From: Paludibacter sp. | Lineage (GTDB): Bacteria > Bacteroidota > Bacteroidia > Bacteroidales > Paludibacteraceae | Assembly: GCA_031292575.1 (NCBI GenBank) | Contig: JARLGX010000005.1 | Coordinates: 124,001-188,000 of the forward strand | Length of the DNA: 64,000 nt | Direction of reading: 5' to 3' | In this document: positions 1 to 64,000 of the stretch, piece by piece | How positions within the stretch are numbered: the stretch's first letter is position 1 | Layout: the number at the start of each line of letters is the position of its first letter | Translations under genes and position numbers: made by a program | Notes under the pieces: generated by a model | What the model saw: only the letters and a program-made list of their open reading frames with translations | Told to the model about the DNA's origin: nothing | Database searches by the model: none

Positions 1-709
1 TATAGATTTCCTCGTTCTTTTTAAATGTTTCCTCGCTCACTTCCACAGCAAACGGATAATCTTTCAGCCGTACCAACGAAGCAAACGGGTGGCCACTCCA
101 AAGGTAAAGCGTGTTCATGCGATTAGCCACCAACATATCAAGGTATTGAATCCATTGCTTTTTATCGTAAAACCATGGAAAAGTTTCGGGTGTATAAGGA
201 TATTCATACACCGTGCGACCGGGCAGGTAAGTCGATTTTTGCATGCCAATACACGTCCCGCGAAGCACCATTTCGGGAGCATCGGTCAATGAAGCCGGCA
301 AATCCAGTTTTTTCTCGTTTTGCAAACGGTCTATAATTTCGCGGCAACCGTAAATCACCCCATTGCCATCGGTGCCACAAATAAGGGTGGTATTTTTTTT
401 AGTAGAAATAAAAAAACCTTCCTTCTTCATCGAATCGGGCAACTGGACTTTAAGCTTTTTCAATACCTGTTTTAATGCAGGATCGTTTTTTTCAAAAGCC
501 AGCATGTATTTTTCATTTTTATTGAATTTCTTTATTTCTGTTTTTGAATTTACCTCAAAATTTTTAGACTGAAGTGACTTACTCAGCATATTCGCTGCAA
601 ACTGTACACGGTTTGAAGCAGTAGGAGAGATGATAAGGTTAATTGTTTCACCGTATATGATCCCCGAAAATATCAACAAAAAAAATAAAACTAACCCTTT
701 CAATTTCAT
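1..709 (-). CDS. Secreted glycoside-hydrolase-like protein, partial (C-terminus beyond window)
   Basis: Reading the minus strand from ATG at 709 gives an open frame to base 1 (236 residues, no stop), so the gene runs off the left edge. Residues 1-20 form a signal peptide (MKLKGLVLFFLLIFSG). The next ~130 residues resemble the alpha/beta domain that precedes the barrel in GH20, GH67 and related enzymes, with a GTDGNGVIYGCREIIDRL segment. From about residue 150 (RGTCIGMQ) what looks like a TIM barrel begins, with MNTLYLWSGHPF. The catalytic part is outside the window, so the family cannot be fixed; a glucuronidase- or hexosaminidase-like glycosidase is the best guess. It follows the hexuronate transporter gene on the same strand and may end that transcription unit. 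Confidence 0.7.
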   Translation of the reverse strand, partial: MKLKGLVLFFLLIFSGIIYGETINLIISPTASNRVQFAANMLSKSLQSKNFEVNSKTEIKKFNKNEKYMLAFEKNDPALKQVLKKLKVQLPDSMKKEGFFISTKKNTTLICGTDGNGVIYGCREIIDRLQNEKKLDLPASLTDAPEMVLRGTCIGMQKSTYLPGRTVYEYPYTPETFPWFYDKKQWIQYLDMLVANRMNTLYLWSGHPFASLVRLKDYPFAVEVSEETFKKNEEIY

Positions 710-860
710 ATTTAAATAACTAATATTCCACCTAAAAATAACAACAGAAAGACGTAAAAAACGCCCTTCTGTACTCAACTTCTTTCTATTATGAAATCAA
801 CAAAACCAGTGTTTGATAAATTACTTATTCGAGTATTTATTCTCACTTTAAAAATTTAGT

Positions 861-2117
861 TTACCTTATCTCTATTTTTTGATTATTCGGCACTAACAAA
901 TAAAGAGATAACCAACATAGCAGATAGGCCATACTGGCAATGGCAAACACCACATAATAACTGCCCGTAATCTGAAGTATCAATCCCACTGCGCCGGCAA
1001 ACAAAACACCGCCGATAGCACCGGCAAACCCCGAAAGTCCGGTAACAGAACCAACTGCATTTTTCGGATAAATATCGGAAACAATGGTAAAGATATTGGC
1101 TGCGTAACCCTGATGGGCAAAAGTAGCCATGGAAATGAGAGCTACTGCCAGCCACACATTGGAAGTAAACGAGGTAAAGAATATCGGAACCACCAGCAAA
1201 GCCATAACAAAAATGGTGAGCTTACGCGCTGCCAACGGGTTTTTACCGCGACCGATCAAAAACGACGACAACCAACCGCCAAAGATGGAACCTCCGATTG
1301 ACACAACATAAATCACAATAAGTGGCAATCCAATTCTTGTTAAATCAATATGATAGTTTGAATTCAGGTATTTAGGCAACCAGTAGAGAAAAAACCACCA
1401 GATAGGGTCAGTAAGGAAACGTGCCAGACAAATTCCCCAGGTTTGTTTATATGACACAATGGCTTTCCACGGGAGTTTTTGTGTTTCGGGTTCTTTTTCG
1501 TCCTGAAGGATATAACTTAGCTCAGCAATACTAATTTTATGGTTTTCTTCAGGCTTGCGATATGTAATTATCCAAAAAAACAACCACACAAAACCCAAAG
1601 CCCCTGCCGAAATAAACGCCCATTGCCAACCCCATTTCAGGGCAATAACAGGAACTACGAGTGGCGTGAGAATTGCACCGAGATTTGAACCTGCATTAAA
1701 CAGTCCGGTAGCCATGGCACGTTCTTTTTTCGGAAACCATTCAGCAGTTGTTTTTACAGCAGCAGGAAAATTGGCCGAAGCACCAATGCCTAATCCAAAA
1801 CGAGCTACGGCAAAAGCAGCCACTGTACTGAAAACGGCATGAAACATGCCCGCAACACTCATCAGTACCACCGAAACTATAAATCCAAGGCGTGTACCGA
1901 TTTTGTCGAGTAAAGTTCCCATCGAAATCAACCCGATAGCATACGCCGCCTGAAAAGCCATGATGATAAAACCGTAATCTGCTTCCGACCAACCGAATTG
2001 CGCCTGAAGTTGTGGAGCCAGAATTCCCAAAACCTGCCGATCGGCATAATTGATGGTGGTGGCAAAAAACAGCAGCACCACAATGCGCCAACGGTAATTT
2101 CCTATTTTTGCTGACAT
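861..2117 (-). CDS. MFS hexuronate transporter, ExuT-like (ACS family)
   Basis: A 418-residue protein with about 12 hydrophobic segments. The N-terminus (RWRIVVLLFFATTINYADRQ) is characteristic of the anion:cation symporter MFS branch that carries galacturonate and glucuronate (ExuT type), and an MFS loop motif (GTLLDKIGTRLGF) follows the second membrane segment. Known members are inner-membrane proton symporters for hexuronates; here the likely load is galacturonate or a modified uronic acid from pectin. The start overlaps the end of the upstream uroporphyrinogen-decarboxylase-like gene by 16 bases, so the two are probably translationally coupled. Family assignment is firm; substrate is inferred from family and context. 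Confidence 0.85.
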   Translation of the reverse strand: MSAKIGNYRWRIVVLLFFATTINYADRQVLGILAPQLQAQFGWSEADYGFIIMAFQAAYAIGLISMGTLLDKIGTRLGFIVSVVLMSVAGMFHAVFSTVAAFAVARFGLGIGASANFPAAVKTTAEWFPKKERAMATGLFNAGSNLGAILTPLVVPVIALKWGWQWAFISAGALGFVWLFFWIITYRKPEENHKISIAELSYILQDEKEPETQKLPWKAIVSYKQTWGICLARFLTDPIWWFFLYWLPKYLNSNYHIDLTRIGLPLIVIYVVSIGGSIFGGWLSSFLIGRGKNPLAARKLTIFVMALLVVPIFFTSFTSNVWLAVALISMATFAHQGYAANIFTIVSDIYPKNAVGSVTGLSGFAGAIGGVLFAGAVGLILQITGSYYVVFAIASMAYLLCWLSLYLLVPNNQKIEIR

Positions 2118-3235
2118 AAACCGTGGATTAAGTGGTAAGCCTCCTCCTGTTCTTCGGGCGTTTCACAATACGTTACCACCACCATTTTCATGCCGGGCAC
2201 CCAAAGACGGGTGAGTTGTTCGCGGATAGTTTCCAGATCGCCCACAATGCGGGTATTAAGCACCACACCTGTATTGGCAAAGCTGTTGAAAGCTTCCAGA
2301 TTGGTGTTTGCTCCGGGGTCGGTTTGTGGCGAGAAAGCACCGTCGGCCATTTTCAAACCTTTCATTTGCAGCACAGCATCTACCCAACCTGCCCAGTCGC
2401 CACACGAATGGAACACCGGTCCGCCAAGTGGCGTACATATTTTCTCCACCGAAGGAGCAGCCATTTCGAGATATTGATCGGGTGCAATCATAATGGCATT
2501 GTCGTCGCTCATGCCCAGTCCGGTCCACTTGGTGGAAGACGCAAAACCATGACCGGGCGAAGCCAATGCCGAGCCAATCAATTTAACTTGTTCTTCATTG
2601 AAACGAATAGACAAATCCGCCAACCGATCAAAAAGCTGCAACACTTTTTCAGGCTCCATCATGGTGTCCATAAAAAACTGGTCGAGCGGATACAGATGTC
2701 CGATCATGTTAAGCGGCGATTGTGTATCGGTGAGCGAAACGGGCACACGGCCTTTGGTTTGCTCCATGAAATACTCAATCATGTCGAGCGTATGCCGACC
2801 AATATTAGTTTGCGCCACTTCCTGCGGCTCGTAAGCCAGCACTTCGTCGATGGTTTGAAAACGGGTTGTTAGTGCAGGAGCCTGACCTTCGTGCCAAACA
2901 TAATCGCCACCATAAGCGCTGGCAATCGTGCCAATGCCGTACCATGGTTCCAGGAAGTTGGGCACATCGGCTTTGAAGAGCATACTTTTTTGTAAAGCGC
3001 CCAATTGCAGTTCCAGTGATCGTTTCATATCCCGGCAACCAAAGGAAAAACATTCAGCCACCCGCATGCGGCGATAAACCGCAACTCCGGTTTTTTGGTT
3101 CCAGAAAGTAGCACAGGTTTTATTCAAATCTGTTGCATAAGCCTCGTAACAGTCGAAATCAAAATTCTCCGGTTTAATTGGGAGTACCAATGTTGATTGC
3201 GAATCGGCTAATTTGTTGTCAAATTGTTTTGCCAT
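2102..3235 (-). CDS. Uroporphyrinogen-decarboxylase-like (URO-D superfamily) protein A
   Basis: A 377-residue soluble protein without signal peptide, matching the URO-D fold family, which contains haem-pathway HemE and also MtaA/CmuA-type methyltransferases. A VFHSCGDW segment near residue 280 fits the His-x-Cys-Gly zinc site of the methyltransferase branch rather than HemE. It lies in a pectin-catabolic run, directly upstream of and overlapping the ExuT-like transporter and downstream of a second URO-D-like gene (3446-4519). A role in haem synthesis is unlikely in this context; handling a methylated or carboxylated sugar product is possible but unproven. Start taken as ATG 3235, which follows an inverted-repeat intergenic element. 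Confidence 0.75.
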   Translation of the reverse strand: MAKQFDNKLADSQSTLVLPIKPENFDFDCYEAYATDLNKTCATFWNQKTGVAVYRRMRVAECFSFGCRDMKRSLELQLGALQKSMLFKADVPNFLEPWYGIGTIASAYGGDYVWHEGQAPALTTRFQTIDEVLAYEPQEVAQTNIGRHTLDMIEYFMEQTKGRVPVSLTDTQSPLNMIGHLYPLDQFFMDTMMEPEKVLQLFDRLADLSIRFNEEQVKLIGSALASPGHGFASSTKWTGLGMSDDNAIMIAPDQYLEMAAPSVEKICTPLGGPVFHSCGDWAGWVDAVLQMKGLKMADGAFSPQTDPGANTNLEAFNSFANTGVVLNTRIVGDLETIREQLTRLWVPGMKMVVVTYCETPEEQEEAYHLIHGLCQQK

Positions 3236-3250
3236 AATATTTATCTTTAG

Positions 3251-3427
3251 AACCCCTCCGCTACGCTCGTCCCCTTAAAAAGGGGACATCTGCTGGTTAC
3301 TTATTTTTTCCGTAATTAAATACTCTTTGTACAAAATATATTAGTTGTATCAAAGCCATTTCAATGTATAAATTTTCGTATTTCTCAACTGTCCCTTTTT
3401 TAAGGGGACGAGCGTAGCGGAGGGGTT
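3251..3427. repeat. Inverted repeat pair bracketing an intergenic spacer
   Basis: Two arms of about 37 bases (3251-3287 and 3391-3427) are near-perfect reverse complements separated by about 103 bases. Each arm holds a small C4/G4 hairpin (CCCCTTAAAAAGGGG) next to GAGCGTAGCGGAGGGG. The element occupies most of the gap between the two URO-D-like genes, hugging the start of one and the end of the other. It is related in layout, not in exact sequence, to elements at 6973, 11540 and 37954. A REP/BIME-like dispersed repeat or a transcript-end structure are the likely roles. Confidence 0.85.
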
Positions 3428-3445
3428 TCTTATATCAAAACCAAT

Positions 3446-4519
3446 TTATTTATATTCTTTTCTCAATTCTTCCACCGTCGCAAAAATAGTATCTATCTTA
3501 TCGTCGCTTACCGAGTCGTCGATATTGATGCAGCAAACGCCCGTCAGGTACGGATTTCCCGAATCGTGAACCAGCCGTGTAATTGTTTCGTGAATTTCGT
3601 CATTCGATTGTTTAGCCAGTTCCACCGGGCTCAGGCGGATATTCAAAAAGGTATCGGGCAAATGTTCGCGCAGGATTTTCACATCGCCGCCCCAACCCAG
3701 GTCGAGAAAATCGAGGTGCGGAATTTTGGCAAAGCTGGCTGCCATGCGATGTGGATCGGGTCCACAATAATGAATTCCGTACGGGCGGTTACGGCTCCAG
3801 GCAAGATCATAAGGCAGCAGAAATTCCTCGTAATCTTCTGCCGAAATCATGGTGTGCGAACATTCCGAATGTAACAATACCGGCTTTTGAAGATGACGCA
3901 CCCCACGATTTACCGAAATAGACGTAGAACCGGTTTCGGCTTGCAGGTAAGTTGTAAACTTTTCAATAACGCCCGCAATCGAATCAAAATACGCCTTCAC
4001 TTCGTCGGGTGTCATCATCATGTCTAAGAAGATATTTTCACCGCGCAAGTCCATGGCAATATTCAGAACGCCGCCCCAGTTAATATCACCGGTAACGCGC
4101 CCGTATTTCGATTTCAACGCATCGGCCAGCGTCAGCACTTGTTTGAAAGCAACGGAATTAAAAGCGTCATCAACACTCACATTCTCCAGCTCTTTATGGG
4201 CTGCCAACACCTGTGGCGGATGCGAATCGGAGTAATTTATTTCGCACCCAAGCATTTCCGAGAGCAGATAACCGGCAGCCAAATGCACCGCACCAATTTC
4301 CGGACGGGCTTCATTGTGATGTTGCCCCAGTCCATAATGCCCCCAACGGTCGTAGAGCACCTTTTCTTTTTGTTGCTCCACTTCCACCCGCTTCAACGGA
4401 TGATAAAAAAAGTCACGGTCGAAGGTGATTCCTTCGTTTTTGTGCCACCATTCGGGCAACAGAACAATGTCTACGGGCAAAACAGAATTGCCGAGTAAGG
4501 GATTGTGATTGAAAGGCAT
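3446..4519 (-). CDS. Uroporphyrinogen-decarboxylase-like (URO-D superfamily) protein B
   Basis: A 357-residue cytoplasmic protein, a distant paralogue of the gene at 2102-3235. It carries an HSECSH stretch near residue 215 and YGIHYCGPDPHR near residue 250, the His-x-Cys-Gly element expected for a zinc-dependent methyltransferase-like URO-D protein. No signal peptide or membrane segment. URO-D-like genes of this kind are common beside glycosidases in Bacteroidota and Planctomycetes, but their reaction is not established. A paired arrangement suggests a heteromeric complex or two steps on related substrates (inference). Start is ATG 4519; the upstream gap holds a 42-base tandem repeat. Confidence 0.75.
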   Translation of the reverse strand: MPFNHNPLLGNSVLPVDIVLLPEWWHKNEGITFDRDFFYHPLKRVEVEQQKEKVLYDRWGHYGLGQHHNEARPEIGAVHLAAGYLLSEMLGCEINYSDSHPPQVLAAHKELENVSVDDAFNSVAFKQVLTLADALKSKYGRVTGDINWGGVLNIAMDLRGENIFLDMMMTPDEVKAYFDSIAGVIEKFTTYLQAETGSTSISVNRGVRHLQKPVLLHSECSHTMISAEDYEEFLLPYDLAWSRNRPYGIHYCGPDPHRMAASFAKIPHLDFLDLGWGGDVKILREHLPDTFLNIRLSPVELAKQSNDEIHETITRLVHDSGNPYLTGVCCINIDDSVSDDKIDTIFATVEELRKEYK

Positions 4520-4567
4520 AATATTTCTTCTATATTTTATAATTTATATTGACGGCAACATATTTTC

Positions 4568-4764
4568 GGCAACGAAAACTTGATACCATATTGCTGTTAA
4601 TATATTACTGGCAATAACATCCTTGTACAATATTGCGACCAAAGTATCAATGGCAATAATATCCTTGTACAATATTGCGGCCAAGGTATCAATGGCAATA
4701 ATATCCTTGTACAATATTGCGGCTAAGCTATCAATGGCAATAATATCCTTGTACAATATTGCCA
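4568..4764. repeat. 42-base tandem repeat array, about 4.7 copies
   Basis: Units begin at 4610, 4652, 4694 and 4736 (last one partial), each starting GGCAATAATATCC; a degenerate copy starts at 4568. Copies at 4652 and 4694 differ at only a few positions. Each unit contains a GCAATA...TATTGC inverted pair. Because 42 is a multiple of three, a 73-codon minus-strand frame (4544-4765) stays open and would encode 14-residue repeats (AILYKDIIAIDTLA). I treat this as non-coding: it is low complexity and its openness follows from the period. It fills the gap between the GH78 and URO-D-like genes. Confidence 0.9.
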
Positions 4765-4785
4765 ATGATTAATCATTGGCAATAT
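4756..4785. repeat. Perfect 30-base palindrome closing the tandem array
   Basis: Bases 4756-4785 are identical to their own reverse complement, with centre TGATTAATCA and flanks ATATTGCCA / TGGCAATAT. The left half is shared with the preceding 42-base repeat, so the palindrome caps the array. It lies just downstream of the GH78 stop codon (minus strand) and could act as a transcript-end hairpin, a protein-binding operator or a replication-slippage seed. No T-run follows on the minus strand, so a classic terminator is not supported. Confidence 0.85.
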
Positions 4786-4807
4786 ATTCATTTGGAATAT
4801 CCGTAAA

Positions 4808-6958
4808 TCATTTGTAGTTTACCTCCACTTCTTCTTTTCCATCAATCAACAAACGGTATTTATCAGCATCTATTTTCTCAACTGTGCCTTTGCTGGCTTT
4901 GGGTTTCGATTTACTGACGAAAGTCAGGTATCCTTTGCCCTCGGTGGCGGTGACTTTAATGGTTTTGGTGTCCATAAAGAGTTTGATTTCGCCATTCGGT
5001 GTTGGTACCGTTCCTTCTATCCATTTCAGTCCGCCAAGGTTTGGAGCAATGGCAAATTCGCTGTAACCGGCTTTAATGGGCTGTATGCCTAGGTAATATT
5101 TCCCCAACAGGTAAATAGGACTTGCGCCCCAGGCGTGGCAGAGGCTTTTGCCGTACGGACGGCCATACATGGCCAAATGCTGTGCACCTTTGTCGGTTGG
5201 GTTATATTTTTCCCAGAACGAAGTAGCTCCTTCGCGAATCATTCCGCCCCAATAATCTTTCATCTCTTTCATTACCTGTTTTTGTTCGCCCATGGCACAC
5301 AGGGCTTCCAGCTCGTAGAAACGCATATAAGGCGTTGAGATTTTCATTACTGAATCGTTCATCAATACCGATTTTTTGATTTCCTGTTTTTGCTCAGGAC
5401 TCAGGTAATTGAAGAACACTGCAAACATATTGGAATAACGGGTAATTTGCGATTGCTGAACATCATTGAGGCGATTGTGCACCAATGCTTTTTTGGTTTT
5501 GTTCCAGAATGCCGGCAAAAGTTTCGCCCGCAGGTTGGCAGCCAGTTTTTCGTATTTAGACTGGTCGGCAGTGTTATTGGCTAATTTGGCACACAGCGCC
5601 ATTGTTTCCAGGCTTTTGGCAAACAATACCTGCTCAAACGACAACTCGCCGTGTTTGTCCATAAAGCCATCGGCCCAATCCACAAATACCCAGTCGCCTG
5701 TAAGACCTTCCACCATGCCGTTTTTGTTGGTACGACCCAGCACATAATCCATCAGGGTTTGCATACGCGGATATACCTGTGAAATGAAATGCTCATCGCC
5801 GGTGTACAGATAATAATCATAAATACCAAGGAACCAGAAGAAAGTGTAATCCAGAATGGTATTGGTGTGACTCGTTACCGGGTCTTTTCCACGCAGTGCC
5901 CAGGAGGTATTTTTCACGGTCTGCGAATCGAAGTTCAGGTAGTAATTCATCAGGTAGCTTTGGTATGCATCGCCACTCCATATCCAGCGGTCGCGCTTGA
6001 TACCGTCGATAAAGCATTCGCGGGTGGTCAATTGCATGGTATAAGCACCGACGTTCCATATTTGGTTCACTTCCTCATCATTACATTTGAACGAACCGCG
6101 TTGTTTTTCGGGTTTGAACTCGTACAACATGTTCAGTTCTTTGAAGTCCACGCTCGCATCTTTGGTTACATACACATAGCGGAATGCTTTGCTGTTGGCC
6201 AACGTGTAAATTTCTTCAGTGGAGGAAGTAATTGCCAATGCCTCGTCGGTTACCTTGTTGCCATCAACACTGAGTTGGTCGAGGGTTTCGCAAAATTCAG
6301 TATCCATGGCCTCTTCTTTGCTTTCGCCGTAATACATATTGATTTTTCCTTTGCCCGAAAGCGCATGAAAGCGTAGAAACCCGAAGGTTTCTTTACCAAA
6401 ATCGATCAACTGACCACCCTGAACATCGGTTACTGTCACAGCTTTGTGCTCTTCGGTAGCCAGTTTGTATTGCGATGGAAGTTTATCTGCTGCATCAAAA
6501 TTGGTCCAACCCTCGGCAGCCATATAAATGGTTGCAGACGTATCGCTCGCTTTACCGCTTTCGTCAATCCATTCTTTGTCTTCGTAGGTTACTTTCCAGC
6601 TATTATCTGTTTTTACGGTTTTTCCATTTACAAAAATAGCGGGCACAGCAGCCTGATTCCATACTTTGATATTCAGACTGTGCTTTCCGGTAGGCAACGT
6701 GAATTTCTTCGGCATACCAAACTGAAGTTTCCCGTCTAATTTAATATTGAATGTGCCTTCCACCGCTATTTCAATTTCTTCAGCTTCCCCCACATCAATC
6801 TTTTTGCTGAATTCCACCAACACATAATGACTGTCCATTTTCCAGAAATGAGGAAAAAAGGCACCCCGTTCGGTACGACAGTTGTTCATTTGGTTAGCCA
6901 ACCAGATTTCGTAGTCGCCCGGATACCAAATCCAGATGGCAGCAGAATTGTTATTCAT
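4808..6958 (-). CDS. GH78-type alpha-L-rhamnosidase, no signal peptide
   Basis: A 716-residue protein of the bacterial alpha-L-rhamnosidase family: N-terminal beta-sandwich region to about residue 290, an (alpha/alpha)6 barrel, and a C-terminal beta-sandwich from about 600. The general-acid region reads DGIKRDRWIWSGD at about 318-330, a recognised variant of the GH78 acidic motif. Unlike the other two GH78 enzymes here it starts MNNNSAAIWIWYPGD, with no signal peptide, so it is predicted cytoplasmic. It would cleave rhamnosides imported by neighbouring MFS carriers (inference). A decayed fragment of a close paralogue lies at 8464-8583. Both ends of the gene abut repeat elements. Confidence 0.85.
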   Translation of the reverse strand: MNNNSAAIWIWYPGDYEIWLANQMNNCRTERGAFFPHFWKMDSHYVLVEFSKKIDVGEAEEIEIAVEGTFNIKLDGKLQFGMPKKFTLPTGKHSLNIKVWNQAAVPAIFVNGKTVKTDNSWKVTYEDKEWIDESGKASDTSATIYMAAEGWTNFDAADKLPSQYKLATEEHKAVTVTDVQGGQLIDFGKETFGFLRFHALSGKGKINMYYGESKEEAMDTEFCETLDQLSVDGNKVTDEALAITSSTEEIYTLANSKAFRYVYVTKDASVDFKELNMLYEFKPEKQRGSFKCNDEEVNQIWNVGAYTMQLTTRECFIDGIKRDRWIWSGDAYQSYLMNYYLNFDSQTVKNTSWALRGKDPVTSHTNTILDYTFFWFLGIYDYYLYTGDEHFISQVYPRMQTLMDYVLGRTNKNGMVEGLTGDWVFVDWADGFMDKHGELSFEQVLFAKSLETMALCAKLANNTADQSKYEKLAANLRAKLLPAFWNKTKKALVHNRLNDVQQSQITRYSNMFAVFFNYLSPEQKQEIKKSVLMNDSVMKISTPYMRFYELEALCAMGEQKQVMKEMKDYWGGMIREGATSFWEKYNPTDKGAQHLAMYGRPYGKSLCHAWGASPIYLLGKYYLGIQPIKAGYSEFAIAPNLGGLKWIEGTVPTPNGEIKLFMDTKTIKVTATEGKGYLTFVSKSKPKASKGTVEKIDADKYRLLIDGKEEVEVNYK

Positions 6959-6972
6959 ATGTTTAATAATTT

Positions 6973-7077
6973 GACCCCCAACCCCTAAAGGGGAGCAAGA
7001 CTAGTTAGCATTATTTTTTTTCAATATTTTATTATAGAACTGTACCTTTTTTAGTTCCCCTTCAGGGGTTAGGGGTC
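6973..7077. repeat. Inverted repeat pair, GGGGTTAGGGGT family
   Basis: The left arm (6973-6994) and right arm (7053-7077) are imperfect inverted copies built from CCCCTAAAGGGG plus a second G4 run. They bracket a ~58-base AT-rich spacer between the MFS porter stop codon and the GH78 start codon. The same element recurs at 11540-11666 and 37954-38077, always hugging coding ends. This is probably a dispersed non-autonomous repeat; each arm can fold into a short C4/G4 hairpin. Confidence 0.85.
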
Positions 7078-7078
7078 T

Positions 7079-8446
7079 TTAAATATCGTCTCCGTATCTT
7101 TCCTTTGTTATTTGTTGCAATGACTTACCACGGGTTTTAGGCGTCCAGATAGTTCCTATGATCAACGCGATAAGGAGCAATCCGATCATAATGTAGGCCG
7201 CAGTATTAAATCCTTCGCCGTTATTACCATAAATATGAACAAATCCTAATCCCCATATTGCCGCTATACCTCTTACTGCAAAGAACATAACACCCTGCGC
7301 AGCTGCGCGATATTTGGCAGGAAATAGTTCGGAAGCCCAAAGGGCATAAAATGCCTGTACACTTAAACCTGCGTGAATGCCCCACAGAATGGTGAATGCC
7401 CATAATGCAGCATAATTTTTTATTCCAACAAAAATAAGGATACACCATGCCGCTATACCTATTGCCGTGCCGATAAAATACAGCAGGCGCTGATTTACCT
7501 TATCAACTAACATAGCAAAACCAAAATAAGTTACCGCAATAATTACGATCCATTGTGCGGCCGACACCATATTAGCGTCTCCGTTGGAAAGACCGCCCGC
7601 AGTTTCGTAAATATGCTGTTGGAAGAAACCCATCACGGAAGCAACCATGTTCCAGCTAATGTAAATACCAGCCAGAAAAAGTATTGTTCGAATATTGACC
7701 TTGTTGGTAAAAAGTGTTCCAAATGATGCGAAAATACTTGGTTGTTTTTCTTTGCTTTGCAATTTTTGTGCATCTTCCCAATCTTTAGATTCATTGAGTT
7801 TTCGTTGCATAATCCATGCAATAAACGCTACAATAAACAACGAGCCAAAAATAAGACGACTGCTGAATACATTCACTGCTTCAACACTTATATTGTTTCC
7901 TAAAAAGAATGTTGCGATTTTTTGCACATAGCCGAATAAAACACCGGCTGAAGCATCTGCCTTACCCGGAGCAAGCAACATTCCCAACAATAAAATGATT
8001 GTTGGGCCGACTCCCCAGGCAAACTGAGAAATACCCATATTTCGTCCGCGTTTACCCACTTCTGAATTTTCAGAGATATAGGTCCACGAGGCAGGAACAC
8101 CCGCTCCAACGGAGATACCCGTAATCAGAAAGCCGGTCAACAGCATCGGGAAATTGACCGTGAACATGATAATTGCAATCCCCAACATATACACAAGCAT
8201 ATTGTAGGTGTAAATCGTTTTTCGTCCGTATTTGTCGGCAAGAAAACCGCCGATAATGGCGCCTATAGCCGCGCCGAAACAGTTGGCACTTATGGCATTT
8301 AGCCAGCCAAGATGCCCTTCGGTTAGTCCGAGATAATTTTGCCAAAGAGTCAATCCGCTTGCGCCGGCCACAATAGCGCCAGCATCGAGATAATTCGTAA
8401 GTGATACGGCGATCGTACTTTTTAAACTTCCTTTTTTATGTTCCAT
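7079..8446 (-). CDS. MFS sugar porter
   Basis: A 455-residue inner-membrane protein with 12 predicted segments. Sugar-porter marks are visible: GGFLADKYGRKTIY after segment 2, ELFPAKYRAAAQG in the second half, and a C-terminal PKTRGKSLQQI resembling the PETKGxSLEEI signature. It probably imports a neutral monosaccharide or small oligosaccharide released in the periplasm. It sits between the Gfo/Idh/MocA oxidoreductase and the cytoplasmic GH78, so a rhamnose-containing disaccharide is conceivable (inference). Start at ATG 8446 is preceded by a short remnant of a GH78 gene. Confidence 0.87.
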   Translation of the reverse strand: MEHKKGSLKSTIAVSLTNYLDAGAIVAGASGLTLWQNYLGLTEGHLGWLNAISANCFGAAIGAIIGGFLADKYGRKTIYTYNMLVYMLGIAIIMFTVNFPMLLTGFLITGISVGAGVPASWTYISENSEVGKRGRNMGISQFAWGVGPTIILLLGMLLAPGKADASAGVLFGYVQKIATFFLGNNISVEAVNVFSSRLIFGSLFIVAFIAWIMQRKLNESKDWEDAQKLQSKEKQPSIFASFGTLFTNKVNIRTILFLAGIYISWNMVASVMGFFQQHIYETAGGLSNGDANMVSAAQWIVIIAVTYFGFAMLVDKVNQRLLYFIGTAIGIAAWCILIFVGIKNYAALWAFTILWGIHAGLSVQAFYALWASELFPAKYRAAAQGVMFFAVRGIAAIWGLGFVHIYGNNGEGFNTAAYIMIGLLLIALIIGTIWTPKTRGKSLQQITKERYGDDI

Positions 8447-8463
8447 GTGTTTTATTTAATATT

Positions 8464-8583
8464 TTATAGTGCGTTTTGTCCACCGTCCAATTTAATATTG
8501 AATGTGCCTTCTGCGGTAATTTTAATTTCTTCAGCTTCGTTCAAATCAATCTTTTTACTGAATTCCACCAATACATAATGGCT
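8464..8583 (-). pseudogene. Remnant of a second GH78 rhamnosidase gene
   Basis: Bases 8485-8584 align without gaps to 6734-6834 inside the intact GH78 gene, with roughly 84% identity by eye. Translated on the minus strand from 8583, the fragment reads SHYVLVEFSKKIDLNEAEEI then an EGTFNIKLDG segment, matching residues 43-76 of the intact protein, and ends at a TAA at 8464. A TGA stop lies in the same frame just upstream, and nothing else of the gene remains. Several differences are synonymous, so the copy was under selection before truncation. It shows that a paralogue was deleted between the MFS and oxidoreductase genes. Confidence 0.85.
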
Positions 8584-8632
8584 GAAAAAAGAAAAAAGTG
8601 CGTTTCATATAATTTTTTGTATTAAACTTTAG

Positions 8633-9703
8633 TTAGAGTTGAAGATCAAATTCAGTCAAAATATCGGCTATTTTAATAGGAAGTCCGATCTGCAATGATT
8701 TATCCATGGCTTTCAACAGGGCAACAGTGCCAATGCCTTCTTTCAAATTTGGATAAGCTTCAAAACCTTGCTCAATGCTGTCGGCAAAATACTCCAGGTA
8801 GTTCTGATATTCACCGGCATGATGGCTTTGCCCTTCGAAACGGAAATAATATTTAATCTCTGAATCGCCCCAGGTAATTATCTTTTCTTCGCCCTCTCTG
8901 GTAGTAATTGCATACCTTAACTCATGGTAATCGGCTTGACTGGCTCCGGTTGTTCCCCTTAAGATACAACTCATTTCACTTTCCCGTTGTGCAGGTTGCG
9001 TTGGAGAAGTGTAAACCCCACTCACCCGGGCAATTCTACCATCGGCAGCTTTAAAAATAAAATGCATGGTATCTTCATTTTTCAATCCCGCATTTTTTCC
9101 GTTACTGCTAATCATTCCATAACCCATCACTTCGGCAATATCCGGTAAATACCATCTGATAAAATCGACGGGATGACTCAATCCGCCATAAAGCCATTTG
9201 AATGACTGTTGCAGTGACCATTCTTTACCTAAAAACCAACGATGATTGGCATTATAATGCGCTTCGATGGTGATTAAATCGCCAATTTCACCCGCTTCAA
9301 AATCGGCTCTTTGCTTTTTGGCAGGTTCAAAGAAACGTGAACTCTGACCGATAAAAACTTTTTTACCGGATTTTTCACTCAGCTCCAATAGCTCTTTTGC
9401 TTTTGAAAGATCATCAATAAAAGGCTTGGTGCAAACCACATGTTTTCCATGAAGCAAAGCCTGTTTCACATGTTCAGCATGCAAATGATCGGGCGTATAA
9501 ATGGCAATAATATCTATTTCGGAATCATTCAGAATGTCTTCATAATTCGTGGTGTAAGCATTAAAATCAAACTCTTTAGCTCTTTGTTTGCAAAGTTCTT
9601 CATTTCTGTCGCAGACTTTTACAAGTTCCAGTTTTGAGCTTTTTAATGATGCCGACATGGTACTTCGGCCTTCTCCCAGCCCCAGAATTGCTATTTTCAA
9701 CAT
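8633..9703 (-). CDS. Gfo/Idh/MocA family oxidoreductase
   Basis: A 356-residue cytoplasmic NAD(P)-dependent sugar oxidoreductase. The N-terminal Rossmann fold starts KIAILGLGEGRS (dinucleotide loop) and a CTKP segment near residue 95 stands for the EKP motif that contacts nicotinamide. The C-terminal half has the family's beta-sheet domain with a GGLSHPVDFIRWY segment near 170 that holds the expected His/Asp region. Family members oxidise or epimerise sugars, sugar acids or inositols; the substrate here is unknown but is likely a pectin-derived sugar or lactone. It starts 16 bases after the stop of the beta-helix gene, so they are co-transcribed. Confidence 0.88.
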   Translation of the reverse strand: MLKIAILGLGEGRSTMSASLKSSKLELVKVCDRNEELCKQRAKEFDFNAYTTNYEDILNDSEIDIIAIYTPDHLHAEHVKQALLHGKHVVCTKPFIDDLSKAKELLELSEKSGKKVFIGQSSRFFEPAKKQRADFEAGEIGDLITIEAHYNANHRWFLGKEWSLQQSFKWLYGGLSHPVDFIRWYLPDIAEVMGYGMISSNGKNAGLKNEDTMHFIFKAADGRIARVSGVYTSPTQPAQRESEMSCILRGTTGASQADYHELRYAITTREGEEKIITWGDSEIKYYFRFEGQSHHAGEYQNYLEYFADSIEQGFEAYPNLKEGIGTVALLKAMDKSLQIGLPIKIADILTEFDLQL

Positions 9704-9719
9704 CTTAGTAATTTTGTTT

Positions 9720-11603
9720 TTAGTTTTTATCTTTCAAATACTGAAAGGAATGACTGAACCCGGCATTTTTCTTTATTGAATCATTCACCATTGGTCCGTT
9801 GTTTTCCCAGGTATTTCCTGGCCCATTGGCATTTTGAAGGAATTTTTCACCTTCGGTATAGTTATCTTTCACCGTGATATACGAAGAACCTTCGTCGGTG
9901 TATAAATAAAACCAGTGATTTGGGTCGTGTACATAGCCGGGATGATAAATATCGTGAACATAGTTTTCTGAAATGATTGTTTTTGGTTGCATTCCCAGTG
10001 TATAAATTCCTGCCACATCGTACATGTGTTTGGCGTAATGCCATATATTATTGGCAAAAACACGGTTGTTGTGCATCCGGTTAAATGTCTGATTCCAACC
10101 CCAACCCAAGCTGATTCCCATATACGAAACTTCACTGATATCGTTATGTTCAATATTGATGTTGCTGACATATCCGGCAAAAATCCCTACACAACCCCAG
10201 TCTTCGTTGGTAACGTCGGTGATCCGGTTATTGATAATTTGTTGACCATCACAAATTTCCCGTTCATCCTTTGGAACATAAGGGATATGTGTTTCCAACG
10301 AAGGCGGCGATACGCTTCCTGCTAAAATTCCGTTTCCGGCAATATCCGTAAATGTGCAGTTTTGGACTTTTCCACCCTTATCGCCGTAGGCATAATCCAA
10401 CCCTGAATAACCAAGATGTTCAAAATCACAATTGTCAAAACTGATTTCATTCGAACATTTTACTGTAACAGCAGCCGGAGCTCGTTCCAGCCAAACCTGA
10501 TTATCCAGTTTATGGTTATTATCACCACGCACGATTTGTGGGTTAATACGGTATGCTTCTGTAGTATACATTCCTGCCTGAAGAGGCACATGACCTTTTT
10601 CGGAAGGACGCATCCAGGTGGTATGGCTGAAAGTGATATTTTTAAAAATAATATTTTCAACCGGTCTGTCGAGTGTTCCTTCCACCTGAACCAGGGTTTC
10701 AATGGCAGGAGCAATAATTTCGTCGTGATTCGGATTTTCTCCTGCTAATGGAATATAATAAAGTTTGTTGGTTTTAATATCGTGAAACCATTCGCCCGGT
10801 TGGTCGAGCAGTTCAATGGCATTGGTCAGGTAAAAAGGCGAATTTACACCTTTACCAATCATTGGACGGGGCCAGTAACGCTCAAACTGCAATTTACTTT
10901 CGGGGTTTTGGAAACGAACCGCGGCAGAATCGCCGTGAATTTCAATGGATTTGATGCGTAAAATTGAAACCACCCACATTTCGTGTAAAACCATTTCGGC
11001 ATAAGGCGCTTTCAAAATGGATTTCACCGATTTTGCCGGCACCCAGAGTATTTCGTTTGCCGGATCATACCTGCGAATACGATTCATCTTTTCAAAATCA
11101 ACCACATCGCGTGCACGAACAGCTTTTTTGCCGTTTACCCACAGTTGACGAAAATCGAGCGGACGGCCATTAAAATCGGGTACATCAGCCACCCAAAATT
11201 TGCCGGATTTTTTCCAGTTAGTGACTTTTACACCACCGCTCAGCACTACATTTTCACCTTCGGCACCACAAATTGTTGTTGGTGATTGAGCAGTTCCGCT
11301 ATCTTCGGGCCGGACATAAAGCGGTTCGTACTGCGAATAGGTTCCACCTTTCAAAATAATTTGAATGCCATTCTCAATTCCGGGAGCATTCACTCGGCGC
11401 ATTTCACGTGCCAGGCGCAAAGCAGCAGAAAGAGTAGCTTTGGGAGCTATTGCAGATCCATTATTTGTGTCTTTTCCTGAAGGAGAGACGTAAATATTGG
11501 AAGCAAAAGTATTAGAACAGAAGAACAAGAACAAAAATAAACCCCTAACCCCTAAAGGGGAACAGAAATTAGTTTTGTGTCTGAATAATGGTTTTAAATT
11601 CAT
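9720..11603 (-). CDS. Right-handed beta-helix glycosidase, GH141-like
   Basis: A 627-residue secreted protein. After a signal peptide (to about residue 34) comes NIYVSPSGKDTNNGS, an opening typical of parallel beta-helix enzymes. A jelly-roll insertion with an LWVNGKKAVRARD segment follows near residue 150, then many helix coils (NITFSHTTW, NNRITDV, NDISEVSYMGIS). Length and layout match GH141, whose RG-II member in B. thetaiotaomicron is an alpha-L-fucosidase; other GH141 proteins are xylanases, so the activity is not certain. The signal peptide is partly encoded by a genomic repeat (11540-11563), giving the residues SPLGVRGLF. It is periplasmic or surface-located, with no T9SS tail. Confidence 0.75.
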   Translation of the reverse strand: MNLKPLFRHKTNFCSPLGVRGLFLFLFFCSNTFASNIYVSPSGKDTNNGSAIAPKATLSAALRLAREMRRVNAPGIENGIQIILKGGTYSQYEPLYVRPEDSGTAQSPTTICGAEGENVVLSGGVKVTNWKKSGKFWVADVPDFNGRPLDFRQLWVNGKKAVRARDVVDFEKMNRIRRYDPANEILWVPAKSVKSILKAPYAEMVLHEMWVVSILRIKSIEIHGDSAAVRFQNPESKLQFERYWPRPMIGKGVNSPFYLTNAIELLDQPGEWFHDIKTNKLYYIPLAGENPNHDEIIAPAIETLVQVEGTLDRPVENIIFKNITFSHTTWMRPSEKGHVPLQAGMYTTEAYRINPQIVRGDNNHKLDNQVWLERAPAAVTVKCSNEISFDNCDFEHLGYSGLDYAYGDKGGKVQNCTFTDIAGNGILAGSVSPPSLETHIPYVPKDEREICDGQQIINNRITDVTNEDWGCVGIFAGYVSNINIEHNDISEVSYMGISLGWGWNQTFNRMHNNRVFANNIWHYAKHMYDVAGIYTLGMQPKTIISENYVHDIYHPGYVHDPNHWFYLYTDEGSSYITVKDNYTEGEKFLQNANGPGNTWENNGPMVNDSIKKNAGFSHSFQYLKDKN

Positions 11604-11666
11604 TTATATTGTCGTAAAAATTTATAAATCAATACTAATTTAGTTCCCCTTTAGGGGTTAGGGGTC
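11540..11666. repeat. Inverted repeat pair, one arm inside a signal-peptide coding region
   Basis: The left arm (11540-11563) lies within the GH141-like gene and encodes part of its signal peptide. The right arm (11642-11666) ends three bases before the GH127 stop codon. Both carry CCCCTTTAGGGGTTAGGGG in opposite orientation. The family is the same as at 6973-7077 and 37954-38077. Confidence 0.88.
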
Positions 11667-11668
11667 AT

Positions 11669-13744
11669 TTATTTCTCCAACGGCATCCACACCGTCATAT
11701 CCATTTTTCCACGGTTTCCCCATGCATAATATGGAATCAGGGTAATATTGACCGATTTATCCGATTTCCCAACCTCCCGATAGAGGGTATTTTTCCACGA
11801 TTTTTCATTAGCAAGCCTAGCTGTTCCGTCCAACACGACAATAGAACTTCCGGCAATTACAGTTTTGCGCGGAGTGAATTTTATGTCAGCAGGAATCATA
11901 ACATCATCTATTTTTTTACCTCCCTGAATATCCATTCCTTCGAGGCAATACACCAGCGGACCGCGTTTTACACAAGTCTGGTTGCGGGTTTCTTCGACCA
12001 GCGGATTCGATTCCAATAATTTCACCGGCATATCCAATATCAGTTCCACTACATCGCCTTTTTTCCAAATACGGTTTATTTCCGTATAGGTATTCGATAT
12101 ATTTTCAGCGGCGAACGGCTGTCCATTAACGGTTATTGTTGCTTTGTCACACCATTCCGGAATGCGAAGATAAAGCGAAAAAGCTTTCTCAGGCGCGTTT
12201 TCTATCGATATTTTGATATTTCCATCCCACGGGTAATCAGTGGTTTGAGTCAGTTTTATTTTATCTTTTCCATTCAACATCGTTTCAAGTTGGCTTCCTC
12301 CGTACAAATTACAGTAAACAGAGTTTCGCCCTAAGCTGTAAGCATAATCCTGCGCTTCGCAAAGTGTGCGAACCGTGTTTGGTGGACAACAGAAACAGCT
12401 AATGTATTCGGTACGCTCTTTTGGCCAGCGGAGTTTATACGGGAAATCATTGCTGATTCGCAATGGGTTGGTATAGAAAAACCGCTTTCCATCCAAACTT
12501 ACACCGCTGAGTACGCTATTGTAAAGGGCGGTTTCGAGCACATCAGCATATTTAGCATCGGCCGTAACCTGTAACATGCGCCAGTTGAACAACATATTAC
12601 CAATATTGGCACAGGTTTCATTATGCGCCGTTGAGTTTGGTAACTGATATGCCCGCCCATACGCCTGATGCACTTTCTGAATACTATCCGGGTGATAATT
12701 AGTTCCATCGGGTGAAGTTCCATCATACAATGCGCCGCAAGCTCCGGTGACATACATTTTGCGGGTGGTAATATCCGTCCAAATGCTTGTCAGGTTTTTT
12801 ATTAATTGTTGTTCGCCTGTTTCGGCATACACATCGGCTACGCCGGCGTACAAATAGTTTGCCCGAACTGCATGTCCCATGGCTTGATATTGCTGGCGAA
12901 ATGGAATCCTGTCCTGATTATCATCAGTCCCATTCTCCACCATTCCACGAATATTAATCAGATTTTTTGCCAACTCTAAATATCTGGGATTTCCAGTGGC
13001 ACGGTACATTTCAACCACACCCATGTAGTGCGACGGGCAAATGGCATTTCGTGCCAATTCAGCTGATGCAGTTTCGTAAAAATGACACAGGAAATCGGTG
13101 GCTTTAACAGCTGCATTGAACAATGTTGTTTTGCCGGTAGCACGTTTATGAATTATTCCTGCCATCATCAAATGCCCGAGATTGTAGGTCTCAAAATTTA
13201 AGCGGTTATTAAACGCTCCTTTATCGGCAGTACCAACTTTGGTACCAACCACAGTATTGTCAATTTTATGCGAATCAATTCCTTTATGCAGTTCGGCTAT
13301 AATTACCGGTGTATGAATATACCCATCTGCCCGTTGTACTTTTACAATAACTGCAATGATTTTGTCCATCAACGCATCTAGTTTCGGATCTTTGGTGACG
13401 GCATACACCGACGCTACCCCTTCCAGCCATTTATAAAAATCGCCATCATGAAACGGCGGTCCCCAATGATCTCCATCAATATCACCTGCAGCCACTTCAA
13501 AATTACGGTACATGTGACTGATATCCGGATTGTCGATGGTTTTCCACATCGAAAGTATCATGGTATCTTTAAAAACATTGTAACGCTCTGCCCAGAAACC
13601 GTTTGTCCACTTTACAGCATCAATATTGGTACTGTTCATTTTAGCATATTTACTCGCGGAAGTATTAGTTATACCTCTGTTTTGGGCAATCAACGTTAGA
13701 TTTAACGAAACGACTATAAAAGAAAGCAAGAGAGATTTCTTCAT
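11669..13744 (-). CDS. GH127 beta-L-arabinofuranosidase-like protein
   Basis: A 691-residue secreted enzyme (signal peptide MKKSLLLSFIVVSLNLTLIAQ) with the (alpha/alpha)6 barrel and C-terminal beta-sandwiches of GH127 (old DUF1680). The zinc and nucleophile residues are all present: NETCA at about 375-379 (Glu376, Cys378) and FCCPPN at about 451-456 (Cys452, Cys453), equivalent to the Glu/Cys/Cys/Cys site of the Bifidobacterium enzyme. GH127 removes beta-L-arabinofuranose, a sugar found in RG-II side chains, though related clades have other activities. It is probably the first enzyme of the minus-strand operon ending near 860. Predicted periplasmic. Confidence 0.9.
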   Translation of the reverse strand: MKKSLLLSFIVVSLNLTLIAQNRGITNTSASKYAKMNSTNIDAVKWTNGFWAERYNVFKDTMILSMWKTIDNPDISHMYRNFEVAAGDIDGDHWGPPFHDGDFYKWLEGVASVYAVTKDPKLDALMDKIIAVIVKVQRADGYIHTPVIIAELHKGIDSHKIDNTVVGTKVGTADKGAFNNRLNFETYNLGHLMMAGIIHKRATGKTTLFNAAVKATDFLCHFYETASAELARNAICPSHYMGVVEMYRATGNPRYLELAKNLINIRGMVENGTDDNQDRIPFRQQYQAMGHAVRANYLYAGVADVYAETGEQQLIKNLTSIWTDITTRKMYVTGACGALYDGTSPDGTNYHPDSIQKVHQAYGRAYQLPNSTAHNETCANIGNMLFNWRMLQVTADAKYADVLETALYNSVLSGVSLDGKRFFYTNPLRISNDFPYKLRWPKERTEYISCFCCPPNTVRTLCEAQDYAYSLGRNSVYCNLYGGSQLETMLNGKDKIKLTQTTDYPWDGNIKISIENAPEKAFSLYLRIPEWCDKATITVNGQPFAAENISNTYTEINRIWKKGDVVELILDMPVKLLESNPLVEETRNQTCVKRGPLVYCLEGMDIQGGKKIDDVMIPADIKFTPRKTVIAGSSIVVLDGTARLANEKSWKNTLYREVGKSDKSVNITLIPYYAWGNRGKMDMTVWMPLEK

Positions 13745-13831
13745 ATTTTGGAGACTTTACTTACAATATTGTTTAATTCACAGCTTTAACATAGACGGAG
13801 TTAATGGCTTTTTTGTACTAAGCTATTCTCA

Positions 13832-13869
13832 TAAAAAAGTCGCCCCGAAATACAAGTTTTCAGGGCGAC
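13832..13869 (-). terminator. Intrinsic terminator after the T9SS protein gene
   Basis: GTCGCCC (13839-13845) pairs with GGGCGAC (13863-13869). Read on the minus strand the hairpin is followed by a run of T (A-run 13832-13838 on plus). It lies 22 bases past the stop of the minus-strand T9SS gene, separating it from GH127. Confidence 0.8.
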
Positions 13870-13891
13870 CGGATTAAATTAATTATCTATT

Positions 13892-15874
13892 TTACTGAAC
13901 AATTACTTTTTGAGTTGCTGAGCCAACTTTGACAACATAAGTTCCCGGTGTAAGCTTCATGGTTGTGTTGTCGCTATTGACAACCGACGAAGCAACTTTA
14001 GATCCTGTTAGTCCATAAACTGTAACCACATCTCCTACGTTAGCATTTCTAACAACAAGAGAATTATTGGATCCATAGATTGTCAAATTACTATTTGAGT
14101 TCGACACTAAACCGGTAGCAGTTGATGTACCTCCGGTTGCAAAAGGGGTAGCCAATGCTGCCAGACTAATTCCTGGAGCCGTGTAAGTGTTGCCACTTAA
14201 TACTGCAGAAGTTGAAGCTGCATAAATCCCTGATGTAATACCAGAGAATATAGCAGGAGATGTAGTATTTGTAGCTGTAGTTGGTGTTAATGCTAACGTA
14301 GCAGTAGTTGCAGTTTGCGGAGTCAGTGTCCACTCATTCATGTTGACTGCATAGCCTGAAAATGTACCAGTTGGAGTTGCACTAACACTGGCAGAAATAA
14401 TATTGTCACTTGCAGGAGTAATTGTAGCCGGAGCATAACCAGTAGTTGTACCAATTGGGAATAAAGTTCCTGAAGCTGAAGCTGTTTGAGTTAGTGTTCC
14501 CGTACCATTTGTTATCACATAACTGGTAGCTGAACCTCCTGATATCGATCCCGCTGTTAGATTAGTCGTTCCCAAAGTTAGATTGCCTAATGATAATGTT
14601 AAGGCATTGTTTACATTAATGTTTAACGACGAAGGCAGAGTTACACCTCCGGTATTATTAATTATCAAATTATAAAAAGAGGTTGGGAATGTGTTATTTG
14701 TAACAGTAATTGTTGGAGCAGCTTTATAACCAAATTTTACAGTTGAATATTGTGTTGGGTTAAAAACTATTTGACCAGCGGAAGCCGCATTCAAATTTAC
14801 TACTGCACCTAATACCAAAGTTCCGGCATTTGCCTGGGTTCCATCTCCAATGTTAACTATTACATTTCCATTTCCGGCTATGGTAAATATATCAAATTCA
14901 TTTTTAGTCTGTCTATAACTACCCATATCCAAACATCCATAAATGTTATAAATCATTGAACCTTGAATTACTGATGGAGCTGAGTTCTTGTGAAAGATAC
15001 CGGCTACGAATACAGTATCACCAGCTGCAATTGTACATGTTCGTTTATACGTTGTTGGAAATGCATCATTAACATGCAATGTAAATGGATACGAAGAACC
15101 TGTCCCAACTACAGCAACTGATTCATTTATATAAAGATTTAAGTCTTGTGATTGAGTTCCTGCGTTGACAGGCTGAATTAATACAGGGGTAAAGACATAA
15201 GATGTTACACCCGGGGTATGTGTAATATTTACAGCCTTGGCAATATTCGGATAGTAAACAAACAATCCAGAACCTTTAGGAGTATTTGTTGTTGCGATAG
15301 ATGGAGTTCTATACCAACCTATAATGCCATCATTTAGAATTGTACAACTATCAGTACTAGCTGCAGCAGTGGTTCCACTACAAGTATATCCCGCATATAA
15401 TGCAACAGTGGTTGTGGTATTAGAATTTGTTTTAGTTGAAGCCCATATTTTGCCATAATTGAAAGTGTTCTTACAATACACTTGTTTAATTACGCTAAAA
15501 ATCCCAGTATTAGCTACAGTAAGATCTCCGTTAATATTTAAGAGAGCATTGTTAGTACATATTACTCCACTAACGTTAAGGGTCTTACAATATCCAACTG
15601 CATTTAAGTAAATACTATCTCCTGAGGAAATGATTACATCATCGTTAACACCTGGAAGAGCAACAGTAGTTGTATCGACAATAGCTGGATCATACCATGT
15701 AGATTTTGCAGTCCATGCTCCAATTCTCAAACCATTATTAGAAGAAGTAATTTGAGTTGAAGTAGGAACACCAGTAATAGCACTTAATCGTGAGGTAAAA
15801 GTAGCAGCCTTCACATTGTTTCCTATCCCCACTAAGAAGAACAGGAAAATTCCATAAGTAAAAATGTTTTTCAT
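13892..15874 (-). CDS. Large T9SS-sorted surface protein, function unknown (paralogue 1)
   Basis: ATG 15874 is preferred (660 residues) because it places a signal peptide (MKNIFTYGIFLFFLVG) at the N-terminus; an upstream in-frame ATG at 15916 would add 14 hydrophilic residues. The body is Thr/Ser/Asn-rich beta-structure with repeated short strands, resembling a beta-helix or adhesin. The C-terminus (GSKVASSVVNSDN... through GTYVVKVGSATQKVIVQ) is a T9SS type A sorting domain, so the protein is predicted at the cell surface. It is paralogous to 43496-45697, sharing GDGTQANAGTLVLG and TCTI/VYNIYG-like blocks. No catalytic motif recognised. It is followed by its own terminator and diverges from the GH43 gene. 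Confidence 0.8.
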   Translation of the reverse strand: MKNIFTYGIFLFFLVGIGNNVKAATFTSRLSAITGVPTSTQITSSNNGLRIGAWTAKSTWYDPAIVDTTTVALPGVNDDVIISSGDSIYLNAVGYCKTLNVSGVICTNNALLNINGDLTVANTGIFSVIKQVYCKNTFNYGKIWASTKTNSNTTTTVALYAGYTCSGTTAAASTDSCTILNDGIIGWYRTPSIATTNTPKGSGLFVYYPNIAKAVNITHTPGVTSYVFTPVLIQPVNAGTQSQDLNLYINESVAVVGTGSSYPFTLHVNDAFPTTYKRTCTIAAGDTVFVAGIFHKNSAPSVIQGSMIYNIYGCLDMGSYRQTKNEFDIFTIAGNGNVIVNIGDGTQANAGTLVLGAVVNLNAASAGQIVFNPTQYSTVKFGYKAAPTITVTNNTFPTSFYNLIINNTGGVTLPSSLNINVNNALTLSLGNLTLGTTNLTAGSISGGSATSYVITNGTGTLTQTASASGTLFPIGTTTGYAPATITPASDNIISASVSATPTGTFSGYAVNMNEWTLTPQTATTATLALTPTTATNTTSPAIFSGITSGIYAASTSAVLSGNTYTAPGISLAALATPFATGGTSTATGLVSNSNSNLTIYGSNNSLVVRNANVGDVVTVYGLTGSKVASSVVNSDNTTMKLTPGTYVVKVGSATQKVIVQ

Positions 15875-16105
15875 AAGTAAAAAAATTAATTGATTAGTAT
15901 TAGTTTCAATATACATATTTTAATTTGAGACGCTTCATTCCATTTGTTGTACTCACAGACTATCTTTTCTGTCTTTAATCTGATATTAAAATGCGGTTAA
16001 CTACAATGACCAAATAGAATGAGTACTATTTTATCATTTCATCGTCTCAATCATTGTGTAAACGAAGGTAAATGTGTTTTTTAATATATAGAATTTATAA
16101 GATTG

Positions 16106-17086
16106 ATGATCAAGAGATTTAAGTTGTCGGCTGTTTTTTTGTTACTATTTGTAATACAGTTATGTAATGCTGAGAAGAATGTTTACATATTCACTTCATT
16201 TCACGAACCTGCTAACCAAGGACTTCGTTATATATACAGCAAGGACGGGTTGCACTGGGATAGCATTCCGGGCGTTTGGCTAAAACCTGAAGTTGGCAAA
16301 CAACATGTTTTACGCGATCCATCCATCACGCAAAGTCCCGACGGAACATTTCATTTGGTTTGGACAAGCAGCTGGAAAGGTGATTTTGGCTTTGGCTATG
16401 CAAACTCAAAAGATCTTATTCATTGGTCGAAAGAACGATTGATACCAGTAATGAAGAACGAACCTACAACAGTGAATGTGTGGGCTCCGGATATTTTTTA
16501 CGATGATGAAAAACAGGAGTTTGTTGTTGTGTGGGCATCATGTGTGCCTCACAGGTTCAAAAGGGGTCAGGAAGATGAAAACAACAATCACAGGTTATAT
16601 TACATCACCACCAAAGATTTTAAGACCATTTCGAAAACAAAAGTATTGTACGATCCAGGCTATAGTTCCATCGATGCTACCATAGTTAAACGGACTAAAA
16701 ATGATTACGTATTGGTATTTAAAGATAATACACGTCCAAACAGGGATATTAAAGTGGCATTTTCAAAATCTCCAACCGGACCTTACTCAGCACCTAGTTC
16801 ATCTTTTACTCCGGGATATTCCGAAGGACCGACAGTAGAAAAAATCGGGAACAAATACCTGATATATTTTGATGAATATAAGAAATTTACATTTGGAGCT
16901 GTAGAAACAAAAGATTTTATTCATTATAGCAATATCTCAAAAAATATTTCAGTACCAAAAGGGCATAAGCACGGTACTATCATTAAAGTTTCTGCTTCAA
17001 TTGTAGAGAATCTACTCAAAACATATGAATTGAGTGTCAATCAGAAAGCTGATTCAACATCCAAAGTTCTTTCAACCATAAAATAG
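16106..17086 (+). CDS. GH43-like five-bladed beta-propeller glycosidase
   Basis: ATG 16106 is chosen over the TTG at 16103. The protein has 326 residues with signal peptide MIKRFKLSAVFLLLFVIQLC. The five-bladed propeller family is indicated by LRDPSI near residue 70 (general base Asp), VWAPDIFYD near 125 (modulating Asp) and SEGPTVEKI near 245 (general acid Glu). GH43 members hydrolyse alpha-L-arabinofuranosides, beta-xylosides or galactans; within a pectin locus an arabinan or galactan side-chain exo-enzyme is likely. It opens the plus-strand operon and diverges from the T9SS gene across about 230 bases that must hold both promoters. Confidence 0.82.
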   Translation: MIKRFKLSAVFLLLFVIQLCNAEKNVYIFTSFHEPANQGLRYIYSKDGLHWDSIPGVWLKPEVGKQHVLRDPSITQSPDGTFHLVWTSSWKGDFGFGYANSKDLIHWSKERLIPVMKNEPTTVNVWAPDIFYDDEKQEFVVVWASCVPHRFKRGQEDENNNHRLYYITTKDFKTISKTKVLYDPGYSSIDATIVKRTKNDYVLVFKDNTRPNRDIKVAFSKSPTGPYSAPSSSFTPGYSEGPTVEKIGNKYLIYFDEYKKFTFGAVETKDFIHYSNISKNISVPKGHKHGTIIKVSASIVENLLKTYELSVNQKADSTSKVLSTIK

Positions 17087-17126
17087 AATTTTAAATTCCT
17101 TTGTATTCCATCTCAGAATTATAGAA

Positions 17127-20100
17127 ATGAAAAAGTATAAATTATTCTTCATTTGTATTTTGTTTACTTTGGCAGCAAATCAAATGCCGGCTCAGAACAA
17201 AATTCATTATAGCGGCACAGTACTTTCCAATCCCGCTTACCACGACGGACAGCTATCGCCGGTAATAGGTGTGCACAATATTCAGGTTATGAGGGCTAAC
17301 CGGGAGCATCCCGATGCTTCAAACTGCAATGGCTGGACGTACAATCATCAACCAATGCTGTCTTATTGGAACGGGAAATTTTACCTGGAATATTTAAGTG
17401 ACGAGGTGGGAGAAAGCGTTCCGCCTTCACAAACTTTCTTGCAAACTTCCGCTGATGGATATCACTGGACGAATCCACAGACTTTATTTCCCGAATACAA
17501 AGTTCCCGATGGATATACCAAACCCGAACACCCGGGTGTTTCAAAAAACCTGATAGCCGTTATGCATCAACGCGTTGGATTTTATGTTTCCAAGTCAGGC
17601 AAATTGATTGCAACGGGATATTACGGTGTGGCATTAGACAAAAAAGATGACCCGAACGATGGAAACGGAATAGGACGAGTAGTACGTGAGATTAAAAAAG
17701 ACGGCAAATTTGGACCAATTTATTTTATTCATTACAACCATGCTTTCAATGAAAAAAATACCGATTATCCCTATTTTACCAAAAGCACGGATAAAGAGTT
17801 TAAATTAGCTTGCCAGGAAATTTTAGACAATCCGCTCTACATGATGCAGTGGGTGGAAGAGTCAGATCGTGGTGACAAAATTATCCCATTAAACAAAGAA
17901 TATAAAGCATTTAATTATTATCATTTACCCGATGGGAAAATTGCCTGCCTTTGGAAATTCGCTCTGACTTCCACCAGCGACGACGGCGGCAAAACATGGG
18001 CGCAACCGGTGGAACGTGCTAAAGGTTTTGTAACCAGCAATGCCAAAATCTGGGGTCAACGCCTCACGGATGGAAGTTATGCCACCGTTTACAATCCTTC
18101 GGAATACCGCTGGCCACTGGCCATTTCCACCTCAGCCGACGGGTTGAATTATACCACGCTGAATCTTGTTCATGGCGAAATCACCCCCATGCGTTACGGT
18201 GGAAACTATAAGTCTTACGGTCCGCAATATACCCGTGGCATTCAGGAAGGAAACGGTACACCGCCGGATAAAGACCTGTGGGTAACATACAGCATGAACA
18301 AAGAAGATATGTGGGTTTCGCGCATTCCTGTTCCGGTAAGAATAAATGCAACAGCTCAGGCTAATGATAATTTTGAGAAAAACACTCAAATCTCAGAACT
18401 AACCGACTGGAACATTTATTCTCCACTTTGGGCACCCGTTTCGTTAGAAAAAAAGGATGGAATCAATTGGCTTACACTCTCGGATAAAGATCCATTTGAT
18501 TTTGCCAAAGTTGTCAGGAAAATTCCGGCTACAAAAGAGCTGAAAGTTTCATTCGACATGTTGGCAGATCAAAACAATAAAGGAATTTTCCGCATTGAAT
18601 TTATAGATAATAAAGGGATTGCCTGTTCCCGGTTGGAACTTACCAACGCTGGAGAATTCCGTGCAAAAGGTGGTTCAAGGTTTTCGAACATGATGAAATA
18701 CGAAGCCGAGAAAATTTATCACGTAGAAGCAAAACTTTCGGTAGCCAACCGCAGCATCACTGTTTCAGTTAACGGAAAACAAGTAGGACTTCGCATGTTT
18801 TATGCGCCGGTTCCAAGTATCGAACGGATCGCTTTCAGCACGGGCGAAACAAACGAATTCCCAACTCCCGAAACACCTGCCGACCAAGATTACGACCTGC
18901 CGAATGCAGGCGGACAAGACTCATTGGCTGTTTTCCGTATTGCCAATTTTAAAAGTGAATCGTTAGACAACGATGCTTCCGCTTCTTTCCTTAAATTCGC
19001 CAACTTTAAACATTACGTGGATTATTTCAACGGAATGGAAGATGAAAATATTGTAACTGCCATACCAAACTCGCAGGTAAGTGAATGGATGGAAAAGAAT
19101 ATCCCATTGTTTGAATGTCCGCAACAGAATTTCGAAGAAATGTTTTATTATCGCTGGTGGACATTGCGCAAGCACATTGAAAATACGCCGGTTGGGTACG
19201 CCATGACAGAGTTTTTGGTACATCGCAATTATGCTGATCAATACAATTTAATTTCGAGTGCCTTGGGTCACCACATCTATGAAAGCCGCTGGTTACGCGA
19301 TACAACGTATATGAATCAGGCCATCCGTACTTGGTATCGTGGCAACAATGGTGCTCCAATGAAAAAAATGATGAATTTCAGTTCGTGGAATATCGATGCA
19401 CTTTTCAACCGTTTTTTGGTAACCGGAGATAAAACATATTTACTTGGCTTACTTAAAGACATGGAAGGCGAATATTCCCGTTGGGAAAACACACACCTCC
19501 TGAAAAGCGGACTTTACTGGCAAGGCGATGTTCAGGACGGCATGGAAGAAACCATCAGTGGCGGACGCCATAAACAATTTGCACGCCCAACCATCAACAG
19601 TTACATGTATGGAAATGCCAAAGCTTTGTCAATCATCGAATCGTTGGCAGGAAATGCAGAAGCTTCAAAAAAATATGCTCTCAAAGCAGACACATTGAAA
19701 ATGCTGATTGAAAATAAACTTTGGGATAAAAAATATAATTTCTTCGAAACACTGCGGAAGGATACATTGGCAAATGTGCGCGAAGCAGTTGGCTATTTAC
19801 CCTGGTATTTCAATATGCCTGATGCGGCAAAATATGACAGTGCATGGACCCAGGTTGCCGACGAAAAAGGCTTCTCGGCTCCTTACGGGCTTACAACTGC
19901 CGAACGACGCAGTCCGTTTTTCCGCACGCATGGTGTAGGAAAATGTGAATGGGATGGTGCAGTGTGGCCGTTTGCAACTACACAGACATTGACTGCAATG
20001 GCCAACTTCATGAACAATTATCCGCAAAAAGTAACGAACGACAGTGTGTATTTCAGCCAGTTGGAAAAATTAGTTCAATCGCAATACCACCGAGGGCTTC

Positions 20101-20453
20101 CATACGTGGGCGAATACCTCGACGAAGTGACGGGCTATTGGCTCAAAGGAGACCAGGAACGAAGCCGGTACTACAATCACTCCACTTTCAACGATTTAAT
20201 TATTACCGGTTTGATTGGATTACGTCCCCGAATGGACAACACGCTTGAAATAAACCCACTTCTGCCGAAAGGAAAATGGGATTGGTTTTGCTTAGACAAC
20301 GTTCGTTATCACAATCATAACCTGAGCATTGTGTGGGATAAAGATGGTAGCCGTTATCATGTTGGAAAAGGTTTACGTATATTTGTCGATGGAAAAGAAG
20401 TAGGACATGCAGACACACTTACAAAAGTGGTTTGTAGCGATGTCTTGAAATAA
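17127..20453 (+). CDS. GH143-GH142 bifunctional RG-II enzyme
   Basis: A 1108-residue secreted protein (signal peptide to about 22). Residues ~30-420 form a beta-propeller-like domain with sialidase-like SDDGGKTW near 285, then a LamG-like jelly roll (~430-620), then an (alpha/alpha)6 domain (~640-1108) with GRHKQFARPTINSYMYGNAKAL and CEWDGAVWPFATTQ. Length and architecture match BT1020 of B. thetaiotaomicron, whose N-terminal GH143 releases 2-keto-3-deoxy-lyxo-heptulosaric acid (DHA) and whose C-terminal GH142 removes beta-L-arabinofuranose. Together they dismantle RG-II side chain D. This is the strongest single marker that the locus targets RG-II. It is six bases from the next gene, in one operon. 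Confidence 0.88.
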   Translation: MKKYKLFFICILFTLAANQMPAQNKIHYSGTVLSNPAYHDGQLSPVIGVHNIQVMRANREHPDASNCNGWTYNHQPMLSYWNGKFYLEYLSDEVGESVPPSQTFLQTSADGYHWTNPQTLFPEYKVPDGYTKPEHPGVSKNLIAVMHQRVGFYVSKSGKLIATGYYGVALDKKDDPNDGNGIGRVVREIKKDGKFGPIYFIHYNHAFNEKNTDYPYFTKSTDKEFKLACQEILDNPLYMMQWVEESDRGDKIIPLNKEYKAFNYYHLPDGKIACLWKFALTSTSDDGGKTWAQPVERAKGFVTSNAKIWGQRLTDGSYATVYNPSEYRWPLAISTSADGLNYTTLNLVHGEITPMRYGGNYKSYGPQYTRGIQEGNGTPPDKDLWVTYSMNKEDMWVSRIPVPVRINATAQANDNFEKNTQISELTDWNIYSPLWAPVSLEKKDGINWLTLSDKDPFDFAKVVRKIPATKELKVSFDMLADQNNKGIFRIEFIDNKGIACSRLELTNAGEFRAKGGSRFSNMMKYEAEKIYHVEAKLSVANRSITVSVNGKQVGLRMFYAPVPSIERIAFSTGETNEFPTPETPADQDYDLPNAGGQDSLAVFRIANFKSESLDNDASASFLKFANFKHYVDYFNGMEDENIVTAIPNSQVSEWMEKNIPLFECPQQNFEEMFYYRWWTLRKHIENTPVGYAMTEFLVHRNYADQYNLISSALGHHIYESRWLRDTTYMNQAIRTWYRGNNGAPMKKMMNFSSWNIDALFNRFLVTGDKTYLLGLLKDMEGEYSRWENTHLLKSGLYWQGDVQDGMEETISGGRHKQFARPTINSYMYGNAKALSIIESLAGNAEASKKYALKADTLKMLIENKLWDKKYNFFETLRKDTLANVREAVGYLPWYFNMPDAAKYDSAWTQVADEKGFSAPYGLTTAERRSPFFRTHGVGKCEWDGAVWPFATTQTLTAMANFMNNYPQKVTNDSVYFSQLEKLVQSQYHRGLPYVGEYLDEVTGYWLKGDQERSRYYNHSTFNDLIITGLIGLRPRMDNTLEINPLLPKGKWDWFCLDNVRYHNHNLSIVWDKDGSRYHVGKGLRIFVDGKEVGHADTLTKVVCSDVLK

Positions 20454-20459
20454 TTACAC

Positions 20460-23237
20460 ATGAAAAAACATTTTTTCTTACTATTCCTTCTGTGTTTCTC
20501 AATCGCCTCACAAGCTATTGTAATAACCGGGCTTACCTGCGAAACAGTTGAATCACCTTTGGCAGTGGCAACTCACCATCCGCGGTTCAGCTGGCAAATG
20601 ACGTCGGACGAAAACGGTGCGATGCAAACCTCCTACGAAATTGAAATTGTTTCAATGGAAAATGGAGCTCGCCAACAGGTTTGGAATTCAGGAAAAGTTG
20701 CATCAACACAAAGCCAGCTAATCAGCTATAACGGCAAGCCACTCAGCCCCGTTGTGAGATACCTTTGGCGGGTACGTGTTTGGGACGAGCAAGATAGGGT
20801 TTCGCCCTGGAGTAGCGAAAATGAATTCCGCCTTGCACCCGAACTCAAGTTTCTGAATGCAAAATGGATTGGTGCTATACGTAGTGACAGTGCACACATT
20901 CCGGCAGGAGTTCGCTTTCCAACTTCTGAAATGCGTACTCCTCAATACAACGAAATTTGGAAAAATATCAATACGCTTTCTCAAAAAAGCATTTACCTGC
21001 GAAAACCATTTTATGCTGAAAAACAAATTACAGATGCCACAGCTTATGTGTGTGGGCTGGGTCATTATGAGTTTTCATTGAATGGGGTGAAAGTTGGCGA
21101 TGCTGAATTTGCACCATTTTGGAGCGACTATGACAAAACGGTCTATTACAATACATTTAATATAACCGGTTTGCTGAAAAAGGGTGAAAACGTGGCCGGA
21201 ATTTTGCTTGGCAATGGTTTTTATAACCAACAGGGTGGACGTTACAGCAAGCTGAAAGTTTCGTTTGGCGCTCCTACGCTATTTATCAAAATGATTATCA
21301 ATTATTCAGATGGAACTTCGCAAGAAATCATCTCCGATAAAACGTGGAAATACTCCCTGAGTCCGATTACGTTCAACAGCATTTATGGTGGAGAAGATTA
21401 TGATGCCCGGTTAGAACAAAAGGGGTGGAATATGCTCGGATTTAATGATCAGGACTGGAAACCGGTTGTTTTACAAGATGCCCCGAAAGGCAAACTCACT
21501 CCGCAATTGGCAGCTCCGGTAAAAATAATGGAGTATTACAGCGTTAAATCAAGGGAAAAACTGACTGCCGCCGAATGCGACAGCGCATCACTAAAAACAA
21601 AAAGAAAAATTGATCCTTCAGCTTTTGTCCTTGACATGGGACAGAATCTGGCAGGCTTTCCCGAAATAACCGTTCGAGGTAAAAAAGGCGATAAGATTAC
21701 ACTTGTGGTAGCTGAAGCTTTAACGCCCGAAGGCGCAACAAACCAAAATCAAACCGGCCGTCAGCATTATTACCAATATACGCTGAGAGGCGAAGGCGAT
21801 GAAACCTGGCATCCACAGTTTGCATACTATGGTTTCCGGTACATCCAGGTGGAAGGAGCCGTGATGAAAGGCGATAAAAATCCGAAGAAACTTCCATTAT
21901 TAAAAAATATAAAATCTTGCTTTGTCTATAATTCGGCAACGCCAACATCCACGTTCGAAAGTTCAAACGACATTTTCAACAAAGCACACATTCTAATACA
22001 AAAAGCTGTTGAAAGCAACATGCAGGCTATTTTCACTGATTGTCCGCATCGTGAGAAACTGGGCTGGCTCGAAGAAGTTCACCTCAACGGACCAGGCTTG
22101 ATGTACAATTTCAATCTGGCTGCATTTTTGCCAAAAATCATGCAGGATATGGCCGATGCACAACTTCCAAATGGTATTGTGCCAACCATTGCTCCGCTAT
22201 ACAATATTTTTGGAAACGATAAGGGTTTTGACGAATTTGGCGACTCACCCGAATGGGGAAGCACGTTGAATATCATGCCATGGATGTATTTTGATTTTTA
22301 CGGCGATTCCACATTGATTGTAAATTACTACCAAAACATGCGTCGGTATGTCGATTACCTGACAACGCGTGCCAACAATCATATTTTAGCTTACGGACTC
22401 GGCGACTGGTACGATTATGGAAATTTCCGTGCGGGTTTTTCGCGCAATACGCCCTTACCGTTGGTAGCAACTGATTATTATTACTACGACCTGACGTTAT
22501 TGGTAAAAGCGGCCAAAATGGTAGGTAATAAATTTGACGAAACTTACTATCAGGAGTTAGCTGAAAGAGTTCGTAGGGCAATTAATACCATGTATTTCAA
22601 TACCCAAACCAACCAATACGGCACAGGAAGCCAAACTGCGAATGCCATGGCCGTTTACATGAATATTGTCGACAGGGAAAATCGTCAGGCAGTGCTCAAT
22701 AATCTGGTGAAAGACATCAAAGCACATGGCAACCGCCTTACAACCGGCGATATTGGTAACCGGTATTTATTCCAAACACTGGCAACAAACGGTCTGAATG
22801 ATCTGATGTATACGATGCAAAATCATTACGATGCACCGGGTTATGGGTTCCAGTTGAAATTTGGTGCCACTACGCTCACCGAGCAATGGGATCCTCGCAT
22901 GGGTTCATCCTGGAATCACTTTATGATGGGCCAGATTGACGAATGGTTTTTTGGCTCTTTGGCAGGAATCCAGACTAAAACAACTGCACCCGGATTTCAG
23001 CAGTTGGTTATTCGCCCTGAAGTTGTAGGTGATTTAAAGTTTGTAAGATCATCGTACGAAACCCTTTATGGAAAAGTGTCGGTAGATTGGAAGCGCGATG
23101 GAGATAATTTCACGTTGAAAGTATCGATTCCCGTAAATTGCACGGCCGATGTTTATTTGCCGGGAGAAAAAGAGCCGAAAAGAGTGAAAAGCGGAAATTA
23201 TGCATTTTCGGAAATTCTAAAACAGAACAACAATTAA
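20460..23237 (+). CDS. GH78 alpha-L-rhamnosidase, periplasmic
   Basis: A 925-residue secreted GH78 (signal peptide MKKHFFLLFLLCFSIASQA). An N-terminal fibronectin-like domain (ITGLTCETVESPLAVATHHP) and a carbohydrate-binding beta-sandwich (around 170-330) precede the barrel. The catalytic acid motif reads DCPHREKLGWLEE near residue 527, and a C-terminal sandwich follows. GH78 hydrolyses terminal alpha-L-rhamnose; RG-II offers rhamnose on several chains. It is six bases downstream of the GH143-GH142 gene, and the next gene begins eight bases after its stop, so this is one transcription unit. No T9SS tail, so periplasmic. Confidence 0.92.
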   Translation: MKKHFFLLFLLCFSIASQAIVITGLTCETVESPLAVATHHPRFSWQMTSDENGAMQTSYEIEIVSMENGARQQVWNSGKVASTQSQLISYNGKPLSPVVRYLWRVRVWDEQDRVSPWSSENEFRLAPELKFLNAKWIGAIRSDSAHIPAGVRFPTSEMRTPQYNEIWKNINTLSQKSIYLRKPFYAEKQITDATAYVCGLGHYEFSLNGVKVGDAEFAPFWSDYDKTVYYNTFNITGLLKKGENVAGILLGNGFYNQQGGRYSKLKVSFGAPTLFIKMIINYSDGTSQEIISDKTWKYSLSPITFNSIYGGEDYDARLEQKGWNMLGFNDQDWKPVVLQDAPKGKLTPQLAAPVKIMEYYSVKSREKLTAAECDSASLKTKRKIDPSAFVLDMGQNLAGFPEITVRGKKGDKITLVVAEALTPEGATNQNQTGRQHYYQYTLRGEGDETWHPQFAYYGFRYIQVEGAVMKGDKNPKKLPLLKNIKSCFVYNSATPTSTFESSNDIFNKAHILIQKAVESNMQAIFTDCPHREKLGWLEEVHLNGPGLMYNFNLAAFLPKIMQDMADAQLPNGIVPTIAPLYNIFGNDKGFDEFGDSPEWGSTLNIMPWMYFDFYGDSTLIVNYYQNMRRYVDYLTTRANNHILAYGLGDWYDYGNFRAGFSRNTPLPLVATDYYYYDLTLLVKAAKMVGNKFDETYYQELAERVRRAINTMYFNTQTNQYGTGSQTANAMAVYMNIVDRENRQAVLNNLVKDIKAHGNRLTTGDIGNRYLFQTLATNGLNDLMYTMQNHYDAPGYGFQLKFGATTLTEQWDPRMGSSWNHFMMGQIDEWFFGSLAGIQTKTTAPGFQQLVIRPEVVGDLKFVRSSYETLYGKVSVDWKRDGDNFTLKVSIPVNCTADVYLPGEKEPKRVKSGNYAFSEILKQNNN

Positions 23238-23245
23238 TAACATAT

Positions 23246-24583
23246 ATGAAACGAGCATTTATCATTTTAGTCTCATTATTACAAATCAGTATTTTATCAT
23301 TACATGCCGAGCGCATTGATATGCTTCAGGCAGGAGCAAATCCTGATGGAAAAAAGCTAAATACAATTCTGATTAACAACACCATCAATAAACTGAATGC
23401 CAATGGTGGTGGAACATTATTCTTCCCCGCAGGAAAGTATCTGACCGGAGCCATCAAGTTGAAAAGCAATATCACCATCGAATTAGAAGCCGGTGCAACA
23501 CTTTTGTTTTCCGATAATTTCGACGATTACCTTCCTTTTGTAGAAATGCGACACGAAGGAATTATGATGAAAAGTTTTTCACCGCTCATTTATGCAGTCG
23601 ATGCCGAGAACATTACCATCAAAGGCGAAGGCAAAATTGACGGACAAGGCAAAAAATGGTGGGACGAATTTTTCAGAGTAGCTGCTGATGCAGATAAAAA
23701 TGGGAAACACGATATTAATAAATACCAACCCATGTGGGACAAAGCCAACGATGTAAAAGCATTGTACGCCGAAACCAACCAGGATTATGTTTCGTCCATG
23801 CAACGGCGCTTCTTCCGTCCGCCGTTCATTCAACCCATGCGTTGTAAAAATGTACGGATTGAAGGAATTACCATTGTAAACTCACCGTTTTGGACTGTCA
23901 ATCCAGAGTTTTGCGAAAACGTAACAGTCGATGGTGTTACTATAATTAATCCCCTTTCGCCCAACACTGATGGCATTGATCCCGAATCGTGCCGCTATGT
24001 GCACATTTCCAACTGCCATATTTCGGTGGGCGACGATTGCATCACGCTCAAGAGCGGTCGTGATTTGCAGGCACGTAAACTAAATACTCCCGACGAAAAC
24101 ATTACCATCACCAATTGTACCATGTTGGCCGGTCATGGAGGTGTGGTTATTGGCAGTGAAATGAGTGGAGGAGTGAAAAAAGTGGTTATCAGCAATTGTG
24201 TTTTCGACGGAACTGACCGTGGCATCAGGATAAAATCAACGCGTGGACGTGGTGGAATGGTTGAAGATATACAGGCTGATAATATTGTCATGCGAAATAT
24301 AAAGGAAGAAGCCATTGTGCTCGATCTGAATTACAGCAAAATGCCTGCTGAACCGCTAAGCGAACGTACTCCAATTTTCAGAAATATCAATATCAACAAT
24401 GTTACGGCTTCAAATGTGTTGATCCCCATCCGGATTAACGGACTTGAAGAGTCGCCAATAACCAATGTTACGCTGACGAATGTCAATATTCTGAACAGCA
24501 AACAAAAATCTACTTTCACCAATTGCAAAGACATAAAAATGACAGATGTTTACGTAAACGGAGAAAAGGTAGGAGTAAAATGA
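23246..24583 (+). CDS. GH28 polygalacturonase-like enzyme
   Basis: ATG 23246 is chosen because it begins a signal peptide (MKRAFIILVSLLQISILSLHA) and follows the GH78 stop; the longer frame from 23138 only overlaps GH78. The 445-residue protein has the beta-helix of GH28 with all signature blocks: NTDGID near 239, DDC near 262, GHGGV near 295 and RIK near 327. These carry the catalytic aspartates and substrate-binding His/Arg/Lys. It would hydrolyse the alpha-1,4-galacturonan backbone, probably exo-acting as in periplasmic Bacteroides relatives (inference). Confidence 0.92.
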   Translation: MKRAFIILVSLLQISILSLHAERIDMLQAGANPDGKKLNTILINNTINKLNANGGGTLFFPAGKYLTGAIKLKSNITIELEAGATLLFSDNFDDYLPFVEMRHEGIMMKSFSPLIYAVDAENITIKGEGKIDGQGKKWWDEFFRVAADADKNGKHDINKYQPMWDKANDVKALYAETNQDYVSSMQRRFFRPPFIQPMRCKNVRIEGITIVNSPFWTVNPEFCENVTVDGVTIINPLSPNTDGIDPESCRYVHISNCHISVGDDCITLKSGRDLQARKLNTPDENITITNCTMLAGHGGVVIGSEMSGGVKKVVISNCVFDGTDRGIRIKSTRGRGGMVEDIQADNIVMRNIKEEAIVLDLNYSKMPAEPLSERTPIFRNININNVTASNVLIPIRINGLEESPITNVTLTNVNILNSKQKSTFTNCKDIKMTDVYVNGEKVGVK

Positions 24584-24661
24584 TTTGAGAATTAGAAAAT
24601 TTGGAAATGTAATGCGACATCTATTTATGAAACTATTTAAACATATCAATCCACACGAAAT

Positions 24662-26644
24662 ATGAAAAAGAACTTATTAATTATTTTATTAGCGGGAGTA
24701 TTCGTTACAAATGCCTTCTCCCAGTCTTACGAGACTCAGTTTGCCAAACCACTCGGGCAGGTATTGCAGGAAATTGGCACGCGTTTCAATGTAAAATTAA
24801 AATACAATGTTGATACTGCCGGATTGGTAGTTACGTACGCCGACTTCCGCATTCGTCCTTATTCGGTGGAAGAATCATTGACCAATGTTCTTGCTATCTT
24901 TGATTATAAATTTGTGAAACAGGACGATAAAACGTATAAAATCAAAGCATACGAATATCCACGCCGAACGCCTGAAGATGGAAAGAAAATGCTGACTTAC
25001 CTGAATACATTGTACTCAGATTCGGCACAATGGAATCAACGTAGCGCATGTCTGAAAAAAGAAGTGCGTGAAAAGCTTCAAATCGATCCTATATTAGCCC
25101 AACGAGTTCATGCCAAACCCATCCTTTCGAAAATTCGTAAACACGATGGCTATACCGCTCAGAACTTTGCTATGGAAACGCTACCCGGATTGTATGTCTG
25201 CGGTACCATTTATACCCCTTTGGCAAAGGGTAAACATGCGCTGATTTTATGCCCCAATGGTCATTGGCCCGAAGGGAGATATAACAAAGACGAACAAACT
25301 CGCTTTGGAACACTTGCCTGCATGGGTGCTGTGTGTGTTAGTTACGATCTTTTCGGTTGGGGAGAATCAGAATTGCAGGTTACGGCTATAGCCCATCGCA
25401 CGAGTGTTGCCGAAATCGTTCAACTGATGAATGGTTTGACCATTCTAGACTACATGATTCAGCGCAAAGACATTGATCCGGGACGAGTGGCTTCTAACGG
25501 AGGTTCAGGAGGCGGCACGCAAGTAGTTTTACTCTCGGTGCTCGACAACCGGTTTACTGCCGCATGTCCTACCGTCAGCCTTGCTTCGCATTTCGATGGT
25601 GGATGCCCCTGCGAAAGTGCCATGCCCACTACGTTATCATGTGGTGGAACCAACAACGCTGAATTAATGGCAACATTTGCACCCAAACCGCTTTGTGTCA
25701 TTTCGGATGGAGGCGATTGGACTGCTTCAGTTCCTACATTAGAATTTCCATACCTGAAAAGAATATACGGCTTTTTCAATGCTACCGATAAAGTAACCAA
25801 CGTTCATTTATTAAACGAAAAACACGACTTTGGAATAAATAAAAGAGCAGCTGTTTACAATTTCTTTATCCATACATTCGGTTTAAACAAATCGAAACTT
25901 GATGAATCGAAAGTTACTATCGAGCCGATTAAAGACATGTTGAGCTTTGGAGACAATGGCGAAAAGATGCCTGCCAATGCCATTCGTCAATACAAAGATG
26001 TAGAAAAATATTTCAATAAAAAAGCTGATTCCAAAATCAATTCGGATATAGATGCCGAAAAGCGTGCTGAAGTTTGGACCGATTCACTTAAACTGAACGA
26101 TAAAGCAAAAGAAGCCCGCGTAGAAGCAGTTATTTTTAAACATATCAAAGCCGTACGCGACTGGCATAACGAACATCCTTACACAACAATTCCCGAAGGA
26201 ATTGATCCAATTACCGGCAATCCGTTAAACAAAATCCAGCGTGAAGTCATAGCCAATTCAGCTAAACCAAAATCGATCCACGAAGCACTGATGAACGGAC
26301 TTCGCAAAGACTTGACCGAAGAACAGGTTGAAAAGATATTAGACAAATATACCATTGGTAAAGTGGCCTTTACCATGAAAGGTTATGAGTCAATCGTACC
26401 AAATATCACTGCAAAAGAAAAAGAATACATCCTCGGACAACTAAAACTTGCACGCGAACGAGCAGTGGATTTCAAAAGTATGAAAGACATTTCGGCAATT
26501 TTTGAAATATATAAAAACAATTGCGAGAAATACCTGAATGACAATGGCCGCAACTGGCATCAAATGTACAAGGATTTTGTAACTAAAATCATTGCCGAAA
26601 AGGCAGCCAAGAAAAAAGCGGCAGCATCTACTAATTCAAAGTAA
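24662..26644 (+). CDS. CE19-like pectin methylesterase with STN and DUF3826 domains
   Basis: A 660-residue secreted protein with three parts. Residues ~28-95 (GQVLQEIGTRFNVKLKYNV onward) resemble the STN domain of secretins and TonB receptors. Residues ~105-430 are an alpha/beta-hydrolase with nucleophile elbow NGGSGGG (Ser282) and catalytic-type His388 in NEKHDF. Residues ~460-650 are a helical DUF3826 domain. The hydrolase resembles BT1017 of the B. thetaiotaomicron RG-II locus, founder of pectin methylesterase family CE19. It would demethylate the galacturonan backbone of RG-II oligosaccharides in the periplasm. The STN fusion is unusual. It is last in the enzyme operon and followed by a strong terminator. 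Confidence 0.8.
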   Translation: MKKNLLIILLAGVFVTNAFSQSYETQFAKPLGQVLQEIGTRFNVKLKYNVDTAGLVVTYADFRIRPYSVEESLTNVLAIFDYKFVKQDDKTYKIKAYEYPRRTPEDGKKMLTYLNTLYSDSAQWNQRSACLKKEVREKLQIDPILAQRVHAKPILSKIRKHDGYTAQNFAMETLPGLYVCGTIYTPLAKGKHALILCPNGHWPEGRYNKDEQTRFGTLACMGAVCVSYDLFGWGESELQVTAIAHRTSVAEIVQLMNGLTILDYMIQRKDIDPGRVASNGGSGGGTQVVLLSVLDNRFTAACPTVSLASHFDGGCPCESAMPTTLSCGGTNNAELMATFAPKPLCVISDGGDWTASVPTLEFPYLKRIYGFFNATDKVTNVHLLNEKHDFGINKRAAVYNFFIHTFGLNKSKLDESKVTIEPIKDMLSFGDNGEKMPANAIRQYKDVEKYFNKKADSKINSDIDAEKRAEVWTDSLKLNDKAKEARVEAVIFKHIKAVRDWHNEHPYTTIPEGIDPITGNPLNKIQREVIANSAKPKSIHEALMNGLRKDLTEEQVEKILDKYTIGKVAFTMKGYESIVPNITAKEKEYILGQLKLARERAVDFKSMKDISAIFEIYKNNCEKYLNDNGRNWHQMYKDFVTKIIAEKAAKKKAAASTNSK

Positions 26645-26667
26645 CATAATTATTTATTATATAAGAT

Positions 26668-26706
26668 ATTGGCAGTCTGAATTTGTTTCGGACTGCCAAT
26701 TTTTTA
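26668..26706 (+). terminator. Intrinsic terminator after the CE19-like gene
   Basis: ATTGGCAGTC (26668-26677) pairs with GACTGCCAAT (26691-26700), the stem extending inwards, followed by TTTTTT. It ends the 16,106-26,644 glycosidase operon and isolates the transketolase cluster. Confidence 0.9.
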
Positions 26707-26805
26707 TCATCTAAATTCTTCGAAATAACGGTGTCAACAATGAAAATGAGATTACATTAAATTTTTTAAATTTCATTGGTTTTAGTTATTTTTTATTAAT
26801 GAATT

Positions 26806-26856
26806 TATCTTTGATTCAGCAAACCATCAAACTTCGTTTATTTTCTTTTATTTTTG
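26806..26856 (+). promoter_or_regulatory. Candidate Bacteroidota promoter(s) for the transketolase cluster
   Basis: Two matches to the -7 consensus TAnnTTTG are seen: TATCTTTG at 26806-26813 and TATTTTTG at 26849-26856. The -33 TTTG element is not clear for either. They lie between the upstream terminator and ATG 26885. Confidence 0.4.
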
Positions 26857-26884
26857 TATTCGAAACTATACGAAAATAAATTGT

Positions 26885-27733
26885 ATGCTAAAAGCAAATA
26901 AACAAACAATTTCTGCTTTACAATTGAAAGCAGAAGAAATTAGAAGAAAAGTACTTAACATTGTATATACTTCAAAAGCCGGACATATAGGAGGTTCGCT
27001 GTCTTCTGTCGATATGGAAACGGCTTTATATTTCCATATCATGAATATCGATCCGAAAAAACCCGACATGGAAGGTCGCGATCGATTTATCTTAAGTAAA
27101 GGTCATAGTGTGGAAGCACTGTATGCCGTATTATCCTCCGCAGGATTTTTCGACGAAGAATTACTAAAAACGTATGGACAATTTAATTCAAAACTTGCGG
27201 GTCATCCTACAAAAAAAATTCCTGGCGTTGAGCTAAACAGCGGAGCATTGGGACATGGTTTATCTGTTGGAGTAGGTTTATCAATTGCAGCCAAAATGGA
27301 CAAAAAACTTTACTGCACTTATGTTTTAATGGGTGATGGTGAACAAGGTGAAGGTTCTATTTATGAGGCTGCCATGTCTGCAAGTCATTATAAATTAGAC
27401 AATTTAATTGCTATTATCGACCGCAATAAATTGCAAATTAGTGGAAAAACAGAAGACGTTATGTCGCTCGAACCGATGCGCGATCGTTGGGAGGCGTTTG
27501 GCTGGGAAGTATTTGAAATTGATGGAAATAATATAAGCGAAATTGTGGAAACATTCGAAAATATGGATGACACAAACACTAAACCGAAGCTGATTATTTC
27601 ACATACAATCAAAGGTTGTGGCGTTTCTTACATGGAAAAAGTTGCCAAATGGCATCACGGTGTACCTAACGAAGAACAATATAAAGAAGCAATTGCAGAA
27701 ATTGACGAACGAATCAAAAATTTGAAAGCATAA
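26885..27733 (+). CDS. Transketolase N-terminal subunit (candidate apulose-4-phosphate transketolase A)
   Basis: A 282-residue protein covering only the thiamine-diphosphate pyrophosphate-binding half of transketolase. GHIGGSLSSVDMETALYF near residue 38 and GDGEQGEGSIYEAAMSAS near 148 with a downstream DRNKLQISG give the GDG...N metal/TPP motif. The C-terminal half is encoded two bases downstream, so the enzyme is a split two-subunit transketolase. Split transketolases with an FGGY kinase and a sugar isomerase are the layout of the D-apiose pathway (AptA/AptB), which converts apulose-4-phosphate plus glyceraldehyde-3-phosphate to xylulose-5-phosphate and dihydroxyacetone phosphate. Fold certain; substrate inferred. 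Confidence 0.88.
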   Translation: MLKANKQTISALQLKAEEIRRKVLNIVYTSKAGHIGGSLSSVDMETALYFHIMNIDPKKPDMEGRDRFILSKGHSVEALYAVLSSAGFFDEELLKTYGQFNSKLAGHPTKKIPGVELNSGALGHGLSVGVGLSIAAKMDKKLYCTYVLMGDGEQGEGSIYEAAMSASHYKLDNLIAIIDRNKLQISGKTEDVMSLEPMRDRWEAFGWEVFEIDGNNISEIVETFENMDDTNTKPKLIISHTIKGCGVSYMEKVAKWHHGVPNEEQYKEAIAEIDERIKNLKA

Positions 27734-27735
27734 TT

Positions 27736-28686
27736 ATGAGCACTGAAAATAAAAATACCATTCCATGCCGCAAAATGTTCACTGACACATTAGTAGAACT
27801 GGCAAAAAAAGATAAAGATATTGTAGCAGTAACTACCGATGCTCGCGGCTCGGTTACATTGGATCGCTTTGCCAACGAACTTCCCGAACAGTTCGTAGAG
27901 CTCGGCATTGCCGAACAAAATGCAGTAGGAGTAGCAGCAGGATTGACTTCCGCCGGAAAAAAAACTTTTGTTTGCGGCCCTGCTTGTTTTTATGTTGCGC
28001 GCAGTCTGGAGCAGGTAAAAGTTGACGTAGCTTATTCGGCCAATCCGGTAAAAATACTGGGCGTAAGCGGAGGTGTAAGTTATGGGGCATTAGGATTTTC
28101 CCATCACAGTTTACACGATATAGCCGTATTGCGAACTTTTCCCGGGATGCATATTGTACTTCCCTGCGACATTTATCAGACCAAGAAACTGGTGGAAGAA
28201 TTGGTTGATTATCCTTACCCTGTCTATATCCGCGTTGGAAGAAATGCTGTTCCAAACGTCTACGAAAATGAGAATCCTGAATTTAAAATAGGTAAAGCAA
28301 ATCTGTTGCTTGAGGGTGATGACCTGACAATAATCGGAACAGGTGAAACTGTTTACCATTGCCTCGAAGCCGGCAAAAAACTTCATGCTCAGGGAATCAA
28401 AGCTCGTGTAATTGATATGCACACCCTCAAACCATTTGATAAAGAAATTATAGAAAAAGCAGCGCGCGAAACTGGTAAAATTATCACCGTGGAAGAACAC
28501 AGTATTAGCGGAGGATTAGGCGGTGCTGTTTCCGAAATTGTATCACAATCTGTTCCAGTTCCAATGCGAATACTTGGGATTCCTGACGAAAATGCGATTC
28601 ATGGTACTGCTTTAGAAATTTTCAATCACTACGGGATTGATACGGAAGGCATAATCAAAAAAGCCATTACATTTTATAATTCATAA
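27736..28686 (+). CDS. Transketolase C-terminal subunit (candidate apulose-4-phosphate transketolase B)
   Basis: A 316-residue partner of the preceding gene. It holds the pyrimidine-binding domain with FVELGIAEQNAVGVAAGL near residue 55, including the catalytic Glu that protonates thiamine. The transketolase C-terminal domain (LLEGDDLTIIGTGETVYHCL onward) follows. The start is two bases after the stop of the N-terminal subunit, enforcing coupled expression and 1:1 assembly. A 1-deoxyxylulose-5-phosphate synthase is excluded by the split form and length. The substrate assignment follows the same context argument as for the partner. Confidence 0.88.
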   Translation: MSTENKNTIPCRKMFTDTLVELAKKDKDIVAVTTDARGSVTLDRFANELPEQFVELGIAEQNAVGVAAGLTSAGKKTFVCGPACFYVARSLEQVKVDVAYSANPVKILGVSGGVSYGALGFSHHSLHDIAVLRTFPGMHIVLPCDIYQTKKLVEELVDYPYPVYIRVGRNAVPNVYENENPEFKIGKANLLLEGDDLTIIGTGETVYHCLEAGKKLHAQGIKARVIDMHTLKPFDKEIIEKAARETGKIITVEEHSISGGLGGAVSEIVSQSVPVPMRILGIPDENAIHGTALEIFNHYGIDTEGIIKKAITFYNS

Positions 28687-28808
28687 GTGAGCTATTGTTA
28701 TATAGTTACATTTTTCACCCTGTTTCGTCTATTATAGACTTAATAAATCGAAATCATTGTTTTTGAAGCATAAATCAAAATACTAAATCACATACTTATT
28801 GACATTAA

Positions 28809-30287
28809 ATGAAATATATACTCGCCATAGATCAAAGCACCTCGGCAACAAAAGCAATGTTATTCGATGAAAATGCGGCAATAGTTGCCCGAACATCCCT
28901 CGATCATAAACAATATTATCCGCAGCCGGGCTGGGTTGAACATAATCCGACAGAGATATTAGAAAACACCTACAAAGCAGTTGAGCAATTAATTGATGTA
29001 ACAAACATCAATAAGAATGATATCATATCAATAGCCATCACCAACCAACGCGAAACAGTTGTAGTGTGGGATAAGCGCACAGGAATTCCTGTTTATAATG
29101 CGGTAGTATGGCAATGCAACCGGGGAGCTCGAATTTGCGAAGACCTAATTAATCAAGGATATGAACCTTTAGTAACAAAAAAAACAGGACTAATCATTAA
29201 TCCTTATTTTTCAGCAAGTGGAGTAAAATGGATACTGGATAATATATCGGGAGCACGCAAAGCTGCCGATGAAGGTCATCTGTTGTTGGGAACGATGGAT
29301 AGTTGGCTAATTTGGAACTTCACAAACGGAAAGATTCACGCTACGGACTATACAAACGCCTCGCGCACACTACTTTTCAACATTCATTCACTCGATTGGG
29401 ACAGCGAATTATTAAACATGTTCAGTATCCCATCTACGATGCTTCCAAAAGCTTTGCCATGCGATGCACAGTATGGAACAACTACGTTGACTGGAATTTT
29501 AAACGAAACTCCGATTGCCGGAGTTTTGGGTGACTCGCATGGAGCACTCGTAGGACAAATGTGTTTTTCGAGAGGAATGGGCAAAGCAACCTATGGAACA
29601 GGCTCATCCATCATGGTCAATATTGGTGAAAAGCCTCTTACAGCACCACGAGGCTTAGTAACGTCGATTGGTTTTGCTGCTAAAGGCAAGGTATTTTACG
29701 CTTTCGAAGGAAATATCCACTGCACAGGTGCCACCATAAAATGGTTGCAAGACGATCTCCAACTCATTCAAACGGCCGCCGAAACTGAGGAGCTGGCTAC
29801 TTCAGTTAACAGTACAGATGGCGTTTATTTTGTTCCTGCTTTTGCGGGTCTGGGAGCTCCGTGGTGGGACAATGATGCTAAAGCGCTGATTTGCGGTATG
29901 AATCGAGGAACAAACAAAGCCCATATTATACGTGCAGCACTAGAATCGATAGCCTATCAGGTAAAAGATTTAATGGCTTTAATTCAGGAGTCGGGTATCA
30001 ATTTACTCGAACTCAGGGTTGATGGAGGACCGGTAAGCAATAATTTTCTGATGCAATTTCAATCGGACATGTTACAAGCCAGAATCAACCGAAGTCCGAT
30101 TGAAGAAGCATCGGCCTTAGGTGCTGTGTTAATGTCCGGATTTGCATTGAAAAACTATGCCGAATTTCAGGATGCAGCTGATTTGCGAAAAATGAACGAT
30201 TATATTGCACCGCGGATGGATTCAGAAAAAGTAACTGAGCTATACGCACAATGGCAAAAAGCCGTTCAACGGACGTTGATGAAATAA
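28809..30287 (+). CDS. FGGY-family carbohydrate kinase, glycerol-kinase-like (candidate apulose kinase)
   Basis: A 492-residue ASKHA kinase. The phosphate-1 loop reads AIDQSTSATKAMLFD instead of the DQGTTSSRA of true glycerol kinase. Further marks are ITNQRETVVVWDKRTG near 75, TYGTGSSIMVNIG near 265 and VDGGPVSNNFLMQFQSDML near 400. By overall similarity it is close to glycerol kinase, but it lies between a split transketolase and a sugar isomerase, so a ketose kinase (for example apulose to apulose-4-phosphate) is more plausible. A true glycerol kinase remains possible. The 122-base gap upstream shows no clear terminator, so read-through from the transketolase genes is likely. Confidence 0.85.
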   Translation: MKYILAIDQSTSATKAMLFDENAAIVARTSLDHKQYYPQPGWVEHNPTEILENTYKAVEQLIDVTNINKNDIISIAITNQRETVVVWDKRTGIPVYNAVVWQCNRGARICEDLINQGYEPLVTKKTGLIINPYFSASGVKWILDNISGARKAADEGHLLLGTMDSWLIWNFTNGKIHATDYTNASRTLLFNIHSLDWDSELLNMFSIPSTMLPKALPCDAQYGTTTLTGILNETPIAGVLGDSHGALVGQMCFSRGMGKATYGTGSSIMVNIGEKPLTAPRGLVTSIGFAAKGKVFYAFEGNIHCTGATIKWLQDDLQLIQTAAETEELATSVNSTDGVYFVPAFAGLGAPWWDNDAKALICGMNRGTNKAHIIRAALESIAYQVKDLMALIQESGINLLELRVDGGPVSNNFLMQFQSDMLQARINRSPIEEASALGAVLMSGFALKNYAEFQDAADLRKMNDYIAPRMDSEKVTELYAQWQKAVQRTLMK

Positions 30288-30374
30288 AGTCTGAATTAAA
30301 AATCAGAATACTGAAAAATTAGGAAAATGACGAAACAAACTAAAATAAATTAACTAACGCTTTAAACACAAAAC

Positions 30375-31796
30375 ATGGCTTATAAACAGAAACTCACCTT
30401 TGGACTTATAATTGGTACTAGAGACATTTTCAGTGCCAAACTGGGCATTGCAGCACGTGAAATATTACTTCGTAAAATAGAGGCTCAGGGCCACGATTAT
30501 GTTATTCTTCCTGTGTCTGAAACAGAATCAGGAAGCATTGATACGTATGAAGATGGGAAAAAGTGTGCAAAACTTTTCAGTCAGAACCGCGATAAAATTG
30601 ATGGTATTATCATTGTACTCCCAAATTTCAGTAATGAATTGGGAATTATCAATGCTATCAAAATTGCGAACCTCAATGTTCCAATCTTGGTTCAGGCAAT
30701 GGACGATGATAATGATAAAGTAGATGTTTACAGCCGGCGCGATGCATTCTGTGGCAAAATATCGGTTTGTAACAATTTCTACCAATACGGGATTCCGTTT
30801 ACCGATACGGTATACCACACCTATCCATTGGACAGTGAATTGTTCGACAAAGATCTCTCTAAATTCGCATCCATTTGCAGGGTAGTAAACGGTTTACGCA
30901 ATGCACGTATTGGTGCTATCGGGGCTCGTCCGGCTGCATTCCAAACTGTACGTGCCAGTGAAAAAATCCTGCAGGCATCAGGAATCACTGTTGTGACTGT
31001 TGATCTTTCCGAAATTTTAGGAGCTGCCAATAAAGTCGACCTGAAATCTGCAGAACTAAAATGGAAATTGGCTGAGATTAAAGACTATGGTAAAATTGCA
31101 GCTACTGTTCACGAAGATAAAATTATCCGTCAGGCAAAATTTGGCATAGCTGTTGAAAACTGGTTATCAGCAAACGAAATTGATGCTTCAACCATTGAAT
31201 GCTGGGATTCGCTACAACACAATTACGGTTGTGCATCCTGCTTAACAATGAGTATGTTAGGCGAAAAACTCATGCCAAGTGCCTGTGAAGTGGACATTGC
31301 CGGAGCAGTTTCAATGTACACCCTGATGCTTGCTTCAGGTGAAGCACCTGCCCTACTCGATTGGAACAACAACTTTGGAACCGACCGCAATAAGTGCGTT
31401 TGTACACATTGCAGCAATTATCCTAAAAGTTTCATGAAAAATGAACTGACCATCGGTTCGTTGGATGTTTTGGGAACAGTTTTGGGTCAGGAAGATACGT
31501 TTGGAGCCGTAAAAGGTAAGGTGGCAGAAGGCGATTTTTCTTTCTTCCGTATTTCTACCGATGATCCTAAAGGCATTATCAAATCTTACCTCGGACAAGG
31601 ACAATTCACTGCAGACCCATATGGAATGGATGGTGGAATTGCGGTATCTCAAGTCGATAACTTACAACAATTATTGAAATACATATGCAAAAACGGATAC
31701 GAACATCACGTTGCGATGGTTCGTGGAGGTGTTGCCGAAATTATCGAGGAATCGATTGAAACCTATTTAGGCTGGAGTTTGTATCATCATAAATAA
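30375..31796 (+). CDS. L-fucose-isomerase-like sugar isomerase
   Basis: A 473-residue protein of the FucI/AraA-like aldose-ketose isomerase superfamily. It has an N-terminal Rossmann-like region (GLIIGTRDIFSAKLG), a central GLRNARIGAIGARPAAFQTVRA segment, and a C-terminal fucose-isomerase domain with CEVDIAGAVSMYTLMLASGEAP and HHVAMVRGG. It is shorter than classical L-fucose isomerase (about 590). It is cytoplasmic and would convert an aldose to the ketose phosphorylated by the upstream kinase. The substrate may be D-apiose (branched, RG-II), L-fucose or L-galactose. Known D-apiose isomerases, as I recall, belong to another fold, so this could be a non-orthologous replacement. Confidence 0.8.
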   Translation: MAYKQKLTFGLIIGTRDIFSAKLGIAAREILLRKIEAQGHDYVILPVSETESGSIDTYEDGKKCAKLFSQNRDKIDGIIIVLPNFSNELGIINAIKIANLNVPILVQAMDDDNDKVDVYSRRDAFCGKISVCNNFYQYGIPFTDTVYHTYPLDSELFDKDLSKFASICRVVNGLRNARIGAIGARPAAFQTVRASEKILQASGITVVTVDLSEILGAANKVDLKSAELKWKLAEIKDYGKIAATVHEDKIIRQAKFGIAVENWLSANEIDASTIECWDSLQHNYGCASCLTMSMLGEKLMPSACEVDIAGAVSMYTLMLASGEAPALLDWNNNFGTDRNKCVCTHCSNYPKSFMKNELTIGSLDVLGTVLGQEDTFGAVKGKVAEGDFSFFRISTDDPKGIIKSYLGQGQFTADPYGMDGGIAVSQVDNLQQLLKYICKNGYEHHVAMVRGGVAEIIEESIETYLGWSLYHHK

Positions 31797-31800
31797 ACCT

Positions 31801-31832
31801 TTGCCGGGGTGCAAAGCCTTGTGCCCCGGCAA
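31801..31832 (+). terminator. GC-rich hairpin after the isomerase gene
   Basis: TTGCCGGGG (31801-31809) pairs with CCCCGGCAA (31824-31832). No T-run follows, so it may stabilise the upstream mRNA or attenuate read-through into the transporter gene rather than fully terminate. Confidence 0.6.
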
Positions 31833-31850
31833 TATTTAAATCTAATTCAC

Positions 31851-32858
31851 ATGATCTTAATTCACAATTTTATTCCTGCAGTTATCTTTCTGCTTTTCAG
31901 TATGGTTTACTGGGGTTCGTGGTCTAATACTCAAAAAATGACCCAAAAGAACCGGCGTTTCGAGTTATTCTATTTCGATTTTGTTGCAGGGCTCTTAATT
32001 ACAGCCGTTTTAGCAGCATTCACATTTGGAAGTTTTAGATCAGACGGTCGCAACTTTCTGACCGATGTAGCACAACAAGCTGACACCACACGTATTTTAT
32101 ATGCTATTGCCGGTGGAATAGTATGGAATTTAGGAACTTTACTCCTTGTTGCAGCAATGGCCATTGCCGGTATGGCAGTTAGGTTCCCAATTGGAGGCGG
32201 CTTAGCATGGATATTGGGAATACTGGTTAACTTTATTATTACCGGCGCTCAGGGAAACAACGAATACATTCTCTTTTTTGGAGTTGCATTAATTGTTGCA
32301 GCAATATATTTCTGCATGTTAGCATATAAAAAAATTATCTGCAGGCAAAAAAGGTTCTACTTCAAAAGGCCTGATAATTTCTTTATTGGCAGGCGTTACC
32401 ATCGTGTTTTTCTATGGTCTTGTTGTAAAATCGCTTGACCCCGCATATGTGTCGGGTGGTACAGGTAACCTGACTCCTTTTTCAGGTGTATTCTTCTTTA
32501 CAATTGGAGCAGTAGTAAGCACTCCTTTTTTCAACCTTTTCGTTATGCGACATCCGGTTGAAGGAGAGAAACTCAGCATGAAAGATTATTTCAAAAGAGA
32601 CACTAAAACTCACTTAACCGGTGTTTGGGTGGAATTATATGGATGATAGGTATGGTTATCAGTTTTATGGCTATTCCGAAAGCCGGTCCAACCATTTCTT
32701 ATGCATTAACCAATGGCGCACCTGTAGTGGCCATGTTTTGGGGCGTTTTTGTCTGGAAAGAATTTAAAGGAGCACCCAAAGGGACAAATGTTTTACTTAC
32801 TGCCATGTTCTCTTTGTTTATTATTGGTCTGATTATTATAACCATGTCAAAAATCTAA
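31851..32858 (+). pseudogene. GRP/RhaT-like DMT sugar transporter, interrupted by two frameshifts
   Basis: From ATG 31851 the frame encodes MILIHNFIPAVIFLLFSMVY and several membrane segments, but after AYKK it shifts at an A7 run (32328-32334). One A fewer restores KLSAGKKGSTSKGLIISLLAG in the next frame. A second shift occurs at 32624-32626, where one extra T would restore HLTGVLGGIIWMIGM. The two indels cancel, so the intact gene would give about 335 residues with roughly ten membrane segments, as in the GRP glucose/rhamnose permease group. Both defects are single-base homopolymer changes, so sequencing error is a real alternative to pseudogenisation. It would import the monosaccharide used by this cluster. 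Confidence 0.8.
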
Positions 32859-32955
32859 AGTCAACTGTATACTGGAAAATATAACATTTATTTTAAATTA
32901 AAAACAGCTACATCAAAGTCTCCTTCAATAGATTTAGATGTAGTTTTTATAGTGT

Positions 32956-33807
32956 ATGAAGAAACCAATCATCGGGTTAGTAATGAAATCGCTCGAAGCC
33001 GAGTTTTTTCAGGAAATGAAAAAAGGAGCTTTGGCATTTGCTGAGACACACAATAATTTTCGGTTACTGACCGTGGGAACAGCAACACAAACTGAAATTG
33101 ATTTGCAAATAGAATTGGTCGACAAGCTGATACAGCAAAAAACGGATGCTATTGTGCTAATTCCCATTGACTCAAAAGCATTGGTTCCGGTAACTGTAAA
33201 AGCAATTCGTTCAGGTATAAAAGTGATAAATATCGATATAAAACTGGATGAAGAATTATTAAAACAAGCAGGAGTTGAACTGACCTACGTGGGACCGGAT
33301 AATAAAACTGCCTCAAAAATTGTGGGAGATGTACTTGCCCGAAAATTGGGAAAAGAAGCGAAAATTATCCTGATCGAAGGACTCAGCGTTGCCGAAAATG
33401 CCCAACAGCGCAAAGCGGGCTTTCTTGAATCAATTACCGAAAACGGATTCAATCTTGTGGCTTCGGTAGCCGCCGACTGGGAAACCCACAAGGCGGAACA
33501 GCTATTTGCTGAACTTATTATTCAACATCCCGATGTGGACGGAGTGATGTGCAGCAACGATGCCATGGCACTCGGAGTATTAAAAGTACTGGAAAGGAAA
33601 GGAAAGATTGGAGAAATTCCGGTTGTAGGATTTGACAATGATGCATCTGCACAACCTTTTCTAAAGTCAGGAGCCATGTTAGCAACTATCGATGCGTTTG
33701 GCTCTCAGATGGCGGTTCAAGGTATTGAATTTGCATTAAAAGTACTGAACGGAATGGAAAACAAAGGTTCGTATTCTACTGATTTTAAACTTATATCGAA
33801 CTTCTGA
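32956..33807 (+). CDS. Signal-less periplasmic-binding-protein-like sugar sensor
   Basis: A 283-residue protein with the type I periplasmic binding fold of the RbsB group: GLVMKSLEAEFFQEMKKGA at the start, DAIVLIPIDSKALVPVTVKA near 70, and VDGVMCSNDAMALGVLKVLE plus PVVGFDNDA in the C-terminal half. No signal peptide, lipobox, DNA-binding domain or kinase domain is present, and no ABC permease or ATPase gene is nearby. It is therefore predicted cytosolic, where it could buffer or sense a free sugar. A mis-called start is unlikely: ATG 32956 begins the first strand directly and no upstream extension encodes a signal sequence. Function unknown. Confidence 0.75.
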   Translation: MKKPIIGLVMKSLEAEFFQEMKKGALAFAETHNNFRLLTVGTATQTEIDLQIELVDKLIQQKTDAIVLIPIDSKALVPVTVKAIRSGIKVINIDIKLDEELLKQAGVELTYVGPDNKTASKIVGDVLARKLGKEAKIILIEGLSVAENAQQRKAGFLESITENGFNLVASVAADWETHKAEQLFAELIIQHPDVDGVMCSNDAMALGVLKVLERKGKIGEIPVVGFDNDASAQPFLKSGAMLATIDAFGSQMAVQGIEFALKVLNGMENKGSYSTDFKLISNF

Positions 33808-33887
33808 ATAGAAGAAAAAAATTTATTACACCCCCATATTGGAACAACGATCGGCCTATGAGGGCACAGACTTTTAAAATTAATTGC

Positions 33888-33895
33888 TATCTTTG
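33888..33895 (+). promoter_or_regulatory. Candidate -7 box upstream of ribB
   Basis: TATCTTTG matches the Bacteroidota -7 consensus TAnnTTTG and is 77 bases before ATG 33973. No convincing -33 TTTG was found. It suggests ribB and the regulator can be transcribed separately from the upstream cluster. Confidence 0.4.
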
Positions 33896-33972
33896 CAGCT
33901 AAATTAAAAAGAAGGCGTTCTGAAAGTTTTCATTTTAAAAATGCCTGAAAATGAGCAATAAATTATAATTAC

Positions 33973-34593
33973 ATGTCTGATAAATTTAATTCGGTAGAAG
34001 AAGCTATTGAAGATATCCGTGAAGGAAAAGTTGTATTGGTATTTGATGACGTTGCACGCGAAAACGAAGGTGATTTTATTGCTGCTGCCGATTTGGTTAC
34101 ACCCGAAATTATTAATTTTATGGCAAAATTTGGCCGAGGATTAATATGTGTGGCTATTAAAGAAGAGCGTGCACAGGAGCTTTCGCTTGAAAGGATGGTA
34201 CAAAACAATACTGCAACCATGTCAACAGCATTTACCGTTTCGGTTGATCTACTCGGAAATGGCTGTACAACAGGCATTTCCGCTTCTGACCGATCCAAAA
34301 CTGTAAAAGCTTTGATTGATAAAAATACAAAGCCAGATGATTTAGGTCGTCCCGGACATATTTTCCCTTTAATAGCACATCCTGACGGTGTTTTAGGACG
34401 CATGGGACACACCGAAGCCTCGGTAGATTTACCAATGCTGGCAGGTTTAAATTCATGCGGAGTGCTGGTAGAAGTGATGAACGACGATGGCACTATGGCT
34501 CGTCTGACCGATTTAGTGGAAGTGGCTAAAGAGCACAATGTGAAACTTATTTCTATCACTCAGTTAGCCGATTATAGAAAATCACTAATATAA
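33973..34593 (+). CDS. ribB: 3,4-dihydroxy-2-butanone-4-phosphate synthase
   Basis: A 206-residue stand-alone RibB, which splits ribulose-5-phosphate to formate and the four-carbon precursor of riboflavin. All signature blocks are present: FDDVARENEGDFIAAADLVT near residue 25 (metal and acidic loop), GCTTGISASDRSKTV near 95, GRPGHIFPL near 122 and GVLGRMGHTEASVDL near 140. No GTP cyclohydrolase II domain is attached, whereas Bacteroidota commonly have a fused RibBA. The stop is five bases before the DeoR gene, so they are co-transcribed. Its placement in a sugar-catabolic cluster is unexpected; it may be a second ribB copy or may act on a cluster-specific pentulose phosphate (inference). Confidence 0.92.
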   Translation: MSDKFNSVEEAIEDIREGKVVLVFDDVARENEGDFIAAADLVTPEIINFMAKFGRGLICVAIKEERAQELSLERMVQNNTATMSTAFTVSVDLLGNGCTTGISASDRSKTVKALIDKNTKPDDLGRPGHIFPLIAHPDGVLGRMGHTEASVDLPMLAGLNSCGVLVEVMNDDGTMARLTDLVEVAKEHNVKLISITQLADYRKSLI

Positions 34594-34598
34594 AAGTT

Positions 34599-35366
34599 AT
34601 GCTTCAGAATCAACGCCGTGATAAAATTCTTGAACTCATCCGCGAGGATGGACATGCCAAAGTATTAGACCTGAGCCGAATTTTCAAAGTTACCGAAGTC
34701 ACTATTCGTCAGGATTTGGAATACCTTGAGAAAGAGAGTTTTATTATTCGTGAGCATGGTGGGGCTTATCTGAAGAATATTGACTTGAACGTTCGTAATT
34801 TCAGTCTGCAAAATCAGGAAAATATCAACGAGAAAATGATGATTGCCCACAAAGCAGTTGAATTTATTCACGATGGCGAAGCAATAATTCTTGATTCAGG
34901 TTCTACAACAACTGAAATTGCCAAACTTCTCACGGGCTACAACAATCTGACAGTCATTACAAACGCTTTGAATATAGCATTAATTTTAGGTGCTCAGGCC
35001 GGTATTAATGTTGTTGTCACAGGAGGAGAGTTTAAAGCCCCTACACTTTCACTCACAGGTCAAAAAGCGGCCGATTTTTTCCAAAATCTGCATGTTGACA
35101 AACTTTTTTTAGCCACCGCAGGTATCGCACTCAAATCGGGACTTACTTATCCCGGAATCAGCGATATTTGTGTAAAACGTGCAATGATTGAATCGGCTAA
35201 CGAAATTTATCTGGTTGCCGATTCATCCAAGATAGGAAAAAATGCCTTTGCCAGTCTTGGAGCTTTATCGCTTATTAATTATCTGATTACCGACTCCAAA
35301 ATAAAACCGGAGGACATCGAGTGGTTGAAAACATATGATGTTCAGTTTGTTATAGCTGATGAATAA
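34599..35366 (+). CDS. DeoR/GlpR-family transcriptional regulator
   Basis: A 255-residue repressor-type regulator. Residues 1-60 form the DeoR winged helix (RRDKILELIREDGHAKVLDLS then VTEVTIRQDLEYLEKESFI). The C-terminal domain contains ILDSGSTTTEIAKLL near 98, the phosphosugar-binding loop shared with ribose-phosphate-isomerase-like sensors. Such proteins usually repress a sugar operon until a phosphorylated intermediate binds. The likely targets are the transketolase/kinase/isomerase genes and possibly neighbouring glycosidase operons (inference). It is the last gene before a perfect hairpin terminator. Confidence 0.9.
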   Translation: MLQNQRRDKILELIREDGHAKVLDLSRIFKVTEVTIRQDLEYLEKESFIIREHGGAYLKNIDLNVRNFSLQNQENINEKMMIAHKAVEFIHDGEAIILDSGSTTTEIAKLLTGYNNLTVITNALNIALILGAQAGINVVVTGGEFKAPTLSLTGQKAADFFQNLHVDKLFLATAGIALKSGLTYPGISDICVKRAMIESANEIYLVADSSKIGKNAFASLGALSLINYLITDSKIKPEDIEWLKTYDVQFVIADE

Positions 35367-35389
35367 TCTATAAGCTCACTAAATTATTT

Positions 35390-35426
35390 AAAATGGCAGT
35401 TTGAAGTAACTTCAAACTGCCATTTT
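35390..35426 (+). terminator. Perfect 17-base-pair hairpin terminator
   Basis: Bases 35390-35406 and 35410-35426 are exact reverse complements (AAAATGGCAGTTTGAAG and its partner) with a three-base loop, ending in TTTT. It may serve both strands. It separates the regulator from GH95. Confidence 0.9.
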
Positions 35427-35509
35427 ACTTGAAGCCACCTTCATTTGGGTACAAACAGCACTTTTTTACGTCTATTATATTGCTTTTAAATAGTAAAAAC
35501 TGCATTTAA

Positions 35510-37963
35510 ATGAAATATAAAATCAAGAAAACACACCTTTTAATTTTGCTGATAGTTTATTGCTTCCAATCATTATCAGCTCAAAAAAACGAGTATAAAC
35601 TCTGGTACAATAAACCCGCACAAGTCTGGACTGAAGCTTTACCGTTGGGTAATGGAAGGTTGGGAGCAATGGTTTTTGGAAACCCTGCCGCGGAACAAAT
35701 CCAACTGAATGAAGCAACTATCTGGGCGGGGAAACCAAACAACAATGCCAATCCCGATGCATTGGAGAATATTCCAAAGGTTCGTCAGCTTGTTTTTGCA
35801 GGAAAATATTTAGAAGCCCAAACACTTGCCACCGAAAAAGTTATGTCGCAAACCAATTCGGGAATGCCTTACCAGCCTTTCGGGGATTTACGCATCTCTT
35901 TCCCCGGACATACAAGATACACGGATTATTACCGCGACTTAAACCTCGATTCGGCAAGAGCCACGGTTCGGTACAAAGTGGATGGGGTTACGTATAATCG
36001 CGAGATTTTCACCTCATTTACCGACCAGGTTGTAATTATCAGACTCACTGCTTCGAAAAAAAATAAAATCACGTTTAATGCCGTTCTCACTTCACCCCAT
36101 CAGGACGTGATGATAGCTTCGGATGGAAATTGTGTAACCCTCGACGGTGTTTCGTCGTGGCACGAAGGATTGAAAGGGAAAGTGAAATTCGATGGAAGAC
36201 TGACGGCAAAAACCGAAGGAGGAACGTTTACCTGCAAAGATGGCGTACTATCCGTTGAAAATGCCAACGAAGCAACTCTGTATGTTTCCATCGCCACCAA
36301 TTTCAATAACTACAAGGATATAGATGGAAATGAAAAAGAACGGGCCAAAAATTATCTCGACAAGGCACTGACACACACCTATCGGGAAGCAAAAATTGCG
36401 CACACAGCATTTTTCAGGAAATACATGGATCGCGTTTCGTTGAATCTGGGCAAAAATACGTCGAAAGAAACAACGGACATGCGTGTGCAGAACTTTGCCA
36501 AAACAAACGATGCCAATTTGGTAGCAACTTATTTCAATTTTGGGCGGTACCTGCTGATTTGCTCTTCACAACCGGGCGGACAGGCGGCTAACCTGCAAGG
36601 TATCTGGAACGATAAACTTTTGCCTGCCTGGGATAGTAAATACACTACCAACATTAATGTGGAAATGAATTACTGGCCTGCTGAAGTCACCAATTTGAGC
36701 GAAATGTATCAGCCGTTACTGCAACTCACCAAAGAGGTGAGCGAAACAGGCAAAGATGCAGCCAAGATCATGTATGGAGTTGACGGTTGGGTGCTGCATC
36801 ACAACACGGACATCTGGCGTATAACCGGAGCCGTTGACAAAGCGCCATCGGGCATGTGGCCCAGCGGCGGAGCCTGGCTTTGCCGCATGATGTGGGAACA
36901 TTACCTCTACACCGGCGATAGAGAATTCCTTAAGTCAGTTTATCCGATTATGAAAGGATCGGCCCAATTTTTCGATAACATCATGGTAAAAGAGCCTGTT
37001 CATAACTGGTTGGTGGTTTGCCCGAGCAACTCGCCCGAAAACACACATGCCGGAAGCGACAACAAATCCACCACAGCGGGTGGTGTAACCATGGACAATG
37101 AACTGATTTCGAGTCTTTGGGGCATAATTATAAAGAGTTCAAAAATTCTGAATACCGATGCAGACTTCGCCGCTCATTTACAGGACAGAATGAAAGAAAT
37201 GGCGCCATTTCAGATTGGTCGATGGGGTCAATTGCAGGAATGGATGTTCGATTGGGACAATCCCGACGATACACACCGCCACGTTTCACACCTTTGGGGC
37301 TTGTTCCCCGGTAACCAGATTTCGCCATACCGCACACCCGAATTGCTCGATGCTGCAAAAACTTCACTCATTCATCGTGGCGACGAATCCACCGGTTGGA
37401 GCATGGGTTGGAAAGTTTGCCTTTGGGCGCGCCTACTCGATGGCGACCATGCCTACAAACTCATTACCGACCAACTTTCCATTGTGCGCAACGAACCAAA
37501 ACACGGCGGAACATATCCAAACCTGTTTGATGCGCATCCGCCTTTTCAAATCGACGGAAACTTTGGTTGCACAGCCGGAATTGCCGAAATGTTGATGCAA
37601 AGCTACGATGGGTTCATTTACCTGCTGCCTGCTTTGCCTACCGTTTGGAGAAACGGTGAGATAAAAGGATTAGTGGCTCGCGGTGGGTTTGTGTTGGATT
37701 TAAAATGGAAAAACGGCAAGATAGAAACTGTAAAGATATTCTCAAGGATTGGTGGAAATTGCCGGTTGCGTTCACTGACTCCTTTAACCGGAGCAGGACT
37801 GACCGAAGCAACAGGTCAAAACTCAAATCCATTATACGGTGTGCCACCTATTCCAAAACCATTGATTAATGAAAATGCCAAACTTAATCCAGTGAATTTG
37901 AAAAAAACATATCTTTACGATTTGAAAACAGCAAAAGGAGAAACTTATATAATAAACCCCTAG
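35510..37963 (+). CDS. GH95 alpha-L-fucosidase / alpha-L-galactosidase
   Basis: An 817-residue secreted enzyme (signal peptide ending near QSLSAQ). GH95 hallmarks: [22 protein letters not shown] near residue 30, [33 protein letters not shown] near 380 in the barrel, and [18 protein letters not shown] near 690. GH95 inverts alpha-1,2-L-fucosides or alpha-L-galactosides; the RG-II locus of B. thetaiotaomicron uses a GH95 to remove terminal L-galactose from side chain A. The stop codon TAG and the last two residues (Asn-Pro) are supplied by a genomic repeat element (37954-37977). Predicted periplasmic. Confidence 0.92.
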
Positions 37964-38077
37964 CCCCTAAAGGTGGACTAAATTGCTATAACTTGCTACA
38001 AAATATATTCAATGAATACAAAGACATCTTTCAAACACAAAACTAACTCAAAAGCCCACTTCAGGGGGTTGGGGGTT
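37954..38077. repeat. Inverted repeat pair spanning the GH95 stop and GH140 signal peptide
   Basis: The left arm (37954-37977, ACCCCTAGCCCCTAAAGG core) includes the GH95 stop codon. The right arm (38054-38077, TTCAGGGGGTTGGGGGTTC core) is inside the GH140 signal-peptide coding region. It belongs to the same family as 6973-7077 and 11540-11666, more diverged. Confidence 0.75.
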
Positions 38078-39472
38078 CTTCTTTTCCTCATTACTTTTTC
38101 TCAATTATTTGCCGAAAAACTCCCCTGGGCAAATGGCAAATTGATGGTAAGCGAAAATCATCGCTACCTGCAATTCGAAAACGGGACTCCATTCTTTTGG
38201 CTCGGAGACACAGGTTGGTTACTGCCCGAACGGCTCGACCGCTCTGAAGCTGAATTTTACCTGGATCAATGCAGCAAAAAAGGGTTCAATGTTGTGCAGG
38301 TACAAACAATGAATGGTGCACCATCGTATAATTACTACGGACAATCATCATTGCCCGATGGGTTCGATTTCAAAAATATCAACCAAAAAGGAGTTTACGG
38401 ATATTGGGATCACATGGATTACATCATCAAAACGGCTGAAAAGAAAGGTATTTTCATCGGCATGACCTGCGTGTGGGGCGGTGAAGTAAGCAGTGGCAGA
38501 GTGACATTGAAAGATGCTCAGGCTTATGGAAAATTCCTTGGTGAACGGTATAAAAATTCACCAAACATTATCTGGTTTATTGGTGGCGATATTCGGGGCG
38601 ACGTAAAACCCGAAGTTTGGGAAGCATTTGCAACAAGCATAAAGTCTGTTGACAAAAATCATTTGATGACCTTTCATCCCCGTGGAAGAACATGTTCGGC
38701 AACATGGTTCAACAATGCTAAATGGCTTGATTTCAATATGTTCCAAAGCGGACATCGCCGCTATGGGCAGCGCAACGGTGATGGTGATTATACCATTGCC
38801 GAAAACACCGAAGAAGATAACTGGCGTTATGCAGAGAAAAGCCTAGCAATGACTCCGCTAAAACCGGTTATCGATGGAGAACCTTCATACGAGGACATTC
38901 CACAGGGATTGCACGATTTTAATGAAACCCGATGGAATGCAAATGATGTTCGTCGGTATGCCTATTGGTCGGTTTTTGCAGGTTCGTTTGGGCATACTTA
39001 CGGTCATAATTCTATCATGCAGTTTATGAAACCGGGCGTTTCAGGGTCATTTGGAGCCAAACGTTACTGGTACGATTGCCTTGAAGATCCGGGTTACAAC
39101 CAAATGAAATACCTGAAAGAATTAATGTTGGCATTCCCATTTTTTGAACGCGTGCCCGACCAAAGCATTATTGCAGGACAAAATGGTGAACGTTACGACC
39201 GTGCTATTGCCACCCGCGGAAATGATTATCTGCTGGTATATAATTATTCGGGACGACCAATGAAAATCGATTTATCCAAAATAAGTGGTGCAAAGAAAAA
39301 CTGCTGGTGGTTTAATCCTAAAAATGGAGGATTGCAGTTTATTGGCGAATTTGATGGAAATAAAATTGCAGATTTTCAAATAGATGCTGCTTATGAGTCG
39401 GGCAACGACCGGGTGCTAATTGCTGTGGATAGTACGAAAGATTATATCAAAAAAGCTCAGAATCAACTATAA
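38012..39472 (+). CDS. GH140 apiosidase-like protein (DUF4038)
   Basis: A 486-residue secreted TIM-barrel enzyme. After the signal peptide (to about 34) comes LMVSENHRYLQFENGTPFFW then LGDTGWLLPERL, the classic DUF4038 opening, and a C-terminal DUF4038-associated beta domain begins near residue 395. Candidate catalytic acids are Asp in FIGGDIRGD near 190 and Glu in IDGEPSYEDIP near 290. GH140 was founded on BT1012, which cleaves the bond between D-apiose and the galacturonan backbone of RG-II, releasing side chains A and B. Its presence next to a candidate apiose pathway is mutually supporting. The signal peptide is partly encoded by a repeat arm. Confidence 0.87.
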   Translation: MNTKTSFKHKTNSKAHFRGLGVLLFLITFSQLFAEKLPWANGKLMVSENHRYLQFENGTPFFWLGDTGWLLPERLDRSEAEFYLDQCSKKGFNVVQVQTMNGAPSYNYYGQSSLPDGFDFKNINQKGVYGYWDHMDYIIKTAEKKGIFIGMTCVWGGEVSSGRVTLKDAQAYGKFLGERYKNSPNIIWFIGGDIRGDVKPEVWEAFATSIKSVDKNHLMTFHPRGRTCSATWFNNAKWLDFNMFQSGHRRYGQRNGDGDYTIAENTEEDNWRYAEKSLAMTPLKPVIDGEPSYEDIPQGLHDFNETRWNANDVRRYAYWSVFAGSFGHTYGHNSIMQFMKPGVSGSFGAKRYWYDCLEDPGYNQMKYLKELMLAFPFFERVPDQSIIAGQNGERYDRAIATRGNDYLLVYNYSGRPMKIDLSKISGAKKNCWWFNPKNGGLQFIGEFDGNKIADFQIDAAYESGNDRVLIAVDSTKDYIKKAQNQL

Positions 39473-39577
39473 ACCAATAAAACTTTCTAAACACAAAGTC
39501 TCGAGGACACCAAGGATTGAAATTTCCTTTATTATCTGCCAGACTTTGAGTTTCGACGTTCAAAACAAATCAAAGTC

Positions 39578-42500
39578 ATGAAATCAAAGCATTTACTTCT
39601 TATATTTTACCTGCTACAGTTGACTCTTTTTGCCAATGCAACCATTACAGTGACTGCATTGAAAACCGAAGGCATAACAAACCCACAAGGAATTGATGCC
39701 ACACAACCTCGTTTAAGCTGGAAAACGGAAGCAACATCCGAGCAAAATGTCATGCAAAATGCCTATCAGATTATCGTGGCTTCGTCCTCCTTAAAGTTGG
39801 GAAAAAACGAGGGAGATGTTTGGAATAGCGGGAAAGTTTCATCCGATGCCCAGCTATGGATTCCTTTTACCGGAAAAGCCTTGCACACAAACGCAGCTTA
39901 TTTTTGGAAAGTAAAAGTGTGGACAAACAAAGGTGAAAGTGGCTGGAGTACAATAGGCACCTGGAGTATGGGGTTGTTGAACGAAAACGACTGGAAAGCA
40001 CAATGGATTGGACTCGACAAGGCCATGCCCTGGGACAGTGAAACCACTTGGAGCCGACTTTCGGCACGTTACCTTCGAAAAGAATTTAAAGCAACAAAAT
40101 CGATAAAACGTGCCACTGTGCATATTTCCGGTTTGGGACTTTATGAATTATATATAAACGGGAAACAAATAGGAGATCAGGTATTGGCACCCTCTCCCAC
40201 CGATTACAGAAAAACTGTGTTTTATAATACTTACGATGTCACATCCTTAATTCAACAAGGGAATAATGTGGTAGGCGTTACATTGGGAAATGGACGTTTT
40301 TACACCATGCGTCAACATTATAAACCCTACAAAATAAATACATTCGGTTATCCCAAATTGCGATTCAACCTGACAATCGATTATACTGATGGCTCTTCTG
40401 AAACCGTTGGAAGCAATACATCATGGAAACTTAATCCGGATGGGCCAATACGCAGCAACAACGAATACGATGGTGAAAAATACGATGCCCGTAAAGAGTT
40501 AAAAAATTGGAATCAAACTGGTTACGACGATTCGAAATGGATGGAAGCAGAACGGGTTGGAATGCCTGACGGCACACTTCGCTCACAACCTATGGCAGGA
40601 ATGAAAATTGTAGATAGAATCACTCCGGTTTCAATCACACCGCTTGGAAGCAAATTCATTCTTGATTTGGGTCAGAATATGGCGGGATGGTTGAGGATTC
40701 ACGTGCGGGGGAATGCAGGCGATTCGGTAAAACTGCGCTTTGCAGAAACCCTGCAAAAAGACGGGGAACTTTACGTGGAAAACCTTCGCGATGCCCGTGC
40801 CACCGATCTTTACATTATGAAAGGCGATGCAAATGGTGAAGATTGGGCTCCCCTGTTTGTGTACCACGGTTTCAGGTATGTTGAAATCAGTGGATTGAAT
40901 TACACACCCGATAAAACTGATTTTACAGGAGAAGTAGTGAGCGACGAAATGGAAAATCTGGGAACACTGGTGACTTCGGATGATGTACTGAACCAAATTC
41001 TGAAAAATGCCTGGTGGGGAATTCGAAGCGATTACAAGGGAATGCCCGTTGATTGTCCGCAACGCAACGAACGCCAGCCCTGGCTTGGTGATCGCTCAAT
41101 GGGTTGTTGGGGTGAAAGTTATTTGTTCGACAACGATGCCATGTATGCTAAATGGGGCGAAGATATAACCGATTCGCAACGAAAAGATGGTTGCATCCCT
41201 GATGTTGCACCTGCTTTCTGGAATTATTACAGCGACAATGTAACCTGGCCTTCGACTCTGCCAATGCTCTGCGACATGACTTACACTCAGTTCGGAAATA
41301 CAAAACCATTGATTGAAAATTATACAACTATGAAAAAATGGATGGAACATATACGCAATAGTTATATGACCACCAAGTACATTGTTACACGTGATGAATA
41401 TGGCGATTGGTGTGTACCTCCCGAAAATTTAAAGTTGATCCACAGTCGCGACCCGAAACGGCAAACAGATGGAGCTTTGATTTCAACGGCTTACTATTAT
41501 AAAATGCTTCAACTGATGATCCGTTTCGCCGATGTTCAGGGTTTGAAAGATGATTCAAAAACGTACGCCGCTTTGGCCGGAAAAGTAAAAGATGGATTCA
41601 ACCAGACATTCTTCCGTACTGATTCATTGTTTTATGGGAATAATACAGCCACTGCAAATTTACTTCCGCTAGCTTTTGGAATGATTCCAAAGCAATTTGA
41701 AGATACTATTTGCAAACAAATCATTAAAACAGTGGTGGCAAATAACACACCTCAGATTACTACCGGAATGATCGGGATACAATGGTTATTGCGCGAACTT
41801 AGTAAAATGGGACGCTCGGATGTGGCTTATGCCATTGCCGCGAACACTAAATATCCTTCGTGGGGATATATGGTAGACAATGGTGCCACCACTATTTGGG
41901 AACTTTGGAACGGCAACACTGCCAGTCCGAAAATGAATTCAGGTAATCACGTCATGTTGCTTGGCGATTTGCTTCCATGGTGCTATGAAAACCTGGGCGG
42001 GATCAAATCGGACTACACCAAAACCGCTTTCAAGCATATTATTCTGAAACCAAATTTTGACATTCCCGATCTTGAACACATTGATGCATCATATATCACC
42101 CCTTATGGCAAGGTAGTGAGTAAATGGAAAAAAACATTGATGCATCTCGATTGGAAAGTTTCAATTCCGGTCAATACAACTGCCGAAGTTCATCTGCCAA
42201 ACGGAAAAACAGAACAAATTGGGTCAGGCTCTCATTCTTACAGTGTGGATATTCCTCAGAAAAAAGGGATTGTTGTAAACCAGTTTTTGTACGAAAAAGC
42301 CTCGTTTCCACAATGTCATGCTTCAACTATAGCCGAAACAAACAATGGTGATTTGGTGGCAGCATTTTTTGGTGGAGCACGCGAAGGCGCACCCGATGTT
42401 TGCATCTGGGTTTGCAGGAAAGAAAAAGGCTCGGATAAATGGACTGCTCCTGAAAAAGCTGCAGATGGCGTGATATCCGCCACCGAACGAAAAGCTTGCT

Positions 42501-43306
42501 GGAATCCTGTTTTGTATCAAATGCCGGAAGGAAAACTATATTTGTTTTATAAAGTGGGGAAAAAAGTTGCCGACTGGACAGGCTACCTGAAAACCAGCGA
42601 CGATGGAGGTAAAACCTGGAGCAAAGCTCTTCAACTGCCCGATGGTTACCTCGGTCCGGTTAAAAACAAACCGGTGGAGGTATCTGGCAAAATTATATCT
42701 CCATCCAGTACCGAAACCGGAGGTTGGAAGGTTCATTTTGAAATTGCTGAAGATGGAGGGAAAAAGATTCATTATGTTGGTCCGATAAAGGCTTCCGAGG
42801 CTGTTCTTAGCCAGGATCAAGTTAAATCGGCTAATGCTTCGGATGATCAGGAAGGCGGCGACAATTCAAAACAAAACACTATTCAGGCCATTCAGCCAAG
42901 CATATTAAAATACAAAGACGGTCGTCTGCAGATTCTTTGCCGAACACGAAACGGACGACTTGCCACCTCGTGGAGTTCAGATAAAGGAGAAACCTGGACT
43001 CCGCTTGTGTTGACTAACCTGCCAAACAACAACTCTGGAACTGATGCTGTCACGCTTCAGGATGGCCGACAGTTATTGGTTTACAATGCTGTTGCCACAA
43101 AACCCGGTGAAAAGAAAGGACCACGGACCCCGTTAAATATTGCAGTTTCAAACGATGGAATAAACTGGAAAATGGTACTGACGCTCGAAGATTCACCCAT
43201 CTCTCAGTACTCCTACCCAAGCATCATTCAGGGAAAAGATGGACGAATTCATGTGGTTTATACCTGGCGACGGGAGAAGATAAAATATATGGAGATAAAA
43301 TTATAG
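39578..43306 (+). CDS. GH78 rhamnosidase fused to a sialidase-like BNR propeller
   Basis: A 1242-residue secreted two-domain protein (signal peptide MKSKHLLLIFYLLQLTLFANA). Residues ~22-890 are a full GH78 with N-terminal fibronectin-like and lectin-like sandwiches and catalytic motif DCPQRNERQPWLGD near 490. Residues ~893-1242 are a BNR/Asp-box propeller with SDDGGKTW near 1007, SSDKGETW near 1135, and SFPQCHASTIAETNNGDLVA at its start. The canonical sialidase FRIP motif is absent (FPQCHA instead), so it belongs to the uncharacterised sialidase-family group. Coupling a rhamnosidase to a sialidase fold would suit a rhamnosyl-ketodeoxy-sugar such as RG-II chain C (Rha-Kdo); this is inference. 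There is no frameshift between domains. Confidence 0.88.
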   Translation: MKSKHLLLIFYLLQLTLFANATITVTALKTEGITNPQGIDATQPRLSWKTEATSEQNVMQNAYQIIVASSSLKLGKNEGDVWNSGKVSSDAQLWIPFTGKALHTNAAYFWKVKVWTNKGESGWSTIGTWSMGLLNENDWKAQWIGLDKAMPWDSETTWSRLSARYLRKEFKATKSIKRATVHISGLGLYELYINGKQIGDQVLAPSPTDYRKTVFYNTYDVTSLIQQGNNVVGVTLGNGRFYTMRQHYKPYKINTFGYPKLRFNLTIDYTDGSSETVGSNTSWKLNPDGPIRSNNEYDGEKYDARKELKNWNQTGYDDSKWMEAERVGMPDGTLRSQPMAGMKIVDRITPVSITPLGSKFILDLGQNMAGWLRIHVRGNAGDSVKLRFAETLQKDGELYVENLRDARATDLYIMKGDANGEDWAPLFVYHGFRYVEISGLNYTPDKTDFTGEVVSDEMENLGTLVTSDDVLNQILKNAWWGIRSDYKGMPVDCPQRNERQPWLGDRSMGCWGESYLFDNDAMYAKWGEDITDSQRKDGCIPDVAPAFWNYYSDNVTWPSTLPMLCDMTYTQFGNTKPLIENYTTMKKWMEHIRNSYMTTKYIVTRDEYGDWCVPPENLKLIHSRDPKRQTDGALISTAYYYKMLQLMIRFADVQGLKDDSKTYAALAGKVKDGFNQTFFRTDSLFYGNNTATANLLPLAFGMIPKQFEDTICKQIIKTVVANNTPQITTGMIGIQWLLRELSKMGRSDVAYAIAANTKYPSWGYMVDNGATTIWELWNGNTASPKMNSGNHVMLLGDLLPWCYENLGGIKSDYTKTAFKHIILKPNFDIPDLEHIDASYITPYGKVVSKWKKTLMHLDWKVSIPVNTTAEVHLPNGKTEQIGSGSHSYSVDIPQKKGIVVNQFLYEKASFPQCHASTIAETNNGDLVAAFFGGAREGAPDVCIWVCRKEKGSDKWTAPEKAADGVISATERKACWNPVLYQMPEGKLYLFYKVGKKVADWTGYLKTSDDGGKTWSKALQLPDGYLGPVKNKPVEVSGKIISPSSTETGGWKVHFEIAEDGGKKIHYVGPIKASEAVLSQDQVKSANASDDQEGGDNSKQNTIQAIQPSILKYKDGRLQILCRTRNGRLATSWSSDKGETWTPLVLTNLPNNNSGTDAVTLQDGRQLLVYNAVATKPGEKKGPRTPLNIAVSNDGINWKMVLTLEDSPISQYSYPSIIQGKDGRIHVVYTWRREKIKYMEIKL

Positions 43307-43495
43307 TTAAGTTGAATTGTTTTTTAGATATTACACATTAATTATTGATTTTTATTGATTAAAGTACATGACAAACATTTAGTTGTTACGTCTTTTTCTT
43401 TATATGCTGTATTTGTATAAATTCATACCATACAAAACACATTTGTAGCTTATTAATTCAATAATTCACTATTAAACAATTAAATATCAAAATTT

Positions 43496-45697
43496 ATGAA
43501 AAAATTAATTACTTCCTTTATGGTTTTGTTCTTCCTCATAGGAACGGGAACAAAAAGTTACGGGCAAGCTGCCGGTGACTATGTATTTACGCAAGCAACT
43601 GATAACACATGGGCAACGGTGAGTAACTGGAGTACCTCTGACGGCGCTGGAAATTTAACCGTTGCAACAAGAACTCCTACTGCTACGGATAATGTATTTA
43701 TTCCTGCTACATCAACGATGAGTACTGTTATTGCTAAAGCCTCCGGGACTGCAACTATAAACGCAGGATCTTCAACAGTAACTTTAACTGCTGCCAATGC
43801 CTCAATAACGGTAGGTATGGCTGTAAAAATTACACAGTCAATGGTATCAGGTATAGCCGTAAGTACAATTATCGGACTAACTCCAGGGACATATGTTACG
43901 GCAGTAAACGGAACAACTGTAACTCTTTCTCAACCAGTTTTAACAACAGGCTCGACAGTTTCATTGGATTTTTATCCTGCATGTAAAAATCTAACAGTAA
44001 ACGGAACCTTCACCGTATCTTCTCAATTTGTGGCTTTTGGAGATATTACTGTAAATACAGGAGGTACTCTTACACAAGGTTCTGATTTATATTGTGCAAA
44101 TATTAACAACTTCGGGACATTTAATTCTACAACTAGCTATCGAAGCGCTAAAAGCCTATATTTTGGATTTAATGGGGCTATACCTGGGCTCGGCGATTAT
44201 ACTATTATAAACGATGGCACTTTTGGAGATTCAAAAATTGATATGCCTGCAGTAAATAGTAGTGGTATAAAATTGTTATATAGCAATAGGGCTAATAGTA
44301 TAACAATCAAAACTTCAACTCCATCAGTATCTAGCTACGCATTTAATATAGCTCAGATTTTACCACATTCCAGTACCAAAACCACAGCTAACACCAATTT
44401 GGAAATAAAAGAAAATATGTCTTTGTTAATCCATAACGCCATGGGATTATCAATCCAAAATAACGACACATGCCCAGGTACTACCCGTACATGTACTATT
44501 GATCCGGGAGTAACGGTGTATGTTGGATATAACTTTCACGCTAACCGAGGTATAACTACGAACGATCAGGGTAATTTTATTTATAATGTTTATGGAACAC
44601 TAGATTTGGGGACTTATGGTTCTGCAAGCAACAATACAACTGCTTCTGCTGCAAACACCTCTGATTTTGATTTATGTATGACCACAGCTATCGGAAATAC
44701 AGGTTCGATGACATTTAATTTGGGTGATGGAACACAGGCTAATGCCGGTACATTAGTTTTGGGTAGTAATGTGAAGTTGATTAAACAGAGAACTCAAACT
44801 ATGGCTATTAATTTCAATGATTATTCTACCGTAAAGGTAACAGGAAACTATGGTTGGATTATGAACTATCAATTATTAAACAGTAATAATCCGGCTTTGT
44901 ATTTATTTCCAAAGAACTATTATAATTTAACTTTTAATGGCGCTAAATCTATACTTCCAGTAGCTCCTGTTGTAAGAGGTACAAAAACATATACTAGTGG
45001 TGCATATGGTACTTCTAATTGGACAGCAGCTGTTGCAGGGACAACAACTACTGCTAATTCTCTCTATAATTCATCTACCACTTCAGTATTACCACAGGGG
45101 TCAATTATGTATACAGGAACTAACTATTATTATGTACCTGTAGTTCGTACTACAAGCTCGTATTCAAATGCGACAAACCCAATTACTTTAGCCGGTGACA
45201 CCATTCTGAACTATATACAGCCGGCACAATTGGTTACTGGAAGTTCATTGTCTTCAATTGTTACTTCATTAACTGGTACTAGTTTACAACTTGTAACGGC
45301 TCCAACTCCACAAAATCCTGTAACTAATGCATTTGTTCAGTTTTATGCAATACAGGGAACCAGTGCTCCAACCGGTACAAGTACAAATACATTTAGTCCT
45401 GTATTCGATGGTACTCAGGGGCTTATTTACTTGGGAGGATCTGAATTTGCTAATGCAGTTATTCTCACTGCTATAAATTCTCCTAATGCTAATAATAGTG
45501 CGTTAGTTTACTCAGTTGAAAAGAATAAACTTGTAATCTCCAATGCCACTGCAGGCGATATAGCTACAGTTTATGCTATAAGCGGTATTAAAGTTGCTTC
45601 AGCTACACTAACCGGTGATAAAACTACATTAGACATTCCTACAGGGATTTATCTGGTTAAGATTAATACATCTGTATCCAAAGTAGTTGTAAGATAA
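43496..45697 (+). CDS. Large T9SS-sorted surface protein, function unknown (paralogue 2)
   Basis: A 733-residue protein with signal peptide MKKLITSFMVLFFLIGTGTKSYGQ. It has Thr/Asn-rich beta-structure with GDITVNTGGTLTQGSDLY-like coils and a C-terminal T9SS type A sorting domain (NKLVISNATAGDIATVYAIS then GIYLVKINTSVSKVVVR). Alignable blocks with the gene at 13892-15874 include TCTIDPGVTVYVG, IYNVYGTLDLGTYG and LGDGTQANAGTLVLG. No catalytic motif is seen. Copies sit at the outer ends of the 16-43 kb enzyme block, pointing outward from it. A polysaccharide-binding or adhesive role at the surface is a guess. Confidence 0.8.
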   Translation: MKKLITSFMVLFFLIGTGTKSYGQAAGDYVFTQATDNTWATVSNWSTSDGAGNLTVATRTPTATDNVFIPATSTMSTVIAKASGTATINAGSSTVTLTAANASITVGMAVKITQSMVSGIAVSTIIGLTPGTYVTAVNGTTVTLSQPVLTTGSTVSLDFYPACKNLTVNGTFTVSSQFVAFGDITVNTGGTLTQGSDLYCANINNFGTFNSTTSYRSAKSLYFGFNGAIPGLGDYTIINDGTFGDSKIDMPAVNSSGIKLLYSNRANSITIKTSTPSVSSYAFNIAQILPHSSTKTTANTNLEIKENMSLLIHNAMGLSIQNNDTCPGTTRTCTIDPGVTVYVGYNFHANRGITTNDQGNFIYNVYGTLDLGTYGSASNNTTASAANTSDFDLCMTTAIGNTGSMTFNLGDGTQANAGTLVLGSNVKLIKQRTQTMAINFNDYSTVKVTGNYGWIMNYQLLNSNNPALYLFPKNYYNLTFNGAKSILPVAPVVRGTKTYTSGAYGTSNWTAAVAGTTTTANSLYNSSTTSVLPQGSIMYTGTNYYYVPVVRTTSSYSNATNPITLAGDTILNYIQPAQLVTGSSLSSIVTSLTGTSLQLVTAPTPQNPVTNAFVQFYAIQGTSAPTGTSTNTFSPVFDGTQGLIYLGGSEFANAVILTAINSPNANNSALVYSVEKNKLVISNATAGDIATVYAISGIKVASATLTGDKTTLDIPTGIYLVKINTSVSKVVVR

Positions 45698-45720
45698 ATC
45701 ACAACCATTTAATTAATAGA

Positions 45721-45758
45721 AACGGGATATAACTTAATTGTTACATCCCGTTTTTTTT
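45721..45758 (+). terminator. Intrinsic terminator after the second T9SS protein gene
   Basis: AACGGGAT (45721-45728) pairs with ATCCCGTT (45745-45752), followed by TTTTTT. It closes the 35.5-45.7 kb plus-strand run. Confidence 0.88.
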
Positions 45759-46072
45759 ATATATGCGGAAACAGACTTTGAAAGTTACGGTTAGATTCCA
45801 TCTAAAACTAACCTCACTTCTTTATTTCCAGATTTTCATACTTTCAAGTATGGATTTCAAACTATAGGATTTCTCCCCTTAATATATTTATTTACCATAC
45901 AGAAACAAACAGAAATCTGAACAAAGAAAAACGTTTACGAATTAAGCAAGTAAGGATACAGGATAATTATATAACCTGAACCCAGTTACAATTCAGCACA
46001 AAAAAACTCCCGTATTGACTATAGCCAAACACGGAAGTTTTCATCATCAAACTATCAAATTATAGATATCAA
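45759..46072. other. Convergent intergenic region, no gene seen
   Basis: The region lies between converging transcription units. No ORF of credible length is seen. An imperfect hairpin at about 46004-46041 (AAAACTCCCGT against ACGGAAGTTTT) lies just past the DUF3826 stop codon on the minus strand and probably terminates that unit. Confidence 0.6.
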
Positions 46073-46756
46073 TTATTTCTTTTTAGCTTCATCACGAGCT
46101 TTTATCCGCGCATACCAGGCATCTCGCTCTTTTACCAGATCATAGCCCCGAGTTGAAAGATAGTTGTTTATACGTCCTTTATATTTGCCAAACGCCTCAT
46201 GTTTTTTGTTAGCACTTTCAGCGTCGATGGCAAATTCGCGGGCTTCTTTCAGCCACGCCAGAATCTGGGCTTTTTCGTCGGCTTTTAGTGTAGGAATCAT
46301 ATCCAGCGTAGCATCATACGTAACTTTTACAACTCCAAAAGTAATTCCATCTTCGATAGCTTCAATTTGTTCAGGATTGAGGTACAAGGATAAATTGGCA
46401 GGGAACGCAAAGTGCGAGCGGTAAAGTGCAGACTCTTTTTCGTTTTGAGCTTCATTCAACGCCAATTTTTTATCATCGCCTTTCAATGCAGATCTTTTTA
46501 TGCGGTTTATCGTTGTGTCGCGCTTAGCATAAATATCGTTTAACTCGAAATAACGGTTAGCCACAATGTTAGTCACATTTGTAATTATCTCGTTATCTTT
46601 CAACTCCAGTTTGTCTACAACCTTTTTGGAACGTGAAACAATAGTTTCGACGTATTTCGGATTACGGTTCTTGGTGTCAAGTTCCACTGCATGTAAAGCT
46701 GGAACTAAGAGTAAAAAACTCATTGCAAGTCCGAAAAATTTATTCTTCATTTTCAT
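46073..46756 (-). CDS. Stand-alone DUF3826 secreted protein
   Basis: A 227-residue protein with signal peptide (MKMKNKFFGLAMSFLLLVPALHA) and then an all-helical, Lys/Glu-rich DUF3826 domain. It aligns with the C-terminal ~190 residues of the CE19-like protein: both have ANRYFELNDIYAKRD / HIKAVRDWHNEHP-type helices and end with a cognate motif (YLSTRGYDLVKERDAWYARI; YLNDNGRNWHQMYKDFVTKI). No catalytic motif. The family occurs with pectin-degrading genes in Bacteroidota, so it may be a periplasmic partner or scaffold for the esterase or lyases. It is last in the minus-strand pectate lyase operon but separated from PL1 by a hairpin. Confidence 0.82.
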   Translation of the reverse strand: MKMKNKFFGLAMSFLLLVPALHAVELDTKNRNPKYVETIVSRSKKVVDKLELKDNEIITNVTNIVANRYFELNDIYAKRDTTINRIKRSALKGDDKKLALNEAQNEKESALYRSHFAFPANLSLYLNPEQIEAIEDGITFGVVKVTYDATLDMIPTLKADEKAQILAWLKEAREFAIDAESANKKHEAFGKYKGRINNYLSTRGYDLVKERDAWYARIKARDEAKKK

Positions 46757-46787
46757 TATAAAATTATTTTAATTAATGAGTTTTGGA

Positions 46788-46820
46788 AAAAACGCAGAGA
46801 ATATTAATCTCTGCGTTTAT
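46788..46820 (-). terminator. Hairpin between PL1 and DUF3826 genes
   Basis: AAACGCAGAGA (46790-46800) pairs perfectly with TCTCTGCGTTT (46808-46818). On the minus strand the stem is followed by TTTTTCC, giving a terminator or attenuator for the PL1 gene upstream. Confidence 0.8.
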
Positions 46821-46854
46821 ATTAAAAATTTAAGAAAATCCGTTGAATTGTGAA

Positions 46855-48543
46855 TTACATTAGTTTTCCTTTTGCAGCTAACGTATCGTGATTGTTTTTA
46901 GGATTAGTCCAGTCTGTTTTCTTCTTGGTGCTGATTCCGTTGATATACTTTTCAATGTTGGTATAACCATCACCGGTGCAATCTTTATTAGCATCAGAAG
47001 GATCATTAGGATTTAAACCATTTGCTTTTTCCCATGCATCCGGCATACCATCGTGGTCAGTATCAACATAAGGTGTTCCTTTGTATTCTGGATACCCTCC
47101 AACCTGGCGAATGTCAGTAATAATTCCCTGTTTGTATGAATCTTTACCCAAACGACGATGTTTAAACTGGTAGAAGTTTACAGAATCTAATCCCTCTTTG
47201 TAAAATACTTTTCCAGTTTTTACCTGAGTCAAAATATGTTGATCTATAATATCTCTTTTTGGAATATTAGCCCCAACATTATCCAACACAAAGTTATATG
47301 CATCTTTTGCTTTCATAATTGGGAATTCAGGTTTTGGAAAAGGCTGGTTCCAACGCATTGAATCGGTATATTGACCAGCATTGTTCATATTTTCCACCTG
47401 CACACCACCGTTCCAGTTATCTTTCGTCACAGCATCATCTCCTTCCATCACGTTTCCATTGCAATAAACGCGGCCAAAGACCAAATAGCCCAGTCTGCTG
47501 CGACCCGATTCTGGTTTCAGAATTCGGTGCCCAATCGGTTCATTTTTAGGAGTAAGCGGTCCCGGTTTGTAATAGTTGTTAATGATATTATAAAGTGCAG
47601 TATAATCACCTCCATCCACTGAGCGATTATGCCAGTTATAAATTACATTATTCACAAAGTTGAAAATGCCGTTCCAGCCGATTGACGGATTGCGTCCGGC
47701 ATTATTGGCCCAAAGGTTACGCATAAACGAGCAGTTTTCGCCACCAAGTGTGCTTCCAAAAGCATGATTATATGTATCGAGTGCTTGTGCAGATATAGTA
47801 TTCTGAATAGTTACATTTACTGTCGGCAGTTTTTCTTCTTTTATACCAGGTCCCGGATCGAACATATGGCGATAGAACGAGATATTTTCATCTAAACCCC
47901 ATTCGCACGAGCAGTGGTCAATCATAATATTTCCAACCGGATTTCCACCAAATGCGTCGTCACGTCGCTCAACTTTTGTTTCACCCCTACGAAAACGCAT
48001 ATGGCGAACTACAACATCGTGTGTGTTTACCCAAAATGTTTCACCAGCCACACAAACCCCATCTCCCGGAGCGGTTTGCCCTGCAATAGTAAGATATGGA
48101 GCTTCAACAATTATAGGTGTTTTCAGGTGAATAATTCCTGCCACGTTAAATACCACGATGCGTGCTCCAACACTTCCTTCACAAGCTTCACGCAACGTTC
48201 CAGGACCACGGTCAGCCAGACTTGTTACCGTAATTACTTTTCCTCCACGTCCACCAAACGAAAATTCACCTCCACCTTCGGCACCCGGGAAAGCAGGAAT
48301 TTTAGCCTGTGGTAAATCGGTAGGACGCGCAGCCCAGGGAATATACGGTTTTCCATTGCATTTATCTGCTTTCAGAATTGCCTTATTAGCGAGCATAACG
48401 CTGTCTGCATAATGGAATTCTATCTGAATCATTTTTTCAGCCTGAGCCTTTAAATCAGATGGTACATCAGGGTACTGTGCATACAATGCCATAGGCGCAA
48501 AAAGCAGCACAGTCATAATTTTTAAGAAAGTTTTCTTGTTCAT
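46855..48543 (-). CDS. PL1-family pectate lyase-like protein with Ca-binding tail
   Basis: A 562-residue secreted protein (signal peptide ending at ALYAQ). The PL1 beta-helix starts at about residue 85 with PAFPGAEGGGEFSFGGRGGK, followed by AGIIHLKTPI, LTIAGQTAPGDGV, VVRHMRFRRGE, MIDHCSCEWGLDENIS and MRNLWANNAGRNPSIG. These give the calcium-site and Arg regions typical of the Bacteroidota PL1 subfamily. Near residue 505 a DTDHDGMPDAWEKANGLNP segment is a thrombospondin-3/dockerin-like calcium motif. It cleaves polygalacturonate by beta-elimination. It lacks a clear T9SS tail, unlike the neighbouring PL1, so it may be periplasmic. Confidence 0.87.
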   Translation of the reverse strand: MNKKTFLKIMTVLLFAPMALYAQYPDVPSDLKAQAEKMIQIEFHYADSVMLANKAILKADKCNGKPYIPWAARPTDLPQAKIPAFPGAEGGGEFSFGGRGGKVITVTSLADRGPGTLREACEGSVGARIVVFNVAGIIHLKTPIIVEAPYLTIAGQTAPGDGVCVAGETFWVNTHDVVVRHMRFRRGETKVERRDDAFGGNPVGNIMIDHCSCEWGLDENISFYRHMFDPGPGIKEEKLPTVNVTIQNTISAQALDTYNHAFGSTLGGENCSFMRNLWANNAGRNPSIGWNGIFNFVNNVIYNWHNRSVDGGDYTALYNIINNYYKPGPLTPKNEPIGHRILKPESGRSRLGYLVFGRVYCNGNVMEGDDAVTKDNWNGGVQVENMNNAGQYTDSMRWNQPFPKPEFPIMKAKDAYNFVLDNVGANIPKRDIIDQHILTQVKTGKVFYKEGLDSVNFYQFKHRRLGKDSYKQGIITDIRQVGGYPEYKGTPYVDTDHDGMPDAWEKANGLNPNDPSDANKDCTGDGYTNIEKYINGISTKKKTDWTNPKNNHDTLAAKGKLM

Positions 48544-48732
48544 TTTTTACTGTAATTAGTAATATTATAGGGTTTGAATTTCAAAAACAAGACGCAAATC
48601 TTATGCAATTGTACTCAAAAAACGAGAGTTAGACAAATGCAAAATGGAGATAACGACAAATAAAAGCGCGATCTCCATTCTGTTCTGTATCAATAATATT
48701 CAGTCTAATAATTCTCTTTTTTAAATATGAAG

Positions 48733-50529
48733 CTAATCTTTTATAATCTTAAATTGTTGCGTAGCTCCAGTGGCATTTTTTATCTGAACAAAATAGCAAC
48801 CTTTAATAAAATTAGATATATCTATAGAATTGTTGTTTGCTAACGAACTAACTAAAAGTTGTTTTCCATTCAAATCGATAACCTTAGCCGATAGTAATGG
48901 ACTATCGGCTATAACTTTGAATTTTCCATTAACAACAGTTGGTACAACTTTAGCATTAAAGCTCTTTACTTCGTTAATTGCAGTAACAAAATTATGAGTT
49001 ATATTATCTCCCATCAGGCTGGCAAGATAAACTTCAAGAGCTGTATATCCTTCGGGAGTTTTCTGGTTGCGATCATCCGGATTATTAGGATCCAATCCAT
49101 TGGCAATCTCCCAATCATCCGGCATACCGTCGTTGTCGGTATCTGTTGGAGCAACTGCATTTGCATAAGGTCTATAACCTTCAGCATTATAAGATTTATC
49201 AATAATTCCCCACGATCCTAAAGAAGCTTTAAATGTTGCGGTTCCATTCTTTACTTCGCGTATTACACGTCGTTCCACAGAGTCTCTGTTTATAGTTCCA
49301 ACATTAGCCAAGATACTATTGTAAGCATCTGTTGCTGTTTGAATTGTACTAATTTTATATGGAGTGTATCCCACCCAGGCACTATTATACACTACACTCG
49401 AAGGAGGTGAAAGTAAAATATCAGAACTTGCTGTTGCTTTTGTTGGCAGGGTTGTACCTGCAGTTCCAGACCATTTCCATATAAAACCAGTCCAGTTATC
49501 TGAATTTATTGTTGAAGAACCTTCCATGATATTTCCTGAAAGATACCATTGAGGAATACTGCTCGCTCCGCTATAAATGTAATTTGTGAAAAAATACTTT
49601 GAACCGGTTGGAGTTGCCGGTCCGGGCTTATAGTAGTTATTAACAAAGTTACAGGTATGTGAACGTGTACCAGAATTTAAAATATCACCTCCGTATGCAG
49701 CATTGGTGCTACCCCAATTGTATACCACATTGTTTATAAATTCAATAAAAACATTCGTCTCGTTAGTTGTTCTAGCACCATTTAAGCGTGGTGAACGGGA
49801 TTCATTATTAGTCCAGAGGTTATGATGATAGGTTGCGCAAATTCCTCCTGTTTGTGATCCATAACTTCTATTACCTTTCCCATGACCATCATCATACAGT
49901 GCATCATGAAATATCGACCATTGAATGGTAGTGTAACGATTGTCATAGAAAGTAAGATTTTCTTCGCCGGACCATCCGAAATTACAATGATCAAAAATGA
50001 CGTTAACGGCATTTTCACAGTCTACTGATCCTCCGGGAAGAAAAGTGCTATCAGCAGCATTTTCACCAACCCTGAAGCGCACATTTCTTACTATTAAATC
50101 AGTACATCCTCCGAAATTTACACGGCTATTTCGTATTAAAATTCCCTCTCCCGGTGCAGTTTGTCCGGCAATAGTCATTTTAGCTCTGGTACAACGGATT
50201 TCGTTCCGGTTTACAACAGTAGAGCCTGATGGTTGTAAATAGGGTTTCAATTTTATTATTCCTGAAACACGAAATATTATCGTTATTGAATCGCCGGGAT
50301 ATTGAGCTAACGCCCAACGAAAGCTTCCGGGAATGGGAGTTTCCATACTATTATAAGCGATATAATCATTTAGGTTATCGACAAATACCACTTTGCCACC
50401 ACGACCTCCTTTGGCATATTTGCCATATCCTTCGGCACTTGGAAATGCGAGAGTTTGTGCATCTGTAAGAGTTACAACTACACTTATAAACACTAATGTA
50501 AGTGCAAATTTGATTATGAATTTTGTCAT
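48733..50529 (-). CDS. PL1-family pectate lyase with T9SS sorting domain
   Basis: A 598-residue secreted lyase. Signal peptide MTKFIIKFALTLVFISVVVT, then LAFPSAEGYGKYAKGGRGGK, VSGIIKLKPYLQ, MTIAGQTAPGEGILIRNS, IVRNVRFRVGEN and IFDHCNFGWSGEENLTFYDN, the same PL1 blocks as in the neighbour. A DTDNDGMPDDWEIANGLDPN calcium motif near 480 is followed by a C-terminal sorting domain (LSAKVIDLNGKQLLVSSLAN through CYFVQIKNATG). The tail predicts export by T9SS and surface anchoring, so this enzyme probably makes the first endo-cuts in homogalacturonan outside the cell, feeding SusCD. Confidence 0.88.
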   Translation of the reverse strand: MTKFIIKFALTLVFISVVVTLTDAQTLAFPSAEGYGKYAKGGRGGKVVFVDNLNDYIAYNSMETPIPGSFRWALAQYPGDSITIIFRVSGIIKLKPYLQPSGSTVVNRNEIRCTRAKMTIAGQTAPGEGILIRNSRVNFGGCTDLIVRNVRFRVGENAADSTFLPGGSVDCENAVNVIFDHCNFGWSGEENLTFYDNRYTTIQWSIFHDALYDDGHGKGNRSYGSQTGGICATYHHNLWTNNESRSPRLNGARTTNETNVFIEFINNVVYNWGSTNAAYGGDILNSGTRSHTCNFVNNYYKPGPATPTGSKYFFTNYIYSGASSIPQWYLSGNIMEGSSTINSDNWTGFIWKWSGTAGTTLPTKATASSDILLSPPSSVVYNSAWVGYTPYKISTIQTATDAYNSILANVGTINRDSVERRVIREVKNGTATFKASLGSWGIIDKSYNAEGYRPYANAVAPTDTDNDGMPDDWEIANGLDPNNPDDRNQKTPEGYTALEVYLASLMGDNITHNFVTAINEVKSFNAKVVPTVVNGKFKVIADSPLLSAKVIDLNGKQLLVSSLANNNSIDISNFIKGCYFVQIKNATGATQQFKIIKD

Positions 50530-50643
50530 GTGTTTAATTAGATTTAATATTAGAATAAAAATATGGATGAAATTTTCTTTGTTTTGAGAAAATTTGTGTG
50601 GGTTTGAGGAATAAATAATAATTATCGAGGATAGATATACAAT

Positions 50644-52104
50644 TTAAATCTCCAACTTTTTTACTATTATAAATCCATCCGTAGTTTGAATACGTATAAT
50701 GTACGCACCTTTCATCATATTTGTAATTGATAATGCAGATGCATTCTGATTCTCACAAATTTTAACTCCACTAGGATTGTACAATTGAATTTTAGCAAGC
50801 ATTTCAGTAAATATAATTTTGTCTGATTTTTTTAAAAAACTTATCTGGTTTTCCCTCACATTATTTGTTCCAGTTATAGTAGAGGTAGCATCGCTCAAAA
50901 CTCCGATCGGATTCATCGCCCTTACACTATAATTACCGACTGTTCCTGCTTGGTCAGTAAAAGTCAAATCAGTGGTTGAGCCAATATAATTTCCATTCTT
51001 GTAAATTACATATCCAGCTGTTCCTCCAACTGCCGGCCAACTAAGAACATTCCCTGTTACAGTCAGGCCCGAGGGTTGAGCTGTAGGAGTGCTTAGTGTT
51101 ATCGGATCAAAAGCTGCTGCATAAGCTGTTGCATAAACAATTTTGGGATTTAATATGCTATCTGCATCATATTGTTGTAGCTGGAAACTCCAGCTGATTC
51201 TTCCTGTTACATTTGCAGCAGTTCCATCTGCGTTCAAACTCCCGTATTCAGCAAATTTGGCTGTTGTTTCATTTCCACTCATAGCAGCCCAACCTGCCGA
51301 TTTGATATGTTTTCCAAGTGTACAGTTTAAGTAATATGCTCCGGCATTTATATTCCATGGTCGGCCTAAATCATAGCTACTTGAGGCTACATCAGGGTTA
51401 GCAGTTATATTACATTTTCGAAACACAAAACCAAGATTTAAAGTTTTTCCTGAAACAGATGATGTTTTTATTGTATATGAATCCTCAGGAGCAACTATAT
51501 GACCTCCTCCATTTACACAATTAATTGTGCAATCGTCAAAGAAAAGAGTACCTCCTGCATAAATAAAATCTACAGCTCCTTCGAGCCAGCAATTTTTGAA
51601 ATAGCCTCGCGTTCCTTTTTTTGATCTGTAAGTGTCTTGATATCCCAACACTTTACAATTCTTAAATATCTGGCGGTCGCCGGCAGTATATAGTGCTTCA
51701 GCCATTCCTGTATTACCAGCAGTATTTTGAATAGTTATATTTTCACAATAAAGATCTGAAGCATAAAACTTAACGGTACAAACATCTTCGTATGTGGGAG
51801 AACCTGAACTTGCTCGTGATTGAGAATGAGTAATTATAACATTTCCATAACTCTCTCCTATCAAACTGATTTTTTTAGTTGAAGCTGCCGCTTTTGTTCC
51901 CAATGTGACTTGCTCATTATAAGTTCCATTTTTGATAAATATCATGCTTGCCTGTCCATCGGGACATGCATTCAAAGCAGATTGTATGCTGGTATAATCC
52001 CCTGAACCATCTGAAGCAACAATATATTTGAAAACCTGAGAAGATGCATTTATCGAAAGCATCACTAAACAGGTTAAAATAAGAAGTAATTTTTGTAATT
52101 TCAT
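50644..52104 (-). CDS. CE8 pectin methylesterase with Fn3-like and T9SS domains
   Basis: ATG 52104 is preferred: it starts the signal peptide MKLQKLLLILTCLVMLSINA, whereas ATG 52137 adds 11 polar residues. The protein has 486 residues. The CE8 beta-helix shows GSGDYTSIQSAL near residue 30, EALYTAGDRQIFKNCKVLGY with QDT near 145, WLEGAVDFIYAGGT near 170 (catalytic Asp) and LGRPW near 240. A fibronectin-III-like module (~345-420) and a T9SS tail (IQLYNPSGVKICENQN through GAYIIRIQTTDG) follow. It demethylates pectin at the surface, preparing it for the pectate lyases. Downstream of susD, with a long hairpin in between. Confidence 0.9.
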   Translation of the reverse strand: MKLQKLLLILTCLVMLSINASSQVFKYIVASDGSGDYTSIQSALNACPDGQASMIFIKNGTYNEQVTLGTKAAASTKKISLIGESYGNVIITHSQSRASSGSPTYEDVCTVKFYASDLYCENITIQNTAGNTGMAEALYTAGDRQIFKNCKVLGYQDTYRSKKGTRGYFKNCWLEGAVDFIYAGGTLFFDDCTINCVNGGGHIVAPEDSYTIKTSSVSGKTLNLGFVFRKCNITANPDVASSSYDLGRPWNINAGAYYLNCTLGKHIKSAGWAAMSGNETTAKFAEYGSLNADGTAANVTGRISWSFQLQQYDADSILNPKIVYATAYAAAFDPITLSTPTAQPSGLTVTGNVLSWPAVGGTAGYVIYKNGNYIGSTTDLTFTDQAGTVGNYSVRAMNPIGVLSDATSTITGTNNVRENQISFLKKSDKIIFTEMLAKIQLYNPSGVKICENQNASALSITNMMKGAYIIRIQTTDGFIIVKKLEI

Positions 52105-52142
52105 TCTTGTTATTTTTATTTTTGATAATTGTTGCAAAATAT

Positions 52143-52204
52143 AATTCCTGCAGATACCTCTCTATTTAGTGATTAATCATTAAAACAGGGCATCTGCAGG
52201 AATT
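52143..52204 (-). terminator. 13-bp stem hairpin between susD and CE8 genes
   Basis: AATTCCTGCAGAT (52143-52155) pairs perfectly with ATCTGCAGGAATT (52192-52204) around a 36-base loop. No T-run follows on the minus strand, so it more likely stabilises the susCD transcript end or attenuates downstream expression than acts as a full terminator. Confidence 0.65.
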
Positions 52205-52242
52205 CAAATTTTAGCTCATCTGCATAATAAAAAAGTTATGGG

Positions 52243-54459
52243 TTATTCAGCCAATGGATCGTAAGTTCCATTCGCATTCCCATTTTCCAGATCCGGCCAA
52301 CCTATGGTTTGTTTTAAAGTTACATTCATTTGCTGTGCACTATATCTCAATCCAATAAAGTAATACTTGGGTTGAAAAGTCACTGCCGCTGCATCCACTG
52401 TATAATATTTTCGAGTCAAATTATTAGCATAAAACGTAAACAATTTATCAATTGTATTTCCGGTTATCTGAACAGTGGAATCACTCATAAGATTCAGAGG
52501 TGTAGGGCGTACAACACTATTTTTAACTAACGGATCATTTGCAAAGCCTGCTACAGTTGTAGCAGTTGAAATCGTAGTTGCGTTAGTACCACTAATATTA
52601 TCCGCCACGCGAACTTCAATTCCGTTTCTATATGTTCCATTAAATGGTGGAACACCTAAATACGTACATGTATTTCCGGAAAAACCTGTTAATACCCAAT
52701 TAGGATTCAGCGATCCTTGTCCAACTCCACCATCAAAGAGCATCCAACGACGCATATCATCAAAGCGTTTTCCTTCATATGCCAATTCAATTTGGCGTTC
52801 ATACAGGATGGCAGCAAACAATTTTGCGCGGTTACTACTCAAGTCTGCATCCAATCCATAATTATTGGCACTCGTATAACCCACACGCTGACGGATTAAC
52901 TGCAAAGCAGCCACTGCTTCATCAGGATGATTAGCACCACAAGCAGATTCGGCAAAGTTCAATAAAACTTCCGCATAACGAATTTCCATGTAAGGAGCTG
53001 CAGATAACGTAAAAGCCTTTCCTGCACCGAGTGCTGTATTATAAACATAATCAGGGGCGTTATTTACATCGAGGTCATCCGTACGTTTGCGCACAAAAAC
53101 ACTTGTATTATTAGCTCCCAGACCATCGGCTGCAAAGCCTGTATAGGCTGCAGATGCCCTTTTAGTTGCATCATCATACCAGGTATAGCTCCAAAGTACG
53201 TAGTTACTGCCGATATAAGGATATGAATTGGCTCCCAACGAAGTAGGATCACCGCTAAATGACCATTTTTCACCCGGGAAAGCAAATGTACGGTAGAAAC
53301 GTGGATCACGGTTCACAAAGAAACGGAGATTATCATAAGCATACGCTGATGGAGTTAACAAAGAAGAAACTGACGACGTTGTAGATGGTTTTCTGCCATC
53401 TGCCATAGGGAAAAGATCAATCATCTGGGCAGTTGTATTCTTGCCACCGCTTCCACCTGCGTTATACGGGCGAATAGAATTTTCCCACGTATTATTCTTG
53501 TCGTAGTTGGTACCTGGCGAAGTTTGCACAGTGTTATACAACGTCACAAACACTGCCTCTGGACTAGTGTAATCTGAAAACATTTTTGCCCATCCTGAAG
53601 CATTATGACCCGGACTTGAAAGATAAGCCAAACCAAAACCTCCTGCTGTCAATTCAGCAATAGCAGCTTTATTAGATTGATAGGCTGTCTCCCAACGAGC
53701 TACATCGTCTGCACGGTTAAAGAGCGGACTCGCATAAAGCAGACGGGCACGACCTTGCAAGGCTAAAGCTGCACCAGCTGTTACACGACCATTATCAGTA
53801 GCTGCAGTAGCAGACCAGTTTGCAGGCAAATAAGTAGATGCCGTGTCCAAATCGTTACAGATAAAATCAATACAAGCTTTTGAGGTAGCACGTGGAATTA
53901 CTAAACTTAAACCTCCGGTACTCCCGATTATCGGATTTTGTACATGATCAACAATCGGTACTCCACCATACATTTTTACAAGCATGTAATATTGCCATGC
54001 CCGGAAAAAATAAGCCTGTCCGAGTAATGTCTTTTTCTGATCAGCTGGAAGGGTACCACCTTTAACACCCTCTATGACCATGTTGCACTCACGTATATAC
54101 CCATAAGGGCTGATATTTTTATTTTGGTAATAAAAATAATCAGGAACATTTGTATTATCCATGACGATTGATGGATCTACATATTGAGATAATCCTCCAT
54201 ACTCTTCAGTACATTTCGAATAATCGTCAGATGTACCAGCACTGGGGGTATTCCAATTTATACCGGCAGTGGAACTGGGCAACATATCATAATAAAGACT
54301 ATTTACCCTCTCTGTTGCTCCTGTATAATCATTATAGATATCACTATTATATGCATTATAATCCTTTTTATCTTGCAGAAACTGATCGCTACATCCAGCG
54401 AAAAGAGCGGTGATTGTCAACAAAGCAACTAAAGCACCTAATTTATTTAATTTGTTCAT
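52243..54459 (-). CDS. SusD/RagB-family outer-membrane glycan-binding lipoprotein
   Basis: A 738-residue protein, on the long side for the family. The lipoprotein signal is LLTITALFAGCSDQFLQ, with the acylated Cys near residue 23. The SusD fold is indicated by YGYIRECNMVIEGVKGG, LLGQAYFFRAWQYYMLVKMYGGVPIV near 145, RGxA-type helical repeats (AALALQGRARLLYASPLFN), and C-terminal EIRYAEVLLNFAESACG plus ERQIELAYEGKRFDDMRRW. It caps the SusC channel and captures oligosaccharides. It follows susC by 13 bases. The co-located lyases imply a pectic ligand. Confidence 0.93.
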   Translation of the reverse strand: MNKLNKLGALVALLTITALFAGCSDQFLQDKKDYNAYNSDIYNDYTGATERVNSLYYDMLPSSTAGINWNTPSAGTSDDYSKCTEEYGGLSQYVDPSIVMDNTNVPDYFYYQNKNISPYGYIRECNMVIEGVKGGTLPADQKKTLLGQAYFFRAWQYYMLVKMYGGVPIVDHVQNPIIGSTGGLSLVIPRATSKACIDFICNDLDTASTYLPANWSATAATDNGRVTAGAALALQGRARLLYASPLFNRADDVARWETAYQSNKAAIAELTAGGFGLAYLSSPGHNASGWAKMFSDYTSPEAVFVTLYNTVQTSPGTNYDKNNTWENSIRPYNAGGSGGKNTTAQMIDLFPMADGRKPSTTSSVSSLLTPSAYAYDNLRFFVNRDPRFYRTFAFPGEKWSFSGDPTSLGANSYPYIGSNYVLWSYTWYDDATKRASAAYTGFAADGLGANNTSVFVRKRTDDLDVNNAPDYVYNTALGAGKAFTLSAAPYMEIRYAEVLLNFAESACGANHPDEAVAALQLIRQRVGYTSANNYGLDADLSSNRAKLFAAILYERQIELAYEGKRFDDMRRWMLFDGGVGQGSLNPNWVLTGFSGNTCTYLGVPPFNGTYRNGIEVRVADNISGTNATTISTATTVAGFANDPLVKNSVVRPTPLNLMSDSTVQITGNTIDKLFTFYANNLTRKYYTVDAAAVTFQPKYYFIGLRYSAQQMNVTLKQTIGWPDLENGNANGTYDPLAE

Positions 54460-54472
54460 CGTTTTTTACTTT

Positions 54473-57400
54473 TTAGAATGAAACATTTACTCCCATTGTA
54501 ATTGTCCGCAAGGTGGGATAGCTCCCATAAGTCGACATGGGATCCATGAAATTATCCGGATACGGATTGTACAAACTCAGCAAATTCTGACCAGTAAGAT
54601 TGAGTCGAAAACTTTCCACACCCAAATTTTTAACTATACTCCTTGGCAATGAATAGGCAACCGTCATACTACGGAGAGTAACGCGGGTACTACTTACTTC
54701 CCAAAATGTAGAGTTATAACTGTTTACACTGTATTGCAAATTAGGATAAGCAGCTGTTAGATTTTGAGGAGCAACTATAGCTCCCGAAGCATCAGTTACA
54801 TTACTGTAATTAAACATATTATTTCCCCAGAATGAAGGCAAATTCGTGTATTGCAGGTCATTGTACGTATTTGTTGAAGAAACCGTACTTAAACCTGTGC
54901 GTGCAGACTTAGGTATAAGAGCGTAGCCTCCCCAGCTGGCTGAAAGTTGTGCACTAAATGAAATTCCTTTCCATTCTCCACCTAAATTTGTAGTGAATCC
55001 GTAAGGGTTGCTGGAACGCTTAGATATTCTGACAATATCAGTTGTAGCATTAATCACACCATCTGGTGCCTGATAGGTTCCATCTGCATTCTGAGGTCCA
55101 CGCACATCCCGATAGATTAACATACCCGGACGAATTTTGTCAGGTGACATTCCAAGATAATTTGTAATGTGATATTGGGCAACATATTCAGCAATTTGCT
55201 GGTAACTACGGAAAATTCCCATACAATCCAATCCCCAAGTTCCAAGGTCAACGCGTTGATCCATGTGCTGTCCGTCAATTGTAATTACACTTGGCCAATA
55301 CATTTTTAACACTTTATTATCACTATATCCGGTATTTACTTTAATATAATAAGTAAAATCTTTACCAATTTTATCTTTCCAACCTACTGATAACTCTGCA
55401 CCATAGTCATCAATAGCACCAAAATTTTCAGCTGAAGGTTTTGTACCTACAGTGGTAGGAAAATCAGTAGCTCCGGTACGTTGCATAAAAATATCACGGT
55501 TCATATTATAGTATCCATCCAGACTAAAAGAAAATCTATCCTTTAACAGATGTCCATCAAAACCCAAATTCGATTTGTAACTGTTATCCCAATGTGCATT
55601 AACGTTTGGGGCTGCACTACTCTGCATGGCAGCTCCCATATTTGTAGAAGTGCTTGTTCCAAACACGGCTCCTTTATTTGCAACCATGCTATAAGTTTGC
55701 AACCATCCCCAAGCAGGGAAATTATCTTTACCCTCGTGACCAAAAGAGCCACGAATTTTAAAGAAGTCCATCCAACGAACGTGATTTTTGAACCATGATT
55801 CTTCAGACATTACCCAGCCAAGCGACAAGGATGGAAATACTCCCCAGTAATTTTGTGGTGCAAATTTTGTAGACGCATCCGTACGAATCAGAAATTCTGC
55901 CAGATACCTGTCGTTATACGAGTAGTTCAAACGACCCACATACGACAACATACCCGATTCCAAACGGCTAAAATCAGTTGTTTGTGCTCCTGTGGCTGAA
56001 GTAGATTGACCATTAGTAAAAGTTAACGGATTGAGTACAATGCCATCCAAATTTTCCAATTCGCTTTCAGCTTTTTCAATGGTAAACAATGCACTTACGT
56101 CATTTAATCCAAATTTACGGGCATAAGTAGCATAGAAATTGAACTGATAGTTATCACTCATGCTCATAGAACGCTCTACAGAATGTCCATTATCGGCATT
56201 TACAGCAGAAAAGTTTCCGGAAGATAAATCTAGACCATCGCCTGTATAAAGATGGTTACCAGTACCACCACGAGTTAGCATTTGATAAACGGTAACGTAA
56301 GTTTCCAATGTATTGGTTTTAGTATTACTCCAGTTTTTGGAATAGGTTGCTTTAAGTTTTAACCCTTTCAATAGTTTACTCCAACCAAAATCATATTCCA
56401 ACGAACCATTGACATTCATATTTTGCGACATATTCTGATTGCTGTTGGCCAGATTCTGAATAGCTTGGTAGTTGTATTCCTGAAGTGAATTAACTAATGT
56501 ATTAGTTACCCCAAAAATCATCATAGGTAAACCGTTTACAGTTTCCGGAATATAACGTGGTCGGGTTAACAAATAATTGAAATCTGTTTGTCCATTAGAA
56601 CCACCTATTTTATTAGCCGCCGTGGTTTGTTCTCCGTTGTCTCCGGATAACTGTAAAGATACTTTTACCCATTGATTGATATTGGCATCTATGCCGGCTC
56701 TGTAGTTCCAGCGGTTATAATTAAGTGAACTCAAATTTCCATCTTGGGTAAAGTACGAAATGCCTCCAAAATATTTAACCGCTTCGGTACCACCACTAAC
56801 ATTTAAGCTATGTTTTTGTGTGTAAGCCGGTTTCCAGTCTTTGCTCAACAAATCATAATTCAGATTTTTCATGGCATTCAATTCATCTGCCTGAAATAGA
56901 TCAGTTCTAGTATTCAAGGTAGTATTATCGATCGGAGTTGCTCCTCTCACCCCATTCCAAATTGTACCATAATTATAAGCATTCAACATCTTAGTTTGTG
57001 ATATTTGGTCAGTAAAGCCAAATTGTCCGCTATACGAAACTTTCGGAGCACCTATTTTACCGCGTTTAGTCTTTACCAAGATGGCTCCTTGAGCTGCACG
57101 GGAACCATAGACAGCAGCTGCGGCATCTTTCAATACCGTAATACTCTCTATCATGCTGGCATCCAGATTATTGAAAGTTGTAGCATCTGATATGTAATCA
57201 TCGATAACATACAGAGGGCTTGGATCTGAAATATAATTACTAAAATTAGAATAAGCAACAGCTGCACCGGACTGACGAACAGCCAACGATGCTGCATCTC
57301 CGGGGCGGGCACTACCGCCACTAACACTAAGTCCGTTAACCTGGCCAACTAAGGCTGAACTTAAGTTACTAACAGAAAAATCTTTAATATCCTTCGGGGC

Positions 57401-57790
57401 AATTGTTTCTACAGCACCCGTCACATTCTTCATTTTCTGAGCACCGTAACCTACTACGACAACTTCATCCAATTTCTGTAAGTCTTCTGCCAAAACAACA
57501 CGTGGATTATTTAAATCCGAGATGGTTTGACTGAGATATCCAATATAAGAAATATTGAGTTTTGCCTTTGGTAATACCTTAAGCATAAAACGTCCGTTAA
57601 TATCAGAAACTGTACCTGCTTCACTCCCATCTACCTTAACAGTAGCACCGATAACAGGTTCACCTTTTTCATCCACAATAGTACCTTGTACTGTTTGCCA
57701 TTTCTGAGCTTGTGCCTGAGCCTGAACCGGTAGTGCAAAAGCCAGAATGAAACTCAAGCATAGACTGAGAATTAAATATTTTTTCTCCAT
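54473..57790 (-). CDS. SusC/RagA-family TonB-dependent outer-membrane transporter
   Basis: The start at ATG 57790 gives MEKKYLILSLCLSFILAFAL, a clean signal peptide; ATG 57820 is an alternative with an A-rich leader, and the longest frame (57850) would overlap the upstream gene. About 1105 residues. A carboxypeptidase-like domain (GTIVDEKGEPVIGATVKVDG) leads to a plug domain (LDEVVVVGYGAQKMKNVTGA) and a 22-strand barrel ending in an aromatic residue (TMGVNVSF). No STN domain, so no anti-sigma signalling through it. It imports pectic oligosaccharides using TonB. It is the only SusC in the window. Confidence 0.93.
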   Translation of the reverse strand: MEKKYLILSLCLSFILAFALPVQAQAQAQKWQTVQGTIVDEKGEPVIGATVKVDGSEAGTVSDINGRFMLKVLPKAKLNISYIGYLSQTISDLNNPRVVLAEDLQKLDEVVVVGYGAQKMKNVTGAVETIAPKDIKDFSVSNLSSALVGQVNGLSVSGGSARPGDAASLAVRQSGAAVAYSNFSNYISDPSPLYVIDDYISDATTFNNLDASMIESITVLKDAAAAVYGSRAAQGAILVKTKRGKIGAPKVSYSGQFGFTDQISQTKMLNAYNYGTIWNGVRGATPIDNTTLNTRTDLFQADELNAMKNLNYDLLSKDWKPAYTQKHSLNVSGGTEAVKYFGGISYFTQDGNLSSLNYNRWNYRAGIDANINQWVKVSLQLSGDNGEQTTAANKIGGSNGQTDFNYLLTRPRYIPETVNGLPMMIFGVTNTLVNSLQEYNYQAIQNLANSNQNMSQNMNVNGSLEYDFGWSKLLKGLKLKATYSKNWSNTKTNTLETYVTVYQMLTRGGTGNHLYTGDGLDLSSGNFSAVNADNGHSVERSMSMSDNYQFNFYATYARKFGLNDVSALFTIEKAESELENLDGIVLNPLTFTNGQSTSATGAQTTDFSRLESGMLSYVGRLNYSYNDRYLAEFLIRTDASTKFAPQNYWGVFPSLSLGWVMSEESWFKNHVRWMDFFKIRGSFGHEGKDNFPAWGWLQTYSMVANKGAVFGTSTSTNMGAAMQSSAAPNVNAHWDNSYKSNLGFDGHLLKDRFSFSLDGYYNMNRDIFMQRTGATDFPTTVGTKPSAENFGAIDDYGAELSVGWKDKIGKDFTYYIKVNTGYSDNKVLKMYWPSVITIDGQHMDQRVDLGTWGLDCMGIFRSYQQIAEYVAQYHITNYLGMSPDKIRPGMLIYRDVRGPQNADGTYQAPDGVINATTDIVRISKRSSNPYGFTTNLGGEWKGISFSAQLSASWGGYALIPKSARTGLSTVSSTNTYNDLQYTNLPSFWGNNMFNYSNVTDASGAIVAPQNLTAAYPNLQYSVNSYNSTFWEVSSTRVTLRSMTVAYSLPRSIVKNLGVESFRLNLTGQNLLSLYNPYPDNFMDPMSTYGSYPTLRTITMGVNVSF

Positions 57791-57837
57791 TGTATTAGTT
57801 ATTATTGATTTTAATTTCATATCATCTTTACTTTCTT

Positions 57838-59271
57838 TTATGGCAACCAACGTGGGTCTCCCAATCGAGCAGAAATCTGGTTAGCTCCTTGAACAGTAAA
57901 ATCACCATTTGCAGGGTCTTTTAGTTGTGGATCTGTTTGAATATCGGTACTGCCGGTGTCATATCCAGACGTAATTTCTGCAGTTGCAAAAACCCCATTA
58001 AACCAATATGTATTGTATCCAATATTACGAGCCATAGTTGCATTAATGCATAAATCTTTAAGAATTCTTTGATTACCCGTGTCAACAAAAATATCATATA
58101 ACAATGTGAGCTTATTGTATGATTGTGACATACCTGAATAGTTTGCTATTTTATTCAATTTATTCATTTGCCAGAAAGTACTATTTGTAAGCGTTACAGT
58201 ACTGTTAGCCCAACCTGAACCGATGATTTTAGAGACATTCGTACTATTAGCATATTGAATCAGATAACCACCTGTAGCAATTTGAGTATTATAAAACGTA
58301 CTTTTGGATAGGGTCAAATCCTTAACCATCCCACCTGCCATTGAAATCAAATTTTTAGTTAAGGTGTTCTGCCCGATAATACAATCACTAATTACCAAAG
58401 TTCCCAAAGCATACTTCACACCATTATCATAAATCAGTGGAGCAATCAATCCTGTGATCTTACAAGATCGAACGCTAACGGGTGAAGTCGTCGGAACAGC
58501 TATTCCCGACCATCCTGCCAAGTAATTTGGTGAAGATGTATTTAATGATGAATTAAATGTAATAAGACCTGTTCCCGTAAAATTGGTACAATCGAAATTA
58601 ATCGTACTTAAATTAAACCCTGCACCATCACTTATAAACTTACCTGAACTCATCGTGACAGTTGGATGGGTTATTTTATCCCCCCGAAAAGTAATATTTA
58701 CCAGTCCGGTGGGGATGTCTCCGGTCATTGTATAGGAACCTCCTGCTTCAAGCTGATAAACCTGTGTAGCAGGGCTTGCTTGAATTGGATTGGCTGTAAA
58801 ATATTGGTATAAATCTGTTCCCGACGGGATGGTAGCATTAGCCGGTACAAATGTACTATAAGAAGCTATTGTTGCAGCAAGAGCATCTTTATTATTGTAG
58901 GTTGTGTTACCTAGAGTTTTAACAACAGCTTTATACTTAGTGTCAGGTGCTAATGCACGCGTAGTTGAACATCCATCTACAACTTGATTTTCAGTGCCAA
59001 CCACTACTGGGTTATTCGGGTCGTCAACTTTGTAAAAAGAAACCTGATACCCGCCAGCTCCAAATACAACCGGCCACGATATTGTGACAAGAGTATCATT
59101 TGCACTGCTGGGAGTAAATACAATACTGTCTGGTGACAGCAATGTGGTATTCCTCACACTTGAAGTAAAGAGCTCAGTCTCCTTAAACCCATCCACACAA
59201 GAAGTGGCAAGTAGAACTATCGTTACAAGTAGAAGATTCACGATAATTCTGAATTCATTTTTTAACTTCAT
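57838..59271 (-). CDS. DUF4957/DUF5123-like surface lipoprotein (SusE/F-position)
   Basis: ATG 59271 is chosen since it gives a lipoprotein signal (LLLVTIVLLATSCVDGF, Cys near residue 25); ATG 59328 would add 19 residues. About 477 residues. A fibronectin-III-like module (~45-145) precedes a beta-helix region with repeated VxISDCIIGQN / LTNSTFWQMNK coils, resembling the DUF4957-DUF5123 pair of pectin loci in Bacteroidota. It is probably a glycan-binding surface lipoprotein that helps SusCD. Unlike SusE/SusF it is encoded upstream of susC, ending 47 bases before the preferred susC start. Confidence 0.78.
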   Translation of the reverse strand: MKLKNEFRIIVNLLLVTIVLLATSCVDGFKETELFTSSVRNTTLLSPDSIVFTPSSANDTLVTISWPVVFGAGGYQVSFYKVDDPNNPVVVGTENQVVDGCSTTRALAPDTKYKAVVKTLGNTTYNNKDALAATIASYSTFVPANATIPSGTDLYQYFTANPIQASPATQVYQLEAGGSYTMTGDIPTGLVNITFRGDKITHPTVTMSSGKFISDGAGFNLSTINFDCTNFTGTGLITFNSSLNTSSPNYLAGWSGIAVPTTSPVSVRSCKITGLIAPLIYDNGVKYALGTLVISDCIIGQNTLTKNLISMAGGMVKDLTLSKSTFYNTQIATGGYLIQYANSTNVSKIIGSGWANSTVTLTNSTFWQMNKLNKIANYSGMSQSYNKLTLLYDIFVDTGNQRILKDLCINATMARNIGYNTYWFNGVFATAEITSGYDTGSTDIQTDPQLKDPANGDFTVQGANQISARLGDPRWLP

Positions 59272-59463
59272 AGATTTAATTTTAAATTTAATATTAATAT
59301 TGTTCATTTCAATATGTCTTGCCCTCAAAATATCAAAAAATACTCTATAACAGCACTTTAGTATTTATTGTTTTAGCTTAATAATACAAACATATTGAAT
59401 TTAAAGACTTTAATAATTATAATATCGTTTTAGTTGTTAATTAAAAATTTTACGCTATATATT

Positions 59464-60381
59464 TCAGATTATATTAAAACACGATTTTAAAAACTTTATA
59501 TTAGCTCCATAGTTTTTCTTTACATTATGTACATCGGCTCCATCTCTCGAACGCTCAACCACTAACCAACCGTACCATCCCATTTCTTTTAAAGTTTCCT
59601 TCACTTTGTTCATATCAATTCGTTTGTCGTTTGGCAATGTAACTCCATCCGTGTCGGTACAATGTATCTGACAAATATTGTTTTTACCTAAAATTCTAAG
59701 TTCTTTTGTAAGATCACGACCGGATTCTAACTCGTTTTGAAAATTGAAAGATATCTTTATTCCCTTTGAATGAATCTCATTAAGCAATTTAACCTCGCCC
59801 CTTGCATCCAATGTGGTTTCTATTCCGATTACTACACCGGCTTTCTCGGCCATTTTGCCAGCAATTTTCAAACGTTCTACAATGATTGGACGGAGCTCAG
59901 GGTACTTATTTAAATCACATTTAATTCCAAGTGGCAAAAAAGCAGTTTTCACTCCCATAACCTGCATTGTTGTCAGGCAATCTTCAACCAAATCTCTGTA
60001 ATTACTGCGTTGTACAAAAGATTGACCGTAGAATCCGGACATTGCAATTGATGAAATTTCAATTCCGTATTTTTTGGACTTTTCTTTAAATAGCCTTTGA
60101 AATTCCGGCTTCCTTAGTTTATTATCAAAGGAATCTCTTTGTCCTAATGACCCCATATCCAACTCTACTCCATCACCATTAAGTTCCCTGATCAGTTCAA
60201 ATGACCCGATTTTCTGACGCTTCAGAATCATCCAGTCACAAACGGCTACTTTATATTGCTTACTATATTTATTATTTCTGACTTCAATTTTCTTATTATC
60301 ATTTGCAAACATATTCAAATTGAAAAAATCAATAAGAAAAATCAGTACAAAAAAAGTCTTTTTCAGTCTGTATTTTAGCAT
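59464..60381 (-). CDS. Exported sugar phosphate isomerase/epimerase-like TIM-barrel protein
   Basis: A 305-residue protein with an N-terminal signal peptide or membrane anchor (LKKTFFVLIFLIDFFNLNMF). The rest is an AP-endonuclease-2-type TIM barrel: VAVCDWMILKRQKIGSFELI near 45, DGVELDMGSLG, GVVIGIETTLDARGEVKLL near 190 with a metal-site Glu, QIHCTDTDGVTLP near 240 and GWYGWLVVERSRDG near 270. Cytosolic relatives are xylose-isomerase-like enzymes; exported versions occur beside glycosidases and are poorly understood, some possibly acting as 3-keto-glycoside hydrolases. It is first on the minus-strand unit. Substrate unknown. Confidence 0.78.
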   Translation of the reverse strand: MLKYRLKKTFFVLIFLIDFFNLNMFANDNKKIEVRNNKYSKQYKVAVCDWMILKRQKIGSFELIRELNGDGVELDMGSLGQRDSFDNKLRKPEFQRLFKEKSKKYGIEISSIAMSGFYGQSFVQRSNYRDLVEDCLTTMQVMGVKTAFLPLGIKCDLNKYPELRPIIVERLKIAGKMAEKAGVVIGIETTLDARGEVKLLNEIHSKGIKISFNFQNELESGRDLTKELRILGKNNICQIHCTDTDGVTLPNDKRIDMNKVKETLKEMGWYGWLVVERSRDGADVHNVKKNYGANIKFLKSCFNII

Positions 60382-60790
60382 TTATAAAGTATCTTCAAAT
60401 GAAAATTAATTTATTGTATCAAGAAGACGAAGGATTTTATTATTTGTAATCACAAGAAAATATTTTTTATGCAATCAATTTGTAATATGGAGCAAAAAAT
60501 ATTATTCTCGTTTTATTCTGAAGTCGTAAAACGGCTATTTAAAGCCAGAAAATATTAAATTTCAAACACTTCTTCGAATTAATTTTGCATATAAATGAGA
60601 TTAAAATATATTTTATACGCAAAAAACTTTATTTTTGTATTAATATACGCATATTACAAACCAAAAAATGTTTTAGAATATCTTTATTTATATTTCATGT
60701 CTCAACTTGTTTGTGTACTTTTGCAAAATGAAAAATGTAAATGAAATACAGCATTTTTTTGTATTAAGCTTGTCATAAAACCTATTAAAA
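60382..60790. other. Divergent intergenic region between the TIM-barrel gene and pyrE
   Basis: This is a 409-base AT-rich spacer between divergently transcribed genes. No ORF is seen. A candidate plus-strand promoter for pyrE is at 60693-60723 (TTTC, 19-base gap, TACTTTTG). A TATTTTTG at about 60630 is another possible -7 box. The minus-strand promoter for the pectin operon must lie here as well, but I could not place it. Confidence 0.6.
60693..60723 (+). promoter_or_regulatory. Candidate pyrE promoter
   Basis: The -33-like TTTC (60693-60696) and -7 box TACTTTTG (60716-60723) are spaced 19 bases apart, fitting the Bacteroidota TTTG / TAnnTTTG layout. It lies 67 bases upstream of ATG 60791. 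Confidence 0.55.
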
Positions 60791-61426
60791 ATGAAAACAT
60801 TAGAAAAAAGTGTAGCAGAAAAACTACTGAAAATTAAAGCTGTAAAGTTACAACCAAACAATCCCTTTGTTTGGGCTTCGGGCTGGAAATCTCCTATTTA
60901 TTGCGATAACCGTAAAACTCTATCATACCCTCAGATTCGTACTTTTATTAAGATTGAATTATCCCGGATAATCTTAGAAATGTACCCCGATGTGGAGGTA
61001 ATTGCAGGAGTAGCAACCGGTGCAATCGCTCAGGGCGCTTTGGTAGCCGATGCGCTCGGATTGCCATTCGTGTATGTTCGGCCAACGCCAAAAGATCACG
61101 GACTTGAAAACATGATTGAAGGTGATTTGCGGCCGAAACAAAAAGTTGTAATTATTGAAGATTTAATTTCAACAGGTGGTAGTAGCCTTAAAGCAGTCGA
61201 AGCTATCAGAAATGATGGTTCCGAAGTTCTTGGCATGGTGGCTATTTTTACTTACGGATTCCCTGTTTCAGAACAAAAGTTTAAAGCTGCAAAAGTAAAA
61301 CTCACAACGTTGTGTGGATACGAAGCCGTTTTGTCTGAAGCCTTAGCTATAAATTATATAACGGCCGACGATATTGAAACACTGCAAGAGTGGCGGCAAA
61401 ATCCATCGACCTGGAGAGCAGAATAA
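60791..61426 (+). CDS. pyrE: Orotate phosphoribosyltransferase
   Basis: A 211-residue cytoplasmic enzyme of pyrimidine synthesis that joins orotate to PRPP, giving orotidine-5'-phosphate. Visible marks are VQPNNPFVWASGWKSPIYCD-like substrate residues near 20-38, GVATGAIAQGALVADALGLPF near 75, and the PRPP loop VVIIEDLISTGGSS near 120. Length is normal. It leads a housekeeping block with the SRPBCC and argH genes, marking the right border of the pectin locus. Confidence 0.96.
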   Translation: MKTLEKSVAEKLLKIKAVKLQPNNPFVWASGWKSPIYCDNRKTLSYPQIRTFIKIELSRIILEMYPDVEVIAGVATGAIAQGALVADALGLPFVYVRPTPKDHGLENMIEGDLRPKQKVVIIEDLISTGGSSLKAVEAIRNDGSEVLGMVAIFTYGFPVSEQKFKAAKVKLTTLCGYEAVLSEALAINYITADDIETLQEWRQNPSTWRAE

Positions 61427-61561
61427 AATTATACGCGGAAAAATTTGCAACCAACTATTGAACTAAATGGATATCATACCGTTTATTTTATACTGGATTA
61501 TTGATTATACATTATTAATCCAATAAAAGATTGTAAATAAAAAAAACTGTAAATCAAGAAT

Positions 61562-61978
61562 ATGACAACATACGAAAGCGATGTAAAAACCATTTCTTCT
61601 GGCGAAGAAGTGGTTTTTGCTATACTCAGCGACCTGACTAATTTAGAAAAACTGAAAGAAAATCCTTCATTAAAAGATAAAGCAAAAGATTTGCAATTTG
61701 ATGCCAACAGTTGCAGTTTTCTGGTCGATGGTTTTGGGAAAATGGGGTTTCGCATTGTAGAACGCGAACCATATAAAACCATTAAACTGGCATCGGAAAA
61801 AGCACCGATAGAAGTTACTGTTTGGATCCAATTAAAACAAATAGCTGAGAATGAAACAGCTATGAAATTAACGCTAAAGACAGAACTATCAACAATGATA
61901 AAAATGATGGTTGATAAAAAGCTTAAAGAGGGAATTAACGCTGTTGCCGATGTTTTAGCAAAAGCATTGAACCAATAA
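61562..61978 (+). CDS. SRPBCC-fold small protein
   Basis: A 138-residue protein resembling START/SRPBCC lipid- or ligand-binding proteins: SDVKTISSGEEVVFAILSDL with a following LTNLEKLKENP at the start, a central VEREPYKTIKLASEKAPIEV strand pair and a long C-terminal helix (MVDKKLKEGINAVADVLAKA). Ligand unknown. Its position between pyrE and argH is a gene order I associate with Bacteroidales. No signal peptide. Confidence 0.8.
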   Translation: MTTYESDVKTISSGEEVVFAILSDLTNLEKLKENPSLKDKAKDLQFDANSCSFLVDGFGKMGFRIVEREPYKTIKLASEKAPIEVTVWIQLKQIAENETAMKLTLKTELSTMIKMMVDKKLKEGINAVADVLAKALNQ

Positions 61979-62004
61979 TTTCACTCATAAATTGTAAAAT
62001 AGCA

Positions 62005-63342
62005 ATGGCAACAAAACTCTGGGAAAAAAGCACACAGGTAAATGCAAAAATTGAAGCTTTTACCGTTGGTAGCGATCGTGAATTGGATGTTTTTTTAGCA
62101 AAATACGATGTACTTGGTTCCATGGCTCATATCCGTATGCTTCAGTCGGTCGGACTTTTACAACCCGAGGAGTTAAAATTCTTATTAGCCGGATTGAAAG
62201 AAATTTACGAATTGTCTCAAAACGGTGAATTTTTAATTGAAAGTGGTGTAGAAGATGTACATTCGCAAGTGGAACTCATGCTGACACGCAAGCTTGGAGA
62301 TATGGGGAAAAAAATCCATAGTGGTCGGTCCAGAAACGATCAGATTTTATTGGATTTAAAACTTTTTGCACGTGCCGAAATCGAAAAAACAGTTGAGTCG
62401 GTTACCGGATTATTTGATGTTTTAATTTCGCAAAGCAATCGTTACAAAGACATTTTACTTCCGGGATATACACATTTACAAGTTGCCATGCCTTCATCTT
62501 TCGGGCTTTGGTTTGGGGCTTATGCTGAAAGCTTGGCAGACGATTTACAACTTTTACTATCCGCATGGAAAATTACAAATCGTAACCCACTAGGCTCGGC
62601 TGCCGGATACGGTTCTTCATTCCCACTCAACCGCCAACTCACGACGGAGTTATTAGGTTTTGATTCAATGAATTACAACGTAGTATATGCTCAAATGGGC
62701 CGCGGGAAAATGGAACGTACCGTAGCAAACGCCTTGGCAAGCGTAGCTGCAACAGTATCAAAACTGGCTTTCGATGCATGTTTGTTCACTTCCCAGAATT
62801 TTGCATTTATCCGCTTACCCGATGAGTTTACAACCGGATCGAGCATAATGCCTCACAAAAAAAATCCGGATGTCTTTGAGCTTACACGTGCAAAATGTAA
62901 TAAACTGCAGTCGCTTCCTCAGCAAATAATGCTGATAACAAACAACTTGCCTTCCGGATATTTTCGGGATTTGCAAATTATAAAAGAAGTTTTCATTCCA
63001 GCATTTGGTGAGCTGACCGATTGCTTGGAAATGACAGCCATGATGATGGCACAAGTGGAAGTAAACACCAAGATTTTAGACGATTCACGTTACGACTATT
63101 TGTTCAGTGTTGAAGAAGTTAACCGCTTGACTTTATCCGGAGTGCCATTCAGAGATGCTTACAAACAAGTTGGGATAGAAATAGAAGCAGGGAATTTTAA
63201 CCCGAACAAAAAAATAAACCACACTCATCAGGGAAGTATTGGGAATTTATGCAACAATGAAATTTGCGAATATAAAAACAACATTTTAAAGCAATTTTCT
63301 TTCGAAAAAGTAAAAATAGCTGAAAGTGAATTATTGAAATAA
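62005..63342 (+). CDS. argH: Argininosuccinate lyase
   Basis: A 445-residue member of the fumarase/aspartase superfamily that splits argininosuccinate into arginine and fumarate. Conserved regions: GVEDVHSQVELMLTRKLG near 85, HSGRSRNDQILLDLKLFAR near 107, GYTHLQVAMPSSFGLWF near 155, and the signature GSSIMPHKKNPDVFEL near 276, whose serine is catalytic. The length is slightly short of E. coli ArgH but complete. It begins 26 bases after the SRPBCC stop; a strong terminator follows. Confidence 0.96.
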   Translation: MATKLWEKSTQVNAKIEAFTVGSDRELDVFLAKYDVLGSMAHIRMLQSVGLLQPEELKFLLAGLKEIYELSQNGEFLIESGVEDVHSQVELMLTRKLGDMGKKIHSGRSRNDQILLDLKLFARAEIEKTVESVTGLFDVLISQSNRYKDILLPGYTHLQVAMPSSFGLWFGAYAESLADDLQLLLSAWKITNRNPLGSAAGYGSSFPLNRQLTTELLGFDSMNYNVVYAQMGRGKMERTVANALASVAATVSKLAFDACLFTSQNFAFIRLPDEFTTGSSIMPHKKNPDVFELTRAKCNKLQSLPQQIMLITNNLPSGYFRDLQIIKEVFIPAFGELTDCLEMTAMMMAQVEVNTKILDDSRYDYLFSVEEVNRLTLSGVPFRDAYKQVGIEIEAGNFNPNKKINHTHQGSIGNLCNNEICEYKNNILKQFSFEKVKIAESELLK

Positions 63343-63368
63343 TACTTCCTAAATTAAATTTTAATTGA

Positions 63369-63401
63369 GCCTCAATTTGTAAATACAAATTGAGGCTTTT
63401 C
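63369..63401 (+). terminator. Intrinsic terminator after argH
   Basis: GCCTCAATTTGT (63369-63380) pairs perfectly with ACAAATTGAGGC (63385-63396), four-base loop, followed by TTTT. Confidence 0.92.
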
Positions 63402-63535
63402 ATTTTAAATCGATATCATTGATTATTAATTTATTACAAAGTAAAATAAAAAACTCATAAAAATACTTTTTAATTTAATCTGCTTTTTAACTATACAAAT
63501 CCGATTTTAATTTTTAAAATTGAATTTTAATTTTG

Positions 63536-63543
63536 TATATTTG
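63536..63543 (+). promoter_or_regulatory. Candidate -7 box for the DUF3857-like gene
   Basis: TATATTTG matches TAnnTTTG and is about 137 bases before ATG 63680, in an AT-rich spacer (63402-63679) with no other feature seen. No clear -33 element. Confidence 0.45.
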
Positions 63544-63679
63544 CAAAACATACGTGCCATTTATATAATCTTATTTAATTATGCATCCTATACACTTGAA
63601 ATAAAGCGTAATACATCATTTCTTTAATTCAGAATTAAAATTAAAATAATATTATAAAACTTCACAAATCAACAAATTT

Positions 63680-64000
63680 ATGAAATTGAAAATTAACGCT
63701 AAAAAACTACTTATTACATTAGGTTTGTTTTTATCCATCTGCGCGGTTTGGTCACAAAAAGCACCCATGAAGTATGGTAAAGTTGATCAAGCAGATCTTG
63801 AAATGAAAGTTTATCCTGCCGACTCAAGTGCTTCGGCGGTGCTATTGTGTAATTACGGCTATTTTGATTCAAATCAGTTACAGTTTATTCACCAGATGCG
63901 TTTTAAAATTCTAACTGAAGAAGGAAAAAATTATTTGCTGAATTTAACTATACCTGCCGATGAAAAAACCACGGTCAAAGGACAAACCGTCAATTTAGAA
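63680..64000 (+). CDS. DUF3857-like secreted protein, partial (N-terminus only)
   Basis: The frame from ATG 63680 is open to the window end (107 residues). Residues 1-26 are a signal peptide (MKLKINAKKLLITLGLFLSI to VWSQ). The rest, with KYGKVDQADLEMKVYPADSS and AVLLCNYGYFDSNQLQFIHQ, resembles the start of DUF3857 domains found ahead of a transglutaminase-like domain in Bacteroidota periplasmic proteins. The C-terminal part is beyond the window, so the domain order is not confirmed. Confidence 0.75.
   Translation, partial: MKLKINAKKLLITLGLFLSICAVWSQKAPMKYGKVDQADLEMKVYPADSSASAVLLCNYGYFDSNQLQFIHQMRFKILTEEGKNYLLNLTIPADEKTTVKGQTVNLE

Follow-up and report, generated by a model that had tools for sequence, protein, structure and literature searches.

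A GH78 rhamnosidase and a propeller in one protein

What might a protein do in which a rhamnosidase is followed by a propeller that looks like a sialidase and is missing the sialidase signature arginine? The question is raised by an open reading frame (ORF) in a 64,000-nucleotide stretch of Paludibacter sp. DNA, referred to here as the window, for which a first-pass annotation had suggested sequential action on a Rha-capped ketodeoxy sugar such as the Rha-Kdo of side chain C of RG-II, the pectin domain that plants cannot do without.

The ORF is a single open frame on the + strand (39578..43306, from the ATG at 39578 to the stop at 43306) that encodes 1,242 residues, beginning with a hydrophobic stretch that by eye resembles a signal peptide; the protein is probably secreted and periplasmic. 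Along the same strand, Pfam assigns Ig_Rha78A_N (residues 25-135; 39650..39982), Bac_rhamnosid_N (174-345; 40097..40612), the Bac_rhamnosid concanavalin-like domain (358-454; 40649..40939), the six-hairpin catalytic domain Bac_rhamnosid6H (460-806; 40955..41995) and Bac_rhamnosid_C (813-883; 42014..42226), and these five make up the full GH78 domain set. The nearest solved structure is 6i60 (E = 8e-169), with whose DERMGW and LWERWEK segments NERQPW (497-502) and IWELWNG (773-779) are aligned; the glutamates in these two motifs we take, by reference to SaRha78A, to be the GH78 acid and base. By domains and motifs this half is a complete GH78 rhamnosidase, with predicted activity.

The remainder (residues 905-1242; 42290..43303, +) is a sialidase-like propeller according to Pfam, alignments and a structural model. 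BNR_2 matches residues 924-1226 along all 277 positions of its profile (E = 9.1e-85, 284.8 bits), and the Asp boxes noticed in the first-pass annotation are found as Asp-box-like motifs at 1007 (SDDGGKTW) and 1133 (SSDKGETW), with a degenerate one at 1191 (SNDGINW). The source genome has a single copy of this propeller at E ≤ 0.001.

The fusion of the two halves is confirmed as genuine, one bacterial protein with two domains. GH78 is in frame with the propeller in 61 of the 105 distinct propeller domains collected, including those of Bacteroides graminisolvens DSM 19988 (L016), Bacteroides sp. 51 (L035) and Paraflavitalea pollutisoli (L021), which rules out, with hardly any room for doubt, that the junction arose in assembly or annotation, a concern that had been raised at the outset. 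The 36 relatives taken from titled genome records comprise 20 with GH78 in the same frame, 10 stand-alone, two cut by a contig end, one fused to FG-GAP repeats and three remote; L014 and L030 have a contig end at their start. Within one genus, frames of at least 1,261 residues hold 40 of 41 propeller copies. There are also split pairs, in which a stand-alone GH78 immediately precedes a stand-alone propeller (L027, identical to L072, and L074); the GH78s of these pairs are 52-53% identical to that of the fusion and 32% to the second GH78 of the locus described below. Some stand-alone propellers begin with what by eye is a signal-peptide-like sequence.

The fusion gene lies in an RG-II locus

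The surrounding genes, annotated with Pfam mostly for the larger ORFs of the window, are those of an RG-II locus, all on the + strand. Directly upstream is a GH140 apiosidase (38012..39472), a close relative (E = 7.2e-248) of PDB 3kzs/5msy, which we take to be BT_1012, and before it a GH95 glycosidase assigned by Pfam (35510..37963). Further upstream are a DUF3826 protein (24662..26644) that by architecture and position is the counterpart of BT1017, a GH28 protein (23138..24583) that shares 71% identity with the GH28 occupying the BT1018 position of locus L142, a second GH78 (20460..23237) that by position is the counterpart of BT_1019, and a BT_1020-like two-part enzyme (17127..20453) in which domain matches identify a PF24067 propeller and an MGH1-like glycosidase domain. 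There is also a short BNR_2 match in this last protein. BT1017 is an RG-II methylesterase (PMC7939467). Among 29 fused loci with at least 5 kb of upstream sequence, GH140 lies within 2.5 kb upstream of the fusion in 20, accompanied by GH95 in 18, and the other nine have no GH140 within that distance.

In genome G449, the GH140 shows 100% identity to 3kzs/5msy over 445 residues and is followed, as the next gene, by a GH78-BNR_2 fusion; DUF3826, GH28, GH78 and BT_1020-like genes occupy the places expected for BT1017-BT_1020. Compared with this fusion, the GH78 of the window protein is 62% identical and its propeller 59%. By gene order and similarity, the window ORF would be the counterpart of BT_1013 of the Bacteroides thetaiotaomicron RG-II locus, a name given from gene order, which has the same GH78-BNR_2 layout directly after GH140 and which is reportedly a GH78-GH33 protein. 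BT_1019, also considered as the counterpart, is ruled out by the locus map, on which its place is held by the second GH78. Among the papers searched, none on BT1013 of B. thetaiotaomicron was found. Near the GH140 genes of G449 and G393 (100% or 99% identical to the 3kzs/5msy chain), scans with BNR_3 only for G449, which is 71% complete, and with BNR_2 and BNR_3 for G393 find no sialidase-type propeller other than the fusion and the BT_1020-like protein. The same enzyme appears to be present in gut Bacteroides, which would place the window protein within known biology; its active site is unusual.

The design also recalls that of BT_1020. Like the fusion, BT_1020 is an RG-II enzyme in which a propeller and a glycosidase barrel are joined, and it has a close relative in the same locus; in contrast, its propeller, of another family (PF24067), is N-terminal and that of the fusion C-terminal, and it serves a different side chain. 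One half of BT_1020 is the GH143 Dha hydrolase, and the BT_1020-like protein of the window is presumably a Dha hydrolase too. By analogy, the fusion may parallel the pairing of GH142 with a Dha hydrolase for side chain D (Araf-Dha). The GH142 half is described as a beta-L-arabinofuranosidase (PMC7263609).

B. thetaiotaomicron cuts 21 of the 22 RG-II linkages (PMC7939467), and RG-II breakdown is stated to require a GH33 Kdo hydrolase (PMC11214529). Because of the latter statement and the sole non-BT_1020-like propeller near GH140 in G449 and G393, the original placement of the propeller in an "uncharacterised BNR group" was too strong. Nowhere in the passages searched were residues given for an RG-II Kdo hydrolase.

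A proposed pocket, altered and nearly invariant

The model of the propeller (pLDDT 89.8, pTM 0.88) superimposes on the Micromonospora sialidase 1w8o with a Z score of 34.5 and 2.2 Å over 294 residues, identifying a six-bladed sialidase fold. By sequence, no solved structure of the propeller subgroup was found: with the family profile, PDB chains reach at most 51 bits, against mostly 300-570 bits for genome members. The proposed pocket consists of His914, Glu936, Gln1106, Arg1122, Arg1183 and Tyr1213, with Asp940 nearby. Conservation was counted over 106 rows, that is, 105 distinct domains of at least 250 bits plus the window protein again under its own trimming; alignment A1 has 27 rows, one from the window and the others from 26 of the 36 loci, the three remote relatives L037-L039 being left out.

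The segment FPQCHAS (residues 910-916) stands where sialidases have FRIP. His914 is aligned with the FRIP arginine (Arg1) of six RIPG/RVPA sialidase-type proteins both by hhalign (probability 96.7, E = 3.8e-10) and in three MAFFT modes, so the first-pass annotation was correct that this arginine is absent; the position is His in 104 rows and gapped in two. Arg1122 (Arg2) and Arg1183 (Arg3), Arg in 106 of 106 rows, are aligned with their sialidase equivalents by hhalign and MAFFT, with Arg3 gapped in one of the six sialidase-type rows in one of the three modes. Tyr1213, also identical in 106 of 106 rows, falls on the nucleophile tyrosine of sialidases in alignments that include the three MAFFT modes; hhalign alone puts that tyrosine on Tyr1211, two residues away, where the 106 rows have 90 Tyr, 15 Phe and one Leu. 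In all three MAFFT modes and 6/6 sialidase-type rows, Gln1106 (Gln in 106/106) lies under the tyrosine-activating Glu and Glu936 (Glu in 105, one gapped) under the acid/base Asp, so that a carboxylate is retained there. Asp940 (103 Asp, two Glu, one gap) may be an alternative acid/base candidate to Glu936.

The propeller thus has the fold, Asp boxes, Arg2, Arg3 and tyrosine in common with canonical GH33 sialidases (1w8o; BTSA, 4bbw), and differs from them in having His914 for the FRIP Arg, Glu936 for the acid/base Asp and Gln1106 for the base Glu. With Arg1 and the base Glu replaced, classical sialidase chemistry cannot proceed unchanged. The near invariance of the pocket over the 106 rows also answers the earlier doubt whether homologues would have any conserved pocket residues.

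Co-occurrence and the sister clade

PF24067, the propeller family of BT_1020, is present in 17 of the 21 genomes with the fusion clade, which holds every GH78 fusion, vs 3 of 372 without it (p = 3e-23), and in only 2 of 24 genomes with other strong relatives (p = 0.35), by Fisher tests that treat genomes as independent. These 393 genomes were sampled evenly from a larger order, with at most five or six candidates scored in each; the exceptions are four genomes with the fusion clade and no PF24067, and three with PF24067 and no fusion clade. The fragment from G011, unplaced in the tree, is counted outside the fusion clade, and the second copies that G282, G432, G437 and G463 contain share the placement of the first.

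The sister clade comprises 27 domains, none of them fused to GH78, and as a group has no RG-II tie. Some of its members adjoin genes for an SSF symporter and a DHDPS-family protein, as do some stand-alone propellers. DHDPS neighbours occur in 13 of 76 loci (L072, the copy of L027, included), only two of which are fused (L011 and L023), and none was found in the window. At the order level they occur in 6 of 43 loci vs 0.24-0.9 expected, on a rough background that assumes 1.3-5 genes per 3.9 Mb genome and independent loci. None of six such neighbours tested with NCBIfam passed the equivalog cut-off, so the aldolase argument stays weak.

Proposed function

Most probably the fusion is an exo-acting enzyme of RG-II side chain C, in which GH78 would take the Rha and the propeller the Kdo. 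The GH78 domain, one of two GH78s in the locus, would remove the terminal alpha-1,5-rhamnose, and the propeller would hydrolyse the exposed alpha-Kdo off the GalA backbone. In the proposed chemistry, His914, Arg1122 and Arg1183 would bind Kdo by its C1 carboxylate, with Glu936 as proton donor to the leaving group and either Tyr1213 or a water molecule attacking C2. The Rha-Kdo action first suggested is the best reading, given the RG-II locus, the clade-specific co-occurrence with PF24067 and the conserved ketosidase-like pocket.

It is unlikely that the propeller acts on Dha of chain D, the other RG-II ulosonic acid, or on both. Dha is of the same sugar-acid class and its presumed hydrolase, with its short BNR_2 match, is in the same locus, but that very enzyme would already serve Dha, and its propeller family accompanies the fusion clade in most genomes. 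The partner, moreover, is a rhamnosidase, and it is chain C, not chain D, that ends in rhamnose (PMC12282258).

Equally improbable is a non-catalytic propeller that only binds RG-II or rhamnose. The replacement of Arg1 and the base Glu would fit such a role, but the tyrosine, the two arginines and Glu936 are identical in all ungapped rows, and this nearly invariant ketosidase pocket makes the rhamnose-specific binding propeller of the first-pass annotation unlikely. Also against it are the stand-alone copies, some with signal-peptide-like starts, and the lack of any other candidate near GH140 in G449 or G393 for the Kdo hydrolase that RG-II requires (PMC11214529). The fold would suit a genuine sialidase acting on Neu5Ac or Kdn, a reading that is very improbable in view of the missing FRIP Arg and base Glu, the plant-polysaccharide locus and the co-occurrence with the BT_1020 family.

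Beyond the assignment to side chain C, we entertain tentatively, at somewhat short of an even chance, that the propeller represents a mechanistically distinct ulosonic-acid hydrolase subfamily built on the sialidase fold, with the sister clade acting on a further 2-keto-3-deoxy sugar. Such a subfamily would be defined by a His-Arg-Arg carboxylate clamp, Glu for Asp, and a tyrosine paired with Gln rather than with Glu, so that another base would serve or the tyrosine would not be activated.

A single enzyme is predicted for the Rha-Kdo of RG-II, which suggests a design rule: a separate two-domain enzyme for every side chain with an ulosonic acid. Should the altered catalytic residues be confirmed, the sialidase fold would have been adapted to Kdo without the classical base, and His, Glu and Gln in place of Arg, Asp and Glu would be a signature separating such enzymes from sialidases.

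One frame joins a GH78 rhamnosidase to a sialidase-like propeller

The first-pass annotation had described the ORF at 39578-43306 (+) as a GH78 rhamnosidase fused to a sialidase-like propeller, and the fusion is real: its 1,242 residues lie in a single uninterrupted frame, with the full set of Pfam GH78 rhamnosidase domains within residues 1-883 and the entire BNR_2 profile matched by residues 924-1226 (E 9.1e-85). Asp-box-like motifs stand at residues 1007, 1133 and 1191, the last being degenerate. The fusion-type propeller is present once in the Paludibacter sp. genome, whose weak second BNR_2 match falls inside a BT_1020-like protein.

Among 36 relatives retrieved from titled genome records, 20 share their frame with GH78 and 10 are stand-alone, the rest being cut by a contig end (2), fused to FG-GAP repeats (1) or remote (3); 61 of the 105 distinct propeller domains collected are GH78-fused. 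Within the genus of genome G165, the domain occurs in 38 of 119 genomes, and frames of 1,261-1,418 aa hold 40 of its 41 copies (the remaining frame has 372 aa). A GH78 gene followed by a separate, adjoining propeller gene is seen at loci L027 and L074 (L072 is a copy of L027). The order GH78-propeller-AP_endonuc_2 is found at L075, L076 and the cut locus L023, and propeller-AP_endonuc_2 without GH78 at L077 and L083; in all these the sugar isomerase-like AP_endonuc_2 domain follows the propeller in frame, and the window has it as a stand-alone gene at 59464-60381. At L092 (1037-3613), an SSF symporter is followed in one frame by a propeller of the sister clade discussed below.

The fusion stands in an RG-II locus

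The window holds genes for GH95, GH140, a BT_1020-like protein, a second GH78, GH28 and DUF3826 proteins, together with GH127, a GH141-type protein, a pectinesterase, a pectate-lyase-like protein and a SusC/SusD-like pair. The PDB chain 3kzs/5msy is very close to the window GH140 (E 7.2e-248) and 100% identical over 445 residues to the GH140 of genome G449; we take this chain to be BT_1012. The assignment fits the description of BT1012 as an apiosidase (PMC7939467).

At locus L142 of G449, genes for GH95, GH88, GH140 and the GH78-propeller protein follow one another on one strand and, past ORFs of 332 and 270 aa, the opposite strand carries a DUF3826 protein, GH28, a second GH78 and a BT_1020-like protein. 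This order fits the published numbering, in which BT1017 is described as carrying DUF3826 and BT1018 as a galacturonidase (PMC7939467), BT_1019 as a GH78 (PMC6828813) and BT_1020 as a GH142 (PMC7263609). The same four genes lie in the same order at 17127-26644 of the window. Since the gene order of L142 and the window agrees with the published BT numbers, the fusion is the predicted counterpart of BT_1013, and because the RG-II locus of B. theta that holds this counterpart is known, the GH78-propeller system is not new. Upstream sequence of 5 kb or more is available for 29 fused loci: GH140 lies within 2.5 kb in 20 of them, 18 of which have GH95 within 6.5 kb as well, and 9 lack GH140 in that 2.5-kb stretch.

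Several other genes of the window deserve mention. A 562-aa protein without a Pfam match (46855-48543, -) has relatives in 12 of 76 loci, with identity up to 91%, and phmmer pairs it with the pectate lyase PDB 9buj (E 1.8e-41); by sequence, it is probably related to pectate lyases but escapes the Pfam profiles. Inside the RG-II region, 26885-35366 encodes a transketolase in two ORFs, an FGGY kinase, a Fucose_iso_C protein, a RhaT/ureide-permease-like ORF, a periplasmic-binding-type protein, a DHBP synthase and a DeoR regulator, possibly a pathway acting on one of the rare sugars of RG-II. Two adjoining URO-D-family genes, the second a weak match, lie at 2102-4519 (-), with an MFS transporter gene and a GH78-like gene as neighbours.

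Two propeller clades differ in co-occurrence with PF24067

A midpoint-rooted tree of the 105 domains yields clades of 78 and 27 (printed supports 0.881 and 0.995). Every one of the 61 fusions falls in the larger, as do 9 of the 10 stand-alone copies with RG-II-type genes nearby; the smaller has no GH78 fusion. PF24067, the BT_1020 propeller, occurs in 20 of 393 genomes of the order, in 17/21 genomes with a fusion-clade propeller versus 3/372 others (Fisher p 2.6e-23). The sister clade serves as an internal control: another strong propeller is carried by 24 genomes, 2 of which have PF24067 (p 0.35; one of the 24 is a fragment absent from the tree); both p-values are descriptive, since the tests ignore relatedness.

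A sialidase fold with conserved residues in the proposed pocket

The AlphaFold2 model of the propeller, built from a 27-row alignment, has a mean pLDDT of 89.8 and a pTM of 0.88. With VIA-align 2, residues 2-338 of the model superpose on 60-398 of the Micromonospora sialidase 1w8o (Z 34.5, 2.2 Å, 294 residues), and the B. theta sialidase 4bbw gives Z 32.6.

As first proposed, FRIP is absent: residues 910-916 read FPQCHAS. In a comparison with six sialidase-type proteins that come from four G165-genus genomes, hhalign (probability 96.7, E 3.8e-10) places His914 on the FRIP arginine, the second and third sialidase arginines on Arg1122 and Arg1183, and the sialidase tyrosine on Tyr1211, with a gap near the sialidase glutamate. 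Three mutually consistent MAFFT modes, run on all 33 sequences, place Arg over His914, Asp over Glu936, Glu over Gln1106 and Tyr over Tyr1213 in all six sialidase-type rows; alignments with solved sialidases likewise pair Glu with Gln1106 and the second Tyr of a YSYS-type motif with Tyr1213. Catalytic roles are described for the pocket residues of sialidases, that of the tyrosine also in titles of PDB entries. Across 106 rows, Gln1106, Arg1122, Arg1183 and Tyr1213 are unchanged, position 914 is His in 104 (2 gaps), 936 is Glu in 105 (1 gap), nearby 940 is Asp (103 rows) or Glu (2 rows), and 1211 varies among Tyr (90 rows), Phe (15) and Leu (1).

Proposed substrate and order of action

In both clades, some stand-alone propellers have an SSF symporter next to them together with a DHDPS-family gene, and the flanks of 13 of 76 loci hold a DHDPS-family ORF (on the opposite strand in 2). 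The DHDPS family comprises enzymes that form or split 2-oxo acids; as weak support, such neighbours would fit a ketodeoxy sugar being released, imported and cleaved. Of six DHDPS-family proteins tested, none reached an NCBIfam equivalog cut-off, and tblastn with two of these six found none in the window. Loci L086, L087, L089 and L093 share a cassette of a sister-clade propeller, an SSF symporter, a DHDPS-family gene and a ~430-aa protein (no Pfam match when tested in L087), which possibly serves to release, import and cleave some ulosonic acid.

B. theta is reported to cleave 21 of 22 RG-II linkages (PMC7939467); a GH33 Kdo hydrolase is listed among the enzymes needed for RG-II (PMC11214529), and Kdo hydrolase among GH33 activities (PMC9120202). 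BNR_3 matches just two proteins in G449, a genome 71% complete: the fusion and a 549-aa protein sized like FRIP-bearing ones; BNR_2 in genome G393 matches the fusion, a 549-aa FRIP protein and the BT_1020-like protein, with one further match below cut-off.

Kdo is described in chain C of RG-II (PMC12168206), and alpha-1,5-rhamnose as the end of that chain (PMC12282258). The Rha-Kdo of chain C, put forward in the first-pass annotation, is the best reading of the fusion's substrate, given the RG-II locus, the co-occurrence of the fusion clade with PF24067 and the conserved pocket residues. The GH78 domain would take off the rhamnose first and the propeller would cleave the Kdo ketoside next, two arginines and one histidine of the propeller holding the Kdo carboxylate.
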